Shown in pieces: positions 1 to 64,000 of a stretch of 64,000 nt of DNA (the first letter of the stretch is position 1; every line of letters begins with the position of its first letter). The stretch covers positions 87,356 through 151,355 of the forward strand of contig RSEH01000104.1 in assembly GCA_006503475.1 (NCBI GenBank). Direction: 5' to 3'. Made by a program: the position numbers and the translations under genes. The notes under the pieces were generated by a model. The model did not search any database and was not told the origin of the DNA. It saw only the letters and a program-made list of their open reading frames with translations. This DNA is from Stentor roeselii. Its lineage: Eukaryota; Ciliophora; Heterotrichea; Heterotrichida; Stentoridae.

Positions 1-3000
1 TGCCCACCTATGGCATCAACGGATCTTCCTCCTTTGAGTTGTTGGATTAATTTTTTGTATTCATTTATTTTCTTCTGGGAGTTCTGTAAGGAGTTGTTCA
101 TGTGTTCCTGGAGATTCTTTAGCTGCTCTTCGGCCATCGTGGCTCTTACACTGAGCTCTGAACGCTCTTTCTCAACTTTTCTTAGAACGTCTTCTAGGTA
201 GAATATTTTTTGTTGAAGATTTTTTGCGTTGGCTGAAGTGGCAGGTCCATTCAAAAGTCCCTCCAATTCATTAACCCTCCTCCTCAAAACATCAACCTCA
301 CCGCCACCATCATTGAGACTTCTCCCAGTTCTAACTTTCAATTCCCTGACATCCTGATGCAATTTTCTATTTTCCTCCCTAAGTTGATTCCTTTCCTTTC
401 TAAGTACTTCAACATCAGAAGATCCAGGACGTGATCCCTTGGCACTTTTAAGCATTTCAATTTCATTCCAAATCCTTTCTTGTGCAGCAGGACTAGCCAT
501 GTATCCTTCTCCCATAAGAACCATCTGAGTCTTCAGTTTTTTCACCTCTTGTTGAAGGTCATCGTTTTGTGTTCTGAGTCTCTGCATCTCATATGAAAGT
601 CCTTTCGATGACAGTGGCTGGTCTTCTTCAAGAAGCACTGGAGGGGGACTTACGAGGATCTCTGGAGGGTCTTGGCCCAGAGGAGCCCAGTCTTCTGCCA
701 AGTGTTTCAAGTTCCTAGAATAAACTCGAAGGCCACGGATTATTCGCTGTTGGGAATGACTTAGCTCTTGCTCTTCTTTTAACTTTTGGATTAGCTCTGC
801 TTCGTGGGAAGAGTAGGTTTTTACCAACTCTTCACGTGCTTGCTTTAACTTTGCATCGCTTGACTCGTTTGATGTTTGCAGTAGTTTTGTTCGGAAGGAT
901 GATCGCAACTCGTCAAGTTGTGCCTGCATTTTTTGATTGTCTTGAAGAAGACGGGCCTCACTACCCTGCAAGTCCTGCAAGAGTTCTTCAAGTTGCTGAA
1001 CTTTCCTCTGAGCAATTTTCAGCTGTCTAGTAACAGCAACAGTATCAGCATGAGCACTTTGATTTTCAATTAAAAGCCTATCAGCCTGTCCTTCAAATCC
1101 TTTAATTTTTTCATCAGCAGCCTTATCAAGATGATGTGACTTTTTAAGTAACGCTTTATCACCCGCTACTTTTTTGGCCTGAGAGTCGATTTGCAAGACA
1201 TCAGCATTGATTTGAAACCTTGTGACTTCAGACTTAAGTCTTTCAATTTCCAAGTTGCATCCATAGACCTGTTTTTCCAGTTCCAAGACCTTTTTTTTAA
1301 GAGAAGCGTTATCAACCTGCAAAGTCGCATTAAGTGACTTTAAGTTAACCTGCTGATTAGCCAGAGAGTTGGAGTCACCAGTGAGAGCTTTGTTAGAATT
1401 GACGATATTCAGTATCTCAAGACTCAAAGTTTCATTTGTTTCATTCGCGAGCTTAAGTTCGTCTTTAACCTGCAAGTAATTTTTCTTCAAAGCGACGAAT
1501 TCGATTTCGAGTTCTCTTTTATCTTCCAAGATCTTTCTGTCTTTTGACTGCATTTCATTAATAGCCTTTAGTGCCTTTTCCTTTTCAATATTAGCTTCAA
1601 GTACCTGAGACTCCGCATAAAGTACTTTATCCTTGATATCAACTTCATTCATTTCTCTCTTTTGAACTAGTTGGTTATTTTCTATCTTCATCTCGATGAG
1701 TGCCTTGCTGATAATAATATTTTCTTCTTGTGAGTCAATCAATTGACTGACCAGGTCCACTTTTTCCTTTACAATTAAATTATAACTTTCTTTCAACTCC
1801 TTAATCCGTTCAGCCAATTGACTTCGCTGTTCAATAAACTTAAGTTTTTCCAAATTGTTATCATTCAACTGCTTCTCCAATTCAGAAATATGCGAACTGT
1901 AGGCCTCAACACTTCCAGGTCCATGAAGACTCAGTTGCCCATTAAGGTAAATCAATTCAGCCCTCAATCTCCGAATTAACCCGATATGTAAAGAGTCATT
2001 AACCACTGGAAAATTCTGTATTTTTTGAACCTGTTTCATATATTCAAGCACAAGTTCTGAATTCTTGATGTCTCCATTTTGAAGACAGAACAATGCAAGA
2101 GTCATGCAGTTTCCGCCAAGGACTTCTTTTAAAAGTTTAGTGAGTACCGAGTCTTCATACCCGAAAAACGTGCGAGGGTCTCTAGCGAGGCCAGTGATGA
2201 CTTCTGCTAAGGTCAAAAGGCCACGATTCATCGAGTTGCCTTCTTGAATACGGAGCACTTCAGGGTCATCATTTAACTTTTCCATTCCAGGAGTGTCAAC
2301 AAAGTGAATCCTTGCCAAGACCAGATTTTTTTCATTAGAAGCTGCGTCGATGGTCTCTTGAAGCACGTCGATCATTAGCAAAGAACTAGTTTTCGGTCGA
2401 ATAAGTCCGAACTCGTTGGCTTCTTGGGTCCTATTTCGCCGTGCGAGTGTGAAAGCGTCGAGTAGGTGATGTGCACTTTCACATGAGAGCCATGTGCAGT
2501 TAGACACGCTGACACCGTCCCACTCGTCAGGGTCGACTTGCACCGACCCTCTGATCTCTGGGTTGGATTGAGCGAGAAGGTCTGAAATGTCTTCGTCGAA
2601 TATTTCAATGTACTGCATTCTCACTGAAAAGTTGAAAATCTGAGAATTTCCTCCCGTATTTCGAGTCGCTGATGATCGGTACTTCTTCTCGTCAAGTGAC
2701 TCGAATACAGCCTTTACGAAGTAACTTATAATGCCAGGGTCGGACCCGTCACCTTCAATCACGTAGCTCTTGCCACTTTCACTTGTTCCAAAAGCGATTA
2801 CTCCGATGTTAACACCCTGCATTACCGCGTTGACTAAACTCATGCAAGTCCCTTCGAAGACCTTGTAAATAGTGCTGGATGACTCGAAGACCTTATCGCA
2901 TGGGTAAGTCATTTGAGCCCTGTTGTTCACGTCGAGAAGACTCACAAGGCCTGGGGTCAGTTTCAGGTCTTCTCTGAAGTATCCTGTGTTTGCCTTCACT

Positions 3001-3065
3001 TTTACTGAAGTTGAGATTGACTGCCCGATGGCGAGTCTTTCAAGGTCAAGACGATTATTTTCCAT
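1..3065 (-). CDS. Kinesin-like motor protein with long coiled coil (partial, C-terminus outside window)
   Basis: Reading from the start codon at 3065 the frame stays open to the window edge, giving at least 1,021 residues. Two in-frame TAA codons lie directly before this ATG, so the start is firm. A P-loop of the kinesin type (GTSESGKS, residues 93-100) follows a typical motor beta-strand. A DTPGME segment near residue 257 sits where kinesins have switch II DLAGSE, and a SS pair near residue 228 sits where they have SSRSH. From about residue 365 onward the protein is almost entirely heptad-type coiled coil. Motor plus stalk argues for a microtubule-associated kinesin, but both switches are degenerate, so ATPase activity may be altered or absent. 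No introns are seen. The subfamily cannot be assigned. I am confident of the fold and unsure of activity. Confidence 0.85.
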   Translation of the reverse strand, partial: MENNRLDLERLAIGQSISTSVKVKANTGYFREDLKLTPGLVSLLDVNNRAQMTYPCDKVFESSSTIYKVFEGTCMSLVNAVMQGVNIGVIAFGTSESGKSYVIEGDGSDPGIISYFVKAVFESLDEKKYRSSATRNTGGNSQIFNFSVRMQYIEIFDEDISDLLAQSNPEIRGSVQVDPDEWDGVSVSNCTWLSCESAHHLLDAFTLARRNRTQEANEFGLIRPKTSSLLMIDVLQETIDAASNEKNLVLARIHFVDTPGMEKLNDDPEVLRIQEGNSMNRGLLTLAEVITGLARDPRTFFGYEDSVLTKLLKEVLGGNCMTLALFCLQNGDIKNSELVLEYMKQVQKIQNFPVVNDSLHIGLIRRLRAELIYLNGQLSLHGPGSVEAYSSHISELEKQLNDNNLEKLKFIEQRSQLAERIKELKESYNLIVKEKVDLVSQLIDSQEENIIISKALIEMKIENNQLVQKREMNEVDIKDKVLYAESQVLEANIEKEKALKAINEMQSKDRKILEDKRELEIEFVALKKNYLQVKDELKLANETNETLSLEILNIVNSNKALTGDSNSLANQQVNLKSLNATLQVDNASLKKKVLELEKQVYGCNLEIERLKSEVTRFQINADVLQIDSQAKKVAGDKALLKKSHHLDKAADEKIKGFEGQADRLLIENQSAHADTVAVTRQLKIAQRKVQQLEELLQDLQGSEARLLQDNQKMQAQLDELRSSFRTKLLQTSNESSDAKLKQAREELVKTYSSHEAELIQKLKEEQELSHSQQRIIRGLRVYSRNLKHLAEDWAPLGQDPPEILVSPPPVLLEEDQPLSSKGLSYEMQRLRTQNDDLQQEVKKLKTQMVLMGEGYMASPAAQERIWNEIEMLKSAKGSRPGSSDVEVLRKERNQLREENRKLHQDVRELKVRTGRSLNDGGGEVDVLRRRVNELEGLLNGPATSANAKNLQQKIFYLEDVLRKVEKERSELSVRATMAEEQLKNLQEHMNNSLQNSQKKINEYKKLIQQLKGGRSVDAIGG

Positions 3066-3082
3066 TTATTAAAAGTGGACTG

Positions 3083-3178
3083 TTGGACACTGGACGTCGC
3101 TTCGCTCCGAACAGGTGTCCTTTGTTCTGTCAGTATTGTCCCCCGAGATGGAAAAGCCGTCTCGGTCCTAATACTGAC
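3083..3178. other. Two adjacent GC-richer hairpins, candidate structured RNA or leader
   Basis: Just upstream of the kinesin start the composition becomes GC-richer and two inverted repeats appear. GGACAC at 3085-3090 pairs with GTGTCC at 3115-3120, with an inner TTCG/CGAA stem. GTCAGTATT at 3129-3137 pairs perfectly with AATACTGAC at 3170-3178, and inside it CCGAGA (3143-3148) pairs with TCTCGG (3160-3165) around an 11-nt loop. The elements are symmetric, so the transcribed strand is unknown. They could be a small RNA gene, a 5' leader structure of the kinesin mRNA, or the scar of a mobile element. No known RNA family is recognised. Confidence 0.4.
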
Positions 3179-3204
3179 ATTACCATTAAAAGATTTTATT
3201 AAGA

Positions 3205-3354
3205 CTTCATTTTTTTGAGATTTTTTTTGGATTTGGATTGGATTTGAATTGGATTTGGATTGGATTTGATTATATGATGAAGCTTTAGAGATTTATTTAG
3301 AGTTTTATCAGGATTTAGATTAATTGGATTGGTGAGGATTATTTGGAGGAATTT
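3205..3354. repeat. Imperfect GGATTT/GGATTG spacer repeats
   Basis: The plus strand is almost free of C and contains back-to-back copies of a 5-6 base unit (GGATTT, GGATTG) between about 3226 and 3282. It then runs on as G/T/A-only DNA to 3354. Read on the minus strand this is the C/A-rich, G-poor type of spacer that also precedes other genes in this window. No coding potential is seen. Confidence 0.55.
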
Positions 3355-3528
3355 TTAGAATTTTAGAGATTTATTGTTGGGGATTAAATACGCTTCTGGA
3401 TTTTGAATTGGATTAAGAGGATGAGGGAATGTGGGAAAATTTTGCTTTAACAGAGAACTCACGTAGATCGGACATTTTTTTAATCTAGCAATTTTTTGCC
3501 GTTTTTCTTTTAACGTAAGGCGTTTCAT
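3355..3528 (-). CDS. Small basic hypothetical protein (57 aa)
   Basis: A short frame begins at the ATG at 3528 and ends with TAA at 3355. The N-terminal half is strongly basic (KRLTLKEKRQKIARLKK) and the C-terminal half is rich in Pro and Asn. No family is recognised. It lies on the same strand as the zinc-finger genes and the kinesin, and the G-poor spacer follows it. The non-random composition supports a real peptide, but at this length chance cannot be excluded. It could also be the last exon of a larger gene. Confidence 0.3.
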   Translation of the reverse strand: MKRLTLKEKRQKIARLKKCPIYVSSLLKQNFPTFPHPLNPIQNPEAYLIPNNKSLKF

Positions 3529-4026
3529 TCTTCGTTTTGAAGACAGTAGTAGGGTCAATACAAAGCAATAAAGCAACTGCCCTCAGTGACTTTATGTTAA
3601 GAAATTTTTGAATTCAGTTAAAAATTCAGCATAAAATTTTCTCCTATCAGAAATGTTTCAAGATACCTAAAATTCATTTGATAATTAACTTCAATGGTTG
3701 TTCTAGCCATTTTGCGCTTTCTTCATATATTCCTTTGAATTTCCGCATTTATTCTCTTACGATTCAATCTGTTATTCATTAGTTAATGGTAATAAATCTT
3801 TAAGAGAGTTACTGAAATTCAGTCTGCAAATGTAAGATCTTAATATAGGTAAAGTTTTTTCGTAGTTTAATAACAAACTCTGAAATTTTCTCTTAAAGGT
3901 CATTAATTTTTTCAACGCACTACAGTCTTCAAACCATAAAAAAGTTTAGTTTAGCAAGGCAAGTCCTTCCAAAGCATTTTAAATTTAATTCCTGATAAAC
4001 ACCTTCTAGTCTAACGATTAACTAGT
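3529..4026. other. AT-rich spacer, nothing recognised
   Basis: About 500 bases of AT-rich DNA lie downstream of the first zinc-finger gene. I see no reading frame with protein-like composition, no repeat and no RNA gene. Confidence 0.6.
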
Positions 4027-4356
4027 CTAAAAAGAGTTTGACTCATCATTCTTGATTAAAATGTAAGAATGAGATCTTTGATGCCGAATCAACACGCATT
4101 TGTTTCTGAATTGCTTGTCGCAAAGAGAACATTTGAAAGGTTTGATATTGAGATGTATATACTTATGCTCTTTCATGCTTTCTTCACTAACAAATATCCG
4201 ACCGCATGTGGGACACTCCGATTTTCGTACCTTGAGATGGTTGATTTCGATGTGCCTCAACAGGTTGTATTTAGTTGCATACTCCTTGTTACAATCCGGA
4301 TACAAGCAGCAGTATAAGCGGAAGGAAAAAAGTTGAGTCTGAGTCTTGTCTTTCAT
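4027..4356 (-). CDS. Three-finger C2H2 zinc-finger protein, copy 1
   Basis: This 109-residue protein is almost entirely zinc fingers. Finger 1 begins CCLYPDCNKEY and ends HIEINH, finger 2 begins CPTCGRIF and ends HKYIH, and finger 3 begins CSLCDKQF and ends HQRSH. The linker LNIKPF before finger 3 resembles the classical TGEKP linker. Such proteins usually bind DNA, sometimes RNA, in the nucleus; the target is unknown. The start is the ATG at 4356. A paralog with the same three-finger layout lies 724 bp upstream on the same strand, so the pair arose by tandem duplication. Confidence 0.8.
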   Translation of the reverse strand: MKDKTQTQLFSFRLYCCLYPDCNKEYATKYNLLRHIEINHLKVRKSECPTCGRIFVSEESMKEHKYIHLNIKPFKCSLCDKQFRNKCVLIRHQRSHSYILIKNDESNSF

Positions 4357-5080
4357 TTTTATGAACTTGCTACAATGGAATATTCAAAGATTTTATTACT
4401 TTTCTGGAAAGTATTAGGATATTAAGAATCTCTATATTAAAAATAATTCAGTTTCAACAAAAAATACAAGAGATTTGATTTTCAGTTAAAGAATTTTTAG
4501 GAAATTTAGAAATGTATCAAAAGATTAATTTTGTAGTTATGATGATTTCCAGATTTAAAGTATTCAATGGGTTAATCATCAAATAGCGCCAAAAGATTAA
4601 ATTGAGAAAAGAAAATGTTTTCGTTTAGAACTTGGGTTCAAAATCTCAATTTAATGAATAGTTTTTAAAAAATATTGAATTGTTTCAATTTGGCAATTAT
4701 CTTATATTTCTTTAAGATTTTGTTTAGAATTATTCCATAGAGAAATAGTGTTTTCTGATTAAAATCTTATAACTTAAAGATAGTTAGTAAATCAAGGTGA
4801 GTTCAATTGAATTTACTATAAAATTATAGATTCGATAAAGAGAGAAGTTGAAATTTGCATAAATTCAAAAGTTTCGATAAAGACAGGTCAAGGGCTTGAA
4901 CCTGGGCATCTACAAATCAATACAAACAAAATTCATCCTTATTATATAAAAACCCATTTTACAAGAGGTCAGGTTATCACGTGCAATAAAACCTGATAAA
5001 GCTATTCAATAGAGACTTAAATATTGAAAATTTTCTCTAAACTCATTCAACTTGAAGAAAATTAAGAATTTAAGTAAAAT
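4357..5080. other. AT-rich spacer between the two zinc-finger genes
   Basis: No coding frame or repeat is supported in these 724 bases. It presumably holds the promoter of copy 1 and the 3' end of copy 2. A short GC-richer patch near 4885-4915 looked tRNA-like at first sight but does not fold as one. Confidence 0.55.
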
Positions 5081-5398
5081 TTAATTCTCTTTATTGAGAG
5101 CTTTGCTTAAGTCCTGATAAGATTCGAACATATGAGACCTTTTATGTCTCACAAGCATGCACTTGTTCCTAAATCGCTTTCCGCATGTACATGCGAAAGG
5201 CTTGACTTTCATATGAATATACTTGTGCTCTTTCAAGTTATCAATACTCACGAATTCTCTTCCGCAGATCTGGCATTTCCCTGCTTTAGTCTTGAGGTGA
5301 TTGATCTTATAATGTCTGACCAGATTGTATTTTGACTTGTATTCCTTTAAACATCCGTTGTAGGCACAACAGAAGATCTGAATGTTGAATGATTCCAT
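5081..5398 (-). CDS. Three-finger C2H2 zinc-finger protein, copy 2
   Basis: This 105-residue paralog of the gene at 4027-4356 has the same architecture. Finger 1 begins CCAYNGCLKEY and ends HYKINH, finger 2 begins CQICGREF and ends HKYIH, and finger 3 is CTCGKRF ending HKRSH. Finger 3 has only one residue between its two cysteines (C-T-C) where copy 1 and the family have two or more, so zinc binding by that finger is doubtful. The DNA reading there is unambiguous. The start is the ATG at 5398. A role as a small DNA-binding protein is inferred from the family. Confidence 0.8.
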   Translation of the reverse strand: MESFNIQIFCCAYNGCLKEYKSKYNLVRHYKINHLKTKAGKCQICGREFVSIDNLKEHKYIHMKVKPFACTCGKRFRNKCMLVRHKRSHMFESYQDLSKALNKEN

Positions 5399-5778
5399 TA
5401 CCTGATAGATTTAGTTTTATAAGCAAATAATTTCATTAAGATTACTATTTAGGGGAAATACTGGGAAATACTGTCCACAATTTGTCTCGTTGTGGATTTA
5501 GGTTTACGATGTTTTCTGCTAAGAATATACGAAAATTAATTAAAAAAACAAGAAATAGGTGAAGTAAAGAACACCACTGGTGTTTTTATTGAATTTTAGA
5601 AAGTTAAAATGCCTATTCTAGATATTTCTTAAAAAAGTTAGTTTTGTAAATTATTTAAATATATTCTTTAAACTAAATACTTTGTAAATTGAAAATTCTT
5701 CAAAGAAGGTATAGAGAAGAATCGATTGTTTCTTTGAATATAAAATGAATTATAAAAAGTTTTAAACAAATATTTTCT
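5399..5778. other. AT-rich spacer downstream of the first peroxidase
   Basis: This 380-bp spacer separates zinc-finger copy 2 from the peroxidase 3' end. Nothing coding is seen. It contains a short direct repeat of GGGAAATACT near 5451-5471. Confidence 0.5.
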
Positions 5779-5826
5779 AATCATTCTCCAGGTTTAGCAT
5801 AATTTTTGAAAAACCTTTCACTTGAT
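5779..5826 (-). promoter_or_regulatory. Candidate SECIS element of peroxidase gene 1
   Basis: Twelve bases after the TAA stop the transcript reads GUGA at 5821-5818, then an AGGUUU/AAACCU helix, an A-rich apical loop beginning AAAAA, and GGAGA at 5789-5785. Outside this core, AAUCA pairs with UGAUU to form a basal helix. This fits the SECIS plan of a UGA/GA quartet with adenosines in the apical loop, which recruits selenocysteine insertion factors. The element after peroxidase gene 2 has the same order, the same GUGA and GGAGA, and the same 12-base distance from its stop codon. Confidence 0.7.
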
Positions 5827-5833
5827 TATTGTT

Positions 5834-6340
5834 TTATAACAGTTCTTGAATCCTTTCACTCAAACTTAAAGGCCAAACTTTTGGTTCGAAGTACTCGATT
5901 TTTTCTGCATCTCGACTGACTAGAAACTTTCCAAAGTTCCAAGTTATCCTATTTCCACTCAAGCTGCTTTTTTCCTTGAGAAACTTGAAAAGTTCTGATA
6001 TTTCCTTACCATTTACATTCACTTTTGAATAAACCGGGAAAGGGACTTGAAGACTTTTTACATAATTTTGGATTTCTTCATCTGTTCCTGGCTCTTGACC
6101 ACCGAACTGATTACAAGGAAAGGCCAAGATTTGAAATCCTTTAGGACTGAGAAGATGATGCATTTGGATGAGTTCTGAGTACGATCTTTGAGTTTTTCCT
6201 CATTTGGATGCCACATTAGTGATAAGCAAAACTTTTCCAATGAATGAAGAAAGTTGTTTCTGCTCACTATTGGCGAGTTTTAGCTGAATATTATAAAAAC
6301 TTGAAATACATCTGCCTAAAGCCTCGGCAGATCTTATCAT
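5834..6340 (-). CDS. Selenocysteine glutathione peroxidase 1 (TGA = Sec47)
   Basis: The frame runs from the ATG at 6340 (in-frame TAA just upstream) to TAA at 5834, 168 residues, with one internal TGA at 6202-6200. That TGA falls at the catalytic residue of the family: NVASK-TGA-GKTQRSYSEL corresponds to NVAS-x-(Cys/Sec)-G. The other catalytic residues are present: Gln in NQFGGQEPG and Trp-Asn in TWNFGKF. The N-terminus SSFYNIQL is also typical. The enzyme would reduce hydrogen peroxide or lipid peroxides using glutathione or thioredoxin. No organellar targeting signal is obvious. A SECIS candidate follows the stop, so the TGA is read as selenocysteine and not as a break. A second copy lies 198 bp upstream on the same strand. 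Confidence 0.9.
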
Positions 6341-6481
6341 TAATTATATTAAAGAATTCATTAATATTAAAAATGATCTAATTTATTCCAAACTAAAATT
6401 GCTTAAAAATCATTAAATCAATGAAAACCCATCAAATTCCTCTAAAATAAGAAAAAAAAAATCCAACAACTAAACTTAAAT

Positions 6482-6538
6482 AACATTAATTCTCCAGTCT
6501 TGCCCTAGTTTGAACAAGACCATCACTCGAATATTGTC
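6482..6538 (-). promoter_or_regulatory. Candidate SECIS element of peroxidase gene 2
   Basis: Twelve bases after the TAA stop the transcript has GUGA at 6526-6523, then an 11-pair helix (UGGUCUUGUUC with GGGCAAGACUG, including G-U pairs), an apical loop starting AAA, and GGAGA at 6495-6491. A basal helix of ACAAUAUU with AAUUAAUGU flanks it. The quartet and the AAA loop are the diagnostic parts of eukaryotic SECIS elements, with GUGA in place of the commoner AUGA. The placement matches the element after gene 1. Confidence 0.75.
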
Positions 6539-7039
6539 TTATAAAATTTTCCTGATTTTATCCTTGATATCCAAAGGCATGACAGTGGGTCCGAAGTACT
6601 CAACTGACTTTTCTTCTCTTCCAATAAGAAACTTTCCAAAATTCCATCCGATACTTGATCCCTTCAGTGAACTATTGACTCTCAAGTACTTAAAAAGTTC
6701 GCAGGCATTATTTCCATTAACTTCAACCTTTGAAAATACAGGGAAATTCCCTCCTTTTTGCCTTACAAAGTTTAAAATTTCTTCATCTTTTCCAGGCTCC
6801 TGATTCATGAACTGGTTGCAAGGAAATGCAAGGATTTGAAAACCTTTTGACTCGAATTCTTTTTCTAGTTGGATAAAATCTGAGTAAGAACGGTTGGTTA
6901 GACCTCAGTGAGATGCGACGTTTGTTATCAGCATCACTTTTTCTGAATATGTTTTAAGTAATGAGGTACCTCCTCCGATTTGGATTACTGGAATCGTGTA
7001 GATTGACTTGAAGGAAGTCGAGCATCGCGCCCCTCCCAT
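6539..7039 (-). CDS. Selenocysteine glutathione peroxidase 2 (TGA = Sec45)
   Basis: The frame runs from the ATG at 7039 to TAA at 6539, 166 residues, with one internal TGA at 6907-6905. It lies in NVASH-TGA-GLTNRSYSDF, exactly where this family has catalytic selenocysteine or cysteine. Gln in NQEPG and Trp-Asn in GWNFGKF complete the active site. The N-terminus differs from gene 1 and lacks the usual SFY motif, so substrate or location may differ. It is a tandem paralog of gene 1, with its own SECIS candidate between the two genes. Its spacer to the next gene is long and AT-rich. Peroxide detoxification is inferred from the family. Confidence 0.88.
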
Positions 7040-7689
7040 TATTATTTAAGGAATTACTGAAGTTTTACTGAATATTTAGAATTTTTAGGAAAGATGAGAG
7101 TTGTTGAGGATAATTTAGGAAAATAGTTTTGGATTGATAGATTCAGAATTTTATTTTTTATTATTAGAATTTGAGTGATTTCATATGTTTAGTTCTAAAG
7201 ATATTTCTTAAGGTAAAAAAATTATATTTCTCTTCTACTAAATGGGTGAAAATAGGCAGAAGTAATTCAATTATTCTGAAATATAAATCATCTGGTTTGT
7301 ATAAAAAATCAAGAATTCTGAAAGGGATACTTTAGTTTAAATAATATTGTATTGTAAATCAATAGATTAAATTTATGAGGCATGTAGACTGATAAACATT
7401 CTTTTTCTTCTTGAGAATTTAACCCTTACTCAATTTAGAAACTATTGCATACCTAACCAAAAGCAGGATTGTCAATCAAGTCCTAAGCATCTCAAATATA
7501 AAAAAAAAACATAAATTCTAATAAACCATTCTAAATCTAAACCTCAAACAAATCCAAACTATCCCAAACTAAACCTTAAAACAATCATCCTTTAAATCCA
7601 AAAAAACCTCTAAACATCCAAAATCCTCCAAAAATCCAAATCCAAACATTCCCAAAACTTAAAATCCCAAAGGCTTAAACCCTATTAAA
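7040..7689. other. Divergent spacer with G-depleted leader
   Basis: This 650-bp spacer separates divergent genes. From about 7497 to 7689 the plus strand is C/A-rich and almost free of G (two Gs in about 190 bases), ending directly at the START-gene ATG. The same kind of strand-biased leader precedes the RNF213-like gene and the second START gene. No coding frame is supported. Confidence 0.6.
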
Positions 7690-8295
7690 ATGGAAGGCCA
7701 GTATCATAGTGAAGCTGAAAGAGTCGCTGAAAGTTCAATCAACGACTTCCTCTCCCTCCTATCCCGAACGGACTGGGACGACCTCGGAGAGCGTGACGGT
7801 GTCCACGGTTTCCAGAAGAGCATTGACGGTCGAACGACAATAAAAGCCTTCGGAGTTTTAGAATTTCCAGCAGAGAGCATTTGCAACTATTTACTTGACA
7901 ACAGCAACAAAAAGAACTGGGACAAGATGTTGATAGAGTCAAAAATTTTACATAATTTTGGAAATGTTCGAATTATTCACGAGTCTTTCTCAGCTCCTTG
8001 GCCTGTCAGCGGGCGAGACTTCGTCTTCGCCTTGAAGTGGATGGACCGCGGGGAGGACATTTTGATGGTCGCCAAGAGCATCGACATCGGAGTCGCTGTG
8101 CCCAGAGGAGTCGTCAGGGGAGAAGTGCTCAACAGCGGCTTTCTTATTAAAAAACTCACACCGACCTCCAGTGAAGTCACTTATTCAGTCTGCATCGACT
8201 TGAAAGGAATGATTCCTAATATGCTTGTCAATCAGATGGCAAAAAATCAAGTTGGAAATCTTGCGAAAATCAAAAAAGCTATGCAAAGGTCTTAG
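7690..8295 (+). CDS. START-domain lipid-binding protein, copy 1
   Basis: The 201-residue protein is essentially one START domain. Family features seen are the KAFGVLEFPAESICNYL region, a NWDKM segment, the SAPWPVSGRDFVF segment (START proteins typically have P-hydrophobic-x-RDF), and the C-terminal helix MAKNQVGNLAKIKKAM. START proteins bind a lipid or sterol in a hydrophobic pocket. There is no signal peptide or membrane segment, so a soluble lipid-transfer or sensing role is inferred. A close paralog lies at 53919-54536 and shares most of the sequence. A small gene follows 114 bp downstream, and a decayed copy of that neighbour also follows the paralog. Confidence 0.85.
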   Translation: MEGQYHSEAERVAESSINDFLSLLSRTDWDDLGERDGVHGFQKSIDGRTTIKAFGVLEFPAESICNYLLDNSNKKNWDKMLIESKILHNFGNVRIIHESFSAPWPVSGRDFVFALKWMDRGEDILMVAKSIDIGVAVPRGVVRGEVLNSGFLIKKLTPTSSEVTYSVCIDLKGMIPNMLVNQMAKNQVGNLAKIKKAMQRS

Positions 8296-8409
8296 TTATT
8301 GGATAATTAATTCAAAAAACAATGAAAGGTTAGACTTTTTTGAATATTTCGAATATTTAGTAAATAGAATGGTTTTAGGTTGAAAAAGGGACTGGTTATA
8401 ATAACTGGA

Positions 8410-8853
8410 ATGTCTATTAAATGCTGGACTCCGGACTCGCAGGGTGTTGATGAGGCTCCTCTCATTTCTTACACTACTGAAATATTAAGAAAATCACGGA
8501 AAAAACTACAGAAAACTCGGACTTCGGCTTGCTTTGAAATACTTCCAAAACTCTTTCAAGTACCGATAGTCAAGAATTCCACAGTGATTAAATTGATTAA
8601 ACCTGAAACCGCCTCTAAGTTGATACCTTTGAGGATCAACCCTTATTTGAACTGCAGGCCTCAGGAAAAAACTAAGGCTAAAGAGAGAGTGAGGAATAAA
8701 AGTAAAGATACTCTTCATATGAATTTCATTAATGTCGCTCCTTTCAGTAATCCTATGGTCAGGATACGGAAAAAAACTCAGGGAAAAATTAGATTTGCGT
8801 CTTTATCGAATTCTTTTATTGCGCCCAGTCGAAGAGAATTGGTTGACTGCTAA
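8410..8853 (+). CDS. Basic hypothetical protein next to START gene (147 aa)
   Basis: The first ATG in the frame is at 8410; a longer frame begins at a non-ATG codon at 8380 and is not favoured. The protein is rich in Lys and Arg, with clusters such as RKSRKKLQK and KTKAKERVRNKSK, and no domain is recognised. Support for a real gene comes from duplication: parts of its 5' region recur in decayed form after the second START gene near 54.65 kb. It ends convergently with the gene at 9116-9553. Confidence 0.55.
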   Translation: MSIKCWTPDSQGVDEAPLISYTTEILRKSRKKLQKTRTSACFEILPKLFQVPIVKNSTVIKLIKPETASKLIPLRINPYLNCRPQEKTKAKERVRNKSKDTLHMNFINVAPFSNPMVRIRKKTQGKIRFASLSNSFIAPSRRELVDC

Positions 8854-9115
8854 GATAAGTAAACGGGTTAAATGGGTGTTAGAAGGATTAGAAGAGGGAT
8901 TTGAAATCTGATATTTGGTTGAGGTACTTTCTTTACTGTTTTAATTTAATTAAAGGTGGAAAATCAGGATTTTAATTGCATCGAGGTTCATCAATTTTAT
9001 AAAACCAAGGTCATTCAATATAAGAAAATTTTCAAACCTAAATAAATCTGATTAAAATTACCAAAAAAATTAAACTAAATGAGTATCTTCCAAATTTTCA
9101 TTTAAAATTACTGAA

Positions 9116-9553
9116 TTATCCTATTAAAAGACTAATTCTCTTCGCCCTTGTCTTCAATCTATCCTCTTCCACAATAAATTTATCAAGATCCTTCATACTA
9201 CCATGTTCATCCCTTCTATTATTTTTACCAGAGGCGGCAGAATTTTTCATTTTTTTTAGTTTCTTATCATTTTTAAACTTTCTCGTCTTCCCTCTTCTAA
9301 AAAATTCCACTAAAACCTTTTCCTTCAAATTCCTCTTATCCTTTTCCCTCTTCCCTTCCTTCAAGCCCCATCGATATTGCACATCAAAAATAACCTTCTG
9401 AAAAAACCCTTCAAATTTCAAATCAACAGGAGAAAAGCTCCTCTGACTAACTTGAGTACTTTCTTCACTTTTCCTAATCAAAACTTCGTCCCTTCTATCA
9501 ATCCTAAAGTCTTTATAATCTAAAAGCGCCTGAGACCGAGAATGCATTTGCAT
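9116..9553 (-). CDS. Lys/Arg-rich hypothetical protein (145 aa)
   Basis: The frame starts at the ATG at 9553 (a second ATG lies two codons later) and ends at 9116. The middle part is extremely basic (KEGKREKDKRNLKEK, RRGKTRKFKNDKKLKK), resembling nucleic-acid- or microtubule-binding segments. No family is recognised. Its start lies only 10 bp after the stop codon of the LRR/IQ gene on the same strand, so the two may share expression. Confidence 0.55.
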   Translation of the reverse strand: MQMHSRSQALLDYKDFRIDRRDEVLIRKSEESTQVSQRSFSPVDLKFEGFFQKVIFDVQYRWGLKEGKREKDKRNLKEKVLVEFFRRGKTRKFKNDKKLKKMKNSAASGKNNRRDEHGSMKDLDKFIVEEDRLKTRAKRISLLIG

Positions 9554-9563
9554 CTAAAATTTA

Positions 9564-12410
9564 TTACAAAGCAGAAGTTTTATTATGTTTATACTTTTCA
9601 TATAACATCGACTCAAACAGCTCCTTTCTCTCCCTGCTCTTGTTTTTAAAGTCCTGCACCCTGGCCCTTACATCTTCTCTGCTTTTATTCTTCCACCTGT
9701 TCATATCACTATTTTTCATCAACTTCTGCAGCATGTTTTTCGCTTGTGAGAACTGCACTATAAACCTTCTCTCATTATTCAAGACCTGCTTTTTACGGGC
9801 TTGAGCTTCGATCAAGCTTTTTTTAAGTTCTGTTTGACGATGTTCAAAAATTTGTCTGAATTCAAAAACTTCGTTCAGATGTTCCTTTGCCTCACGACAT
9901 TCATTTATTTTCGCTTCAAGTTCGAGTTGTTTTGAGATTTTTGACTCATTTAATCTTCTAGAGCTATCTTCTCTTATCTTCTGGACACGCTTTCTAAGAT
10001 GTTCTTGACTGGAAATCGTTTTTCTCGGAGGAAGCTGCTCAGATTCCGACTCGACTTCAAATAATCTCTCAGATCGTCTCGGGCCTTGAACAGGTGCAGT
10101 TGCAGGAGGCGGCAAAGGGGTGACTTCTTTAACAGTCTCCACAACACTTAAAGCTTTAATCAAAATACCGACGGCAGGACAGGCTTCATTAGAATTGATA
10201 TTTCTCAAGCTCCAAGCAAGTCGAAGTTTCGACATCAAGAACTGTTGCTTCAGGTCTTGAATTGTGAAGACCGGGACTGCGCTTTTATGACGAAAGTTCC
10301 AAGTTTTCAAGAAAAGAACAGCGACTCGTCGTCTTGCTTCTGTAAGAGAAGAGTATTCGAGTTTTAAGAAGCGAAGGCTCGGGTCTGCCACTTTTGACTC
10401 TGAGACTTGACTCGCAAGGGTCACGACTTCTACTCGAGCGCCGGAGAGGATCAGGGCTTGAAGGCTTTTTGACTCGTCTGGGACTGAACGGCCTGAACGG
10501 TCTAAGAATAATTGAGTGCCTAACCAACTTGGAAGGAGCTTGTGGCTTGGCTTTGGATTTGTTAGAAGATATACCGAATCTTGGTCACAGTAAAAGGAAA
10601 AGTCTTGCTCGATAAAGGTTAACTTTGAACGGCTTGGAGATAGGTATTGGAAAAAATGCTCTTGGAAGTATAGTGTTGGGATTTGGAATGATGATAGAAG
10701 TGATCTTAAGAGGGTTAAGGCAGTTAGACGGATGTTGAACTTGATCATCCTCCACCATCTCTGAATAGAAACTGCAGCTCTTCTTCTAATAGCCCTTAGA
10801 GGTAAATCACTTTCTTTTCTAAGTTTAATTCCTCTCCAGGCAGCCTGAACTGTGCAAGCAGCTTTAACCCTATTAACAAAAACCTCGTAAACAGGTATAA
10901 AAAGAGGTAAATCTCTTTGATTAAGAAATCGATTGAACTTTAAAATCAATTCAAACAGCTCAGTCATAAATTCTGGACTAGGCCCTGTGAATTGCAGAAA
11001 ATCTAGATAATCATCTAATTTATACTTTGCTTTCTTCGCAGTTTCAAGCATTTCCCTAGAGACAGAGCTTCCCCTATTTTTGAACTTTTTCAACACTAGA
11101 TGCTGAGAAGGGGTGCAGTATTTGGAACTGATCTGAACATTAGTAAGAGGTTTTTCGATACAACTTGGACTTAGTTTTGCTAGTGGTACCCATTTCACCA
11201 TCTGACTAAGAGGAAGATCAGTATAAGGAATATTATCAGTATCAGGAAAGCGAATAACTTTAATACTCTTACATTCCGAGATACAATCAAAAAGTTGAGC
11301 AAAAGGAAACCCTTCAGTCCTAACAGGTAAATGTTCAAAGAACTCAGGACAAACCCTATCCTTGATATGAGCAGCAGGATGATACTGTTCCGGATGAAAC
11401 ACCGAAAGAGCTCGTATCAAGCAAATAAGAGTCCTCTGCTGACTTTTCAGCACAAAGAACTTCAAATGACTCATCAAGGGCACTTGAAGTCTCGAGCTCT
11501 TATATTTCTTAAAAGCCGACTGAATCCTGGTCGCTGCTCTATTCCTTCTCTCCCTAACCTCCTTCCGTCCCTTATAAACTCGATACCAATTCTCAATCTT
11601 CTTCACAGCTTTAAAATGAATAAAATCTTCCGGCGAATACAACAAATACTCATTATTCGTATCTTTCAAAAGCTGCTCTAAATCACGTTTCCACTTTTTT
11701 CTCATAAGCCATCCCCGAACATGTTTCTGAATAATCACAGCTTTTTTATCACGTTCAGTGAAATGTCCTCCAACATGTTTGCGAACTTTAAAACCTCTCC
11801 AAAAAGCTTGAATTCTGATGACCGGTGAGCATTTTTCCCATTTTCTCTGAAGTTTGTAGATATGTTGTTTAAAATTACGAATATCTGAAGTATCTTGAAT
11901 CCAAATTTTCGATTTTTCCACGTCAAAAGAAGTCAGATTTTTCTTTTCTTCTTCAGTGCAGATGTAAAAGTCAAGAGCTTTCAAAGAGTCCAGCCCGTTG
12001 ATCATGAATCGTCGATACCCTGGAAGGTGGATGCATGGATTGTTGAACAAAGTCAGATGGAGAATCGCGGGCAGACCTGAAAGACTTTCCAAAGTCGACC
12101 AAGTTTCTAGCAGGTTGTCGTGAAGGTAAAGAATCTGTAGTCGAGGCATGCTTTCCCATAACTCACGCTTTCCGATGTTCGACAAGAAATTGGTTGATAA
12201 GTCAAGTTTGTGAAGATTTGAAAATCCTAACTTGATATCAATTTCTACTATCGAGTTGTTTTTCAGGCTTAGAAGGTAAAGATGAAGGCCGAATTCTTGA
12301 AGAAGTAACTTGAAACATGAAGAAAGCTGTAAATTTTCAAGTTTCAGACAAGTCACTGATTTGAAGTCCTCGTTTTTTAAGATGGTTGTGAGAAGGTCTC
12401 TGGTAAGCAT
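9564..12410 (-). CDS. Leucine-rich repeat and IQ-motif protein, LRRIQ3-like
   Basis: The 948-residue protein begins with leucine-rich repeats at roughly residues 15-150 (LHKLDLSTNFLSN, LQILYLHDNLLE) capped by a PGYRRFMINGLDSLKALD segment typical of SDS22/LRRIQ proteins. IQ motifs follow near residues 197 (IRIQAFWRGFKVRK), 226 (IIQKHVRGWLMRKKW), 292, 518 (TVQAAWRGIKLRK) and 541. These normally bind calmodulin or centrin-like light chains. The C-terminal 150 residues are charged coiled coil. This layout matches LRRIQ3-type proteins and suggests a calcium-linked cytoskeletal or ciliary role, which is inference. Its start lies 32 bp from the divergent gene at 12443. Confidence 0.8.
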   Translation of the reverse strand: MLTRDLLTTILKNEDFKSVTCLKLENLQLSSCFKLLLQEFGLHLYLLSLKNNSIVEIDIKLGFSNLHKLDLSTNFLSNIGKRELWESMPRLQILYLHDNLLETWSTLESLSGLPAILHLTLFNNPCIHLPGYRRFMINGLDSLKALDFYICTEEEKKNLTSFDVEKSKIWIQDTSDIRNFKQHIYKLQRKWEKCSPVIRIQAFWRGFKVRKHVGGHFTERDKKAVIIQKHVRGWLMRKKWKRDLEQLLKDTNNEYLLYSPEDFIHFKAVKKIENWYRVYKGRKEVRERRNRAATRIQSAFKKYKSSRLQVPLMSHLKFFVLKSQQRTLICLIRALSVFHPEQYHPAAHIKDRVCPEFFEHLPVRTEGFPFAQLFDCISECKSIKVIRFPDTDNIPYTDLPLSQMVKWVPLAKLSPSCIEKPLTNVQISSKYCTPSQHLVLKKFKNRGSSVSREMLETAKKAKYKLDDYLDFLQFTGPSPEFMTELFELILKFNRFLNQRDLPLFIPVYEVFVNRVKAACTVQAAWRGIKLRKESDLPLRAIRRRAAVSIQRWWRMIKFNIRLTALTLLRSLLSSFQIPTLYFQEHFFQYLSPSRSKLTFIEQDFSFYCDQDSVYLLTNPKPSHKLLPSWLGTQLFLDRSGRSVPDESKSLQALILSGARVEVVTLASQVSESKVADPSLRFLKLEYSSLTEARRRVAVLFLKTWNFRHKSAVPVFTIQDLKQQFLMSKLRLAWSLRNINSNEACPAVGILIKALSVVETVKEVTPLPPPATAPVQGPRRSERLFEVESESEQLPPRKTISSQEHLRKRVQKIREDSSRRLNESKISKQLELEAKINECREAKEHLNEVFEFRQIFEHRQTELKKSLIEAQARKKQVLNNERRFIVQFSQAKNMLQKLMKNSDMNRWKNKSREDVRARVQDFKNKSRERKELFESMLYEKYKHNKTSAL

Positions 12411-12442
12411 TTATTAAATCTTGTTATCAACAGTCTTAGAAA

Positions 12443-13414
12443 ATGAAAAATTCGATTCGGTATAACTATCGAGAAAGCAACTCTTATTATTCTTACTCTC
12501 CTCTTCCTGGAAAAGCTAAACCTTCAAACGGCCCAGTCGTGAACACTTTTTACCCGCGAGCCCGGAAGTACAAGTCTCCTGATTCAACTCCGACGACATC
12601 TCCTATTCCTTCAAGACAAGTCACAAGTGAAGAGGTCAGTACTTGTTTTTCTGACCAAAAAGGCAAAAATCAATACTTTTTTAAACAACAACTTTCACTA
12701 CAAGAGAAAAAAATTCAACATCTTGAAGGAGAAAATAAAAGACTTGTTAATCAGCATCGTCCTGAGCACTGGGAAAAAGAAATCCTTAGAAAAAACGAGG
12801 AAATCTTTAAAATGGAGAACCAGCTTAAGTATTACATGGAACTTGCTGCTGATAACTCAGATAAAGAAGACTTAGTCACTGAACTTTCCAGAAAAAAAGA
12901 AAAAATCACTGAACTTACTGAAAAACTAGAAAAAACATCGAAAAATCTAGAAGAATTCGAAGAAAAGTACCTGAAAGTCCTTCGAGAAAATGACCAGTTG
13001 AAGGAAGATCAGAGAAAATACTTGAAAAAAGAAGAATGCGATGTTTTATTGAGACAGATTCAAGAACTTGAAGTCGCTCTTGAGTTACAAGCAAAACAAT
13101 TCAGAGACGTTCGAGATGAAAATGAAAAATTAAGAAAAGATTCAAACGTCTCAAGTTTAAGTTACTTCGCTCAAGACATCAACAAAATCAAGGTAGAAGT
13201 TCAAAAACTGCTGATAATCGTTGAAGACTTCGCAAAAGGAAAAGAAATTTCTTTAAAAGGCCTTCTGGGTATCGAAAATATCAGCAAATTCGAGCCAGTG
13301 AAGCAGATTTCAAATGACATCGTGAGTATAAAAAGTGACTTAAACCAAGTGCTTAACATTATCACTGACTTTCACGCTGAACAGTCTGCCAACACTGCCT
13401 GTAGAACTCAGTGA
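12443..13414 (+). CDS. Coiled-coil protein (323 aa)
   Basis: A disordered, Tyr/Ser/Pro-rich N-terminus of about 85 residues is followed by a continuous coiled coil (for example residues 88-235, with repeated E/K heptads). No named family is recognised. The gene ends with TGA, followed three codons later by TAA, and is one of the few genes here terminated by TGA. It shares a 32-bp divergent start region with the LRR/IQ gene. The cyclic-nucleotide-binding gene begins 18 bp after its stop, an operon-like gap. Confidence 0.75.
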   Translation: MKNSIRYNYRESNSYYSYSPLPGKAKPSNGPVVNTFYPRARKYKSPDSTPTTSPIPSRQVTSEEVSTCFSDQKGKNQYFFKQQLSLQEKKIQHLEGENKRLVNQHRPEHWEKEILRKNEEIFKMENQLKYYMELAADNSDKEDLVTELSRKKEKITELTEKLEKTSKNLEEFEEKYLKVLRENDQLKEDQRKYLKKEECDVLLRQIQELEVALELQAKQFRDVRDENEKLRKDSNVSSLSYFAQDINKIKVEVQKLLIIVEDFAKGKEISLKGLLGIENISKFEPVKQISNDIVSIKSDLNQVLNIITDFHAEQSANTACRTQ

Positions 13415-13432
13415 TGCTATTAAATATAGTAA

Positions 13433-14986
13433 ATGGACTTAAAACTCGACAAAATCAAAGAAATTTTAATGAAACCTCAGGACTCGAGGAACTCTGAGGA
13501 TATTAAACTTCTTGCTTTGACTGTCGCTCATGTGAAGTTTTTTGAAGAATTGAAGGAACACAAAAATGTTTATCGTGAATGTTGCATGTACCTGGCTTAT
13601 GAAAAATTCAATAAAAATCAGTTTGTCTTCAAAGAAGGCGAACTCGGTGATAAGTTCTTCATACTCATCAAAGGGGAGGCTAAGGTCATGATTAATGTTA
13701 AAGTCAACGAGCAGACCTCTCAAAAAGAAGTACTTTCTTATAAAGACGGAGAAAGCTTCGGAGAACTTGCTTTGACTTCGAATAAACCAAGAGCTGCTTC
13801 AATTTTAACGAAATGTGAATGTCACTTTGCAGTTCTTGATAAGTTTAACTATAACCGCATTCTTTCTTCTTTGCTGAACACAAAACGCACGGAGTTGATT
13901 GAATATTTGAAGCAACATGATTATTTTAAACATCTCACAAAAGTCTCTTTGCTTAAACTTAGCTATTGCTTTGAAGAGAAGATTCTCACTAAAGACCAAA
14001 TTCTGTTCAAAGAAGGAGATTCTTTGGACTTTATTTACTTCATTAAAGAAGGAGAAGTTAAACTTTCAAGGAAAATAAAAATCCAAATGATCAACTCTTT
14101 TGAACCTGTCACTAAAGGGACTTTGTTCTTAAAAAAACATTGTTGGAAAAGTGCTGATGTTGGAGTACTGGAATCTGGAGGACTTATAGGAATTAACGAC
14201 TTGGAAAATGAAAAACATAGCGTTTCTTGCAAAGTCTGTTCGAAAACTGCAAAGATCCTTCAGGTCACTCTTCAGAACTTCAGAAAACGGATGAACAATG
14301 ATGAGACCTTAAGTGTGATCAACCATGGAAAAACCATGAGAAACCTGCTTATTCAGGATAACACTAAAAGTGCTACTAAAATACTTAAAGACCGTATTTT
14401 TTCTCCTTATAAGCAACTTTTCGCTGAAGAAACTTTAAATAAACCCTCAAAAATCGACTTGGTAGGAAAAACTCCAAAAAATAATGAAAAAGTTTCAAGA
14501 CCAAGTAGAAGAAAAAGCTCTAGTTACGAGGATATCAATGAAAAAGTTCCAAAATTCGCTACTTTTGATGTGAATTCTAAAGTAAAACAAGAGATTTATA
14601 AGAATAGCAGAAGGATTCGAACTACTGCACCTGTCGGGTCCAAGGATAGTTCAAGATTGAATAGTGAAGCAGATGATGCGAGAAAAGCTGTGAGAAGCAG
14701 AATAAGTCAGAGAAAAACTAAGTCAATGGACCATGAAGACCATTCAAGCACGTCAATAAAGAAAAGGAAGTGCAATATCAGCTATTTGATCATGAAAATG
14801 AATCCCTTTGGTAAGACAAAAAGTGTCAACCCTACTCCGAAAATTGAAGAAGTTGTCAATATGCATGTGCAGAGCAAAAAGAATCTCAGTATCAGACCGA
14901 ATACACCGAAGAACTGGAGCTTTATGAACTTTAATAGTCCGATAAGACGACCTATTAGTACTCTTTGCAGGATTAAAGATACTTAA
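13433..14986 (+). CDS. Protein with tandem cyclic-nucleotide-binding domains
   Basis: The 517-residue protein has two cyclic-nucleotide-binding domains. The first (about residues 60-150) has the phosphate-binding cassette GESFGELALTSNKPRAAS (about 106-123), with the Glu and Arg that hold the ribose and phosphate, so cAMP or cGMP binding is likely. The second (about 170-290) keeps the barrel start ILFKEGDSLDFIYFIKEGEV, but its cassette region reads GGLIGINDLENEKH and lacks the key Glu/Arg pair, so it is probably inactive. The last 190 residues are basic and disordered. There is no kinase domain and no PKA-regulatory inhibitor sequence that I can see. It follows the coiled-coil gene by 18 bp. 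Confidence 0.85.
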   Translation: MDLKLDKIKEILMKPQDSRNSEDIKLLALTVAHVKFFEELKEHKNVYRECCMYLAYEKFNKNQFVFKEGELGDKFFILIKGEAKVMINVKVNEQTSQKEVLSYKDGESFGELALTSNKPRAASILTKCECHFAVLDKFNYNRILSSLLNTKRTELIEYLKQHDYFKHLTKVSLLKLSYCFEEKILTKDQILFKEGDSLDFIYFIKEGEVKLSRKIKIQMINSFEPVTKGTLFLKKHCWKSADVGVLESGGLIGINDLENEKHSVSCKVCSKTAKILQVTLQNFRKRMNNDETLSVINHGKTMRNLLIQDNTKSATKILKDRIFSPYKQLFAEETLNKPSKIDLVGKTPKNNEKVSRPSRRKSSSYEDINEKVPKFATFDVNSKVKQEIYKNSRRIRTTAPVGSKDSSRLNSEADDARKAVRSRISQRKTKSMDHEDHSSTSIKKRKCNISYLIMKMNPFGKTKSVNPTPKIEEVVNMHVQSKKNLSIRPNTPKNWSFMNFNSPIRRPISTLCRIKDT

Positions 14987-15499
14987 GGATGGTCAAGGTT
15001 ATAGCAGGTTAGAAGTTATTAATGTTATTTTGTACGATATGATTATATGTTTGAGAATAGGATTGATTTTGGATATTGTAGAGTTTAATTCAGTGGATTC
15101 GTGTTTTTATTTAAATTAAAAATATTCGTGGGTGCATGCAACTAAAAATTTTTTATTTTATTGAAAGTTAAGCTTCAGTAATTTAAGATAATTATACTTT
15201 ATCAATATTTTTCAATAAGGGTTGTAAAAGGCCTAGTAATTTTATTATTAATAAAAATTTTTTTCGCCAGATGTAAATAGAAAACTCAATTCATATTCAG
15301 TATAAGATATATATATTATATATTCCGAATGTCTAGTTTAATATATAATCTTCAAATTTTGTTTAGTTAAAAGCCAGATTTTAACTTGCTTAATTAAATA
15401 AACATTAATCTTATTATTTTAACTAAGTGTAAGTTACCACTCTTTATATTTTCATCCTTTTCTTAACCAAATAGGAATTAAATTTAATATCTAGTAATC
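14987..15499. other. AT-rich spacer between convergent genes
   Basis: About 510 bases of AT-rich DNA with no coding frame. It includes a TATATATATTATATATT stretch near 15308-15324. It presumably contains two 3' ends. Confidence 0.6.
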
Positions 15500-17740
15500 T
15501 TAACTATATTTTGAGTTACTGAGACCGCATCTAATAGGAAGTAATCCTCCAGTATTACATCCACCTCTTTCTAATCTGATATTTCCCGTTCCTTCGCTTT
15601 GTCTCTTTTTAAAATTTTCAGTAAAGCAATTAAGTGTAATATTTGAATCCCCAAAGAGCAGATATTCGGCAGCTTCTCTTGAAATATTGATAACAGTTTC
15701 TCCAAATATCATTTCTTCAAGACTAAATCCAGCTTCACCTTTTAGTTCTTGTCTTTCTCTCTCAGTTTTATAATCCTCATCATAAACTATTTTCTTGTCA
15801 GTCTCAATTGATATAGGAGATAGAGTATTCCTTGCTTCTTGAAATGTGTTACATTTCACCCTTCTTAGCACGTGAGCTAGTTCATGCAGTAAAATAATGT
15901 ATATTACAGCTCTGCGTTGATAATCACCTATATGTTTCAATATTGATGGAATTCCCCGACTGATAAAAATATATTGATTATATGTGCTCAAACCACAACA
16001 AGAACTTGTAGTACTGGTCAAGTAAACATTTTCTAATAATCTTTCTATTGTTTGTTGAGTATCAACATCTGATGCATTGAAAAGTTTAAGGCAGTCCATA
16101 ATAAATTTTTTTTCTAAAACTGTGCGGAATTCCGTTATTAGTACTGAGAAATCATTGAATTTCGTAAAGGATAACTTACTGAGCAAATTTCGATTAAAAA
16201 AATAAAAAAAATCTTTTTCAATTCGAGTCATAATCAATGAAAATACAATAAAACTTTGAGAAACGCTTGAACTTTTTTCTAATTCATCAAAAAACATTAA
16301 AAAATTAGTAATTGGTATCAATTTTTGACTTTTTAACAGGCAAGATAACTGAAAGAATCCAATTTTATTTTGATATAAAAACTTTAGTGAGGTATTAAAG
16401 AAAATCATTGATCCATCAATTATCTTAACATCACTACAGTCACAACTGATTTGATTGAATGAGTCTAATGCAATAGATAAATCATCACCATATTTTTCTA
16501 AAGTATAGCCAATAGTCGTCAAAGTCTCATAAAATTTATCCCAATCGTGTGAAGATAAAGTATATTGGTTGTAACCAACTGTCAAAACATACATTTTTGA
16601 AGAGGAAAATGGTTCTGGGTTCTTTCTAATTTTTATTATCTCAGTTTCGCTTCTTTCATTTATTGCCTCAATTGTAAAATTAATCGACTGTATTTCTGAT
16701 ATTATTTTGTAAAATGCTTTAGCAACTTCCATTAATTTATCCATCTTTATTATATTGGAATTGGATTGACTCTTTTGTTCTAGAGTAGATGTGCATCTCA
16801 CTCTTTCTGATATAAAAACGCTTGTTGCCAATTCAATAAGTTTACAAATTTTTAATTTATCACATTTTTTTATATTTTTTTTTATATTATCTCCAAAGTT
16901 ATTTATCGAGTTCAGAATTGTTTCTCTTTCAAATGGATCATCTATTGATTGGTATAAACAGTCTATATTCTGGTTTATGAGAAGAAGGTTAAAATTATAT
17001 CTGCTGAAATTAAAAATAAATGGCTCTTGGTCTTCTTTATATATCTTCAAACCAATGCATCCTGCTGCAAAGAGATCGATAGCTTTTGGGTCTACGAATT
17101 CATAATTATATTCTAGTTGATTGCTTGCAAATATTACTTCCGGCGCCAAGTATTGATTATATATGTTTAGTGATTTCAGTATGTAAAGGTAATTTTTTAA
17201 TTGAAATTCATGAATTTGAAAAACGAAGAAATTCAATTCAATTTTAATTTTATTCTCTACAACAAAAATTGTATCAGGGGTTAAAAATCCATGAAAAAAA
17301 CCTTTAGAATGCAAATAGATGATGGCCTTGAAAATTTTTGAAATTTTTTTTTCTGGTTTCTGTTTTGAACGTCGTGCCACGAAGCAAATATTGTAAGGGT
17401 AGTAGGCAGACAATAAAGAAAACTCTATTTCATCCAAAGAATAATTTTTTATAGAGAAGCCTAAAACCTCGTAAAAGAGTGGGTTTTCTTTTACCGAATT
17501 ATAAGCAAGTAGTATGGATTGAATATATGTAAATATTTTTTCTATAGGTCCTTGAATTGCCCTTACTTTATAAGGGATAGTTGGATCTTCAAGTGTAGCA
17601 ACTAAAGTCCTTAGTTTCACTCCATCAACCTCAGATTCATTAATATTAATTCTCACTGTCATTAAATCACATTGGAATCGCTCTAATCCTGAATTTATCC
17701 CCAAATTAATCAGATCCTGAACCATATCTTGATTTTCCAT
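15500..17740 (-). CDS. Pseudokinase domain fused to HExxH zincin-like domain
   Basis: The 746-residue protein carries a protein-kinase-like region at about residues 60-260: KAIIYLHSKGFFHGFLTPDTIF replaces the catalytic HRDLKPxN loop with HGFLTPDTI, YLAPEVIF matches the APE motif and DLFAAGCIG the DxWxxG motif. No DFG is visible, so it is probably a pseudokinase. The C-terminal part has HELAH (about 616-620), the zinc-binding HExxH of metalloproteases, followed by GEAGFSLEEMIFGE (about 665-678), whose Glu could be the third ligand. A homologous C-terminal domain with HEFCH and REAGDEIEEILF occurs in the broken gene at 57007-59602. No signal peptide is obvious. The fusion is not one I recognise; substrate and activity are unknown. 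Confidence 0.7.
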   Translation of the reverse strand: MENQDMVQDLINLGINSGLERFQCDLMTVRININESEVDGVKLRTLVATLEDPTIPYKVRAIQGPIEKIFTYIQSILLAYNSVKENPLFYEVLGFSIKNYSLDEIEFSLLSAYYPYNICFVARRSKQKPEKKISKIFKAIIYLHSKGFFHGFLTPDTIFVVENKIKIELNFFVFQIHEFQLKNYLYILKSLNIYNQYLAPEVIFASNQLEYNYEFVDPKAIDLFAAGCIGLKIYKEDQEPFIFNFSRYNFNLLLINQNIDCLYQSIDDPFERETILNSINNFGDNIKKNIKKCDKLKICKLIELATSVFISERVRCTSTLEQKSQSNSNIIKMDKLMEVAKAFYKIISEIQSINFTIEAINERSETEIIKIRKNPEPFSSSKMYVLTVGYNQYTLSSHDWDKFYETLTTIGYTLEKYGDDLSIALDSFNQISCDCSDVKIIDGSMIFFNTSLKFLYQNKIGFFQLSCLLKSQKLIPITNFLMFFDELEKSSSVSQSFIVFSLIMTRIEKDFFYFFNRNLLSKLSFTKFNDFSVLITEFRTVLEKKFIMDCLKLFNASDVDTQQTIERLLENVYLTSTTSSCCGLSTYNQYIFISRGIPSILKHIGDYQRRAVIYIILLHELAHVLRRVKCNTFQEARNTLSPISIETDKKIVYDEDYKTERERQELKGEAGFSLEEMIFGETVINISREAAEYLLFGDSNITLNCFTENFKKRQSEGTGNIRLERGGCNTGGLLPIRCGLSNSKYS

Positions 17741-17879
17741 ATTATAATTATATCAAATATGTAATAAAAGTGAATCTGTTTATGAATTTTTCTGAGGAGA
17801 TTTCATTTTTGTTGCATGCCTAAATCTCAGTGTTCTAAACACTTCTTACTAATCTGTTTCATGCGCAAATCAACTTCTT

Positions 17880-18240
17880 GGATGAGAATTATTTTTTTAA
17901 AAAAAATTTCGCTGCCACTATCGATGGAGAATTGGCGGCCAGGGCGTGGAACAAGGATTTTTACAGACTGAAGGGAAAGATCTACCACAGATCAAGCATT
18001 AGAGCTGGAACCAAGACCAGCTGCGAGGGTTCAACTGGTCAGAAAACGATTTTGACTACTCGATACCCGAAACCGCAACAAAAGCCCTCAACTTAAACAA
18101 GGCATGTCAGGTATATTACTAGACCAGGAGATAATTGCCAGAAAAGGACTTTCCAAGAGTGACCAGGAGTTTGATAATCTCATAAATTTAAATTACTATA
18201 AACTCCTCGAACTCATAATCAATCCTATTCCCACTTAAAT
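17880..18240 (+). pseudogene. Probable decayed coding remnant
   Basis: This stretch is GC-richer than its flanks and shows protein-like pieces in different plus-strand frames. One is a basic segment near 17920-18096 (GELAARAWNKDFYRLKGK). Another is a 44-codon frame from the ATG at 18105 to TAA at 18236, reading ILLDQEIIARKGLSKSDQEF. No small introns that join them were found. It may be an old gene fragment broken by indels. No family is recognised. The rest of the 17741-18267 spacer is AT-rich. Confidence 0.35.
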
Positions 18241-18267
18241 CCATTCCAAACTGTTAATAATAACATT

Positions 18268-18864
18268 CTAAGACTTAAAAAAAATCCCATCCTTATAAAA
18301 CAGTTCTGCCTCCCGATTGCCAACAGAAAAGCTCCTCTCTCCTTTAGGTGCATATTTATTGCTAAGTTTGATATACTTGTCCATAACCTTTTCATAATAA
18401 GAGTTCGGTGTCATATCATAATTTTCAAAGTTAGACTGATTCGGTCTCGAAGTCTTTTCCTGCACAAAAACAAGTCTTTTCTTCGCCGGTCTAACAACTT
18501 CTTCATTAATCTGCTCCAACGGATACGCTGAAATCGGGCTAAAAGTTTTAGTAACCTTCGGACTAGCAGGAACTTCCTCTCCAAGACTACTACTAGAACT
18601 TCTATTATTTTCATAGTTAGCCATACAGAACTCAGCCAAATCTCCACAATTCGCCGAGAGTTTCGGTGGAAGATACTTAATACTTTCAAACTTCAACATT
18701 TTCGAGTAAATCGCAGTGAACTGCTTCGAGAACTGGGCATTGTCAGACTTTTCCCCTTTCATCAATTTCACTAGTTTCGTGCTAAGAAGACTGACGAGCA
18801 TCTCACAAAGTTGACCGTATTTCGATTCTTGCGCTCTTGTAGTAAAGCCATTATATACACTCAT
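18268..18864 (-). CDS. Hypothetical protein (198 aa)
   Basis: The first 90 residues look helical (LCEMLVSLLSTKLVKLMKG), followed by a Ser-rich disordered stretch (SSSSSLGEEVPASPKV) and a short helical C-terminus. No family is recognised. Its ATG at 18864 lies only 10 bp from the divergent ATG at 18875, so both promoters must overlap each other or the coding sequences. Confidence 0.7.
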   Translation of the reverse strand: MSVYNGFTTRAQESKYGQLCEMLVSLLSTKLVKLMKGEKSDNAQFSKQFTAIYSKMLKFESIKYLPPKLSANCGDLAEFCMANYENNRSSSSSLGEEVPASPKVTKTFSPISAYPLEQINEEVVRPAKKRLVFVQEKTSRPNQSNFENYDMTPNSYYEKVMDKYIKLSNKYAPKGERSFSVGNREAELFYKDGIFFKS

Positions 18865-18874
18865 TGTATATTAC

Positions 18875-19402
18875 ATGGCGCTTGAAACCTTTATCGACTT
18901 TGATATGGGCAAAGTTTACCTCGGAAGGGACCATGACAGCTTTTTGAAGAGGTTCGTCGAGGTCGACTTGCAGGAATATCTGGAAAAAATGAAAAATTTT
19001 CTTGAAAATGCGGATCTTGAAGAACTTCATAGAACTGCTGATACTTTAGCCTCGACTTGTTGTTATGTTGGAGCCAAGCATTGCCAGGAGTTATCGAAAA
19101 AAGTTTCTCTATCTGCCAAAGAAAGAAAGATGAAGAAACTTGAAGGAGAAATGATTGAACTTGTCAGTCATGGAAAGATTTTACAAAAACTTATTAAAGT
19201 TCACTTTGATGAAAAAGTCGTTTCAGCTACTTCAGCTAATCTTGACCGAATCACGAGTAGCACCCTGGAGGAAAACTCGGAATATCGAAGTTACCGATTA
19301 AGACCTCCACAGAAAAAACCTACTCCAAAACAACAGACTTGGTATGAAGATGACTTCGACCCTTTTGAAGACAATAAGCAGTGGACATGTGAAATTTTCT
19401 AG
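18875..19402 (+). CDS. HPt-like four-helix protein lacking the phospho-histidine
   Basis: Residues 1-115 resemble a histidine-phosphotransfer domain: LGRDHDSFLKRFVEVDLQEY (helix 1-2), DLEELHRTADTLASTCCYVGA (the active-site helix), then helices ending near HGKILQKLI. In active HPt domains the active-site helix reads AHxLKGSSxxxGA; here His is Asp and Lys-Gly is Ala-Ser, so phosphorelay is unlikely by the usual route. The last 60 residues are Pro/Lys-rich and disordered. The domain assignment rests on pattern alone. The gene starts 10 bp from a divergent gene and is followed after 14 bp by the next gene. Confidence 0.5.
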   Translation: MALETFIDFDMGKVYLGRDHDSFLKRFVEVDLQEYLEKMKNFLENADLEELHRTADTLASTCCYVGAKHCQELSKKVSLSAKERKMKKLEGEMIELVSHGKILQKLIKVHFDEKVVSATSANLDRITSSTLEENSEYRSYRLRPPQKKPTPKQQTWYEDDFDPFEDNKQWTCEIF

Positions 19403-19416
19403 TTTCTAATATTTAA

Positions 19417-19926
19417 ATGATTAAAAAGATTGAAAAACCTGCAATTTTAGAGAACTTTCAAAGACTCAGCTCGAGGGAAAGCTCGAATCTTTCTCTTACT
19501 ACACAAAATTCTTTTCTGGTTGAAATTGAAAATAATGTTGACATCGATGAAACGATTCGATCGGAAATCAATAAAAGGTTTAATCGAAGTCTTGTCAACG
19601 CTACTTACAAGTTTCCAAGGGTCTCGCATAGTCCTTTTCCTAGTATTTCTTTGCAACAAAAGTGCAGTCAAAGGGAAAATGTCAGGGGTCAACATAAGAA
19701 GTTTGTTAAGATCTTTAGAATTGTTTCACATACTCCGAAACCTTCTTTGAATCAGAGCTTGAATGTCACAAATAAACTTAAGATTAGGAATTTGGAACAG
19801 GATAGAAAAGTTGTGTCTATTACACCTACACCTTTGAGCTTTGCGGGGAAAAATAAGAAGGTTTATGATTTTCCGAAAATCAAGAAACAAGGGAGAAGAA
19901 GCCCTTATTTAAGCTTAAAGAATTAG
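19417..19926 (+). CDS. Basic hypothetical protein (169 aa)
   Basis: A Ser/Asn/Lys-rich, largely disordered protein beginning at the ATG at 19417, 14 bp after the preceding stop. Short motifs such as FPRVSHSPFPS and RIVSHTPKPS look like repeated phosphorylation or binding motifs. No family is recognised. Codon composition resembles its neighbours and the frame is long relative to the AT content, so I take it as a real gene. Confidence 0.6.
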   Translation: MIKKIEKPAILENFQRLSSRESSNLSLTTQNSFLVEIENNVDIDETIRSEINKRFNRSLVNATYKFPRVSHSPFPSISLQQKCSQRENVRGQHKKFVKIFRIVSHTPKPSLNQSLNVTNKLKIRNLEQDRKVVSITPTPLSFAGKNKKVYDFPKIKKQGRRSPYLSLKN

Positions 19927-19994
19927 TTTGAATTCATCTATTTCTTTGGATTCATAATATTCAAGTAGTTTTAACAACATTAAATACTTAAGGA

Positions 19995-21668
19995 ATGGAA
20001 GAAGTCGAGCAAAAGTTCCTTGAAATGAATTACTCTCTAAGTCCTCTCTTTAGTTTTATAGAAGAAATAAAAAACGTAAAAAGATCTCGTCGCATCTCAG
20101 AAGATAGCACTATATCAATGCTTGACCTACTGACACTTGAAATAAAAGAAGATGTGATAACTACAGTGCGAGCGATGCAGATAGAAGAGTCTAAAAAGTG
20201 GACAGAAGTAGAAGATCAATTCAAAGAGTCCTACAAAGACATCAGAGACAAGCTTTACGATCAAAGCCAAACAATGTCAAACCTCGAGATGGACTTTCAC
20301 AGCCTAGGCGACATGATATCCCGTCAAGGAGGTTACATCGAGAACCAAAACAAAAACTTCGACATTTTCCGTAAAGACCTAAACGAAAAAGCTACCAACA
20401 ACGACCTAATCGATTTCAAAAAACAACTAAAGCGCTACACTCCAATCGGTGACTTCCACCATCTAAGCAACCAAGTAATGGAATGCGCCAACAAGTCCTC
20501 AGTAGACCTAATCCGAAAAGAGCTTCTAAACCTAGAAAAACGAGTAAAAATTTACATCACCCAAGAAGAACTTTACGATTTCACAAAAAAATCAGAAGAA
20601 TCTTCCAAGTCTTTCGCAACGAAAACTTTTCTACCAACTGAAAAGTTTAATGAAGAAAAAGATTTTATAGTAAAGCGTTTTGATCGACTTGAAGAAGACA
20701 TTCACGGATTATTTCAAAAGGTCGAGAATTACAATGAAGCTGTTAAGAAAAAGTTTAAAGAAATCTTTGAATTGATCAAAAGACGTCCTTGGGACCCTGA
20801 CGTTCAGCATCTTCAGGGGCAGATCGATGAATGTTCGACAAAAAATGAGTTTCAACGGCTTTGTAACTACGTAAACCCGAAAATCGACGGGTTTTCTTTA
20901 GCAGTCGCGGAATTCACAGGGAAAATTTTCCAGTTCGAGAAGATCATTGAGAGGTATGACGAGATTATCTTGGAAAAAGCCTCGAAAGATGATGTTAAAC
21001 AAATCAATTCGAAAATTCCTTCTTTTGCTTTAGTTTCGAACTTGAAAGAGCTCAGTGATCGAATCAGGGTGGAAACTGAATATAATTCAGATAAGTTCTA
21101 TGAAATTAAACATAAAACTGAAGAAGTCAGTAGTCATATTTCAACGATTTTTCAAAGGATTGAAGCGATTCGAAGAGAAAATATTGAAGTCTCTTCAGTT
21201 GCTTCTACTTTGGTTGGAATTTCAGAGAAACTGACTGAAAAAGCGGATAAAAGCGATATTTACTTGATTTATGATGTGATGGGAAGGAAAGAAGACATTG
21301 TTGCTATCAAAGACGCTGATGATATCTTCAAAAAACAAGTGGAAATGATTGTTATTATTCTTCAAAGTCTTTGTCGCACGTTCTTAGATAGTGGAGATAC
21401 TCCGAATGATTTGAAAAAGCAGAGGTTTCATTTGTATAGAAATTTAAAAGGATTACTTGCGTGGATCAATGGAGATGAACCTGCGAAAGCTAGAGTCACT
21501 CCTGGGTCGAAAAGTCCATTGAACTTAAAAACTGAAATTGACTTGGAAACCAGTGCTGAATTCATGAACTCTGGAAGACTTGGGAGAAGATTCAGAAGAA
21601 GTGTCATGACTACTAGTCCTAGAAGCAAAGGGTCAGTTGACTTTGTAAATTTACCTCCATTATCTTAA
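19995..21668 (+). CDS. Long helical/coiled-coil protein (557 aa)
   Basis: Nearly the whole protein is predicted helical with heptad patterns. Loosely repeated segments such as LNEKATNNDLIDFKKQL and ILEKASKDDVKQINSK are about 25-40 residues long with a conserved K-A-[ST]-x-x-D core. The C-terminus (last 60 residues) is Arg/Ser-rich. The repeats suggest a rod-like structural protein, perhaps of the cortex or basal body, but that is inference. It ends 16 bp from the end of a convergent gene, so their 3' ends must overlap. Confidence 0.7.
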   Translation: MEEVEQKFLEMNYSLSPLFSFIEEIKNVKRSRRISEDSTISMLDLLTLEIKEDVITTVRAMQIEESKKWTEVEDQFKESYKDIRDKLYDQSQTMSNLEMDFHSLGDMISRQGGYIENQNKNFDIFRKDLNEKATNNDLIDFKKQLKRYTPIGDFHHLSNQVMECANKSSVDLIRKELLNLEKRVKIYITQEELYDFTKKSEESSKSFATKTFLPTEKFNEEKDFIVKRFDRLEEDIHGLFQKVENYNEAVKKKFKEIFELIKRRPWDPDVQHLQGQIDECSTKNEFQRLCNYVNPKIDGFSLAVAEFTGKIFQFEKIIERYDEIILEKASKDDVKQINSKIPSFALVSNLKELSDRIRVETEYNSDKFYEIKHKTEEVSSHISTIFQRIEAIRRENIEVSSVASTLVGISEKLTEKADKSDIYLIYDVMGRKEDIVAIKDADDIFKKQVEMIVIILQSLCRTFLDSGDTPNDLKKQRFHLYRNLKGLLAWINGDEPAKARVTPGSKSPLNLKTEIDLETSAEFMNSGRLGRRFRRSVMTTSPRSKGSVDFVNLPPLS

Positions 21669-21684
21669 TATACAGCTAAAACTA

Positions 21685-22281
21685 TTACTTACTCCTTCTC
21701 GGCTTGTAAAAACTCTGACTAGAAATTGATGCAAGGCTCATCAGCTCAGCTTTAATCGAGCTTAAAATTTCACTTTCAATATTATCCGAATTATTCAGTT
21801 CCATAACCAAAGCTTGATTGGTTTCTCCCTTGAGCATAATTTCGTTTTTAAGTTCTTCTATTCTCATATCAAGACTCAAAAGATTTTCTTTAAAAATTTC
21901 TTCATTGGCTTTTCTTTCAAATCTGAGTCTTTTTTCCTTTTCCAGGAATTTTTTTTTTTCAGTCTGAGCGAGTTCTGCTTGAGTCTTATAAGCTGAGGCA
22001 AGGTTTTCCATGTCCTTTTTCGCTTTATCTACTCTTTGTTTTAGCAATTTTACTTCGTTTGTGTTTATTGAGTGCAAATCTTTGAACCTTTTGAGTTGTT
22101 CTTCAAGTTTTTTTAGATCTAAGTTTAGTCCTGCATTTTGATGAAAAGTTGAAGAAACCTGTTGTTCAAGTACCGAATTCTCACTCCCCAGCAATTCTAT
22201 TTCCTTCCCAACATCCTGAATTTTCTGTTTAGACTCCGCTAAAAAGTTATTGAACCTAGTATCAAGTTTCGCGTTAATCAT
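21685..22281 (-). CDS. Coiled-coil protein (198 aa)
   Basis: A single long coiled coil (for example residues 20-165) rich in Glu, Lys and Leu. I place the start at the ATG at 22281 (MINAKLDTRFN); the frame extends six codons further to a GTG, which is unlikely as a eukaryotic start. The stop of the upstream gene lies 14 bp before this ATG on the same strand. No family is recognised. Confidence 0.7.
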   Translation of the reverse strand: MINAKLDTRFNNFLAESKQKIQDVGKEIELLGSENSVLEQQVSSTFHQNAGLNLDLKKLEEQLKRFKDLHSINTNEVKLLKQRVDKAKKDMENLASAYKTQAELAQTEKKKFLEKEKRLRFERKANEEIFKENLLSLDMRIEELKNEIMLKGETNQALVMELNNSDNIESEILSSIKAELMSLASISSQSFYKPRRSK

Positions 22282-22295
22282 ATAAATTAATACAT

Positions 22296-23324
22296 TCACT
22301 CATAACTACTACTTAAAATCTGGTCAATCTCAACCAGTTGTTCCTTAACATCATTAAATCCAAGTTCAGAGTAGTCAGGTCTGGCAATAGTCAAGTTATT
22401 CGAATTTCCATTCCCCGAGTTGACAACAGAATGACCAGCATTGACCAGGGGTACAAATTTGCTTTCAAAGCTTAAAGGTTTACTTCCCACAAAATAATCA
22501 TCAGTCATCCTATTCTCATAATTTTTGAAAGAATTCGAAATATTCCCCGAAAAATTTCTACTAAACACATTTTTCTGCTGAAACTTCAAATCATAATCAA
22601 TACTCGACATCCTTAATTGTTCTCTAAACCTGTCTAACTCAATAATAGCCTCATTTCTTTCATAATGTGCCTGATCAGCATCTTGTTTAAGTTTTGCCAA
22701 AATATTTTTAAATGAATTTTGTTGAATTTCTAAATCGCTTCTTGCTTTCCAGTAGTCGATTTTCATCGGGTTGAATTCAAGACTGCGAAATTTTTCTTTG
22801 TTTTGGACTATCGGGTCGATTTCTTTGATGACAGGAACAGGACTTTCTTTGTGGACTTCTTGTTTCACTGGCTTCGGCTCGGGTCTTTTGATGGTCTTCG
22901 CCTGACGGGGTTCTTCGTAGGGCAGGCCGAGTTCGACTTGGATTTCTTTTTTGTATTTGGCTTCTAACAAATGACGTTCTTGAGACAGTTTCTCTTCTTC
23001 TCGCTTGTCTTCTAGCAGTTTTCGGGTCTTTTCTTCTTGTTTTTTACGCTCTTTCTCTTGGACTTGCTCTGAAAGACTTTTACGCCACTCGTCACGCTTC
23101 GCATCTCGTAAACGTTGCTGGTCGTCAAAGGTCCAGTTCGCTGATGGCTTTAGATTTGAACGGTTTTTTAACTGGGATGCTTCCGGGTTTTCTAAAGGCT
23201 TTGATTGGTTTTTAGAGTCGTTGAAATAGTCGAGAGGCTGATCTCGTGAGTGGCTTTGGAGTGATGAGTTGTTTTGTGGAAGGCTTAGAGATGATTGGTT
23301 TGAGAATCGACTTTCAAATTTCAT
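22296..23324 (-). CDS. Coiled-coil protein with CSPP1/CCDC66-like motif (342 aa)
   Basis: A disordered, Ser/Asn/Gln-rich N-terminus leads to a highly charged helix, about residues 70-135. Its AKRDEWRKSLSEQVQEKERK segment resembles the K-R-x-E-W-x-x-x-L-x-x-Q motif seen in the centrosome/cilium proteins CSPP1 and CCDC66. That link is weak. It could be a basal-body or microtubule protein. The gene ends in TGA, with TAA two codons later. It diverges from the Scc2 gene across a purine-rich repeat region, and the next gene follows after 14 bp. Confidence 0.6.
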   Translation of the reverse strand: MKFESRFSNQSSLSLPQNNSSLQSHSRDQPLDYFNDSKNQSKPLENPEASQLKNRSNLKPSANWTFDDQQRLRDAKRDEWRKSLSEQVQEKERKKQEEKTRKLLEDKREEEKLSQERHLLEAKYKKEIQVELGLPYEEPRQAKTIKRPEPKPVKQEVHKESPVPVIKEIDPIVQNKEKFRSLEFNPMKIDYWKARSDLEIQQNSFKNILAKLKQDADQAHYERNEAIIELDRFREQLRMSSIDYDLKFQQKNVFSRNFSGNISNSFKNYENRMTDDYFVGSKPLSFESKFVPLVNAGHSVVNSGNGNSNNLTIARPDYSELGFNDVKEQLVEIDQILSSSYE

Positions 23325-23332
23325 TGTTTATA

Positions 23333-23560
23333 TCAGAAGATAAGAAAGGATTAAAGAATTAAAAGGATTAAAAGGGTTAAAAGGGTTAAAAGATTAAAAG
23401 GATTAAAAGGATTAAAAGATTAAAAGGAATAAAAGGGTTACAAGGATGAAAAGGATTAAAAGGATTGAAAGGATTAAAAGGATTAAAAGAATCAAAAAGA
23501 TTTAATGGATGAAAAGGATGAAAATGATGAAAAGTATTAAAAGGGTTAAAATATTAAAGG
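23333..23560. repeat. Purine-rich AAAAGGATT tandem repeat between divergent genes
   Basis: About 225 bases are built from imperfect head-to-tail copies of AAAAGGATT and variants (AAAAGGGTT, AAAAGATT). The plus strand is nearly free of C. It lies in the divergent promoter region of the coiled-coil gene (-) and the Scc2 gene (+). Such polypurine tracts can exclude nucleosomes. Copy number is likely variable. Confidence 0.8.
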
Positions 23561-23664
23561 ATTAAAATATTAAAAGAAAAGGATTTAAGATTTTTTTGAT
23601 TTATGAGGATTTTAGTGTTTTGAAGATTTTTAGATAATCCTATTTTTACCTAACCCCCATAAAA

Positions 23665-26600
23665 ATGACTAATCGACGGAAAGATACTCATCTGGCTGGA
23701 CTAAATTTTGATAATATAGAGATTTTAAGGAAGAATCAAGAAAAATCACCTCCGATTCCTGGAAGTCGTAACAAATCACTTCCTATCAAAGTCACTCCAA
23801 ACATTGATACAGATACCGCGAAGCTTCAGATGCTTGTTGATTCACTTGAATCTAGCTCTTCCTTTAACCAATATGATAGAATTGATGATATCTTCACTCG
23901 TTTGAAGCACAAGTCAGCGATTGACCTGGTATCTTTTGAGACTTTATGCACTTTTGTCTACCAAATCAAAGAAAACTTCACTGCTCAGTATTCTATCAAC
24001 TTTTCGAAGAAGTTTTCGAAGGAATTGAAAAGTCTTGTTGTTATTTTCGAACCCCTCAAGACTTATCTAAACCTTATCACTTCTCCTCAGGTTGACCAGA
24101 GGCTGATTATTGATGAAATGATTGAGAATATTTTTAAATTGGTTCAGGGCGCGCTGGACAAAGTGATAATCCCACTAAGCCAAACCCCATCCAAAGAAAC
24201 CCAAAAAATCCTAGAAACAAAAAAATCCCTATCATGCATGTCCTCGATCTGCAGCGTGCTTGAATACCTTCTAGTCCTAATAACTCGAGGAATGTTCCAA
24301 GATCATCATCTGCTATCTCTAAGCGACTCATTAATAAAAACTCTATTCGCAGAAGGAGCAGAACTTTTACATTTAACCTGTTGTTTCACTCTATCAGGAA
24401 TAATATCCTCTTACAAAAAGTTAGCCACTACAATTTTAAACGAAATTTTAAATAACTTATCAGCCTTAACCGACGACCCCAATGCGACACTAGGCTCTAA
24501 ATCAAAGCGAATTAACTGCAAAAACTACAACGTTTGTGAAGGAGTTTCAATAAAATTTAGCACATTTTTAGTAATCAACGTCGTGCAACACTATTCAAGT
24601 CTTCAACAACCCATTCGAATAGACGGCTCAGTCGACTTGAAAGTCCTCCGCATTCAGTTTGATGAGACTCTCGGACTTGCCAATAAATTTATCAGCGAGG
24701 TCTGTGACCGAGCTTTCAGGGTAAAAGCTGATAACCAGGACTACCGAGTGTACCTTGAAAGTTTCACGAAGGACCTGCTGAAACTTTTGTTTCAGCCTGA
24801 ATTTCCTATTGCTTTTCAGATGGTTAATCTTTTGGTTTTGAAACTTTTTGCTGGGTTGAAAACTTTTTCTGCTATGATTAGACATTTTATTATTGAAGAA
24901 CTTTGCTTGGTGGGGTCGTATTTGAAAGAAAGTATTCATCTTATTAAACAGTCTCCTGTTGTACCTCAGCAGATTATTAAAGTGCCGATGACTGATCATC
25001 CTTCTATCTCTGCTCTTGCTTCGACTTGCTTGTGTAAGGAGGGCTGGAGTGGTGATAAGGATATGATTCAATGTGAGGAGTGCTGGAAATGGTTTCATCT
25101 TGATTGCATTGGAATTGACTTGGATAAGTATCGTGAAGACTCTTGGTTCTGTGATGATTGTAGATTGTTTGAGTGTCTTGAACATGTCAAACTCATGAAT
25201 CCTACTGTCACTGATGATCAGATTGTTAGCTTGCCTAGGGATTTGATCAAAGTTACTCAGAAGTACCAGCGAGTATACCAACACCTGATAATAAACTACA
25301 TAATCTGCTCAGGTGGACGAATGGAAAACTCCAGTCGAAGCGTATTATTAGGTAACTGGATCGACAGCAGATCCGACCAAGACTTAATAAACCTTTGGCA
25401 AACTCCAAAGCAAAGCCACCTTCCTCGTCTTTCCGAAAAAGGAACAATGAAGCTATTCCGTCAATTCCTAGTAGTAAACGAGTTAGGTCTGACATATCTT
25501 CACATTCAAACCAAGATAATAAACCTTCTAAACGCTGTCCAGCCCTTAACCCGTGCAAAGGCCTTAAAAACTCTGACAAGTCTCGTGCAAGCCGACCCAG
25601 AATGCCTTGCCGAGGACATGATCGAGTCAGCGGTGACTGAAAGGCTTCATGATAACTCCATTGCTGTCAGAGAAGCCACTGTTGAGCTTCTGGGCAAGTT
25701 CATCACTTACAAGTCAGAATTTTCAGATAATTATTTCGCTAACATCATGCAAAGGCTTAAAGACAAAGGGCCTAGTGTCAGAAAAAGAGTCATTAAGATT
25801 TTGAAGGATATCGTCTCTGCTGACCAGAATCATGAAAGAATCATTGAAATATACTCAGAAGTTATCAAAAGGATTTTTGATGATACTGAAAATATTCGTG
25901 AGGCAGTTGTTAGTCTTTTTGAAGAGTTTTGGTTTACTAGTAAACCTGCTGATCTTTTTAAAACTGTTGTTAAAGTTGTGAAAATATTGAAGTGGAAGGA
26001 TCCTATTGTTTTAGTGTTTAAGGCAATTGTTGCGAAAAATGTGGTTTATAAGGATCAGTTAGATTATCTTGCACAAACTGCAACTGAGCAGCTGGTCGCC
26101 AGTTCTAGTGTTAAGTCGTCGATTCTTTTTGCGAAGATACTGGAAATCGTGTCATTATCATCACCTGAACTACTTCTCGACCAAATCTCAACTTTACATC
26201 AATTTCTGACCCCATCTCAGAACGCAAAAGAAGAAGCTGAACTCCTAGGATCAATCTGCACAATAATCGGAAGAACTTCAGAATTCATGTCAAGTCTCAG
26301 TTCATCTCGTATAATTCGAATTGAAAACCAACTGATTCAATTAGTTTACACTCAAGGTTCTGCTGTTTTACAACAAGCTTTGCATGCTTTGTGCAAAATT
26401 GTAAAGCTTTGCAGCAGGAATCAATCGATTTTGACAGGCCTTATTCAGAAATGCTATACATTGTTGAAAAGTGCCAGCAAGGCCTCGATTATAGAAAAAG
26501 GAAACCAGCCGAGTTTGTTTAGGGCGATGTTGGTTGTTGGACTTTCAGTTAAGTTCAGTGATAGAAATTACCTCATGACTGTTAAGGTTGAGGAAGATAA

Positions 26601-27777
26601 GAACTTTGATAAAAGTGTTTTTGAAGTTTTTGAAGTGTTAGCGAAAAATAAAGATAAAGGGGTCAGGGATCGAGCACTTGAATCTTTGAGCTTGACCTGG
26701 GTAAAGTTTCCTGCTTTTTTACCCGCCTGCGACTATCTAATAAAGAAATTCTGGAAAGAAGCCAAATCTCCAGAAGCCTTAAAAAAAATGCTTGAAGTAT
26801 TCCAAGAGTTTCTAAACAGTTGCAAAGAAGCTATTCTTGAAAACCAAGAAGACGACTCAGGTAACGTAGCGAACATAATAAACACCTACCTCGACCAAAT
26901 AATCGACACAGCACTAAACCCAAAAACCGAAGTAAGAGAAACCTCTTCCGAAGTCTTAAAACTAATCCTAATGCAAGGTTCAGTAAACATCGGTCACATA
27001 ATTCCCTGTTTATTCGTAATGCTAGGTGACGAAAGCCAACAAGTAAAAGAATCCGGTTTTTTCTGCATCGAGAAAAGTTTCATAAAAAACCCAGAACTCG
27101 TAACAGTCAACTTAAAAAAGTCTCTACAAAATTCATTCGACTTCCAAAAAAAAGTTTTAGAAAAAAAGCAAAACTTGATAAACACTTTTTACCCACGACT
27201 TTACCTTCTCATCAAAGGAAAAAAACAACTCAGGAACAAGTTCATTAAAATCATCTTAGAAAGTTTCGAGTCTGAAGACCCGGAGTTCGTCGACTTCCTC
27301 TGCAGTCTTCTCTCTTCTTTTTCCTTTTCAATCATAGAAGAACTAGTCCCAATTCTCATGTTTTTATCTGGAAGGGTCGATTTAAACGCTTCTAGATGTT
27401 TGAGAACAGTCAAGATTTTAACTCAACAAAAAGAAAAGCTAAAAGGTGAAAACATGGCACAAGTCCTGATCATGGTCCAGGTGATCACCTTGAAAAACTA
27501 CCTGATGTCTGCTTATAACGTCAGGAGTCTCGAGGACTTAACTGAAAGAAATGAAAAAAACCTGCAAAAAGCAGAAGAAGTCCCTGGATTCGATGATGAA
27601 TACGAAGAATTCCGACAACTCAACGGAAGTGAAATCGAAGGAGAAGAACTTTTTAGATTTAAAAGAAAATTCAAGATTTTACTTGCAACTCAACAAAATG
27701 AAGACGTTGGACTTCGCAAAAGGATTAAAAAAGTTGTTGATGTTGAGATGGAAAATGAAGAAGTGGTCGTAGATTAA
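23665..27777 (+). CDS. Cohesin loader Scc2/NIPBL with PHD finger
   Basis: The 1,370-residue protein has a PHD finger at about residues 452-500 (CLCKEGWSGD, CEECWKWFHLDC, FCDDC), then the HEAT-repeat core characteristic of Scc2/NIPBL. Diagnostic segments include TRAKALKTLTSLVQADPECL (about 627) and KDKGPSVRKRVIKILKDIV (about 698), both close to the conserved signature of the family. Scc2 with Scc4 loads cohesin onto chromatin in the nucleus. A PHD finger in this protein is known from plants and some protists but not from yeast or animals; it may read histone methylation. The C-terminus is acidic. A single exon is used. Confidence 0.9.
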   Translation: MTNRRKDTHLAGLNFDNIEILRKNQEKSPPIPGSRNKSLPIKVTPNIDTDTAKLQMLVDSLESSSSFNQYDRIDDIFTRLKHKSAIDLVSFETLCTFVYQIKENFTAQYSINFSKKFSKELKSLVVIFEPLKTYLNLITSPQVDQRLIIDEMIENIFKLVQGALDKVIIPLSQTPSKETQKILETKKSLSCMSSICSVLEYLLVLITRGMFQDHHLLSLSDSLIKTLFAEGAELLHLTCCFTLSGIISSYKKLATTILNEILNNLSALTDDPNATLGSKSKRINCKNYNVCEGVSIKFSTFLVINVVQHYSSLQQPIRIDGSVDLKVLRIQFDETLGLANKFISEVCDRAFRVKADNQDYRVYLESFTKDLLKLLFQPEFPIAFQMVNLLVLKLFAGLKTFSAMIRHFIIEELCLVGSYLKESIHLIKQSPVVPQQIIKVPMTDHPSISALASTCLCKEGWSGDKDMIQCEECWKWFHLDCIGIDLDKYREDSWFCDDCRLFECLEHVKLMNPTVTDDQIVSLPRDLIKVTQKYQRVYQHLIINYIICSGGRMENSSRSVLLGNWIDSRSDQDLINLWQTPKQSHLPRLSEKGTMKLFRQFLVVNELGLTYLHIQTKIINLLNAVQPLTRAKALKTLTSLVQADPECLAEDMIESAVTERLHDNSIAVREATVELLGKFITYKSEFSDNYFANIMQRLKDKGPSVRKRVIKILKDIVSADQNHERIIEIYSEVIKRIFDDTENIREAVVSLFEEFWFTSKPADLFKTVVKVVKILKWKDPIVLVFKAIVAKNVVYKDQLDYLAQTATEQLVASSSVKSSILFAKILEIVSLSSPELLLDQISTLHQFLTPSQNAKEEAELLGSICTIIGRTSEFMSSLSSSRIIRIENQLIQLVYTQGSAVLQQALHALCKIVKLCSRNQSILTGLIQKCYTLLKSASKASIIEKGNQPSLFRAMLVVGLSVKFSDRNYLMTVKVEEDKNFDKSVFEVFEVLAKNKDKGVRDRALESLSLTWVKFPAFLPACDYLIKKFWKEAKSPEALKKMLEVFQEFLNSCKEAILENQEDDSGNVANIINTYLDQIIDTALNPKTEVRETSSEVLKLILMQGSVNIGHIIPCLFVMLGDESQQVKESGFFCIEKSFIKNPELVTVNLKKSLQNSFDFQKKVLEKKQNLINTFYPRLYLLIKGKKQLRNKFIKIILESFESEDPEFVDFLCSLLSSFSFSIIEELVPILMFLSGRVDLNASRCLRTVKILTQQKEKLKGENMAQVLIMVQVITLKNYLMSAYNVRSLEDLTERNEKNLQKAEEVPGFDDEYEEFRQLNGSEIEGEELFRFKRKFKILLATQQNEDVGLRKRIKKVVDVEMENEEVVVD

Positions 27778-27836
27778 TTTTTTATTTGATTAGGGTTAGT
27801 TTGAATGTTGGAGAAAATTGAATAATAACTGAAAAA

Positions 27837-28808
27837 ATGCAGGATAGGTTCAACTCCGAAGATCAAATCAACCTTCATTTGAAAGAAAACTCGATGGACC
27901 GCCTTACAAGAGCCAGACAAAAACACTATTCAAACCTCGTCGATTTCGTCAAAAATCATGTCAATAAAATCACTCAAAAGTTCCACAAAAGTGAAGAAAA
28001 CCTTAAAAAAATACATCAACTCCGAGAAAAAATCATTAAAAGTAAAGGAGAGTCTCGTGACAACAAAATACAAAAGATTCTCATCAAAAGACATGAAAAA
28101 AACACTTCGAAACGATTTTACGAAGCTTTTACCCCTGTTCAGAAAAAGACTATATCGAGAAGTGCGTCTTTACCTCGCATTAGAAAAGAAGACTACGATG
28201 AACAGAAACTAGAAAAAATCAACAAAAAACTTGAGTCAAGCTTTGACAGGGCCCAGGTGCATAAAAAGTCGATTTCTGCATCGGCTTCTTCAATGCTTAA
28301 AAAAAGTAGCTTGGAAAACTCGGCATCCCTTTCAAATCTTGATTATTGCAAAAAACTTCAAATTTTGTTGGAGAAACAAAGACAGGTCTATGATAGCAAA
28401 AAAGAATTTCATGAAAAAATCGCTAACAGATTAAAAACTGTCAATCAGAGTAAGTCGAAAACTAAGGAAAAATCTGCGAAAAAACTGAAATTAGAAATGC
28501 AAAACTTTGAAAGAGTCACTCTTGAGAGGATATCGAGTGAATCTGTTAAATTGGATAAACTTAGAAAGACTAGGCAGCTGCATTCGCAGATGTCTGCTGA
28601 GAGGTGGAAGGTAAAAAAAGAAAACCAGCTCCAAAAATTCTTCCTAAACCGTCGACTAGCATTCAACCAAAAAGAAAAAATTCTAGAAAAAGCTTTAAAA
28701 AGCCACCCACTTCCCGAGTTCTCAACTCCAAAGAGCCACGACATTTCAAGCCTAAAGTTCTGGCGTGACTCAGAACTCTACAAGCAACGAATCCGTTTAA
28801 TAAAATAG
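27837..28808 (+). CDS. Lys-rich coiled-coil protein (323 aa)
   Basis: Almost the whole protein is a basic coiled coil, with stretches such as KSKTKEKSAKKLKLEMQNFE and a helical C-terminal part (FLNRRLAFNQKEKILEKAL). The C-terminus FWRDSELYKQRIRLIK is compact and may be a conserved motif. No family is recognised. It starts 59 bp after the Scc2 stop and ends 23 bp from a convergent stop. Confidence 0.7.
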   Translation: MQDRFNSEDQINLHLKENSMDRLTRARQKHYSNLVDFVKNHVNKITQKFHKSEENLKKIHQLREKIIKSKGESRDNKIQKILIKRHEKNTSKRFYEAFTPVQKKTISRSASLPRIRKEDYDEQKLEKINKKLESSFDRAQVHKKSISASASSMLKKSSLENSASLSNLDYCKKLQILLEKQRQVYDSKKEFHEKIANRLKTVNQSKSKTKEKSAKKLKLEMQNFERVTLERISSESVKLDKLRKTRQLHSQMSAERWKVKKENQLQKFFLNRRLAFNQKEKILEKALKSHPLPEFSTPKSHDISSLKFWRDSELYKQRIRLIK

Positions 28809-28831
28809 TAACTTCTATCTAAATCCTTTAT

Positions 28832-30181
28832 TTACCTTGAAATAAGTGACTGTCTCTTCCTTCTCGAAATAATGAAATACCTAACAACACTGAAAACGAT
28901 TCCAAGTAGAATAAATAAAGAAATGATCAACAAAAGAATAGCCCATGTAGGAAAGCCTTGGCCGACATAGTCTCCAGAGGAAAAGTCGCATCCTTCTTGA
29001 TAAGTATAGTCATCCACATCGGCTGCCCAGAGGTAAAAATTCGCATCTCCATTAACAGGGTTCTCATAATTTATCGCTCCAGCGACAAAGTTTTGAAGTT
29101 GATTGCACATCGCTAAAAGTTGCCTTTTTTGGTTATTGAATCCCAGAGTGTCTGGCCATACAGCTTTGTCATCACTGATCACATGATGAAAATCAGCGTA
29201 GTGGAAATCTGTTGGATTCGGGTTTATGTCATTCACCTTCAAGACTCCGTTTAATTCAATCGCTGTTATGTAAAGTCGTCCTTTAGCACCTGAGAGAAGT
29301 CCATCACTTGCTGACTTTTTATAACCTAACTTGACAGCTTTGTTTGAAATGTCTTTGTTATTTTTAGCTTCTCTTAGATATTTGGTTTCTATCGCGTATA
29401 AAGTCCTACTGGTCAGAGGGGTGTAATAAAGAATTCTTCTATCACAAGACAATGCGATTCCATCGACTCCTGTTTGCATTGGATTGTTTTCATTGACTCT
29501 TTTGCCGTTTATAACAATCCATAATGTTGGGTCTGGAATGGTGGATGGCTTGAGAGTCATAGTTCTCCAGATTTCATTTGTATTCAAGTCGATCACAATG
29601 AAACCAGGGTACCGATACCCAGAGTCCGAGATATAAATAAAATCGTTTTCAGTGTCGATAACCAGGTCATTCAAAAACGAGTACTCAGGATGTATCGGGT
29701 CAATAAACTTTTCAAGGTTCCATGACATGAGAAGCTCTCCAGTTATTTTATATTTATTCAACTTGGCAGACCCAGGGACATAGCTTCCATTAATAAGACC
29801 CTGATCCAAAGCCCAGATATTATCATGCTTGTCTATTTCAAACCCTAACACTGCCTGCAATGCTGAAGGGTCATACGCCTTGTTCCCTTCAAAACTAGGA
29901 AAAGGCTGAAAAAGGCCGATGTTATCCTTTGAGTTAATCAAAACGTTTAAAGTGGCTGGAACGTCATTCCACCATCTGGGAATACTCACAAAAATCGTTC
30001 CATTCGATGAGACTTTCACACCTGCTGGCATGCAACTGTGGTAATGTTTGTTTAGGTTGTAGGTATTCCAATCTGAGGGATTTTGGAATGTGAAGTTGAT
30101 CCATTTCATTTTGTGCAAGATGTGCTGGTTGTAAGATGCAGATGCCCCTAGAAATGTTAACAAAAAGAAAATAGTCGCCAT
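28832..30181 (-). CDS. Yellow/major-royal-jelly-family membrane protein
   Basis: The 449-residue protein has an N-terminal signal peptide (hydrophobic residues 1-16) and a long Yellow/MRJP-type beta-propeller. Family features seen are GNKAYDPSALQAVLGFEID, the NIWALDQGLING segment, FLNDLVIDTENDFIYISDSG and GVDGIALSCDRRILYYTPL. A C-terminal transmembrane helix (about 406-433) is followed by a basic tail (RRKRQ), so most of the protein should face outside or a vesicle lumen. Yellow proteins bind small molecules or act in pigment pathways in insects; their role in ciliates is unknown. It follows the phosphatase gene by 13 bp. Confidence 0.85.
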   Translation of the reverse strand: MATIFFLLTFLGASASYNQHILHKMKWINFTFQNPSDWNTYNLNKHYHSCMPAGVKVSSNGTIFVSIPRWWNDVPATLNVLINSKDNIGLFQPFPSFEGNKAYDPSALQAVLGFEIDKHDNIWALDQGLINGSYVPGSAKLNKYKITGELLMSWNLEKFIDPIHPEYSFLNDLVIDTENDFIYISDSGYRYPGFIVIDLNTNEIWRTMTLKPSTIPDPTLWIVINGKRVNENNPMQTGVDGIALSCDRRILYYTPLTSRTLYAIETKYLREAKNNKDISNKAVKLGYKKSASDGLLSGAKGRLYITAIELNGVLKVNDINPNPTDFHYADFHHVISDDKAVWPDTLGFNNQKRQLLAMCNQLQNFVAGAINYENPVNGDANFYLWAADVDDYTYQEGCDFSSGDYVGQGFPTWAILLLIISLFILLGIVFSVVRYFIISRRKRQSLISR

Positions 30182-30194
30182 TATTAAGGGTTAA

Positions 30195-30719
30195 CTAGAT
30201 TAGGGATTGTGAAGCGGAGAGTAATGAATTCTCGTAGATTGATAATTGGAATAAAAAACCTTGGTTTGGCATTATTACTGGACGCTTTGATTTTAAGAAT
30301 TTCAGAGCGGAGTCTAGGGACATTGAGTGGTTTTTCATTAGGTAAGCGATTATTATTGTTGCTGAACGACTTTTACCTGCGAAACAGTGGACTAGAACCT
30401 TCTGACCAGCGGCTAGTGCAGTATCTATGAAACTAAAAGCTTCATCAAAGACGTTTAATATATTGAACTCAATAGTATCCAAGATTTCGATAGACTTATA
30501 AGTAAACAGCTCGGGAAAACTGCTATTCAAGTTATCAGCTACAGTCAGAATATGACTAATCTGGTTCTCAAGCAAAAAGTTCTTATTCAAAGCAGCTCCG
30601 ATGCTACCAATAAACACTCCAGGAACGACTTCCACAGGTAAAGGATCATCTTTTTTGAACTTAAGAGCCAGAATCATTTTGACCTTAGAGATGATCATGT
30701 TTTTTCTGCGACTTTCCAT
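30195..30719 (-). CDS. Dual-specificity protein phosphatase
   Basis: The 174-residue protein contains the full catalytic signature HCFAGKSRS (residues 111-119) and the general-acid Asp in EILDTIEF (Asp81). AYLM and the RPVIMPNQGF segment are typical of dual-specificity phosphatases. It would remove phosphate from Ser/Thr and Tyr residues, often of MAP kinases; the substrate here is unknown. It starts just 3 bp after the TAG of the upstream gene and is followed after 13 bp by the Yellow-like gene, which makes a three-gene, operon-like run on the minus strand. Confidence 0.9.
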   Translation of the reverse strand: MESRRKNMIISKVKMILALKFKKDDPLPVEVVPGVFIGSIGAALNKNFLLENQISHILTVADNLNSSFPELFTYKSIEILDTIEFNILNVFDEAFSFIDTALAAGQKVLVHCFAGKSRSATIIIAYLMKNHSMSLDSALKFLKSKRPVIMPNQGFLFQLSIYENSLLSASQSLI

Positions 30720-30722
30720 TAT

Positions 30723-31367
30723 CTAGTTATTATTTAACTCTGAAAATAGTTTTTCCTCAAATTCTTCTAAACTTGAATCCGACCCTTGTTCAAGTTTATG
30801 TTTTTTCTTCTCTAATTTCTTCAACTCTCCTTCAAGATTCCTAATTTTTTGTTTTAACTCAGCTAATTTCGCTTGTTTTTCAATATTTTCCAAAGTTTCA
30901 GGAATATTGACACCTTTTTCCCTAAGTTCAGCTTGAGTAGTCTCAATCAATTTCTGCACATTTTGACAATAAAGAGAAGCTGAAGACTTATAAGCCAAGT
31001 TTTGAATCAATTTTCTTTGCTTGGTAGAAGCTTTGCTGAGGTTTGAAAGAAGGTTGTTTAGACTATTTTTTGACTTGTTGAGACCCAGCCATTTGTTCTC
31101 AAGTGTTTTAAGAAAGGAAAGATGAGAAGACTTTTTTGAGATGTTCTTTTGAAGATTGGTTGAAATTGATTCAGTTGATTGAAGTTTTGAATTAGCTAAG
31201 GCAAGCAAAAGGGAGATACTTTGGGAATCTGGAATTGATGATGAAGGGCTTTCAGGCTTTGAAGACTCGAAGGATTTTTTTGATTGTTTTAAAGACTCGT
31301 TTTCGGAGGCTAGTTGTTTTAGTTGATGGAGTAAAGATTGAACTTGCTGGTCTGAGTTTTTTGACAT
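30723..31367 (-). CDS. Coiled-coil protein (214 aa)
   Basis: Ser/Lys-rich helices are followed by a strong C-terminal coiled coil (about 160-210, including KLEKKKHKLEQG). No family is recognised. Its TAG stop is separated from the next ATG by three bases. The start at 31367 is 89 bp from the divergent transporter start. Confidence 0.7.
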   Translation of the reverse strand: MSKNSDQQVQSLLHQLKQLASENESLKQSKKSFESSKPESPSSSIPDSQSISLLLALANSKLQSTESISTNLQKNISKKSSHLSFLKTLENKWLGLNKSKNSLNNLLSNLSKASTKQRKLIQNLAYKSSASLYCQNVQKLIETTQAELREKGVNIPETLENIEKQAKLAELKQKIRNLEGELKKLEKKKHKLEQGSDSSLEEFEEKLFSELNNN

Positions 31368-31456
31368 TTTTAGCTAGTGGAAGAACTATAAGCTATGAGT
31401 TTTTTGGTTTCTGGAATACGTGGATTTATCTGGTTAATGTAATAGAATGGTTTATA

Positions 31457-32806
31457 ATGGAAATAGGAAGGTTCTCACTTGAAGAGGCTCTGGTCAAGGA
31501 CACCGATAAGATTCATTGGAGGTCACTAATAATCTTTCTAACATTTTCACTGAACCCATTTGTCTTCGCAATGGGAAAAGCCATCCATTTATCAGGAGTG
31601 ATTCCATTTCTCTTCATCCTGCCAATAGTCCTCCTTTTATTTTTCTTCATGAACAAGTTAGTAATCGAGAACTTCAACGACTTCTCAACCAACTTACAAG
31701 AACTTTACAACAACTACTTCCATAGATTTGACAAAGTATTAAATCTTGGTTTGTTTTTATACGGAATGTTTTTCATCTCAACATCGACAGCCCTGTTAAT
31801 GATAAACATTTTAACCTTACTGAGAGACTTTGGCATAACTGAAGTATCAGCGATAGTGATGTTTATCTATCTTATGACATTAGGAGCTTTTACTGTTCTT
31901 TTCTCAATTTCCAATCGAATAAGGAATTACTATTACCTTGGAATAGCTTCGATTTTCTTATGGTTCCTTGGCCTTATCGGAGCTTTTGCCTTGGTTATAG
32001 CGAATTCAAGTAAATCTTCTGATTTGATGAGTTGTGGTGAGTTTTACTTCAGTTCTGACTTTTACCATGTGGCTTACATCGTGGTTGTTCCAGTGAACAT
32101 AATCCAAGCCTTTAACCTGATATTCAGAGACTTCAAAGAAACAGGGACCATGAACCCAAGAGAAGCTTGTTTAAAATCTTTAAAATATTCAACTCTTATC
32201 ACAGTCTTCGCTTATTTCATCCTCGGCCTCTGCCTGGGGTTCACAGAAGAAATAGTGATATACCAAAAAAACGCGATAAATCACTTTGATTTCACTGTTT
32301 TAACAATGACTGTTTATAGAGTCTTCAAGTTCTTTTGGTTCAGTCTTCAAATCGCTCTTATGATGCCAACTATCAAGCTTGCCTTTCTTGGACTCTATTA
32401 CACGCCTGATTCAGAAATTTCAAGACTTTCTTCTTTTTTACTTTCAGTTTTTTTTACTTTTGTTTCAGTTTGTGTGGCATGTTATACTTATCTTTATCAT
32501 AAAGGAGTCAGTGAATCGAAAATTGGAGGAAAGTTGGAAGAATGCTCGAATGATGAAAACTTTTCGAATATCGAGGTGAGTAAGGTTTACTTAGATCTTA
32601 ATATCAAGTTTTATGCTATTCATTACTTGTTTCTTGGAACTTCTTTACTTGGAGCTTGTGTTGGACTTTTGTATCCTTGGGGAATAATGATCAGGGCGTT
32701 TAAGTATGAGGTTTACAAGATTGCTTTAACTGGACTTGCTGCTTTTGCGGTTATTGTTTGTATTCTTTTGGAATTTATTTATCCTCAGAGCAAGCCGGTT
32801 ATTTAG
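31457..32806 (+). CDS. Multi-pass membrane protein, amino-acid-transporter-like
   Basis: The 449-residue protein has about ten or eleven hydrophobic helices, for example VIPFLFILPIVLLLFFF, VLNLGLFLYGMFFISTSTAL and LLGACVGLLYPWGIMI. The length and helix pattern match the amino acid/auxin permease (AAAP) superfamily, but I see no decisive motif, so the family call is tentative. I choose the ATG at 31457 because the upstream part of the frame overlaps the divergent gene and has no in-frame ATG close to the transporter. It lies in a cellular membrane; its substrate is unknown. Confidence 0.65.
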   Translation: MEIGRFSLEEALVKDTDKIHWRSLIIFLTFSLNPFVFAMGKAIHLSGVIPFLFILPIVLLLFFFMNKLVIENFNDFSTNLQELYNNYFHRFDKVLNLGLFLYGMFFISTSTALLMINILTLLRDFGITEVSAIVMFIYLMTLGAFTVLFSISNRIRNYYYLGIASIFLWFLGLIGAFALVIANSSKSSDLMSCGEFYFSSDFYHVAYIVVVPVNIIQAFNLIFRDFKETGTMNPREACLKSLKYSTLITVFAYFILGLCLGFTEEIVIYQKNAINHFDFTVLTMTVYRVFKFFWFSLQIALMMPTIKLAFLGLYYTPDSEISRLSSFLLSVFFTFVSVCVACYTYLYHKGVSESKIGGKLEECSNDENFSNIEVSKVYLDLNIKFYAIHYLFLGTSLLGACVGLLYPWGIMIRAFKYEVYKIALTGLAAFAVIVCILLEFIYPQSKPVI

Positions 32807-33085
32807 TTAGATAATAGGATTGAGTTAAAGTCTTGAGAAAGGAAGATTTTAGGTAAGTTGAGTGGTTTGAGGAAGTTTGTTGTTTAAGGAATGGGGATTA
32901 GGAAGGATTGGGTTTATTATTTTAGATAAGTTTTTATCATATTAAGATTGGAAGAATTATGAGTTATCATTTTATTTATCCGAATCTTTTCAATCTTGAA
33001 TGAAATAACACGTTTCGTAAGTGTTCGTCTTCTAAGTATTTATCAGTAACTCTTATTTTTATAGTGTTTAACATCAATAAAACCG

Positions 33086-33553
33086 TCATTGTTGTAAAAC
33101 AACGATCAAGTGATTCAATTTCAGAGTAATTATTTGTCTTTTAAAACAAAAATCTTGCACTTCGTCAAAGGAAACTTTTCTTTCATTGCAGTTTCTTGAA
33201 TTACATCCAACAAGTAAGAGTTTTTCCTTATCAAGCATCTGATTTTGTATTGCCTTGATTCTAGTCTTGACAGATTCGTATTGTAAATCAGAAAGTAAAT
33301 TAAATACAAAGATTATCGCATGTGGCACAACTGAAAGCAGTCCAATAGTCTGATCAATACTTGAATCAATCGGATGAAAAATCTTGACTTCTTGGTTAAC
33401 TAAAGGAATAACTACATTTTTTTCAATACAATCAAACCTATCAATTCTAATTGGTTTACTTTCTCCTTCAAGACTAAAAACAAATCCAAGACTTCCAGAA
33501 AAAGAATCACCTCCCATCAAGACTCTAAAAGTACCTTCTTGTAAACTATTCAT
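33086..33553 (-). CDS. Ras-like small GTPase relative with lost GTP-binding motifs
   Basis: The order of strands and helices in this 155-residue protein follows the Ras fold: an N-terminal beta strand and loop (RVLMGGDSFSGSLGF), a central AIIFVFNLLS segment where Rabs have a VYDIT-like strand, and LLLVGCNSRNCNERKVSFDEV where Rabs have VGNKxDL...REVS. The P-loop GxxxxGKS/T is missing and NKxD reads NSRN, so GTP binding is doubtful. It may be a pseudo-GTPase adaptor. It starts 29 bp after the stop of the SEL1 gene on the same strand. Confidence 0.5.
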   Translation of the reverse strand: MNSLQEGTFRVLMGGDSFSGSLGFVFSLEGESKPIRIDRFDCIEKNVVIPLVNQEVKIFHPIDSSIDQTIGLLSVVPHAIIFVFNLLSDLQYESVKTRIKAIQNQMLDKEKLLLVGCNSRNCNERKVSFDEVQDFCFKRQIITLKLNHLIVVLQQ

Positions 33554-33582
33554 TTATAAAATCCATTATCTTCAATTCTTAA

Positions 33583-35352
33583 TTAAAACCTTTTAAAACC
33601 TCCAAAAAATCCATTAATCTTCATACTAAACTTCAAAGCCCACATAGCAAGATAAGCCGGAAATTTACTCAAAGGGTCAACAACCTGCATGTCAGCTAAT
33701 TGAATAAGAAGTTCATAAGTTTCAATAGCTTTTGTATAATTATTCAGATTTCCAACTCCACTTTGATAAGCATAAGCCAAGTAAAACATTTTCTCAGCAG
33801 AAAGAGGCGAATTTTCCAAGACATTGAAAGCAAAAACATTTCCTTGTTTCTTTAAAATCTTCGAAAGTTGAACTGCACTCCAAGAGTCTCCCCGACTAAG
33901 TCCAAGTGTCAAGTAATGTTTTAAACAATAGTCCTTATCGAACTTGCAATTAACCTTCACCAGTCCTTTAATAATCAAGTAGCTGATGGCCTTGTAAGCT
34001 TCTGTGTACCCCAAACCAGCAGCGAAGAGATAAAAAAGATAAGCGCCTTCGAAGTCTCCTTCTTTGTACCTGGTGACTGCTTTGTTTATGTAATCGTCTG
34101 ACTGTGCCATGTGAATGGTAAACATTGACAAGTTAAAAGATTTGAGGTAGTCCTTTTGAATGACTTTTCCGTGATAGTACTGCCCGGCCATGTTGTACAT
34201 CGCAGCAGGACTGCCCATCACAGCAGCGATTGCAAGGTACTTCACTGCTTCTTGACTGTTGTTCTGCACACCCATGCCGTTCATCATGTAAACTCCTAAA
34301 TTATTGAAACTTTGAGTATCTCCTAAATCAACTCCTTTCATTGCAAGTTCAACAGCTCTTGAAAAATTCTTCTTAACATCTTTTCCCTTCTCATAAAGAA
34401 CTGTCAAGGTCTTAATCGCTTCTAAACTTCCTTGTTTTTCTGCTTTTTCTAAAAAAATTAAAGCTTTAGTAACGTTTTTCTTTACTCCGGTACCTTGAAG
34501 GTACATTTTTCCTATTCGGGCTGTCGCTCTTTTACTTCCAAATTTCATTCCAAGCCTGTAAAACGCGAGAGACTCTTCAAAATCCTGAGGAACTCCTAGT
34601 GGAACACTTCCAAAGTAAAAAATCTGAGCAATTTTCAGGATTTCTTCCAGATGTTCTCGTCGATGAAAGGCTTTTCTATTTAAAATCAAGTATTTTTCCT
34701 TGTCAAGGTCGACATGTTCTTCATTTTCCAGCTTTTCAAGTGAAATCACTTTTTTAGAGACTCCAAGATGGTCAATATGTCTCTTTGCTGAATGTGCTTG
34801 AAGTAACGCCGCTTCTGCTGTTTTAAGGTAAACTGTGCATAAAGGTCCGAGTTCGAATGGAAAGTTCTGCAAGGTTGAATTTTCATCTGGAAAAATTGAG
34901 GTTAAATCAATTTTTCTTAGATTTATGCAGTCTAGGATTGATGATAGGTAAAAAGTTGATAAGTTGCTTTGGGATTTTGATGTTGACTTTATTGATTTTA
35001 TTGCTTCGAATGGCATCGGGTTCATGGAATTCAGAGATGGGAAGGAATTTGTTAGGTATGAGTCTTTTTGAAGGACTTGAAGGGCAAAGATTGAGTTTTC
35101 GTGGCTTTGGATTGATGATTGTTGTAGGAAATTCAAGGCTTTTGAAAAGTTTCTTGAGATATTTTTAGAAGGGTTTCCGAAGAAGTAGTCTTCAAATAGG
35201 GTGTAAAGAATGGTTGAGTTTTGGAGATTGGAGGAGGTTTCGAATGGAGATGAGGAGTTCAAGCAGGACTGAAGGTCATTTTTTGGAAATTCCTGGGTTT
35301 TTTCTGATGTTTCAAAGGAATTCGAAGTGAAGATTAGTATAAAGATAAACAT
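33583..35352 (-). CDS. SEL1-repeat protein, SEL1L/Hrd3-like
   Basis: The 589-residue protein starts with a likely signal peptide (MFIFILIFTSN) and has at least seven SEL1-like repeats between about residues 245 and 530, for example ATARIGKMYLQGTGVKKN, LTVLYEKGKDVKKNFSRAVE and FNNLGVYMMNGMGVQNN. Several N-glycosylation sequons lie in the N-terminal third. Secreted SEL1-repeat proteins of this type include SEL1L/Hrd3, the ER-lumen adaptor of the Hrd1 ubiquitin ligase. A C-terminal hydrophobic segment (YLAMWALKFSM) is shorter than the Hrd3 transmembrane helix. An ERAD role is inferred from architecture only. Confidence 0.75.
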   Translation of the reverse strand: MFIFILIFTSNSFETSEKTQEFPKNDLQSCLNSSSPFETSSNLQNSTILYTLFEDYFFGNPSKNISRNFSKALNFLQQSSIQSHENSIFALQVLQKDSYLTNSFPSLNSMNPMPFEAIKSIKSTSKSQSNLSTFYLSSILDCINLRKIDLTSIFPDENSTLQNFPFELGPLCTVYLKTAEAALLQAHSAKRHIDHLGVSKKVISLEKLENEEHVDLDKEKYLILNRKAFHRREHLEEILKIAQIFYFGSVPLGVPQDFEESLAFYRLGMKFGSKRATARIGKMYLQGTGVKKNVTKALIFLEKAEKQGSLEAIKTLTVLYEKGKDVKKNFSRAVELAMKGVDLGDTQSFNNLGVYMMNGMGVQNNSQEAVKYLAIAAVMGSPAAMYNMAGQYYHGKVIQKDYLKSFNLSMFTIHMAQSDDYINKAVTRYKEGDFEGAYLFYLFAAGLGYTEAYKAISYLIIKGLVKVNCKFDKDYCLKHYLTLGLSRGDSWSAVQLSKILKKQGNVFAFNVLENSPLSAEKMFYLAYAYQSGVGNLNNYTKAIETYELLIQLADMQVVDPLSKFPAYLAMWALKFSMKINGFFGGFKRF

Positions 35353-35655
35353 AATAATTTATGATATGGGTATAGCAGTCTTTTAACCAAAATTTAAAAA
35401 TACTCTAGTATATATAATAAAACCATAAATATATATAATAAAACCATAAATATATATAATACAAACATAAATATATAATACAAACACTATTCCTTTTCAA
35501 ACTCCATCAAAGCTGCAATCAACAAAAAAAAAAAACATTCCATTTAATTTCAATCTGCAAAACATCAAACTACTCCTCCACCCCAATCAAAAACTAAACC
35601 CATCCAAATAATCCCAAAGCCCTAAATTTTTCCGAACTAATCCCAAACAATAAAA
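35353..35655. repeat. AT-rich 21-22-bp tandem repeat and G-poor leader
   Basis: From about 35410 to 35487 a unit like ATAATAAAACCATAAATATAT is repeated about three and a half times, with later copies varying. From there to the RNF213-like ATG the plus strand is C/A-rich with about five Gs in 175 bases. The spacer holds the divergent promoters of the SEL1-repeat gene and the giant AAA+ gene. Confidence 0.6.
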
Positions 35656-38600
35656 ATGAGTGATCAATATCAAAGAAGCTTACCCAAATCCGATCTAGAA
35701 AAAATCACCTCTTTGAAATATGAAGAACTCCAGAAAGTCAGCGCAGCATGTTTCAAAGCAACTCAAAAATACCATCATTTATTCCAAGTCAGCCTAAGCT
35801 GGGAAGACGCTTTTCTATTGACATTACTCGGAGATTATTCCGGTTACGACGTCTCCTTGCTCAATTTTTTCAGAAACTCAAGAACTCTCTCAGAAGTGAG
35901 CCCGATATGGGACGTAAGTCTAAGCACAAGAGCCAGTGACTTTATCAGAAATCAAAACGAAAAATATTCTTACATTTACTTCATCCTTGACTTGATAAAA
36001 GGAAGATTTCAAATGACTTACGAGTCTGACTTTTACCTTTTAATCAACTCTTCACTTGCTCCCAGTAATGAACTTTGTGGACTGGTTTTAATTGAGACTT
36101 ACCCGGAATTCGCTTTGAAGATCTTAGTGAGTCTTTTTAAGGAAGATGAAGTGAACAATTCAATTAACCAGTTTTGCTCGGTTGATAGAAATATCAGTAA
36201 ATTTAAGAATGTTGAATTTGAAGGAAGATATTTTCAAGTCTCGCAAGATTCGCTTATGATTCATTATCCTGGATCGATTTGTGGAATGAGAGATTTGATG
36301 AGGGTTTCTAGCTTTCAGGGAAATGGGGGATTATTTGGAAATATATCAGGTGATGTTAAAGAGAAAAATGAAGCTCCAGATGTGATTGTTATTCCAGCCA
36401 AGCAGTCGCAGGATGAGTGGGTCCAGCCAGGTGAGGACTACGGAAACCCTTATTTTAAGAACCTTCATGAAAAAAGGCAATATTTGGACCCAGGTCTTCC
36501 TTTTACACCTTTAGATGAAGTAGAAAATCAGTTCAGTGAGGATTTGATCAACTTCAAGTATAACTTGATGAAAAATAATCGTGAAAAGTATCTGAGGTCT
36601 GTGGGACTTGGTAGAAGGGATTTGACTACTTGGACCAACTTGTTGGTTGACTGGCATATGAGAGACTTCAGTGGGCAGATTGGAAAATACGATATTTATG
36701 AGAACTCTGGACTTTTATGGAGAATTTCTATTGGCGGGGAACTGCTGAGTGTACTTAAACAAATTGATGAAAATGAATTTATCCATTATTTCACATTGTT
36801 TATACGATTTGGACTTGGTTTCGTCATTCAAGATGTTGAGATGTTTTACCTTATTAATGAAAAAGCTAATGATGACTTCATTTTTTCTATTGTGCCTTTG
36901 AATGGAACTAACCTCAAGTCAGTATTAGTCGCTCTGTACGTCGAATTTGATGAAAAACAGAACTTTTCATATAAAATCAACTTTTCTGACTTCTGCAATG
37001 ACCAAGACCTGCTTCAAAAAATCGACAGTATCAGAAAAGAGTCGTCATATGTGAAAATTTTTCAAAATTTCGGAAAACAAGGAATGAAATCTCTTGTTTT
37101 AATTCAAAAAAACCAGAAAATCATTCCAGTGATGAACTTAAACACGATAAAACCTTCATCAAAGAAGAAAAACATCCACTTTTTATACAGTCTGATGAAA
37201 TCTCAGGCAGATGCCAACATCCTCCTTCAAGATAGCAATAAAAGGAACCATTATTCAACCAAGGTTAAGCTAAACAACGAATTTCAAAATGAAGCTGTTT
37301 ATTTATTTACTTTTTCTGTTGAAATCCCAGAAAAGAGCGAATACTTGATTCAGATGAGCATCAACCTCGAAAAGCGAAACATTCAGTACTATGAAAATTT
37401 GACTGAAAAAAGAACGATTCCTGAAAGTCCAGATTCATTTTTATTTAATGTTGAATTCAAGAAACACGCTAAGGACTTTTCAAAAGAACAACCTCCTGGA
37501 AAGCCATTAAAAGACATATTTGCCCAGTTTTTTTATTACTTAAGTTTCATCAGGCAAAATTCAAGAGAGGACCTTTTTGAGTATCTTGTCAATTCTTTTG
37601 TTTCAGTCTGTGTAAAGCTGAAGGAGAACTTTTCAAAAGATTTTCAATTTTACGTTTTACAAGAAGTAGACCGTGAGTTCGAAGTGATTTCAAATGACAA
37701 CTTAGAAAGATTTTACTGTCTTTTATGCATTTTATCAGTAACTGAAGCTTATCCTATTGAAATGAATTTAAATGACAACAGTCTCAAGAAATTGATTGAA
37801 ATAATCACCTCAAGTAACGGGAAGTACCTGATAGTCCTTCGGCCGAAGACTCATTTCGATTCAGCTGTCAAGGGAATAGTGAAGTCTTTTTTCGTCTTGA
37901 AAAATAAAGGATTAGACTTCAGGTACTTATTCGACAATTTTTATGATTATAACTATTTGAGGGTCGCACTGAAGACTTATCTCGAGCTTCATAAAGAAAG
38001 AAACTTGAAAGTTGACCAAAATGACTTCGACTGTATTTTGACTTACTCTCAGTTATTCACTCATAAGCAAACTGAAATGCTTTTGAAGTACATCATTGAG
38101 ATGATCAAAGAACCATTGAGGCTACTTGCTTTGTTTTCTCATAATTGCTTTCTTAATAAGCCGCTTAGTGAAAAACAGAAAGCTTTGAATGAGTCGATTA
38201 AGTCGTTCAGGCCGAATATTTCTGATTTAATTGAGTTTTTGAGGACTGTTAAAGAAAAATACTCTTTTAATCATTTAATTGATATTAGAGAAGTTTCGAA
38301 AATGATTGAGGAAGTTTTGATGAATAAGGAAAGTATTACCAGGCAGAATCTTTCGAAAATTAAGGAAATTTTTGAGTTTCTTATTTCTGAGAATAATGTT
38401 TTTCAAATTGATATGAAGTTAAAGGCGAATAATTTGATGAACTTCTTTACTTTTAGTGAGTGTTTACCTGTTTTTTCCTTGATTCCGAATGATATTCCTG
38501 AACTTTTTCAGAGCTGGATGAGTCGATCTGCCTTTTCAATCACTAACAAGCAAGCTCTTCAACAAATAGAGAAAGAATTCGAGTCAATCCCCAAAAAATT

Positions 38601-41600
38601 CCAAGATACTCTCGCCCCTCTAGTCCTAACAAAGATAAATCACACTAAACTATTTGAAATGATTGAAAACATGGACTCCCTAAGATCAATATCATTAAAA
38701 AATGCTTATAAATCCTCATTTCGTGATCATTTTTTCCACAAATCAGTCTACGAATCCACAATAAGCAAACTTTTCAGTAGCCGTAATAAAAAAAAGTTAA
38801 AAAATTGCACAATATACAAGGAAATCTGCATCGAAGCCCAATCTCTCATTTGTCCTTCAGAGGAAGAAATGATTCAAAGAATCCTAAAAAGCCCGAATGA
38901 AAACGATTTGCTTTTTAGTTTTATTCGTGACAAAGAAGCCGTAGAAGACTCAGAAGTAGTTCAAAAAGTTCAACTTTTCATAAAAAATTTCTGTGAAGAA
39001 ATTGAAACCAATTCGATGCCTGTCACGAAATTCGCATTGTTAGAAAATCATTCAGAAATAGAAAGATCAGTTTTTTATGAATATTTACAGACAACAATAG
39101 ACAACTCTGGAAAATATGAAGTTTTTTTAGATTTTTTCACAGAAACTGAAAAAAAGTATAAAGAAACAACGAATTTTTTAAGGTTTATGAAGAAATTTGT
39201 GCTTATTTTTGTTTTTGATTTTCCAGAATTAGCTCCAGTTATTGACGTGTATCAAGAAATAGAAGCGAAATATGAATATTCTACAATAAGCGATTTGAAT
39301 ATGCCAATAGAATTAGATAACTTGAGTAATTTACTTTCAAGTTATCAACTTCCTTACAAGTCAATGTTTTACTCTCGGTTCATGAAGCTGATTGCAGCAG
39401 GTTATCAAGGAAACTTTGAATCATGCATGATTGAAACTCTTCAGCATTGCAATAACTTCATCGTGACAATGCTTGACATCAATTCAAACAAAACCACGAC
39501 AGTCGAGCACATTCACAGTTGGTTCCTTTACATAGAGAACTTTGCAAGACTATCAAAAGAAATGATTTTATTTCGAAAGTATTTCCCTCAGTACTTAGAG
39601 GACCAACTATTCACTTTAGAAAAAAAAATAACTGAAGTCTACTCAAAAGTGAATAATTTTTACTCTTTAAAACCTTTGATCAAGTCAATCAGCCTTTCTT
39701 TCAAATTACTCGGATTTTCATCAAACCCTCTGGGAAAATACTCAATACTCGACGAGATGAATTATTCAGGAGAAGCTGCAAATCTTCTCTCATCTCTTTT
39801 AAAAGAAGAAATCAGCAGTTTAAGTCTAAAAGTTATCGAAAATGCGAATATTTTCATACAAACTGCTGAAGAAAACGCGAATCTCGTTATACTTGCAGGG
39901 ACTCTTGAAGAAGATGACCTGAGTTACTGGAGAGAAAGTTTTATTTCGAATATGGATAATAATGGACTTACCTTAGAAATTCTAGAGAAGTTCATTTCGA
40001 TCAGTTCTTTTTTAAATAAACTTAAGAATTACCTAAAGAAATTCAAAGGTTTTTGTGAAAGAATTGCAAGTCTCATGACTTCTCCTCAGCATTTAACGAT
40101 TATTGAAGATTTAGGCGAATGTGGAAAGAATTTCAACTCACTTGATAATTACAACAAATCTTTGAATAACCAGGAACAAATTAAGTTAAACAAGATTAAA
40201 ATGATTAGCAATGACTCAAAAATTATTATTAAGAAATGTGTTGATGGCTTTCAAGTTGAACTTCTTACTGTCAGGCTCGACCAAGGGTACACTTTAAAAG
40301 GACTGGACTTAAGAGAACTGAAAGAACTCAGAGATCGGGCATTGCTGAGTAAGTACATCATTGATAATAAAAAAGAAAATCAAGCTGAAAACCAAAAGCA
40401 AGACTTGATGATTTATAATAACTTCGTGGAATTCGTGAACTCACTTTGCAGGTTTATCGAGACTTTGAATAAACTAAACAACACCCTGTTCAGAGACACC
40501 CTGTTCACCAGTCATGAGTATTTCATTAAAAACCATGATTACCGAGTCTTGAACTTAGAAGCTCTTCAATATTTGACACTTTTCACAGATCACTGGAAAA
40601 AGTACTTCAAAGCGATAAGTAAAATCAGTTACATTGCGAATTATTTAAATGGAGAAAATATTTACAAAATTGACCAGTTCGTGTTTTGCAGAAGTCAAGT
40701 TAACTTAAATGCAATAACTTCTCTTTTAAAGTACATGCAAAGAGCGCCTCCTCAGGCAACTGGCCAAAGGTTCAAAGTTCCTGAATCAATGATGCAGAGA
40801 TTAAATATCATTGAGGACTTCTTAGAAGGCTTGAGTTATGAGTACCTAATTCCGAAGTTTCCATTGGAAAAAGTGATTCAACTTCCTCAGATCCCTGGGT
40901 CGATTTTAATTGTGGAAACTAAAGAGTTTTATGTAGGGGTACTCACAGTCTACTCGCTTTATAGAAAAATAGTCCCTAGAGGAGACCTGGTCTTTTTCTG
41001 TCACTTTTTCACAGGTTGGGATGAAATCAAGTTATTTTTAAATCGATGCTTTTTAAATGGAAATCAAGAAATTTACACCCTGATAAACCCTGAAAACCTT
41101 TCATTTGACAGCCAGGTGAAACTTGAATCGAAAATTCATCGGCAGTTTTCTTTAAAAAACTACAGTTTTTATCTGGCAATTGTCACAAATGACCCAGGGT
41201 GCAAGTTGGTGTCAAACCTTAACACCCAGTATTTTATTCCAGTGGAAAAAATTCAGCAATATCAAATTCTCGAAGATTCAGAGATAAAAAAATTCGTTTC
41301 AAGTCTTTCTCAAAGAATAGTTGTGGTTAAGTCTTCATATGCAGGACTTGGGAAGTCAACTTATATTTCAAAGGAATGTGGGAAAAAAAGATGTAAAATT
41401 TATGAATACAACATTTCTGCTACTTTTAGTATTGAAGACTTATATGAAAGTATTGAAAAGTTCATTCATATTAATGATATTATTTTTAAGTTCAACTTGA
41501 ACTACTTGTCTGAACCTCAGTTTTTCAATGAATTAATTTTTTCTTTAGCGTTGTTTTCATGCAGTGGTTCAGGTAAGTCAATGATATCCCTTCCCCAAAA

Positions 41601-44600
41601 CTCAATGATTTACATAGAAGTAGCCAACACATTCAACGACCATTTATTCAAAAGTGTATCTTTTCTGAAGTTCTTAAAAATCATAGAAATCACTTCTTTC
41701 ACATTAGAAAATTTGAAATTTACCAAAGAAATAAACTACGTCTGTAAATATCTCCAAGCTTTAACCGACTCATCAATAAACAAGGTTGATTTAAAACACT
41801 CGAAAATAGAAAAAATCGATAAAACATTGAAAAAAACCTTTTTAAGTATTTTGAAGAAGTTTTTCATGCCTATCTGTGGAGAAAATCCGAATTTCCATCA
41901 ATTAAACACATTTGTAAGAGTCCTGTCGAAAATGTTCCAAAACTTCGAAAAAAGCATGTTTTCAGCAGAAATCATGACAAGCCAACACCTGGAATACCAA
42001 CACTACGGCATCGACATCTTCAAAAACCTCAGATCATGCATAATGGAAAATCTTATCGAGACCGCAAAAGAATTCACCTCCAGATGTTTCGACAGTGTCA
42101 GAAAAGGCCAAAATTCAATGATTTCTCGAATAGAAAACGAAAACGCTGAAGAAATCGTTGTGATTGACTGCAGCATAAAATGGGAAAATTCGAATCACTT
42201 TATCATGGTCTTCATGCAAGAAGGAGACTTCATGAACATCTACCGATCTGCAGAAAAAGTCCCGATAAACATCAAAAAGTTCATCATCAGTCAAAAAATC
42301 ATTGAAGACCTTATTTCAGGAAAAACTCAAAATTTCAAAGAACGTTGGGCTAATTGTTTAAAAGGAGTCGGGGAAATCGAAGACTTCAACAAGTACTCAA
42401 GTCAGGAACTCATGGAAAAACTTCTTGGGTTCTACTCGAGGTACTCTTTAAGAAGTGATAATGAAGGCAGTTTAGATGTAAGACAATTAAAACAAACTCG
42501 ACTTATTGACTTAGTTTCGACTGGATATATTTTGACTCCTGATAATTTCTTGAAAATGAATCTTATCTTCATTCGTTGCATTTCTAATATTCCACTTATT
42601 ATCATGGGAGAAACTGGATGTGGAAAAACTTCATTGTTAAGGTTTTTTGTGGAGAATATTTTACAGGAGAAATTAATGATTATTTATATTCACTCTGGAG
42701 TAACAAGCAAAGATATCACGAAATTGCTGCTTGATGCAAATGTAGAAGCTGAAAAAACTAGTAAAGAAAGGGTTTGGGTCTTTTTTGATGAGTTTAATAC
42801 AAGTGAGATGATCGGAGAAATCGTCTCGATTTTGTGTGAAAAACGTTCGAAAGTGAAAATTAACCCGAAAGTTGTCTTTATCGGAGCTTGCAATCCTTTT
42901 AGAGTGAAAAAATCAGTCAAATTCAAGGAAAACGTCGGAATTCAGAAGAAAAATGGATTGGAAAGCAAAGTTCAACTGGTGCATATTGTGAAACTTTTGC
43001 CTGATAAAGCGATTGAGTTTGTATGGGACTTTGGAGTGCTTCGGGCAGAGGAGATTCGAAATTATGTTAAAAATATGCTGGCGAAAGTTGAGATGAAAAA
43101 AATTGAAATGTTTGTTGATTTGGTCTGCACTGCTCATGAGTACTTTCAAAACTCAGAGGATGTTAGTAGTGTCAGTCTTCGAGATGTCAATAGATTCACA
43201 TTGCTTTATGAATGGTTTAGAGACTCCCTTGAAGCTAGAAGATGTTTGAAGATTGAGAAGCCTTTGAATGAGTATCATCATTATTTAGACTATTTCAACA
43301 AGCTAAAAAGCAAAGAAGTCTACCCAGGCCTTCTTGCTTTTTTTCACTCCTACTTCCTAAGAATTTCCGACCTAAACGATCGTATTCAATTCATGGAAAT
43401 CATCATAACCCATGCTAAAATGTTCGACTCTACCCTCTCCATTGAAATGCTTGAAAGTCTAATAAGACTCGAGCAACTCGAAATGATGAGCCGAATGAAT
43501 TTACCAGAAGAAATCGCTTTAAACCAAGCCTTAATGGAAAACATTTTCGCAATAATTCCCTGCATCTTAAACAAAATCCCTATTTTCATCTGCGGCAAGC
43601 CAGGTTGCAGTAAAAGTTTAGCAATTCAAATAATCTCTTCAAGTATGAGAGGAGAAAAAAGTTCAGACCCTTACTTTTTGACACTTCCCGAGCTTCACAT
43701 CGTTTCTTTCCAAGGTTCCGACTCCTGCACCAGTGAAGGAATTGAAGAAGTTTTCAGCGTAGCTGAAAAAATCCAGTTACAGAAAAAAGACGTTTTTCCC
43801 GTCGTTCTTTTTGATGAAATCGGCCTCGCTGAGGTTTCGAAGTACAACCCGCTGAAGATTTTACATAAATTACTTGAATATGAGAATTGTAAAGTGGGAT
43901 TTATTGCGATTTCTAATTGGAGACTTGATGCTTCTAAGATGAACAGAGCTTTGTATCTCGCAAGGCCTGACCCTGATGAAAAGGACTTGATTGAAACTGC
44001 TAAGACTCTTTTTCAGAGCTTTAGAAAAATGGATGACTCGAAGCAGTATTTAGGAATTGTTGAAAAAATAGCGAAAGGGTATTTTGCTTTTAAAGAATTT
44101 ATGAAAAAGTTGGATTTTCCTGATTTTTATGGACTTAGAGATTTTTATCATACTTTGAAGATGATTTCGAAGAAAATTCATGACAATTATAAAGATGATT
44201 TGCATTTAATACTTCAAGAAGCGATTTTAAGGAATTTTAATGGCCTGGAAGGAGCTGCCGAGATTTTACCTGAGTTTTTTAAGGAAGCTTTTTCAGGTTT
44301 GAGACTAAAAACCACGTCTACTATGCTCATGATTAAAAATTTAGAAGAACAGAAGAGTCGGTATCTGATGATTATTTGTGCCCAAGATGTTTCTGAATAC
44401 TTAAAATCAGCTATTATTGAATATTACTTCGACGATTTTCGCTTTTTAATTGGAAGTACTTTTGAAAACGATGTCAATCATGAATCTTCTAGATTTCGAA
44501 TATTATCTGATATTATTGGGTACATGGAACAAGGTGTTCCCATAGTTCTTCAAAATATGGACATTATTTACACTTCTCTTTACGATCTTTTTAATCAAAA

Positions 44601-47600
44601 TTTCACGGTTCTTGGAAAAACTCGGAAATATTGCAGAGTTGCTTTAGGTGCTCATTTCAACCCTCGTTGTTTTGTGCATGATAAGTTTAAAGCTGTTGTA
44701 TTTCTAGATAATGATAAAGATGTGATTCAGGCAACTGATGCACCTTTTTTAAATCGTTTCGAAAAGCATTACATTTTATTAAAAGACCTGATTGAAACTC
44801 GATACTTAGAAATTTCTAATCAAATCACTGAGTGGGTAAAAGAAATTTTGAAAATCAAGGGAAAAGCCAACAGACTGAAACCTGTTTCGATTTTTCCTTG
44901 TTACAGTGAAGAGACCATTAACCTGATGATCCAAATGATGGAAGATGAAGATTCAGGAGTAATCATTGAAAAATGTCAGAGGTTTTTACTTAAAAACTCC
45001 AGTTGTGATGTAGTTTTTTTAGCAAAAGTCAACTCAATGGATCCAACTCTTATGCGCGGGATCGTTCAGCAGTGGAATCACTACCATTCTTTAAACTTCA
45101 CCACATATCTCTCAAAACTTTGCAACAGTCCCAGATATTTATCAAAAGGAAAAAGAGTTCGCTTAATCTGCACTACTTTTGAAAGCCAATCAATAGACTC
45201 ACTAAGAGAAGAGTTGAGTCAATTTGTCCAATTCGAAAAATGCTGCAATTTTCGCTCAGAAGAAGAACTTAAGATGAGTTATGATAAGTTTTTATCAGAC
45301 CCTCAGAAAGTGTTGTACCTTTTTGAACTTGACTATCAAAAAGAAGGAAAACATTTCAGATTCGTTGTAAGTTTTCTTGAAACCATTGACAAAAACACGA
45401 ATTTCGAAAATAAACAAATTGTAAAAAATGTTTGTCTTCTAGTCCGAATCCAAAGAAACGACTTGGAAAGAAAAGCGATTCTTTTGTTCAAAGGATGGCG
45501 ATACCGGATGTTTGATGACCTGTGGATGCACCCTGAACAATTAGAAATGATGATGAACTATGACCTGGTTTCAATTATAAAAAGCAAGAACTTTTACGAC
45601 TTTTCAGGAAAATACGAAGAAATAACTCAAACAGCTTTTGATACTATTTACTTCCAATCTCCTCTTCATTCATTTGAACAACTACAACAAGTGAAAAAGT
45701 CTTTAATCGAATATTTTTGTAAAGAGAGGTCATTTAGCCAGCTCATTGAAGCGAAAATCATTGAAACCCTTAACCAAGCCGAACAAGGGTCGAAGGTGAC
45801 GTGGATAATGCAACTTTTTACAAGTGAAAACGTGATAAACTCTGCTAGATCAATTAAAAACGCTTTAGACATCCATATTTCTGAAAGATTTCTTTTAGAA
45901 TACACGAAACTTCTAATTGCTTGTGAGAAAAAGTCAGGACTTGGCTCAGTGTTAAAAACTAAATCACATGAAACGATTTTAAACATCTGGAAAGACGTTT
46001 TTCGAAGACTTCAAACGAAAAACGTGCAGGTTCACTTGAAAGCGAGTAGCAATCATTTGAATTACTTGACAGAACTTTGGCTTCCTTTCATTTATGAGGA
46101 CTATAAAGCACTTAAAGCGAAATTTCAAGAACTTGTTAAGACTGGAGAAGAAGAAAAAGTCGCTTCAGAGCTGAAATTGTTCCATTTGCAAAAAACTCTC
46201 TGGCAGGGAAAAGGGAATTTATTTTACGATAATCCAATAATTTCCAGTTATTTCATCTTAGACTTCATCGAAATCTCACTAATTGAAAGAAACGTGGAAA
46301 AAAGGCACACAACTCATATTTTTAAAATCATTGAACGAATACTTTCAGGCAGTGACGAAAGAATCAAAGAACTATTCAAACAACAGCAAATTATCTTCAA
46401 TTTAAATGAAATCATTTCAATTTTCACTGAATATTCCACATCTCAGAACCTTGACTGGATTTTCAACTCCTTTTCCGAAATTCCTGAATTAAAAGACCAA
46501 GAAATCAAAGCAATGTTTGAAAAAATCATTGAAGACATTTCTCCTCTCGGTGAAAAATTCTCAGAAAAAAAGGACCTTAGAGAGTATTCAGAAAGTATCA
46601 GAAAGGTCCGAGACCATCTTGCTTCCTTTCCCAAACCTGAGAACTTCGGAAAACTTGAGTTTTGGTCAGAGATTTGCAGACTTGGAGATAAAACTTTAGT
46701 ATTAGACATCGCTTGTGACTTACTCGGGGAAAGCCACGAGTTTCTGTTTTCTAATCAAATGGCTGATAAAATCATCAGAAGTCTCGTGAATCGACGTGAT
46801 CTTCCAACATCAGCAGCTTATAAGTTCAAGATCTTTTATTACAATCAACTATTGCAGTTTAATCCTCTTATGATTCCTTCTATTGCTGATGAAATCAGGG
46901 TGAAAGATGCTTGGAAAGTCTCTGGGCCTTTAATTGAAACACTGTTAAAATCCTCTGAACTCAAAGAAAAACTTGAAGAGTTTGAATGTGAAGACTTAGA
47001 AATTGAAGGTTTTTTAAAAGTCTTTGAATCTGAAAATTTACATCTTCGGATCTTAGGCGATTTTTTGAGTAGCTGTCAATTAATCGATCCTTTTTGTATT
47101 TTATTTTCAGATAAACTAAAACTGTTGGACTTCAAAGTCACTTCAAGAAGACAGGGTGTTAAAAACTTCAAAGTTTATTTAGACGCTTTTGAAAGATTTT
47201 CTCAGGATAATGACCAGCTCAAGGCTTTGGTGGCCAGTGCGAGGGTCAAGTTTTATCTGAATCAATTCGTCGTCGCTCTCAATCCGAGTCGCAAGGACTT
47301 GAAGGTCAATGAAGAAGCAACGATTCAAGATTTCGGAAAAGTTTTAATTGGCAGGAAAAATTTGGTTTATGAACTTTATTGCTTGAAACTACTGAAAAGT
47401 GTCGCTGGGGTCAGTACTTTGAAGTTGAATGAGTTATGTTCACAGACGAAGTATAAGTGGAATATTAACTACAAGGATATCGGAGTTAAAAGCACTTTTG
47501 ATGTTTTTCCTTTTTTAGAAGAATTTAGTCTTGAGTATAAAGCTTGTGTCATTAAGATCTGTGCACTTGTTGATAATATCAAAGAGTTAGATGAAATCAT

Positions 47601-50265
47601 TTCCAAGCCGAAAACTGATTCTGAACTTTTTACTTTAGGACTCGCTTTTCTTAACTCTGTTTATTTGATGTACACCCGACCGAACTTCAGCAAAACGCCT
47701 TATCTTTCCTGGTTCTCTCAGAATGAAGCAAGTCTTTCCCAGAGATACGGCCAGACATATTCAAATCTTCTAAAACTTTTCATTCAAAACTTTCCTAAAA
47801 GCTCTACTTTTCATCTGACCGGTAACAGTTCAAATCGCGATCTTCATCTATCAATGGTTGTTTCATATGTGATGCTTATTGGAGTTTGTTTCACATCTCC
47901 AAACCAATTTTCCAGTCAATTTTTCGACGCAAGTCGAAAACTTCACAATAACTTTCAAGTAACCTGCTCAAATTTTTACTTTATAGGGGCGGAAAGGTTG
48001 AAGATTCATGATTACCTGAGTTATATAAGAGTGAACTTCGAGCAGATAAAGAACACGACATATAAAAACTATTACAGAGCTTATTCGAAAGGGGGGTCAC
48101 ATGTATGTTCGAATACTTGTGATTATTTGTATATCATTAATGACTGTGGAGGAGCGATGGTTGAGTCAAAATGTCCATTTTGCGGTAATATCATCGGGGG
48201 CCGAAATCATCAAATCATTCAACGTGAAGGGCATCGAAACTTGTCAGACGAGGAAGCAATTCAGTTCCTTAATACAAAAATCACTCATTATCAGTCAATC
48301 GAGCCTCGAGGTTTCACTCATAATTCTACAAACCTTCCTTTGACATCTCCTCACAAGTTACGATCTCAAATTTCTTTTATCCTTTTAAATATCTTCACGA
48401 ATTCCATGTTTGACTTCTTGTCACTCAGTGGAATTTGCACTGATGCAGATTTGAAGGCGATTTACAAGTCACATCAAGAGCTTCCTCAAGTTTTAATTGA
48501 AAGAATTCTCAGTCAGGACTTTGCTGACTTGCAAGAAAAGATTAAAAGTGAAGAGTTGATTTATTGGATTTTTTCAGCAGTTAATAAATTTCGAAAACTC
48601 ATGATTTCCATGCCGGGAGAACCTTCAAGGAGAAGTGACAGAGATGAATTTGAAAAAGTCTTTGAAGACCAGGTGATTGATGAGAATTTCATTGATCTTT
48701 GCAATGCTTATAAAAAATCACTGAGAAGTCAGACAGTTCCATCAGTTCTTATCGGGTACATTGAAGAACTGGAACTTCCAAAGGAAAGTCTTTATAATAT
48801 GACAGATCTTTTTCGATTCACCACTGTTCCTACTTGGGACTCATTGACCGAGGCTTTTTCCTTAATAAACAAAAAAGAAGAATTTTCTATTCTCAGCTTT
48901 TATATAAGCAACTTCGGAGAACTATCTAATTTAAAGCATTTTTTCAAAATAATCACTTTTGCAAGAGAAATGATTGATGAGTGCTCGTTTACCATGTCAA
49001 GAGCTGAGGCGAATACCATGAAAATGAGAGAATTTTTAAGCACTCGGCAAGAGTTCAACATTCGCTTTAAAGAATTTCGAGAAGCTTGGGGCAAGTTAAA
49101 ACTCGTCCTTCGATATGACTGCAAAGTCTTTGACAAAATCGAGATAAGCCAAGATACTCCAATCGGGTACTTCTTAGTCGACACTGACATCAACAGTCTC
49201 GGAATTCGACTTGCAGCCTGTTTGCGAAACCTTGCAGAAATCCAAAACGGAATTTTAGGACTGGTTAATTCCAGAGTTGAACAGAAAAAATACCCGATTC
49301 TCAAAATCGACTCTGAAGATGTCTTCTTCATTCAATCAGAAGACTTGATGACTATCATTCAAAGCTGCTCGAATCACTGCCTGGACTACGGCAAAGGACA
49401 AGAAATCGTTTATGACTGGGAAAGAGTCACTCTTAGTATCAAGCAGTTTCTTGAAAAAGCGAAAATGCTTGACTGTGAAAATCTTCAAACTGTTCAGTTT
49501 CAATTCGAACTGCTTCATGCGAGAAGCAGGTACGCAGGGATCATCAGCGAAATCAGGGAAAGAGTCCCTCAGGTGAACCTCACTGAAGACGACAGGAAAA
49601 TAATTGAAAGAAAAGTCAGGGCAAAAGTCGAAGAACATAATGTTTCCATCACTGAGATCTGGAAACAAGCTCACACTTGGCTAGAAAAACTTCTGCTTAA
49701 GGTCAGACATGCCAGATCTAAAGAAAAAGAAGTTATTTTAAATGTTTCTGATTTTAGTCTGAAAGTTGAAATTGATTTTAGGGTCTGGGAAATTTTTGGT
49801 GATTTTAAAATTGAAAAAACTTTGAATATTTTTGAAGTTGTTGAAGTTGAAGTTTTTGAGGAAATTGTTAAGATGATTGATGAACAGTATAAAATTCAGT
49901 TTGGAAGTGAGGAGAATCTATTGGCTCATAATTTTTTTGGAAATTGTATGGAAGTTAAAAGGGTCGTGATTGGGTTTTGTAGTAGTGTTTTGGAGGGATT
50001 TGGGAAAAATAATGAAATTTATGCTAAAGGGGTACTTAAAGAGGTTGGATTTGTGATGAAAAGAATTATTTTAAGGTTGCTTACTGCTAATACTGACCCG
50101 AAATTCAAGGTTGTGGATTATTTTGGAATTGAGGATTATTGGAATTGCTTGTTTTTAAATGATTTAGAAACTGTTACTAGTTTATTTCCTCAGGATATTT
50201 GCTTGGAGCATGCCATTTACTTTGAAAAAGAATTATCTGCAAGAATTGCAAAAGTTTGTATTTAG
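35656..50265 (+). CDS. Giant RNF213/mysterin-like AAA+ ubiquitin ligase
   Basis: One exon encodes 4,869 residues, close to human RNF213 (about 5,200). An AAA-like P-loop SSYAGLGKS lies near residue 1893. The first canonical module has Walker A GETGCGKT (about 2318) and Walker B WVFFDEFN (about 2374). The second has GKPGCSKS (about 2646) and VVLFDEIGLAEVSKYNPL (about 2715), followed by NWRLDASKMNRALYLARPD, a hallmark of the RNF213 family. Near residues 4140-4190 an RZ finger is present (HVCSNTC, DCGGAMVESKCPFCGNIIGG). I find no RING finger in the E3 region. RNF213 ubiquitylates lipid and microbial surfaces and coats lipid droplets in animals; in a ciliate the role is unknown. The start ATG follows a G-poor leader. 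Confidence 0.9.
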   Translation: MSDQYQRSLPKSDLEKITSLKYEELQKVSAACFKATQKYHHLFQVSLSWEDAFLLTLLGDYSGYDVSLLNFFRNSRTLSEVSPIWDVSLSTRASDFIRNQNEKYSYIYFILDLIKGRFQMTYESDFYLLINSSLAPSNELCGLVLIETYPEFALKILVSLFKEDEVNNSINQFCSVDRNISKFKNVEFEGRYFQVSQDSLMIHYPGSICGMRDLMRVSSFQGNGGLFGNISGDVKEKNEAPDVIVIPAKQSQDEWVQPGEDYGNPYFKNLHEKRQYLDPGLPFTPLDEVENQFSEDLINFKYNLMKNNREKYLRSVGLGRRDLTTWTNLLVDWHMRDFSGQIGKYDIYENSGLLWRISIGGELLSVLKQIDENEFIHYFTLFIRFGLGFVIQDVEMFYLINEKANDDFIFSIVPLNGTNLKSVLVALYVEFDEKQNFSYKINFSDFCNDQDLLQKIDSIRKESSYVKIFQNFGKQGMKSLVLIQKNQKIIPVMNLNTIKPSSKKKNIHFLYSLMKSQADANILLQDSNKRNHYSTKVKLNNEFQNEAVYLFTFSVEIPEKSEYLIQMSINLEKRNIQYYENLTEKRTIPESPDSFLFNVEFKKHAKDFSKEQPPGKPLKDIFAQFFYYLSFIRQNSREDLFEYLVNSFVSVCVKLKENFSKDFQFYVLQEVDREFEVISNDNLERFYCLLCILSVTEAYPIEMNLNDNSLKKLIEIITSSNGKYLIVLRPKTHFDSAVKGIVKSFFVLKNKGLDFRYLFDNFYDYNYLRVALKTYLELHKERNLKVDQNDFDCILTYSQLFTHKQTEMLLKYIIEMIKEPLRLLALFSHNCFLNKPLSEKQKALNESIKSFRPNISDLIEFLRTVKEKYSFNHLIDIREVSKMIEEVLMNKESITRQNLSKIKEIFEFLISENNVFQIDMKLKANNLMNFFTFSECLPVFSLIPNDIPELFQSWMSRSAFSITNKQALQQIEKEFESIPKKFQDTLAPLVLTKINHTKLFEMIENMDSLRSISLKNAYKSSFRDHFFHKSVYESTISKLFSSRNKKKLKNCTIYKEICIEAQSLICPSEEEMIQRILKSPNENDLLFSFIRDKEAVEDSEVVQKVQLFIKNFCEEIETNSMPVTKFALLENHSEIERSVFYEYLQTTIDNSGKYEVFLDFFTETEKKYKETTNFLRFMKKFVLIFVFDFPELAPVIDVYQEIEAKYEYSTISDLNMPIELDNLSNLLSSYQLPYKSMFYSRFMKLIAAGYQGNFESCMIETLQHCNNFIVTMLDINSNKTTTVEHIHSWFLYIENFARLSKEMILFRKYFPQYLEDQLFTLEKKITEVYSKVNNFYSLKPLIKSISLSFKLLGFSSNPLGKYSILDEMNYSGEAANLLSSLLKEEISSLSLKVIENANIFIQTAEENANLVILAGTLEEDDLSYWRESFISNMDNNGLTLEILEKFISISSFLNKLKNYLKKFKGFCERIASLMTSPQHLTIIEDLGECGKNFNSLDNYNKSLNNQEQIKLNKIKMISNDSKIIIKKCVDGFQVELLTVRLDQGYTLKGLDLRELKELRDRALLSKYIIDNKKENQAENQKQDLMIYNNFVEFVNSLCRFIETLNKLNNTLFRDTLFTSHEYFIKNHDYRVLNLEALQYLTLFTDHWKKYFKAISKISYIANYLNGENIYKIDQFVFCRSQVNLNAITSLLKYMQRAPPQATGQRFKVPESMMQRLNIIEDFLEGLSYEYLIPKFPLEKVIQLPQIPGSILIVETKEFYVGVLTVYSLYRKIVPRGDLVFFCHFFTGWDEIKLFLNRCFLNGNQEIYTLINPENLSFDSQVKLESKIHRQFSLKNYSFYLAIVTNDPGCKLVSNLNTQYFIPVEKIQQYQILEDSEIKKFVSSLSQRIVVVKSSYAGLGKSTYISKECGKKRCKIYEYNISATFSIEDLYESIEKFIHINDIIFKFNLNYLSEPQFFNELIFSLALFSCSGSGKSMISLPQNSMIYIEVANTFNDHLFKSVSFLKFLKIIEITSFTLENLKFTKEINYVCKYLQALTDSSINKVDLKHSKIEKIDKTLKKTFLSILKKFFMPICGENPNFHQLNTFVRVLSKMFQNFEKSMFSAEIMTSQHLEYQHYGIDIFKNLRSCIMENLIETAKEFTSRCFDSVRKGQNSMISRIENENAEEIVVIDCSIKWENSNHFIMVFMQEGDFMNIYRSAEKVPINIKKFIISQKIIEDLISGKTQNFKERWANCLKGVGEIEDFNKYSSQELMEKLLGFYSRYSLRSDNEGSLDVRQLKQTRLIDLVSTGYILTPDNFLKMNLIFIRCISNIPLIIMGETGCGKTSLLRFFVENILQEKLMIIYIHSGVTSKDITKLLLDANVEAEKTSKERVWVFFDEFNTSEMIGEIVSILCEKRSKVKINPKVVFIGACNPFRVKKSVKFKENVGIQKKNGLESKVQLVHIVKLLPDKAIEFVWDFGVLRAEEIRNYVKNMLAKVEMKKIEMFVDLVCTAHEYFQNSEDVSSVSLRDVNRFTLLYEWFRDSLEARRCLKIEKPLNEYHHYLDYFNKLKSKEVYPGLLAFFHSYFLRISDLNDRIQFMEIIITHAKMFDSTLSIEMLESLIRLEQLEMMSRMNLPEEIALNQALMENIFAIIPCILNKIPIFICGKPGCSKSLAIQIISSSMRGEKSSDPYFLTLPELHIVSFQGSDSCTSEGIEEVFSVAEKIQLQKKDVFPVVLFDEIGLAEVSKYNPLKILHKLLEYENCKVGFIAISNWRLDASKMNRALYLARPDPDEKDLIETAKTLFQSFRKMDDSKQYLGIVEKIAKGYFAFKEFMKKLDFPDFYGLRDFYHTLKMISKKIHDNYKDDLHLILQEAILRNFNGLEGAAEILPEFFKEAFSGLRLKTTSTMLMIKNLEEQKSRYLMIICAQDVSEYLKSAIIEYYFDDFRFLIGSTFENDVNHESSRFRILSDIIGYMEQGVPIVLQNMDIIYTSLYDLFNQNFTVLGKTRKYCRVALGAHFNPRCFVHDKFKAVVFLDNDKDVIQATDAPFLNRFEKHYILLKDLIETRYLEISNQITEWVKEILKIKGKANRLKPVSIFPCYSEETINLMIQMMEDEDSGVIIEKCQRFLLKNSSCDVVFLAKVNSMDPTLMRGIVQQWNHYHSLNFTTYLSKLCNSPRYLSKGKRVRLICTTFESQSIDSLREELSQFVQFEKCCNFRSEEELKMSYDKFLSDPQKVLYLFELDYQKEGKHFRFVVSFLETIDKNTNFENKQIVKNVCLLVRIQRNDLERKAILLFKGWRYRMFDDLWMHPEQLEMMMNYDLVSIIKSKNFYDFSGKYEEITQTAFDTIYFQSPLHSFEQLQQVKKSLIEYFCKERSFSQLIEAKIIETLNQAEQGSKVTWIMQLFTSENVINSARSIKNALDIHISERFLLEYTKLLIACEKKSGLGSVLKTKSHETILNIWKDVFRRLQTKNVQVHLKASSNHLNYLTELWLPFIYEDYKALKAKFQELVKTGEEEKVASELKLFHLQKTLWQGKGNLFYDNPIISSYFILDFIEISLIERNVEKRHTTHIFKIIERILSGSDERIKELFKQQQIIFNLNEIISIFTEYSTSQNLDWIFNSFSEIPELKDQEIKAMFEKIIEDISPLGEKFSEKKDLREYSESIRKVRDHLASFPKPENFGKLEFWSEICRLGDKTLVLDIACDLLGESHEFLFSNQMADKIIRSLVNRRDLPTSAAYKFKIFYYNQLLQFNPLMIPSIADEIRVKDAWKVSGPLIETLLKSSELKEKLEEFECEDLEIEGFLKVFESENLHLRILGDFLSSCQLIDPFCILFSDKLKLLDFKVTSRRQGVKNFKVYLDAFERFSQDNDQLKALVASARVKFYLNQFVVALNPSRKDLKVNEEATIQDFGKVLIGRKNLVYELYCLKLLKSVAGVSTLKLNELCSQTKYKWNINYKDIGVKSTFDVFPFLEEFSLEYKACVIKICALVDNIKELDEIISKPKTDSELFTLGLAFLNSVYLMYTRPNFSKTPYLSWFSQNEASLSQRYGQTYSNLLKLFIQNFPKSSTFHLTGNSSNRDLHLSMVVSYVMLIGVCFTSPNQFSSQFFDASRKLHNNFQVTCSNFYFIGAERLKIHDYLSYIRVNFEQIKNTTYKNYYRAYSKGGSHVCSNTCDYLYIINDCGGAMVESKCPFCGNIIGGRNHQIIQREGHRNLSDEEAIQFLNTKITHYQSIEPRGFTHNSTNLPLTSPHKLRSQISFILLNIFTNSMFDFLSLSGICTDADLKAIYKSHQELPQVLIERILSQDFADLQEKIKSEELIYWIFSAVNKFRKLMISMPGEPSRRSDRDEFEKVFEDQVIDENFIDLCNAYKKSLRSQTVPSVLIGYIEELELPKESLYNMTDLFRFTTVPTWDSLTEAFSLINKKEEFSILSFYISNFGELSNLKHFFKIITFAREMIDECSFTMSRAEANTMKMREFLSTRQEFNIRFKEFREAWGKLKLVLRYDCKVFDKIEISQDTPIGYFLVDTDINSLGIRLAACLRNLAEIQNGILGLVNSRVEQKKYPILKIDSEDVFFIQSEDLMTIIQSCSNHCLDYGKGQEIVYDWERVTLSIKQFLEKAKMLDCENLQTVQFQFELLHARSRYAGIISEIRERVPQVNLTEDDRKIIERKVRAKVEEHNVSITEIWKQAHTWLEKLLLKVRHARSKEKEVILNVSDFSLKVEIDFRVWEIFGDFKIEKTLNIFEVVEVEVFEEIVKMIDEQYKIQFGSEENLLAHNFFGNCMEVKRVVIGFCSSVLEGFGKNNEIYAKGVLKEVGFVMKRIILRLLTANTDPKFKVVDYFGIEDYWNCLFLNDLETVTSLFPQDICLEHAIYFEKELSARIAKVCI

Positions 50266-51875
50266 TTAGATTATTTATGATTAGTTTTTTAGTTAATATC
50301 ATCGAATAAGTATTTAAAATCATACTCTATAATGTTCATTTTACATTAGAATGATTTTCTATTTGAGTTATGCTTAAGCTTTCAAATCAGGTAATTATAC
50401 AATATATTCTATTGAGTAATCATTATGCATTTCTAGTAGTAACTACTAAAAAGTTATTTAACTACTATATGAAAAATTCTTTTATATAAGATACTGAGTT
50501 TCAAATAAAGATAAGGTTTGGTATTTAGTTTGTGTTTTATTTCTAATACTTTATAGAAATTTGAGTATTTATTTAAAAAAGAACAAAATTTGTCTATATT
50601 TATAATTGAATCACTTTTTGATAATATTTATTTGAAAACTATCAAATATTAGATACCAAGATATTTTATTCATGTATAAGAAATTTATTTTTGAATGTTA
50701 TGGATTCTTCTTAGAAATGAAATCTTTAAAAAATCAAACTCTATTGAAAGTTCATACTTGATTTTATGAAAGGATAAATTTTATAAGAAATGAGCAGTTC
50801 TAAGAATCTTTTAATCATAGACAATAAACTAATTTTAAGAGTGATTATCGCTATTCAATTATTTCTGATTTTGATTTTCCGAGTTTTGAAAGATTTATAT
50901 ATATTTAGTTTATATCAAGTTTTAATAATAATCCTATAATAAATCTAAAAAATTCGATTAAAACTTTAGTTAAGTTACTAATTATTGTTTGACCGAGAAA
51001 TAAATTCTTTATGTATTAGTTAAATCTGATTTAAATGTGAGTATTTTTTTTTAGTTGTAAGAAGTTTATTACTCTGCTTGTTGAGAAATTAAGAATAGAT
51101 GATTCAATATAGATATTTCAAAACTTCACTTTATTCATAAAAAAAAATTCTCAAAAAATCAATTCTTGAAATTTGGTTAGATTTTACTAATTAAAAAGTT
51201 ATCAAAATTCCAAGAGTGATTTGAATAAGTATTCAGCATTTGCAACTATCAAATAATGCGTAAACCAGCCACTATTTATATCTTCAGATAGATACTGTGT
51301 TATAATAAAAATATATTAATTATACTAAAACTAAACGATAATATAAGCGTTAAAAATGAAAAGTATTTTTAAAATATTCATTATATAAATTACCAACATA
51401 TAAACCAAGATGAAAGCAATTTTTTTATTTGATTAAATAAACTTTACTACTTATAATATTTAGCCTTGAAAGAACTACTTTTTGGTTACTTGATATTTTA
51501 TATAATAATATAGAATTTAAAAAATTCAGATTTGATATTTGATCTTTTAGAAATAAAAGGACTTCATTTAAAAGTTTCAAAAATCATAATGCTAATGTAA
51601 GATTATACAAAATCGATTTATTTACAGGAAAATTTCTATTTTATAGAAATAGAGAAAAGATAACTGCTAATATTAGAGATGAGGTTTAATTTTATTAATT
51701 GATTGGTTTAATTAATATAGGCGACCATAACTGTTATATATTAATACTAAATGTAAACTTTTCTATGGCTCTTCCTAAAAATAATAAATTACCATCCACA
51801 ATAATCCCAATAAATCTATAATTCTATAAATTTATTAAAATCACTATCAAAAATTGAAATATTAACTCTACCCTT
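50266..51875. other. Long AT-rich region, no gene seen
   Basis: About 1.6 kb of very AT-rich DNA with dense stops in all frames marks the change from packed genes to the gene-poor subtelomere. I see no RNA gene and no ordered repeat. Confidence 0.65.
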
Positions 51876-52552
51876 CTAATAATCCTTGAGCATCTTAACT
51901 TTTTCATTAAAAATCATGCAAGTAACAATATCAACCGATTCAAGATTATTCAAAAACCTCTGCACACTATCCTTCAAAGAGCTAAACCTCTGCCCACTCA
52001 TAGATCCACTAATATCCAAATTCAGAACCACTGCAAAATTTTTCCTTCTCAACATCATAAAAGGAGTATTTCGCTCTTGAATCGCCAAACCACTCACTCC
52101 TTGATTTTGAAACAAGCCAACATTTGTCTGTCTTCGAATCCCCGATAGTTGCCGAGATTCTCTTAAAAATTTCACTTAAGTTAAAATTTTTAACATTATA
52201 CAACTGGCAAGTATTTCCTCCAAAACTGTTAAACAACGCTCTTTTGGAATTCCTCTTCCTATTAAATTGAATGTAAAGGCTAATTGTTCGAGAGAGGCGC
52301 GAGAAGCGTTGTCGACTCCGTCTGTTATCACAATGTGAACAAAGGAAAAAGCCTCGGATAGTGAAAGTTGTAAGAGGGCTTGATTTAGATTTAATATCAG
52401 CTGGATTCCTGTTAGGGTTGAATCACGTAACGCGGTATTACCGTTCGGGGAAACTTTAGAGATTGGTCATTACTTTTGAAGATTTTATTGACTCGAAACC
52501 CAGTTGGGATAGAATTTGACTGAGTAAAGAGGCTTTTCGATTCGCATCCATT
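51876..52552 (-). pseudogene. Broken von Willebrand factor A domain gene
   Basis: Reading from an ATG at 52552, pieces of a VWA protein appear in different frames. The C-terminal half of a VWA domain comes first (NGNTALRDSTLTGIQLILN, IVITDGVDNASRASLEQL, then LFNSFGGNTCQLYNVKNFNLS). The N-terminal half of another VWA domain follows, with the metal-binding MIDAS motif DISGSMSG (LRRKNFAVVLNLDISGSMSG), and ends at a TAA. At least three frame changes are needed, and no 15-16-nt GT-AG intron explains them. It looks like a tandem-VWA gene reduced to fragments. Such proteins usually bind ligands through a metal ion. Confidence 0.65.
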
Positions 52553-53004
52553 TTTTATTATAATGTAGAATAATGGATATTATTATTTAGGGTAGAAGGA
52601 AATAAGCTTAGATTTTAGTGATTTGAATATTTTTTAGATTTTTGATGAGAATTTGGTGAAATTTAAATATATTGAAGAAAATTAAATACTATAGGGTTTA
52701 TTGACGTCAACACTTATTTATAGGTTTATAAAAATTATGAATTAGGTAGTTTTACTTTTATTTGAGTGTTTCAATAAATTTAGTTTTCATATAATTTTCT
52801 CTAGATTCTTTTTTTTTTCAAATTATGTAGATTTTTTATTTGTTTTTTGACTTAAAATGAAACAAAGTGTTAGAAAATTTGCACTTTTGATTTAGATAAA
52901 ATTTAGAATTATTCATTCTGAATAAAATACGATGATGATATAATAATTATTATTTGTTTCTCTAAAATCTTATTATTATACAAAACTTTTGATACATCAA
53001 ATAT

Positions 53005-53142
53005 TTAATGTGCTATTATTTGAGGGTATTTTTCAAAAAATTCATGAAAAATCTTTATATTCAAGGTATTCAAAGGTCTAAGGGAATCCTCAAGGACAGC
53101 AGCGATTCTGGAAGCCTCTTCATTTATGAGGTTCTGTGAAAT
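53005..53142 (-). pseudogene. Short C-terminal coding remnant
   Basis: A 45-codon frame on the minus strand ends at TAA (53005) and begins directly after an in-frame stop. It reads protein-like (INEEASRIAAVLEDSLRPLN, then FHEFFEKYPQII) in otherwise non-coding AT-rich DNA. It may be a gene fragment. No family is recognised. The rest of 52553-53918 shows nothing I can support. Confidence 0.35.
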
Positions 53143-53918
53143 TTAAGTATTTGTAGCTAGCTTGAGTATTGATAATATTTTTGTAATGAAAAAAATTAAA
53201 GAATATGGAAATAGTAAATTGATTGTGCTTAATAAGCGCATAAGACTGAACCTGCAGAATGATATTGACTCAAAATATTCTTATATAGAAACTAAATATT
53301 TTTCTAGGATCAATACATATTCTACATATTGGAGACATGAAGAATTGCATTCTAATAATTTAGGTAAGGTTAATTATTTATTTATTAGCAGTTACTTTTG
53401 TATGTAATAAAATTATAGGGATAGCTTACATCGAATTAATGTTGCATTAATTTATCAATATACAACTTTGTTTCATTCTTAATATAAATTATTTCATAAC
53501 TATTACACTAGATATTAAAGCATTATTATGTCTATATTTTATAAATTTATATAAGATATAGCTTCTGTTAGTATAATAGATATATGGTTTATGCTGATCG
53601 ATATAAATAATTAATTAGATTCCCTTTAATTAAAATTTAAACTTAAGAAACATCTAAATATAAACCAAACCATAAATTAAAAAAATTTAAATCAATAAAT
53701 CTGATCATCTGATTCATCGCCTATAATAAAATTTCGAAGTTTATCAGCAGGCATTGAAATTTTTCCTTCCAAAATTTCCTTTAAAAGTTCTCATATAAAC
53801 TCTATATAAAAACTCTAAAAAAATATACCTATAAACCCCTTCAAAATAATCTAATCCATAAAATCACTTTCACAACAAACAATAAAATAACTCTAATATA
53901 AAACCTCTAAAACCACTA

Positions 53919-54536
53919 ATGGAAGATCAATATCGTTATGAAGCAGAAAAAATCGCTGAAACTTCAATCAATGACTTCCTCTCCCTTCTCACTCGAATCG
54001 ACTGGGACTACCTTGGAGAGCATGACGGAGTCCAGGGTTTTCAAACGATAATCGAGGGTCGAACAACCTTAAAAGCCTTCGGAGTTTTCGAGTTTCCAGC
54101 AGTGAGTATCTGTAACTACTTACTGGAGAACAGGAACAAAAAGAACTGGAAAAAAATGCTGATCGAGTCGAAGATTTTGCATGATTTTGGAGATGTTCGA
54201 ATTATTTATGAGTCGTTCTTAGCTCCATGGTCAACCTGCAGTCGAGACTTCGTGTTTTCAATGAAGTCTGTGGACAGGGGCGAGGATATCTTGATTGCCG
54301 CCAAGAGCATCGATATTGGAGTGCCTGTTTCGAGTCGAGTCATCAGAGGAGAAGTCATCAACAGCGGGTTTCTTATTAAAAAAGTCACAACAACTTCAAG
54401 TGAAGTCACTTATTCTGTCTGTGTCGACTTGAAGGAAATTATTCCGAACATGTTACTAAATCAGATGGCAAAAAACCAACTTTCATATTTCGCTCAAATT
54501 AAAAAAGCCATGCAAGGTTCTTTTATTATTGGATAG
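53919..54536 (+). CDS. START-domain lipid-binding protein, copy 2
   Basis: The 205-residue protein aligns end to end with copy 1 at 7690-8295: both start ME-x-QY, share INDFLSLL, KAFGV, NKKNW, the RDFVF segment, AKSIDIGV and the C-terminal IKKAM. The domain is intact with no frame breaks, so it may be functional, although its surroundings are decayed. It ends nine residues later than the shared IKKAM motif with GSFIIG. The preceding 130 bases contain no G on the plus strand, like the leader of copy 1. Confidence 0.85.
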   Translation: MEDQYRYEAEKIAETSINDFLSLLTRIDWDYLGEHDGVQGFQTIIEGRTTLKAFGVFEFPAVSICNYLLENRNKKNWKKMLIESKILHDFGDVRIIYESFLAPWSTCSRDFVFSMKSVDRGEDILIAAKSIDIGVPVSSRVIRGEVINSGFLIKKVTTTSSEVTYSVCVDLKEIIPNMLLNQMAKNQLSYFAQIKKAMQGSFIIG

Positions 54537-54589
54537 TTCATTGAAATCATTTAATGTTTTGATTAATAACTTTTTAAATGGTAAGAAAT

Positions 54590-54780
54590 TTTTTGTTCTT
54601 GATTCAGAAAGGTACTGGCTTGTTTTATATGAATTTATTTATATGGTGAACTGAGAAATCTCCTCTCATTACGGAAATTCAAGAAAATCACTGAATAACA
54701 TGAGACTCGAACTTCTGAAGAAAACTTTCAAATTAATCAGCCGATTTTGTCATTCGAGACGATTTAACTGGCTTCATATA
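54590..54780 (+). pseudogene. Decayed copy of the hypothetical gene that follows START copy 1
   Basis: Shortly after START copy 2 the DNA resembles the 5' part of the gene at 8410-8853. Shared pieces are CTCCTCTCATT and, downstream, AAGAAAATCAC, followed by a similar ACTCG-containing stretch in the same order and strand. Stops and indels prevent any long frame. The whole START-plus-neighbour unit was therefore duplicated and only START stayed intact. Confidence 0.5.
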
Positions 54781-54839
54781 TTTATAGAAATTAGGCAAAA
54801 AAGTTTTGAGTGATCTTTAAATAGATTTTATGAGGAAAA

Positions 54840-56640
54840 ATGTGTAATTCAGCTAGTTTCGCGCAAGACTTCAAACAGTCAGACCCTTTAAATATTTCAA
54901 CAGGATCTGAGGAATTTATTGATGAGTCAAAATTAAATATTGGCATCATCTATGCTCGTCGCAGGTCCCTTCGAAAATTTGCACCTGAAATCAACTGATG
55001 TGGGATTCATAATAACATCCTTTGTTAAAACACAATCAAAAGCTGAAAGACCAAGCCAAAAACTTGGTAAAAAGTCTTCAAGCTCTTCATCTTCGAGTTA
55101 TGAAAAGAAGGTTCCTGCGAAGAAGCCTGAAATTAAGAATGACGATAAGAAGATTTACCCTTTGTATCAAGATCCAACTTAACTCCTCTCTACCTGAAAA
55201 AATGTCGAAATTTTATAATATATGGAAAATATTAGAAATATTTAAGAATTTTTTTATTGAAAAACTGGCGAAAACTTGATCTTATATATCGTTGAATAAG
55301 TAATTTAGATTTAGAATTTATCATAACCCATCTACAAGGTCTTTTCATGGAAACTGAAAATATTCAGAAAGTATCCAGTTTATTTCTGAGTTCAATTTAA
55401 CATTAGACCATATAAGTTTATCATATCTTTAAAAGAGTTTATGATATTGAGCAAACATTTTATTTTTATTATGGATTGGTATTTTGCAATTATAATGAGA
55501 TTCTTAATCAAGATTGGTATTTTATGAAATATATTTCATATTCTATTCATTATCGAGTATTTTAATTATCGAAATTTTCATAAATGATTAAGTAGATATT
55601 AGTGAAATAGTGTTTATTTATATAATGGTGAATATAATTTTTTATTGTATCAGTAATTTTATACTTATGGAGAATGAGTATTATATCAATAAAATAATAA
55701 TTCAAATATCTATAAAATCCTAAACTATATAAATAGTGATGATACAAGCTTCACATCTGTTAAGCCGAAGAAGCCTGAAATCAAAGATGATGATAAAAAA
55801 GTTCCTACCGAGCCAAAGAAGCCTGAAATCAAAGTTGATGATAAAAAGATTACTCCAGTCACCCCAAGAAGCCAGCCGATGTCAAACCTAAAAAATGATA
55901 AAGCTCTTCCAGCTCTTCTTCTTCAAAAGAAAGACTCCAGGTGGAATTCTTCCTAAACCTAAAGATATTACTTTCCCTAAGATCGATGTCCCAGATGTTG
56001 TGAAACCTGTGGTCGATGTCATCAAAGATATTACAAAGAAAAAATCATCATCAAGCTCATCCAGTTCAAAGGAAGAACAAAAGAAAAAACCAGAACAAAA
56101 GTAAGTCCACCTGTCAAAGTAAATAATAAGAAAAGCCTCCTGAAGGTAAAAAGAAACAAAACCTTCTACCAAGAAAGGTTCTGAAAACTCTGAATCTTCT
56201 TCAAGTTCATCTTCCAGTAAAAAGGCAGGTTCCAGAGAAGCCTCTTCCTAAACTTAAGACATTATCAAAGCCAAAGATTCTTCATCATCAAGTTCTTCAA
56301 AAGACGTACCTAAACTGAAACCTGACACTCAAAAGGTTCAAGAACCGAAAAGTCAGAAGTATCAAACCTCCAACGGAAGAAAAGAAAGTACCTGAGACTA
56401 AACCTGAAGTTCCTGCTGTGAAGCCAGTGATTCCAACAGTTCCTGCTCATCCAGCAGACAAGCTGAAGGTTGAGAAAAAGTCTTCAAGTTCATCATCTTC
56501 GAGTTCTGGAAAGAAAGTTCCTGCAAAGAAGCCTGAAATCAAAGTTGATGATAAAAAGATTCCTATTGAGTTAAAAAGCCTGAATTTATCATTTGAAATT
56601 TATCTTAAATATAACTTATTATTATCTAATATAAATTAAC
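54840..56640 (+). pseudogene. Decayed Ser/Lys-repeat protein gene
   Basis: Plus-strand frames repeatedly encode the unit KKSSSSSSSS-x-KKVPAKKPEIK followed by VDDKKI, at about 55060-55155, 55760-55850, 56035-56100 and 56480-56570, with related Ser-rich blocks near 56190 and 56280. The pieces lie in different frames, with stops between them. An AT-rich stretch of about 550 bp (55195-55745) splits the array. A possible first exon starts at the ATG at 54840. The unit is low-complexity and probably belonged to a secreted or structural protein. A functional gene read with many tiny introns is not supported, because no matching splice sites are seen. Confidence 0.6.
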
Positions 56641-57006
56641 CGATATGGATTTTTTCAGTTAACTTATTAACTATAAGTTCGATAGCATCAAATCAGTGAC
56701 AATATTCCTTGAATCATCTTTTGACAAAAGTAAATAGAATAATCCTTTTTGTAAATACGATGTAAGACTGAATACTTTTTTTTGTACTAAATCATACTGC
56801 TTGAATCTTAAGTCAACTTCAATCATTCTTATCACTTGGGTGGTTTCTAAGACTACTTAAAAAGCTGTTAAGTGATGTAAAATAGGAATCACATCCGATT
56901 AGGTGCAGAAGGCAACTAGTTAAAGAAATGATCATGCATTAACTCTTCATCTTATAAAATTTAAACAAGCCAATATTATATCAACACCAATTAATAAAGA
57001 ACTTAT
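56641..57006. other. AT-rich spacer
   Basis: About 370 bases with no supported feature, separating the repeat pseudogene from the broken zincin gene. Confidence 0.55.
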
Positions 57007-59602
57007 CTAAATACGATTAAAAGTCATCTTTCGAAACCACAAACCACAGACTCCTCCCAGATCTAAAGATTCTCCTTCACCAGAGTACATATTCCTTAAG
57101 TTTAAAAATTCATCATGACAACCATTTTCTTTTTTAAATTCTTCACGAATACTTTCCTGATCCAACTTTCGATTTCCAAGACTCAATAAAAATCGTGCGC
57201 CATCTAAATATAGTTTTTTAGGTGATTGAAACAAAATCTCTTCAATCTCATCACCAGCCTCTCTTGTTTTCCATCATTAGGGCCTCCAGATTCATTAGAG
57301 TTTCCTTTCATCAGGGTAAGTTTAGGAGGAGTATTAAAATCATCAAAATCTTTTAGGTTGCTTAAATTAAATCTTTGAAGATAGTGACAAAATTCATGAA
57401 TGAATTCATAAAGAAGCCCTCCGTTCAAAAGTTCTAAATTTTCATCGAAATCAGAAAAGTTTCCTAAAATAACTTCTTTTGTTACAAGTGTCTTTCCATA
57501 AACAGTTTGAGGTAAATTAAAAACTGAAGTGCTACCCAGAGCTGATTCTAAAATTTCATCGTACCTGTTGAAGTTCTGGAAATCTGAATAGGCTTGTTTT
57601 ATGGCTGGATTCTGCATAACTCCTCTAAATGTATCAACAAGATTTAAATCAAAAAGAGTTTTGATTTTCTTTTGAACTTTAAAAATTTCAGAATCACTCG
57701 CAAATAAATAATCAATTGAGTGTTGATTTGAAGTTTTTATTCTTTGGTTGAACAGCTCATTTAACATTTCTGATCTATACGAAATCAAGGCCTTCTTAAA
57801 ATTAGGATTTTTAAAAGACCAGTAAAAGTCTTCAGCTCTTTTTTTTTTAAATGCTTTCCAAACTTTATTAAAATTCGTAAAGTTGTTTGGGTTTGAATCT
57901 GCATTACACAAAAGTTAACATCACTGAGCCGTTCAATTAAAGTTTTCAAAGATGCCATAAAAGCCTCACCGAAATCAAATGGGACTCCAAAATTATGCTT
58001 CATTAAAAATTGCTCTCGATTCAAGACTTTATGCTCCATGTTGTTGTATAAAACCTTTGCAACCTGCCATATATCAGATTTTAGCCTTTCTGAAAAACCA
58101 CCTTTGATCTTCAATGAGTAAATCAAGAGATTCAGTAAAACATTGTCAAAATTTTTACATATTATCTGTTCAAAAAATAACTCTGAAAATTCCGAGCTTG
58201 ATGGTATCAGTAATTCAATAAAATTTGACAAATCCAGACTCTTGTTGACTTTATTATGGCTTGGCTTATTTGTCTTTAAGCCTCTGTGATTGATTAATAA
58301 AATTTTTAAATTGTGCTTTACAATAACTTTCTTCTTATGTTCAAAAATACGAGGCTTTAAAATTATTGCATCTTTGCTATAGTTATGATTTTTCAAAATT
58401 GAAGAGTCGAAACAAGTAGCTTGGCCTTGTAAGTAGCTTTCTATTTGAATGCTTATTTCTGAATCAAGAACACGGAATAGGCAGTTAAATAACTTTAATT
58501 CAGGAAAATCACTTAATTGAAGGGAATTTTTTTGAGAATATTTGAACAATTCTTGGAGTAGTATTAGAAAGTAAGCGACTTTTAAATTTTCCTCATTTTT
58601 CACAGATTGATCTTCGAACAGGTTTTCCATGGAAAAAATGATCAGATTACCATTAATGAAATTCGATGAGATAAAAAAAGGAATTTCTGAAATAAAAGTT
58701 CTGTTTAAAAGTTTTTCTACTTTCTCTAAACAGTTAAATTGATCATCGAAGAACATTTGAACTTTTTTTAACTTGAAAAGCTCGAGGATTGAATTTTTTC
58801 TTGCGCTTTCAATGAGTTTGATTGAGCCTAAGTATTTCGAGTATGATTTTTTTGCGATAATAATAAATTCTAAGAGTTGTTTAAGCTGGTTCTTAGTTCC
58901 TCGTTTCTCCATCAAAGCATTAAGTAATTCGATGCAACTTTGAGACCATAGAAGAGTTTCGGTCGTATGCTCAATCTCTATTAACTTGATCATGATATCA
59001 ACGCAAAAGATTATTTTTTCTAGATATGAGGGTGATAACTTATTTGCTGAATTTATGTAATTATTTAGTTCATCAATAATATTTTTGTAAGTTTCAAACA
59101 TTTTTTGGTCGATGTACTCGAGGATTACTATTGGATTGTTCAACTTCTTAAGTGTTGCTTGAGTGAATTTAGAAATATCTAATGAAAAATTATCTGATTT
59201 GAAACCTGAATTTTTTTCATCTGAGTATAAATTTTTAAAATAATTGGCTGAATTAAAAATAAAATCAAGTATTTCTGGCTTATTGGATCTTATGAATCTT
59301 TCATTTTCGGTTTGAATTTCTATTTTTCGTCTTTTTTCAATCTTATCAATAGAATCAATAATACCTGAAGAATTGTCGACTGACCCAGAACTTAATTCAA
59401 TAAGACAGCTCGGAAGTATTGAAGATTTTTCAAGAAATTGGCCATTCACAGAGAATGTAATTTCTTCAGTGATACTCAAAAGATTCATGAGGATTTTTTC
59501 AGCTTCTGCAACACTGATGGGTGTTTTTTCTTCAATTTCTCTTATCTTACGTTTTCTAGTATCTCCTTTAACTATGAACTTCATATTTAAGATTATAGAC
59601 AT
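57007..59602 (-). pseudogene. Zincin-family gene with two frame breaks
   Basis: From the ATG at 59602 a frame of about 560 residues runs to near 57915, then continues one frame over to about 57260, and again one frame over to the TAG at 57007. Together they form a protein of about 860 residues whose C-terminus matches the kinase-zincin gene at 15500-17740: HEFCH for HELAH, and REAGDEIEEILF for GEAGFSLEEMIF. The N-terminal half is helical and has no kinase motif. Both breaks lie at four-base homopolymers (T near 57910, A near 57265) and each looks like a single missing base. This may be a real pseudogene, a sequencing error, or frameshifted translation. Confidence 0.65.
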
Positions 59603-62600
59603 TTTTTATTGTATTAGGATTTGATAATTAAATTTTTGTAGTCTATAAAGTTTTTAAAGTAAGATGTTATCATATCAAATCTTTTTAGTACCTAAATCAA
59701 GTTAAACCAATTTTTATAGACTTCTAATCTTTGAATAATAGCAATTGTGCAAATACTTAGCCTAAGGTGCACTGTAAGTTTTATAATAAGAATAAATAGA
59801 ATTTTACAATGTAGGGATCCAAAACTTAGTAAGTATTTATAATGAATTACAAGTTTTTAAAACATTTTTCTATAATAAAAATCTTCGACATTATTTTGTA
59901 GATATAAAAATGTAGGACAATTAGCAAATTTATAGACACGTAAAAAATAATTCTAGCCCTTCATTTTATTACTAAAATCGAACATTTTTTTCTGAGTTGT
60001 AATATCAAATTAAAGTCCTAATTTTTATGAACTAATAATTTCTCAATCTAAACTCTTGAATTAATAAGAAATAAAATATTTCTAATAAGTTTGCTTAAAT
60101 AATTTACTTCACAGAGAAATTATCGATTTAAATATAATTACTTAAAAATTCAAGTTTTTGCTTCCTTAAAGCATGGTGATGTCTAAAACAATCTGATTTA
60201 AATAAATTTTCAAGACTTTTTTCGTGATAAAATTGAATTGTTCTAAATTTTCATTATGAGGAACAACAAGATTATGAATTACCATAAAAAAGGAGTTAAG
60301 ATTAGTATTTTTTATTAATGTTATGAGAGCATTTAAGTCCTACATTTTTTATTTCTAGGAAATGATTATCTATGAAAATTAAATGATTTGAGTTCTTATT
60401 TACTCAATGACCTTTAATAAAAGCCTCGAAAGAATTTGAAAAGAAAGAGTCTTGTATAAATCGGGTTGCTTCTTACTTTTATCAATCTTAGAAATTAAAC
60501 ATGATATTTAACTACTGATATAAATTTGTATAGAAAGCTACTATAGCTCTAAACACTAACAAATAAGCAAAATCTTTGTACTTGGATATAAGTTTATCAT
60601 GTAAATAAATTTTTTATTTACCAACAGATTTAAAATAAAAATAAATAATTGATAACTCATAATCACAATTGATCTTAATCCTTAAATACTAAAGATAGAA
60701 CGGGTTTAAAGATTCACTGCCTAATTCAAAGAATCCTTAATTTATACTCAAACATATATAAAATTTTTAGTAAGTTTAATAGATTCAAAACTGATAGTCT
60801 ACATGCTTAATTTTAAAGTTTTATTCTTAAATTCGGCGTCGTATTGAGTGTAAATTTAACAATTAAATCTCGCCATCGAAATGAAATTATTCTTGAGCGA
60901 ATCCTTCAAGTAATTACTTTGCCTGGATTCGGCTTTATACTAGTAATAGGCTGAAGCTGTGTTCATTACCCAGTTATTGAGTTGTAAATGAGTAGATCAT
61001 CTAGAAGTTCATTTTGAGGTTGCCCACCCCAGACTAGAAAAATACACAGTATGAACCTGCTAAATGAATAAATTTCGCATCTTGAACTTAAATTTAATAA
61101 AACTGGCTCCATATTTCAGATATCATATCAAATTCCATATGTTATTGAATACTTGTCCTCAATCGATTCATCCAAAAGGAAAAGTTAAGTAGATGATTAC
61201 GTTGAATGAAGAGATCTTTGTCATAGTTGTATAAAATTTGCATTTAAAAAGATTTAAGATTTACTTTGCTGATTGAAAAATTACATGTATTTCACAAAAA
61301 AGTTAGAAAATTATCGATTTTGGCTACTGAAAAGTATCTCCAGCAAGTTCTGGCCAGACTTCAAGCTTTTCCATATTTTTTTATATCAAACAAATTTACC
61401 TTTATTATTTGAGAGATTTGAGTACCGGTTACGTATTCATACCCGAATAAAATATGCAATTTAATTTTGAATTCCATAACATTGAATATATCCTGCGACT
61501 AAAGATATTTCACAATCTAATATCAATGAACATGTGCACTATATAATCAACACTGTTGAAAGATTTACTAATTTGTTAAGTTCATCATATTATTCTTTTG
61601 ATTAAGTTATGTAATTTAATCGGTTGATAGATTGAATTTCAAATTTGAATACTTCGAACAATAAAATTTAAATGAATAAAAATTTAAAAAGTAAAACATA
61701 TAAACTAGAAAGTTCAAGGAATTCAATAATATAATTAAATGAAAAATAATAGATAATAGATTAATATAAATATGAATAATGCTTAAAGGAAAACTTATGA
61801 TATGCAATCAATAAAAATTAAGAACTAAAACTTATCATTTTATATTTGATAGGTAATGAATCATCTCCAATTTAATCATTTTCATTAATTTAAAGAGTTT
61901 CGAAAGAATATAAAATATTCAGATACTGATTTAAATTTAACACCATGTAAGAGTTGCTAAAGAGTATTATATAATAAGACATGCAAGCAGTGTAATCAGA
62001 ATAAATCTCTGAAGCCTGAAAAAATTTCCTTGATTATAATCAACACTCTGATCATATATTATATGTGGCACTTCACCACTAGTGATAACTTTTCCAAATA
62101 AAGAGCTAAGTTTAACATAATTACTATTTACCTGTACAAATCATCGATCATCTTTGATTAGTGACTCCTCTTTAAATAGCAAAGTATTTATTCTTACTAT
62201 CAACAATAACAATCCATAATAATAAGACCAAGGTGATGGCACCTTTAAAGTTTGAATTTACTGAATTGAAAAGTCTCAGTTAAATTCCCAGAACTCATCT
62301 TGATGGCCGAATATAGACTACCCTCTAAATGTATAAAAATTCGTCTCTGTTAGAATTTGAAACCTCCTGAACCAACTTGATTTTTTATACATAGATTACC
62401 TGGAATTTCGGATTATTAAGAGATTATCTTTGAAAAGTCGATGTCTTCAAAGAAAATTCCAAATATCATTGTGATAGAAGATAGAATTCTAAGCGCTATA
62501 GACTACTATAGATACTCATATTTGCAGGTAGTCAATAAAAAATTGAACGTGGGGTGGGGGAGGAGGAGGGGAACGTGATGGAGGAATTAAATTGAATTTA

Positions 62601-63893
62601 ACCGAAGAATTGAGGAAAGTAAAGTATGATAAAGATAAGATAATTATTTATTTTAAATTTCTTATGAATCTAAGGTTGATGAATATAATTACAAGATTTC
62701 ATCCTGATATACTACTTTCAAGTTTATCGGAAATTTAGTGAAAACACCAAATCTTATTAAAATTTTGCTGTATTCGAATTACTTTAATTGATTGGTTAGT
62801 TAAGAATATTTTTAATAAAAATATTACACTAATTTCTCTGTTACTTTGAGATTCAATATAAAAACGTGTAGAACCAGAGCTTTTCAATATTTTTCATAGT
62901 TTTCTAATCACTCTGATACCAAGACTAATGACTTAAAGCTAAAGTATCTCCAGACCTTATAATAATTATTCAATAAAACAAATTTAACACTATTGCTTAT
63001 TCAAAGCGTATATAATCTTATTTATATCTATTAATTTTGCTCTGTATTATTGGGGCTTTACCATCATTGGATTCTTTCGATATGAAATAGTGATTCACTA
63101 AGCAGCGAATAAATATTCGTAAATTTAAATATTTCAACTAACTCAGATCAAGTATTGAACTAAAAAATTCAAAGAAGTTTAATTGATAACTTATTCTATT
63201 TCTAACCATATTCACTTAAGTTCTTTCCAATAATATTAATAATGATTTTTATTTCTATATAATTTATTTACTACTGCATATAATATAAACCTTTCATATT
63301 TAGTCGAGATAAAATTCTTGTTTAGATCTCGTTCAAAAACAAAACCAGTTCATGCGTCTAATTCTTTGTGTTTGGAAGATAATAAAACCCAATTAAAAAA
63401 GTATTTTCAATTACATTTTAGACGCTCCTAATGAATTAATTGTTAAAATGTAGATACAAATTTGGTGTTTTAAATGATGATCAGTATCTAGAACCAAATT
63501 TAAAATCTTAATATGATTTTAACAGGGCTTTTCGCAAATATTTATACTATATGAAGAATCAATCATTCCACAATTATGTAATATATAAAGAAATAGAGAA
63601 CTGGAAGTAGAAAATGCAGAATATTTGATGAATGATATATTTCATTTCTAACAGGCGTGCTAATTTTTGTTGGGAAATTATGTCAGTTAGACCAAAGAAA
63701 AAATTTGTTTTCTTGACTTATCTACAAGTGTTTGTGAAAAAAACTATTCTTCGATAGTTTACTGAAATTTCATTATTCTCTATTTTGAGTTTTCAAAAAA
63801 AAGTTGATATTAAAGAACTTGAACACCTGTTTTTGACATTTTTTTAGAAAATTTTAGAAATCACTAGAACTAGACATTAAATATTTGTAATAC
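59603..63893. other. Subtelomeric AT-rich region, no gene seen
   Basis: About 4.3 kb of AT-rich DNA with only short, chance-like frames. A GC-richer patch near 60835-61050 and another near 62230-62390 might be old gene remnants, but no protein-like frame is convincing. One guanine-rich tract at 62551-62571 is listed separately. Confidence 0.6.
62551..62571 (+). other. Guanine-rich tract with flanking GAACGTG repeats
   Basis: Twenty-one bases consist of G-runs of 4, 5, 2, 2 and 4 separated by single T or A, in a region otherwise about 75-80% A+T. The motif GAACGTG lies directly before and after it. It could form a G-quadruplex, or it may be an internal relic of telomere-like sequence. Confidence 0.5.
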
Positions 63894-63980
63894 TTAGGGT
63901 GTTAGGGTGTTAGGGTGTTAGGGTGTTAGGGTGTTAGGGTGGTAGGGTGGGGGGGGGGTGGGGTGTTAGGGGGTTGGGGT
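63894..63980 (+). repeat. Telomere, TTAGGGTG repeats
   Basis: Six head-to-tail copies of TTAGGGTG (or its last variant GTAGGGTG) begin at 63894. A G-run and degenerate copies follow, up to about 63985. The G-rich strand runs toward the window end, the correct orientation for a chromosome end. The unit equals CCCTAACA on the other strand, the repeat known from heterotrich ciliates. The last 15-20 bases are not telomeric and may be read-end error. Confidence 0.9.
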
Positions 63981-64000
63981 GTTATGATAATATGGTCTTA

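Follow-up and report, generated by a model that had tools for sequence, protein, structure and literature searches.

The window, the whole stretch of 64,000 nucleotides analyzed here (G000:C9:87356-151355, in a genome of 44.4 Mb and 522 contigs), carries two adjacent genes on its minus strand, gene 2 followed by gene 1 after a gap of 198 bp, which encode proteins 49% identical to each other (Table 1). Each gene has a single in-frame TGA, in the contexts NVASH-TGA-GLTNRSY and NVASK-TGA-GKTQRSY. On the 3′ side of the TGA both genes encode FPCNQF, containing the catalytic Gln, and WNFGKF, containing the catalytic Trp-Asn; with U standing for the TGA codon, the catalytic tetrad U/Q/W/N is complete in both. 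Coordinates and translations confirm the first-pass annotation, which had placed one TGA at the catalytic residue of each of two neighboring genes, with the glutathione peroxidase (GPx) sequence conserved on either side. Its estimate that standard gene callers would lose about 45 N-terminal residues was close, the actual counts ahead of the TGA being 46 and 44; the standard-code mechanical ORFs of the pair begin at the next ATG and are 109 and 89 aa long. With the TGA read through, the Pfam GSHPx model (PF00255) matches both genes at 113 bits (E ~6e-33, cut-off 27), the gene 1 query having begun at 6289, i.e., minus the first 17 residues. This domain match supports the identification of both genes as selenocysteine (Sec)-type GPxs, whose activity would be glutathione-dependent peroxide reduction. 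By sequence they fall in the same fold family as vertebrate GPX4 (PDB 2obi, 7l8k; aligned residues 12-159 of 166), although among natural PDB entries a plant GPx (2p5q) rather than vertebrate GPX4 matches best.

Table 1. Predicted features of the tandem GPx locus; positions are those of the window.
Feature	Position	Strand	Remarks
Gene 2, predicted Sec-type glutathione peroxidase CDS	6539..7039	minus	166 aa, TAA stop
Gene 2, in-frame TGA (putative Sec codon) at catalytic residue	6905..6907	minus	
Gene 2, candidate SECIS element	6483..6536, core GUGA...GGAG 6492-6526	minus	12 nt past stop
Gene 1, predicted Sec-type glutathione peroxidase CDS	5834..6340	minus	168 aa, TAA stop
Gene 1, in-frame TGA (putative Sec codon) at catalytic residue	6200..6202	minus	
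Gene 1, candidate SECIS element	5778..5831, core GUGA...GGAG 5786-5821	minus	12 nt past stop; fold weaker than in gene 2

For one window protein (28832-30181), the closest named relatives come from Stentor coeruleus, at 48%, and Blepharisma stoltei, at 47%, which fits the heterotrich assignment made at first pass and indicates a species other than S. coeruleus; the same protein matches a JGI metagenome protein at 99% over 89%. The window uses the standard genetic code, as does S. coeruleus according to passages of two papers (PMC9505925, PMC10553269). A 4869-codon ORF (35656-50265) has no stop inside under this code, and 24 chosen mechanical window ORFs end in TAG (11), TAA (9), or TGA (4). 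The long window ORFs are also free of internal TGA, as the first-pass annotation had stated for the other genes of the window. These observations bear on the reading of TGA as a cysteine codon, as in Euplotes, under which the two genes would encode Cys-peroxidases. Cys-type GPxs do have Cys at the TGA site, as does a relative, P0003, discussed below, but the cysteine reading is at odds with the use of TGA as a stop, and TGA at ordinary Cys positions, the mark of a euplotid code, was found in none of the sampled long window ORFs or the three MsrA matches. The internal TGAs of other genes examined occupy classical Sec sites (KGUGC in SPS2, GCUG in thioredoxin reductase, TrxR) and are followed by SECIS elements, and a tRNA-Sec(UCA) is present. 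We regard a cysteine codon as highly improbable.

A search for the Sec machinery, proposed at first pass as a check, found tRNA-Sec, SepSecS, a Sec-type SPS2, and eEFSec in the same genome. The tRNA-Sec on contig C186 scores 64 bits (cut-off 47), has the anticodon TCA, and is called tRNA-SeC (tca) by ARAGORN; the next four matches to the model, all below the cut-off, are tRNA-Ser and tRNA-Leu. SepSecS (C76, 388 bits) contains one internal TAG that we take to be a small intron. SPS2 (C377, 220 bits) has one TGA, at KG-TGA-GC, and eEFSec (C441, 89.6 bits) possesses both eEFSec-specific Pfam domains. An SBP2-like binder would be expected to act with this machinery, and a weak candidate for it, in a 310-aa frame on C49, is the lowest-scoring (28.8 bits) of nine L7Ae matches; for PSTK, a search with the KTI12 model turned up a single match, apparently KTI12 itself. 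The 3′ part of SPS2 with its SECIS element is found twice in near-identical form, at the gene itself (L046) and at the end of contig C281 (L081), the second copy being either a duplicate or an assembly overlap.

A Pfam search of the genome scored ten GPx candidates, nine of which were kept. All nine, distributed over five contigs, have one internal TGA, in every case at the catalytic residue, and there is no Cys-GPx among them. They form four neighboring pairs (on C60, C310, C9, and C15) and a single gene (C12). If the genes were pseudogenes or products of assembly error, with TGA a nonsense mutation, the same codon would not be expected at the same place in every copy, nor a covarying element behind each, although one of the nine (L015) does carry a frameshift. 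For the closest pair, L013/L014, the dN/dS figures are 0.18/1.97 before the TGA and 0.14/1.38 after it, whereas in many other GPx pairs dS is saturated or could not be computed; that dN is much lower than dS before as well as after the codon argues that both halves are translated. A nonsense mutation is, in our judgment, scarcely credible. L015 (C60) has a Sec codon and SECIS element, its frameshift lies farther on, and this copy is a pseudogene or contains an assembly error. The L013/L014 tandem pair (C15) keeps the Sec codon and SECIS element, carries Leu where the catalytic Trp would be (KIGLNFGKF), and shows a CxU arrangement (ACKU).

In a tree of 20 proteins, from which L015 was left out and in which 9 of 17 inner branches are without resolution, window gene 2 groups with the metagenome protein P0001 (99/94) rather than with its neighbor, gene 1, and the window pair therefore seems to be old. 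Among the GPxs of this genome, only the C15 pair are mutual nearest neighbors (100/99). P0001 is the closest database GPx (69%) and shows W at the catalytic place, which would suit TGA as a tryptophan codon, as reported for Condylostoma; we read this W as the output of a code-4 pipeline for a TGA. With Trp as the catalytic residue, nine enzymes would lose their thiol/selenol chemistry, and the absence of TGA inside the other long window ORFs, together with its use as the end of some ORFs, also stands against a tryptophan codon, which we find exceedingly improbable. A related GPx, P0003, comes from transcriptome MMETSP1397, presumably that of Climacostomum, and has Cys at the catalytic place, so Sec is not universal among related GPxs. 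The prefix given for MMETSP1397 in the relevant passage of PMC4967479 is 'climav'. Six of the nine GPx paralogs (L007, L008, L009, L011, L014, and window gene 2) start with Met-Gly and have a nearby Cys (MGGAKSSC, MGCCCTC, MGNCLCCC, and the like). This is the pattern of N-myristoylation and palmitoylation and suggests that these paralogs may be lipid anchored, possibly as membrane-anchored lipid peroxidases.

Behind each GPx stop codon lies an element, missing from the first-pass annotation, with the consensus GUGA-N10-12-AAA-N13-15-(G/U)GAG, the GUGA being 12 nt from the stop in seven of nine genes and 13 nt in two. The stop-to-GUGA spacing elsewhere is 12 nt in SPS2 and 16, 23, and 35 nt, respectively, in the SelW-like, SelS-like, and TrxR genes described below. 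The UGA and GA of the non-Watson-Crick quartet are present in all 14 elements, as is an AAA 10-12 nt past the quartet, inside the eukaryotic SECIS rule (AA at 10-13 nt). AAA and K are 13-15 nt apart; counted between the first AA and GA, the spacing is 15-17 nt, among the shortest that the rule (15-39 nt) allows. All 14 elements have GUGA, not AUGA, and so lack the A before the quartet; in the form of the rule that uses NTGA, as given in part of PMC2375036, this A is not required. The quartet GA pairs, the spacing of 10-12 nt, and the AA at the apex agree with that published rule. Besides the two elements in Table 1, the core pattern occurs once more in the window, again on the minus strand (6904-6937), inside gene 2 and overlapping its Sec codon, probably by chance. 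TAA ends all 13 Sec genes whose stop was read, compared with 9 of the 24 chosen window ORFs; a need to avoid TGA next to a SECIS would account for this only in part, and nine of the 13 are paralogs.

In the predicted folds, the quartet region is open and separates a lower helix from an upper one of ~10 bp. The apical loop is 6 nt in gene 2, TrxR, the SelW-like gene, L008, and L015, and the tops are looser in gene 1, SPS2, and the SelS-like gene. Fold energies are −15.2 kcal/mol for gene 2, −9.7 for gene 1, −10.8 for SPS2, and −18.7 for TrxR, against a SECISearch filter that requires a whole-structure energy of −12.6 kcal/mol or lower, according to part of PMC2375036. Relative to shuffled sequences, the z-scores are −3.5 (TrxR), −2.1 (gene 2), −1.2 (L008), −1.0 (gene 1), and −0.7 (SPS2), and 37 of 200 shuffles fold as well as the gene 1 element. 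Rfam SECIS models gave no match in window positions 5001-7700 at E values up to 5, where three weak non-SECIS matches were obtained. Folding energy alone is a weak witness; covariation is a strong one.

Across the nine GPx elements, standard pairs occupy 80.7% of pair cells, and 13 of 15 pairs vary on both sides. The covariation score is 0.698, compared with 0.290 for shuffles and at most 0.243 for slid structures. The structure counted (alignment A3) takes its register from the fold of gene 2, itself one of the counted sequences. An initial register on alignment A1 was rejected as wrong: it gave 68.3% paired, and a slide of +1 gave 65.3% with a slightly higher covariation score. In a set comprising the nine GPx elements and the SPS2 element, none picked by fold, arms pair at 7.0 of 8 positions with their own partner and at 4.9 of 8 when swapped, and 1 of 50,000 permutations equals the observed value. 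The GPx elements are related to one another, and the covariation and swap controls therefore overstate independence. A model trained on seven GPx elements (R1) scored the two held-out GPx elements at 24.7 bits and 16.8 bits (E 0.21), with a spurious match between them at 18.5 bits. Applied to non-GPx loci (65 kb, 10 matches), all of which except SPS2 had been chosen beforehand by pattern and fold, R1 placed TrxR, the SelS-like gene, the SelW-like gene, a locus on C100, and the two SPS2 copies in the top six (38.4 to 20.0 bits); the next match scored 16.9.

The same element recurs behind unrelated Sec genes. That of SPS2 was seen at the 3′ end of a gene located through a family search, and for this reason it is free of selection by pattern. 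Pattern search combined with fold ranking led to three new Sec genes with the element: a TrxR, a SelW-like gene, and a SelS-like gene. The TrxR ends GC-TGA-G-TAA and aligns with mammalian TrxR1 through the last residue. The SelW-like protein has CGGU, a CxxU motif, and the SelS-like protein has a single membrane segment and a GG-TGA-GG end; the two names are our assumption from family features, namely the CxxU motif in one case and the membrane segment with the GGUGG end in the other. Pfam and NCBIfam gave no supporting match for either protein, and none of the nine Rdx matches in the genome contains a TGA or coincides with the SelW-like locus.

The core pattern alone is not specific, one search giving 132 hits and its reversed control 84, and another 68 and 31, respectively; the 132-hit pattern misses two of the nine GPx elements, both on C60. 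Taking 100 of the 132 as listed and the remainder of the 68, there are 163 distinct hits, and a simple arm fold puts 26 of them below −1.5 kcal/mol. Six GPx elements and one SPS2 element, already known, are among these 26, leaving 19 others. Fourteen of the 19 were inspected by eye and comprise the three new Sec genes, one SPS2 3′-end copy, the C100 locus, and nine without a recognizable Sec gene; the five outside the inspected set are on C146, C10, C134, C80, and C476. The C100 locus (L087, G000:C100, ~67901-67939, minus strand) has a SECIS-like element with a good helix, preceded by a short frame, ...ERHG-TGA-GSAGDLDLKT-TAA, in which the in-frame TGA is 45 nt and the stop 12 nt before the GUGA. 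This short frame is possibly a further selenoprotein candidate.

The agreement with the published rule, the strong covariation, and the recurrence behind unrelated Sec genes weigh against Sec being inserted under the direction of a true SECIS that lies elsewhere than the stem-loop next to the stop. That arrangement would account for the blindness of the Rfam models to the stem-loop, for a core of GUGA and KGAG instead of AUGA and KGAW, and for the weakness of some folds; we consider it very unlikely. The selenocysteine reading of both TGAs made at first pass is supported by the machinery genes and by the covarying SECIS-like element behind each GPx. With high confidence, we interpret gene 1 and gene 2 as GPX4-like Sec peroxidases, in which UGA would be decoded by tRNA-Sec(UCA) brought by eEFSec, and Sec insertion would be directed by a Type I-like SECIS of compact form within a very short 3′ UTR. 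In the transcript, this element would presumably form a lower helix, a GUGA/(G/U)GAG quartet, an upper helix of ~10 bp, and, at the apex, a small loop whose first nucleotides are AAA in the cleanest folds, with the core starting 12 nt past the TAA.

Sec-containing GPxs in a heterotrich are not new per se. The consulted passages of a 2020 survey (PMC7409322) report Sec in all seven S. coeruleus GPxs, none of eleven ciliate Sec-GPxs with a detectable SECIS, and no tRNA-Sec found in S. coeruleus. The present genome is like S. coeruleus in that every family member has the Sec codon (seven isoforms there, nine matches here), and differs from what those passages report in that both SECIS elements and tRNA-Sec were found, in another species. 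GUGA cores are also already known from the portion of PMC3473315 on green algae and sponges, where GUGA_AA SECIS elements share the G before the quartet and the AA in the apical loop; the present elements are distinguished from those described there by GUGA in 14 of 14, a short apical part, and a position 12-35 nt past the stop in the 13 whose stop was read. The Euplotes crassus elements in the passages seen of PMC3737529 are likewise ciliate Type I SECIS elements in rather short 3′ UTRs, but UGA there also encodes Cys, and the TrxR stop-to-core distance is 124-138 nt compared with 35 nt here.

Condylostoma and Parduczia, as described in passages of PMC4967479, resemble the present case in having tRNA-Sec(UCA) and a Sec codon very near the SECIS, although their codes also read UGA as Trp, whereas the standard code is used here. 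Those passages already report tiny heterotrich 3′ UTRs (median 21-23 nt), short UGA-SECIS distances in Condylostoma, and TrxRs of both genera that break the minimum UGA-SECIS distance rule; they give no SECIS consensus, GPx SECIS, or constant stop spacing. In the present genome, the distance from the Sec UGA to the GUGA is 41 nt in TrxR, 32 nt in the SelS-like gene, and 378 nt in each window gene. A minimum of 51-111 nt for Dio1 is quoted in parts of PMC3316567 and PMC3737529. Short 3′ UTRs are also plausible in the window, where convergent predicted ORFs are separated by gaps of 16 and 23 nt at two places; at two others the gaps are 513 and 1268 nt.

The new part is the stop-adjacent GUGA SECIS. 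The literature searched, with most subscription papers outside it, yielded no report of a SECIS whose distance from the stop is a near-constant 12 nt. An element of this kind is a candidate explanation for the missing SECIS of the S. coeruleus GPxs. A position nearly against the real stop may explain why such signals are hard to find in ciliates. They may also have been missed because of the G at the start, the KGAG end versus the KGAW quoted in part of PMC7409322, the short length, and energies that for some lie above the −12.6 kcal/mol of the filter (PMC2375036, as cited above). We propose, tentatively and as something a little short of probable, a heterotrich class of stop-anchored SECIS whose quartet is placed just beyond the front of the terminating ribosome, and which would account for the missing Stentor GPx SECIS. 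The Condylostoma terminating footprint ends 11/12 nt past the UAA in the passage seen of PMC4967479; if the proposal is true, the quartet at 12 or 13 nt past the TAA (nine GPxs and SPS2) would stand immediately beyond such an edge, and the shortest possible 3′ UTR would still hold a folded SECIS. It would also mean that a SECIS works at the UGA-core distances of the TrxR and SelS-like genes, below the 51-nt mammalian Dio1 minimum, adding natural cases nearer than the reported minimum. The simple hypothesis offered is that the limit is imposed by the terminating ribosome's edge, and the consensus and position provide a concrete means of finding heterotrich SECIS elements and hence selenoproteins.

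Elsewhere in the window, START-like genes at 7690-8295 and 53919-54536, ~46 kb apart, look alike by eye, the Pfam search having covered the first only. The ORF at 35656-50265 has AAA and RZ-type zinc finger domains by Pfam, and we take it to resemble RNF213.
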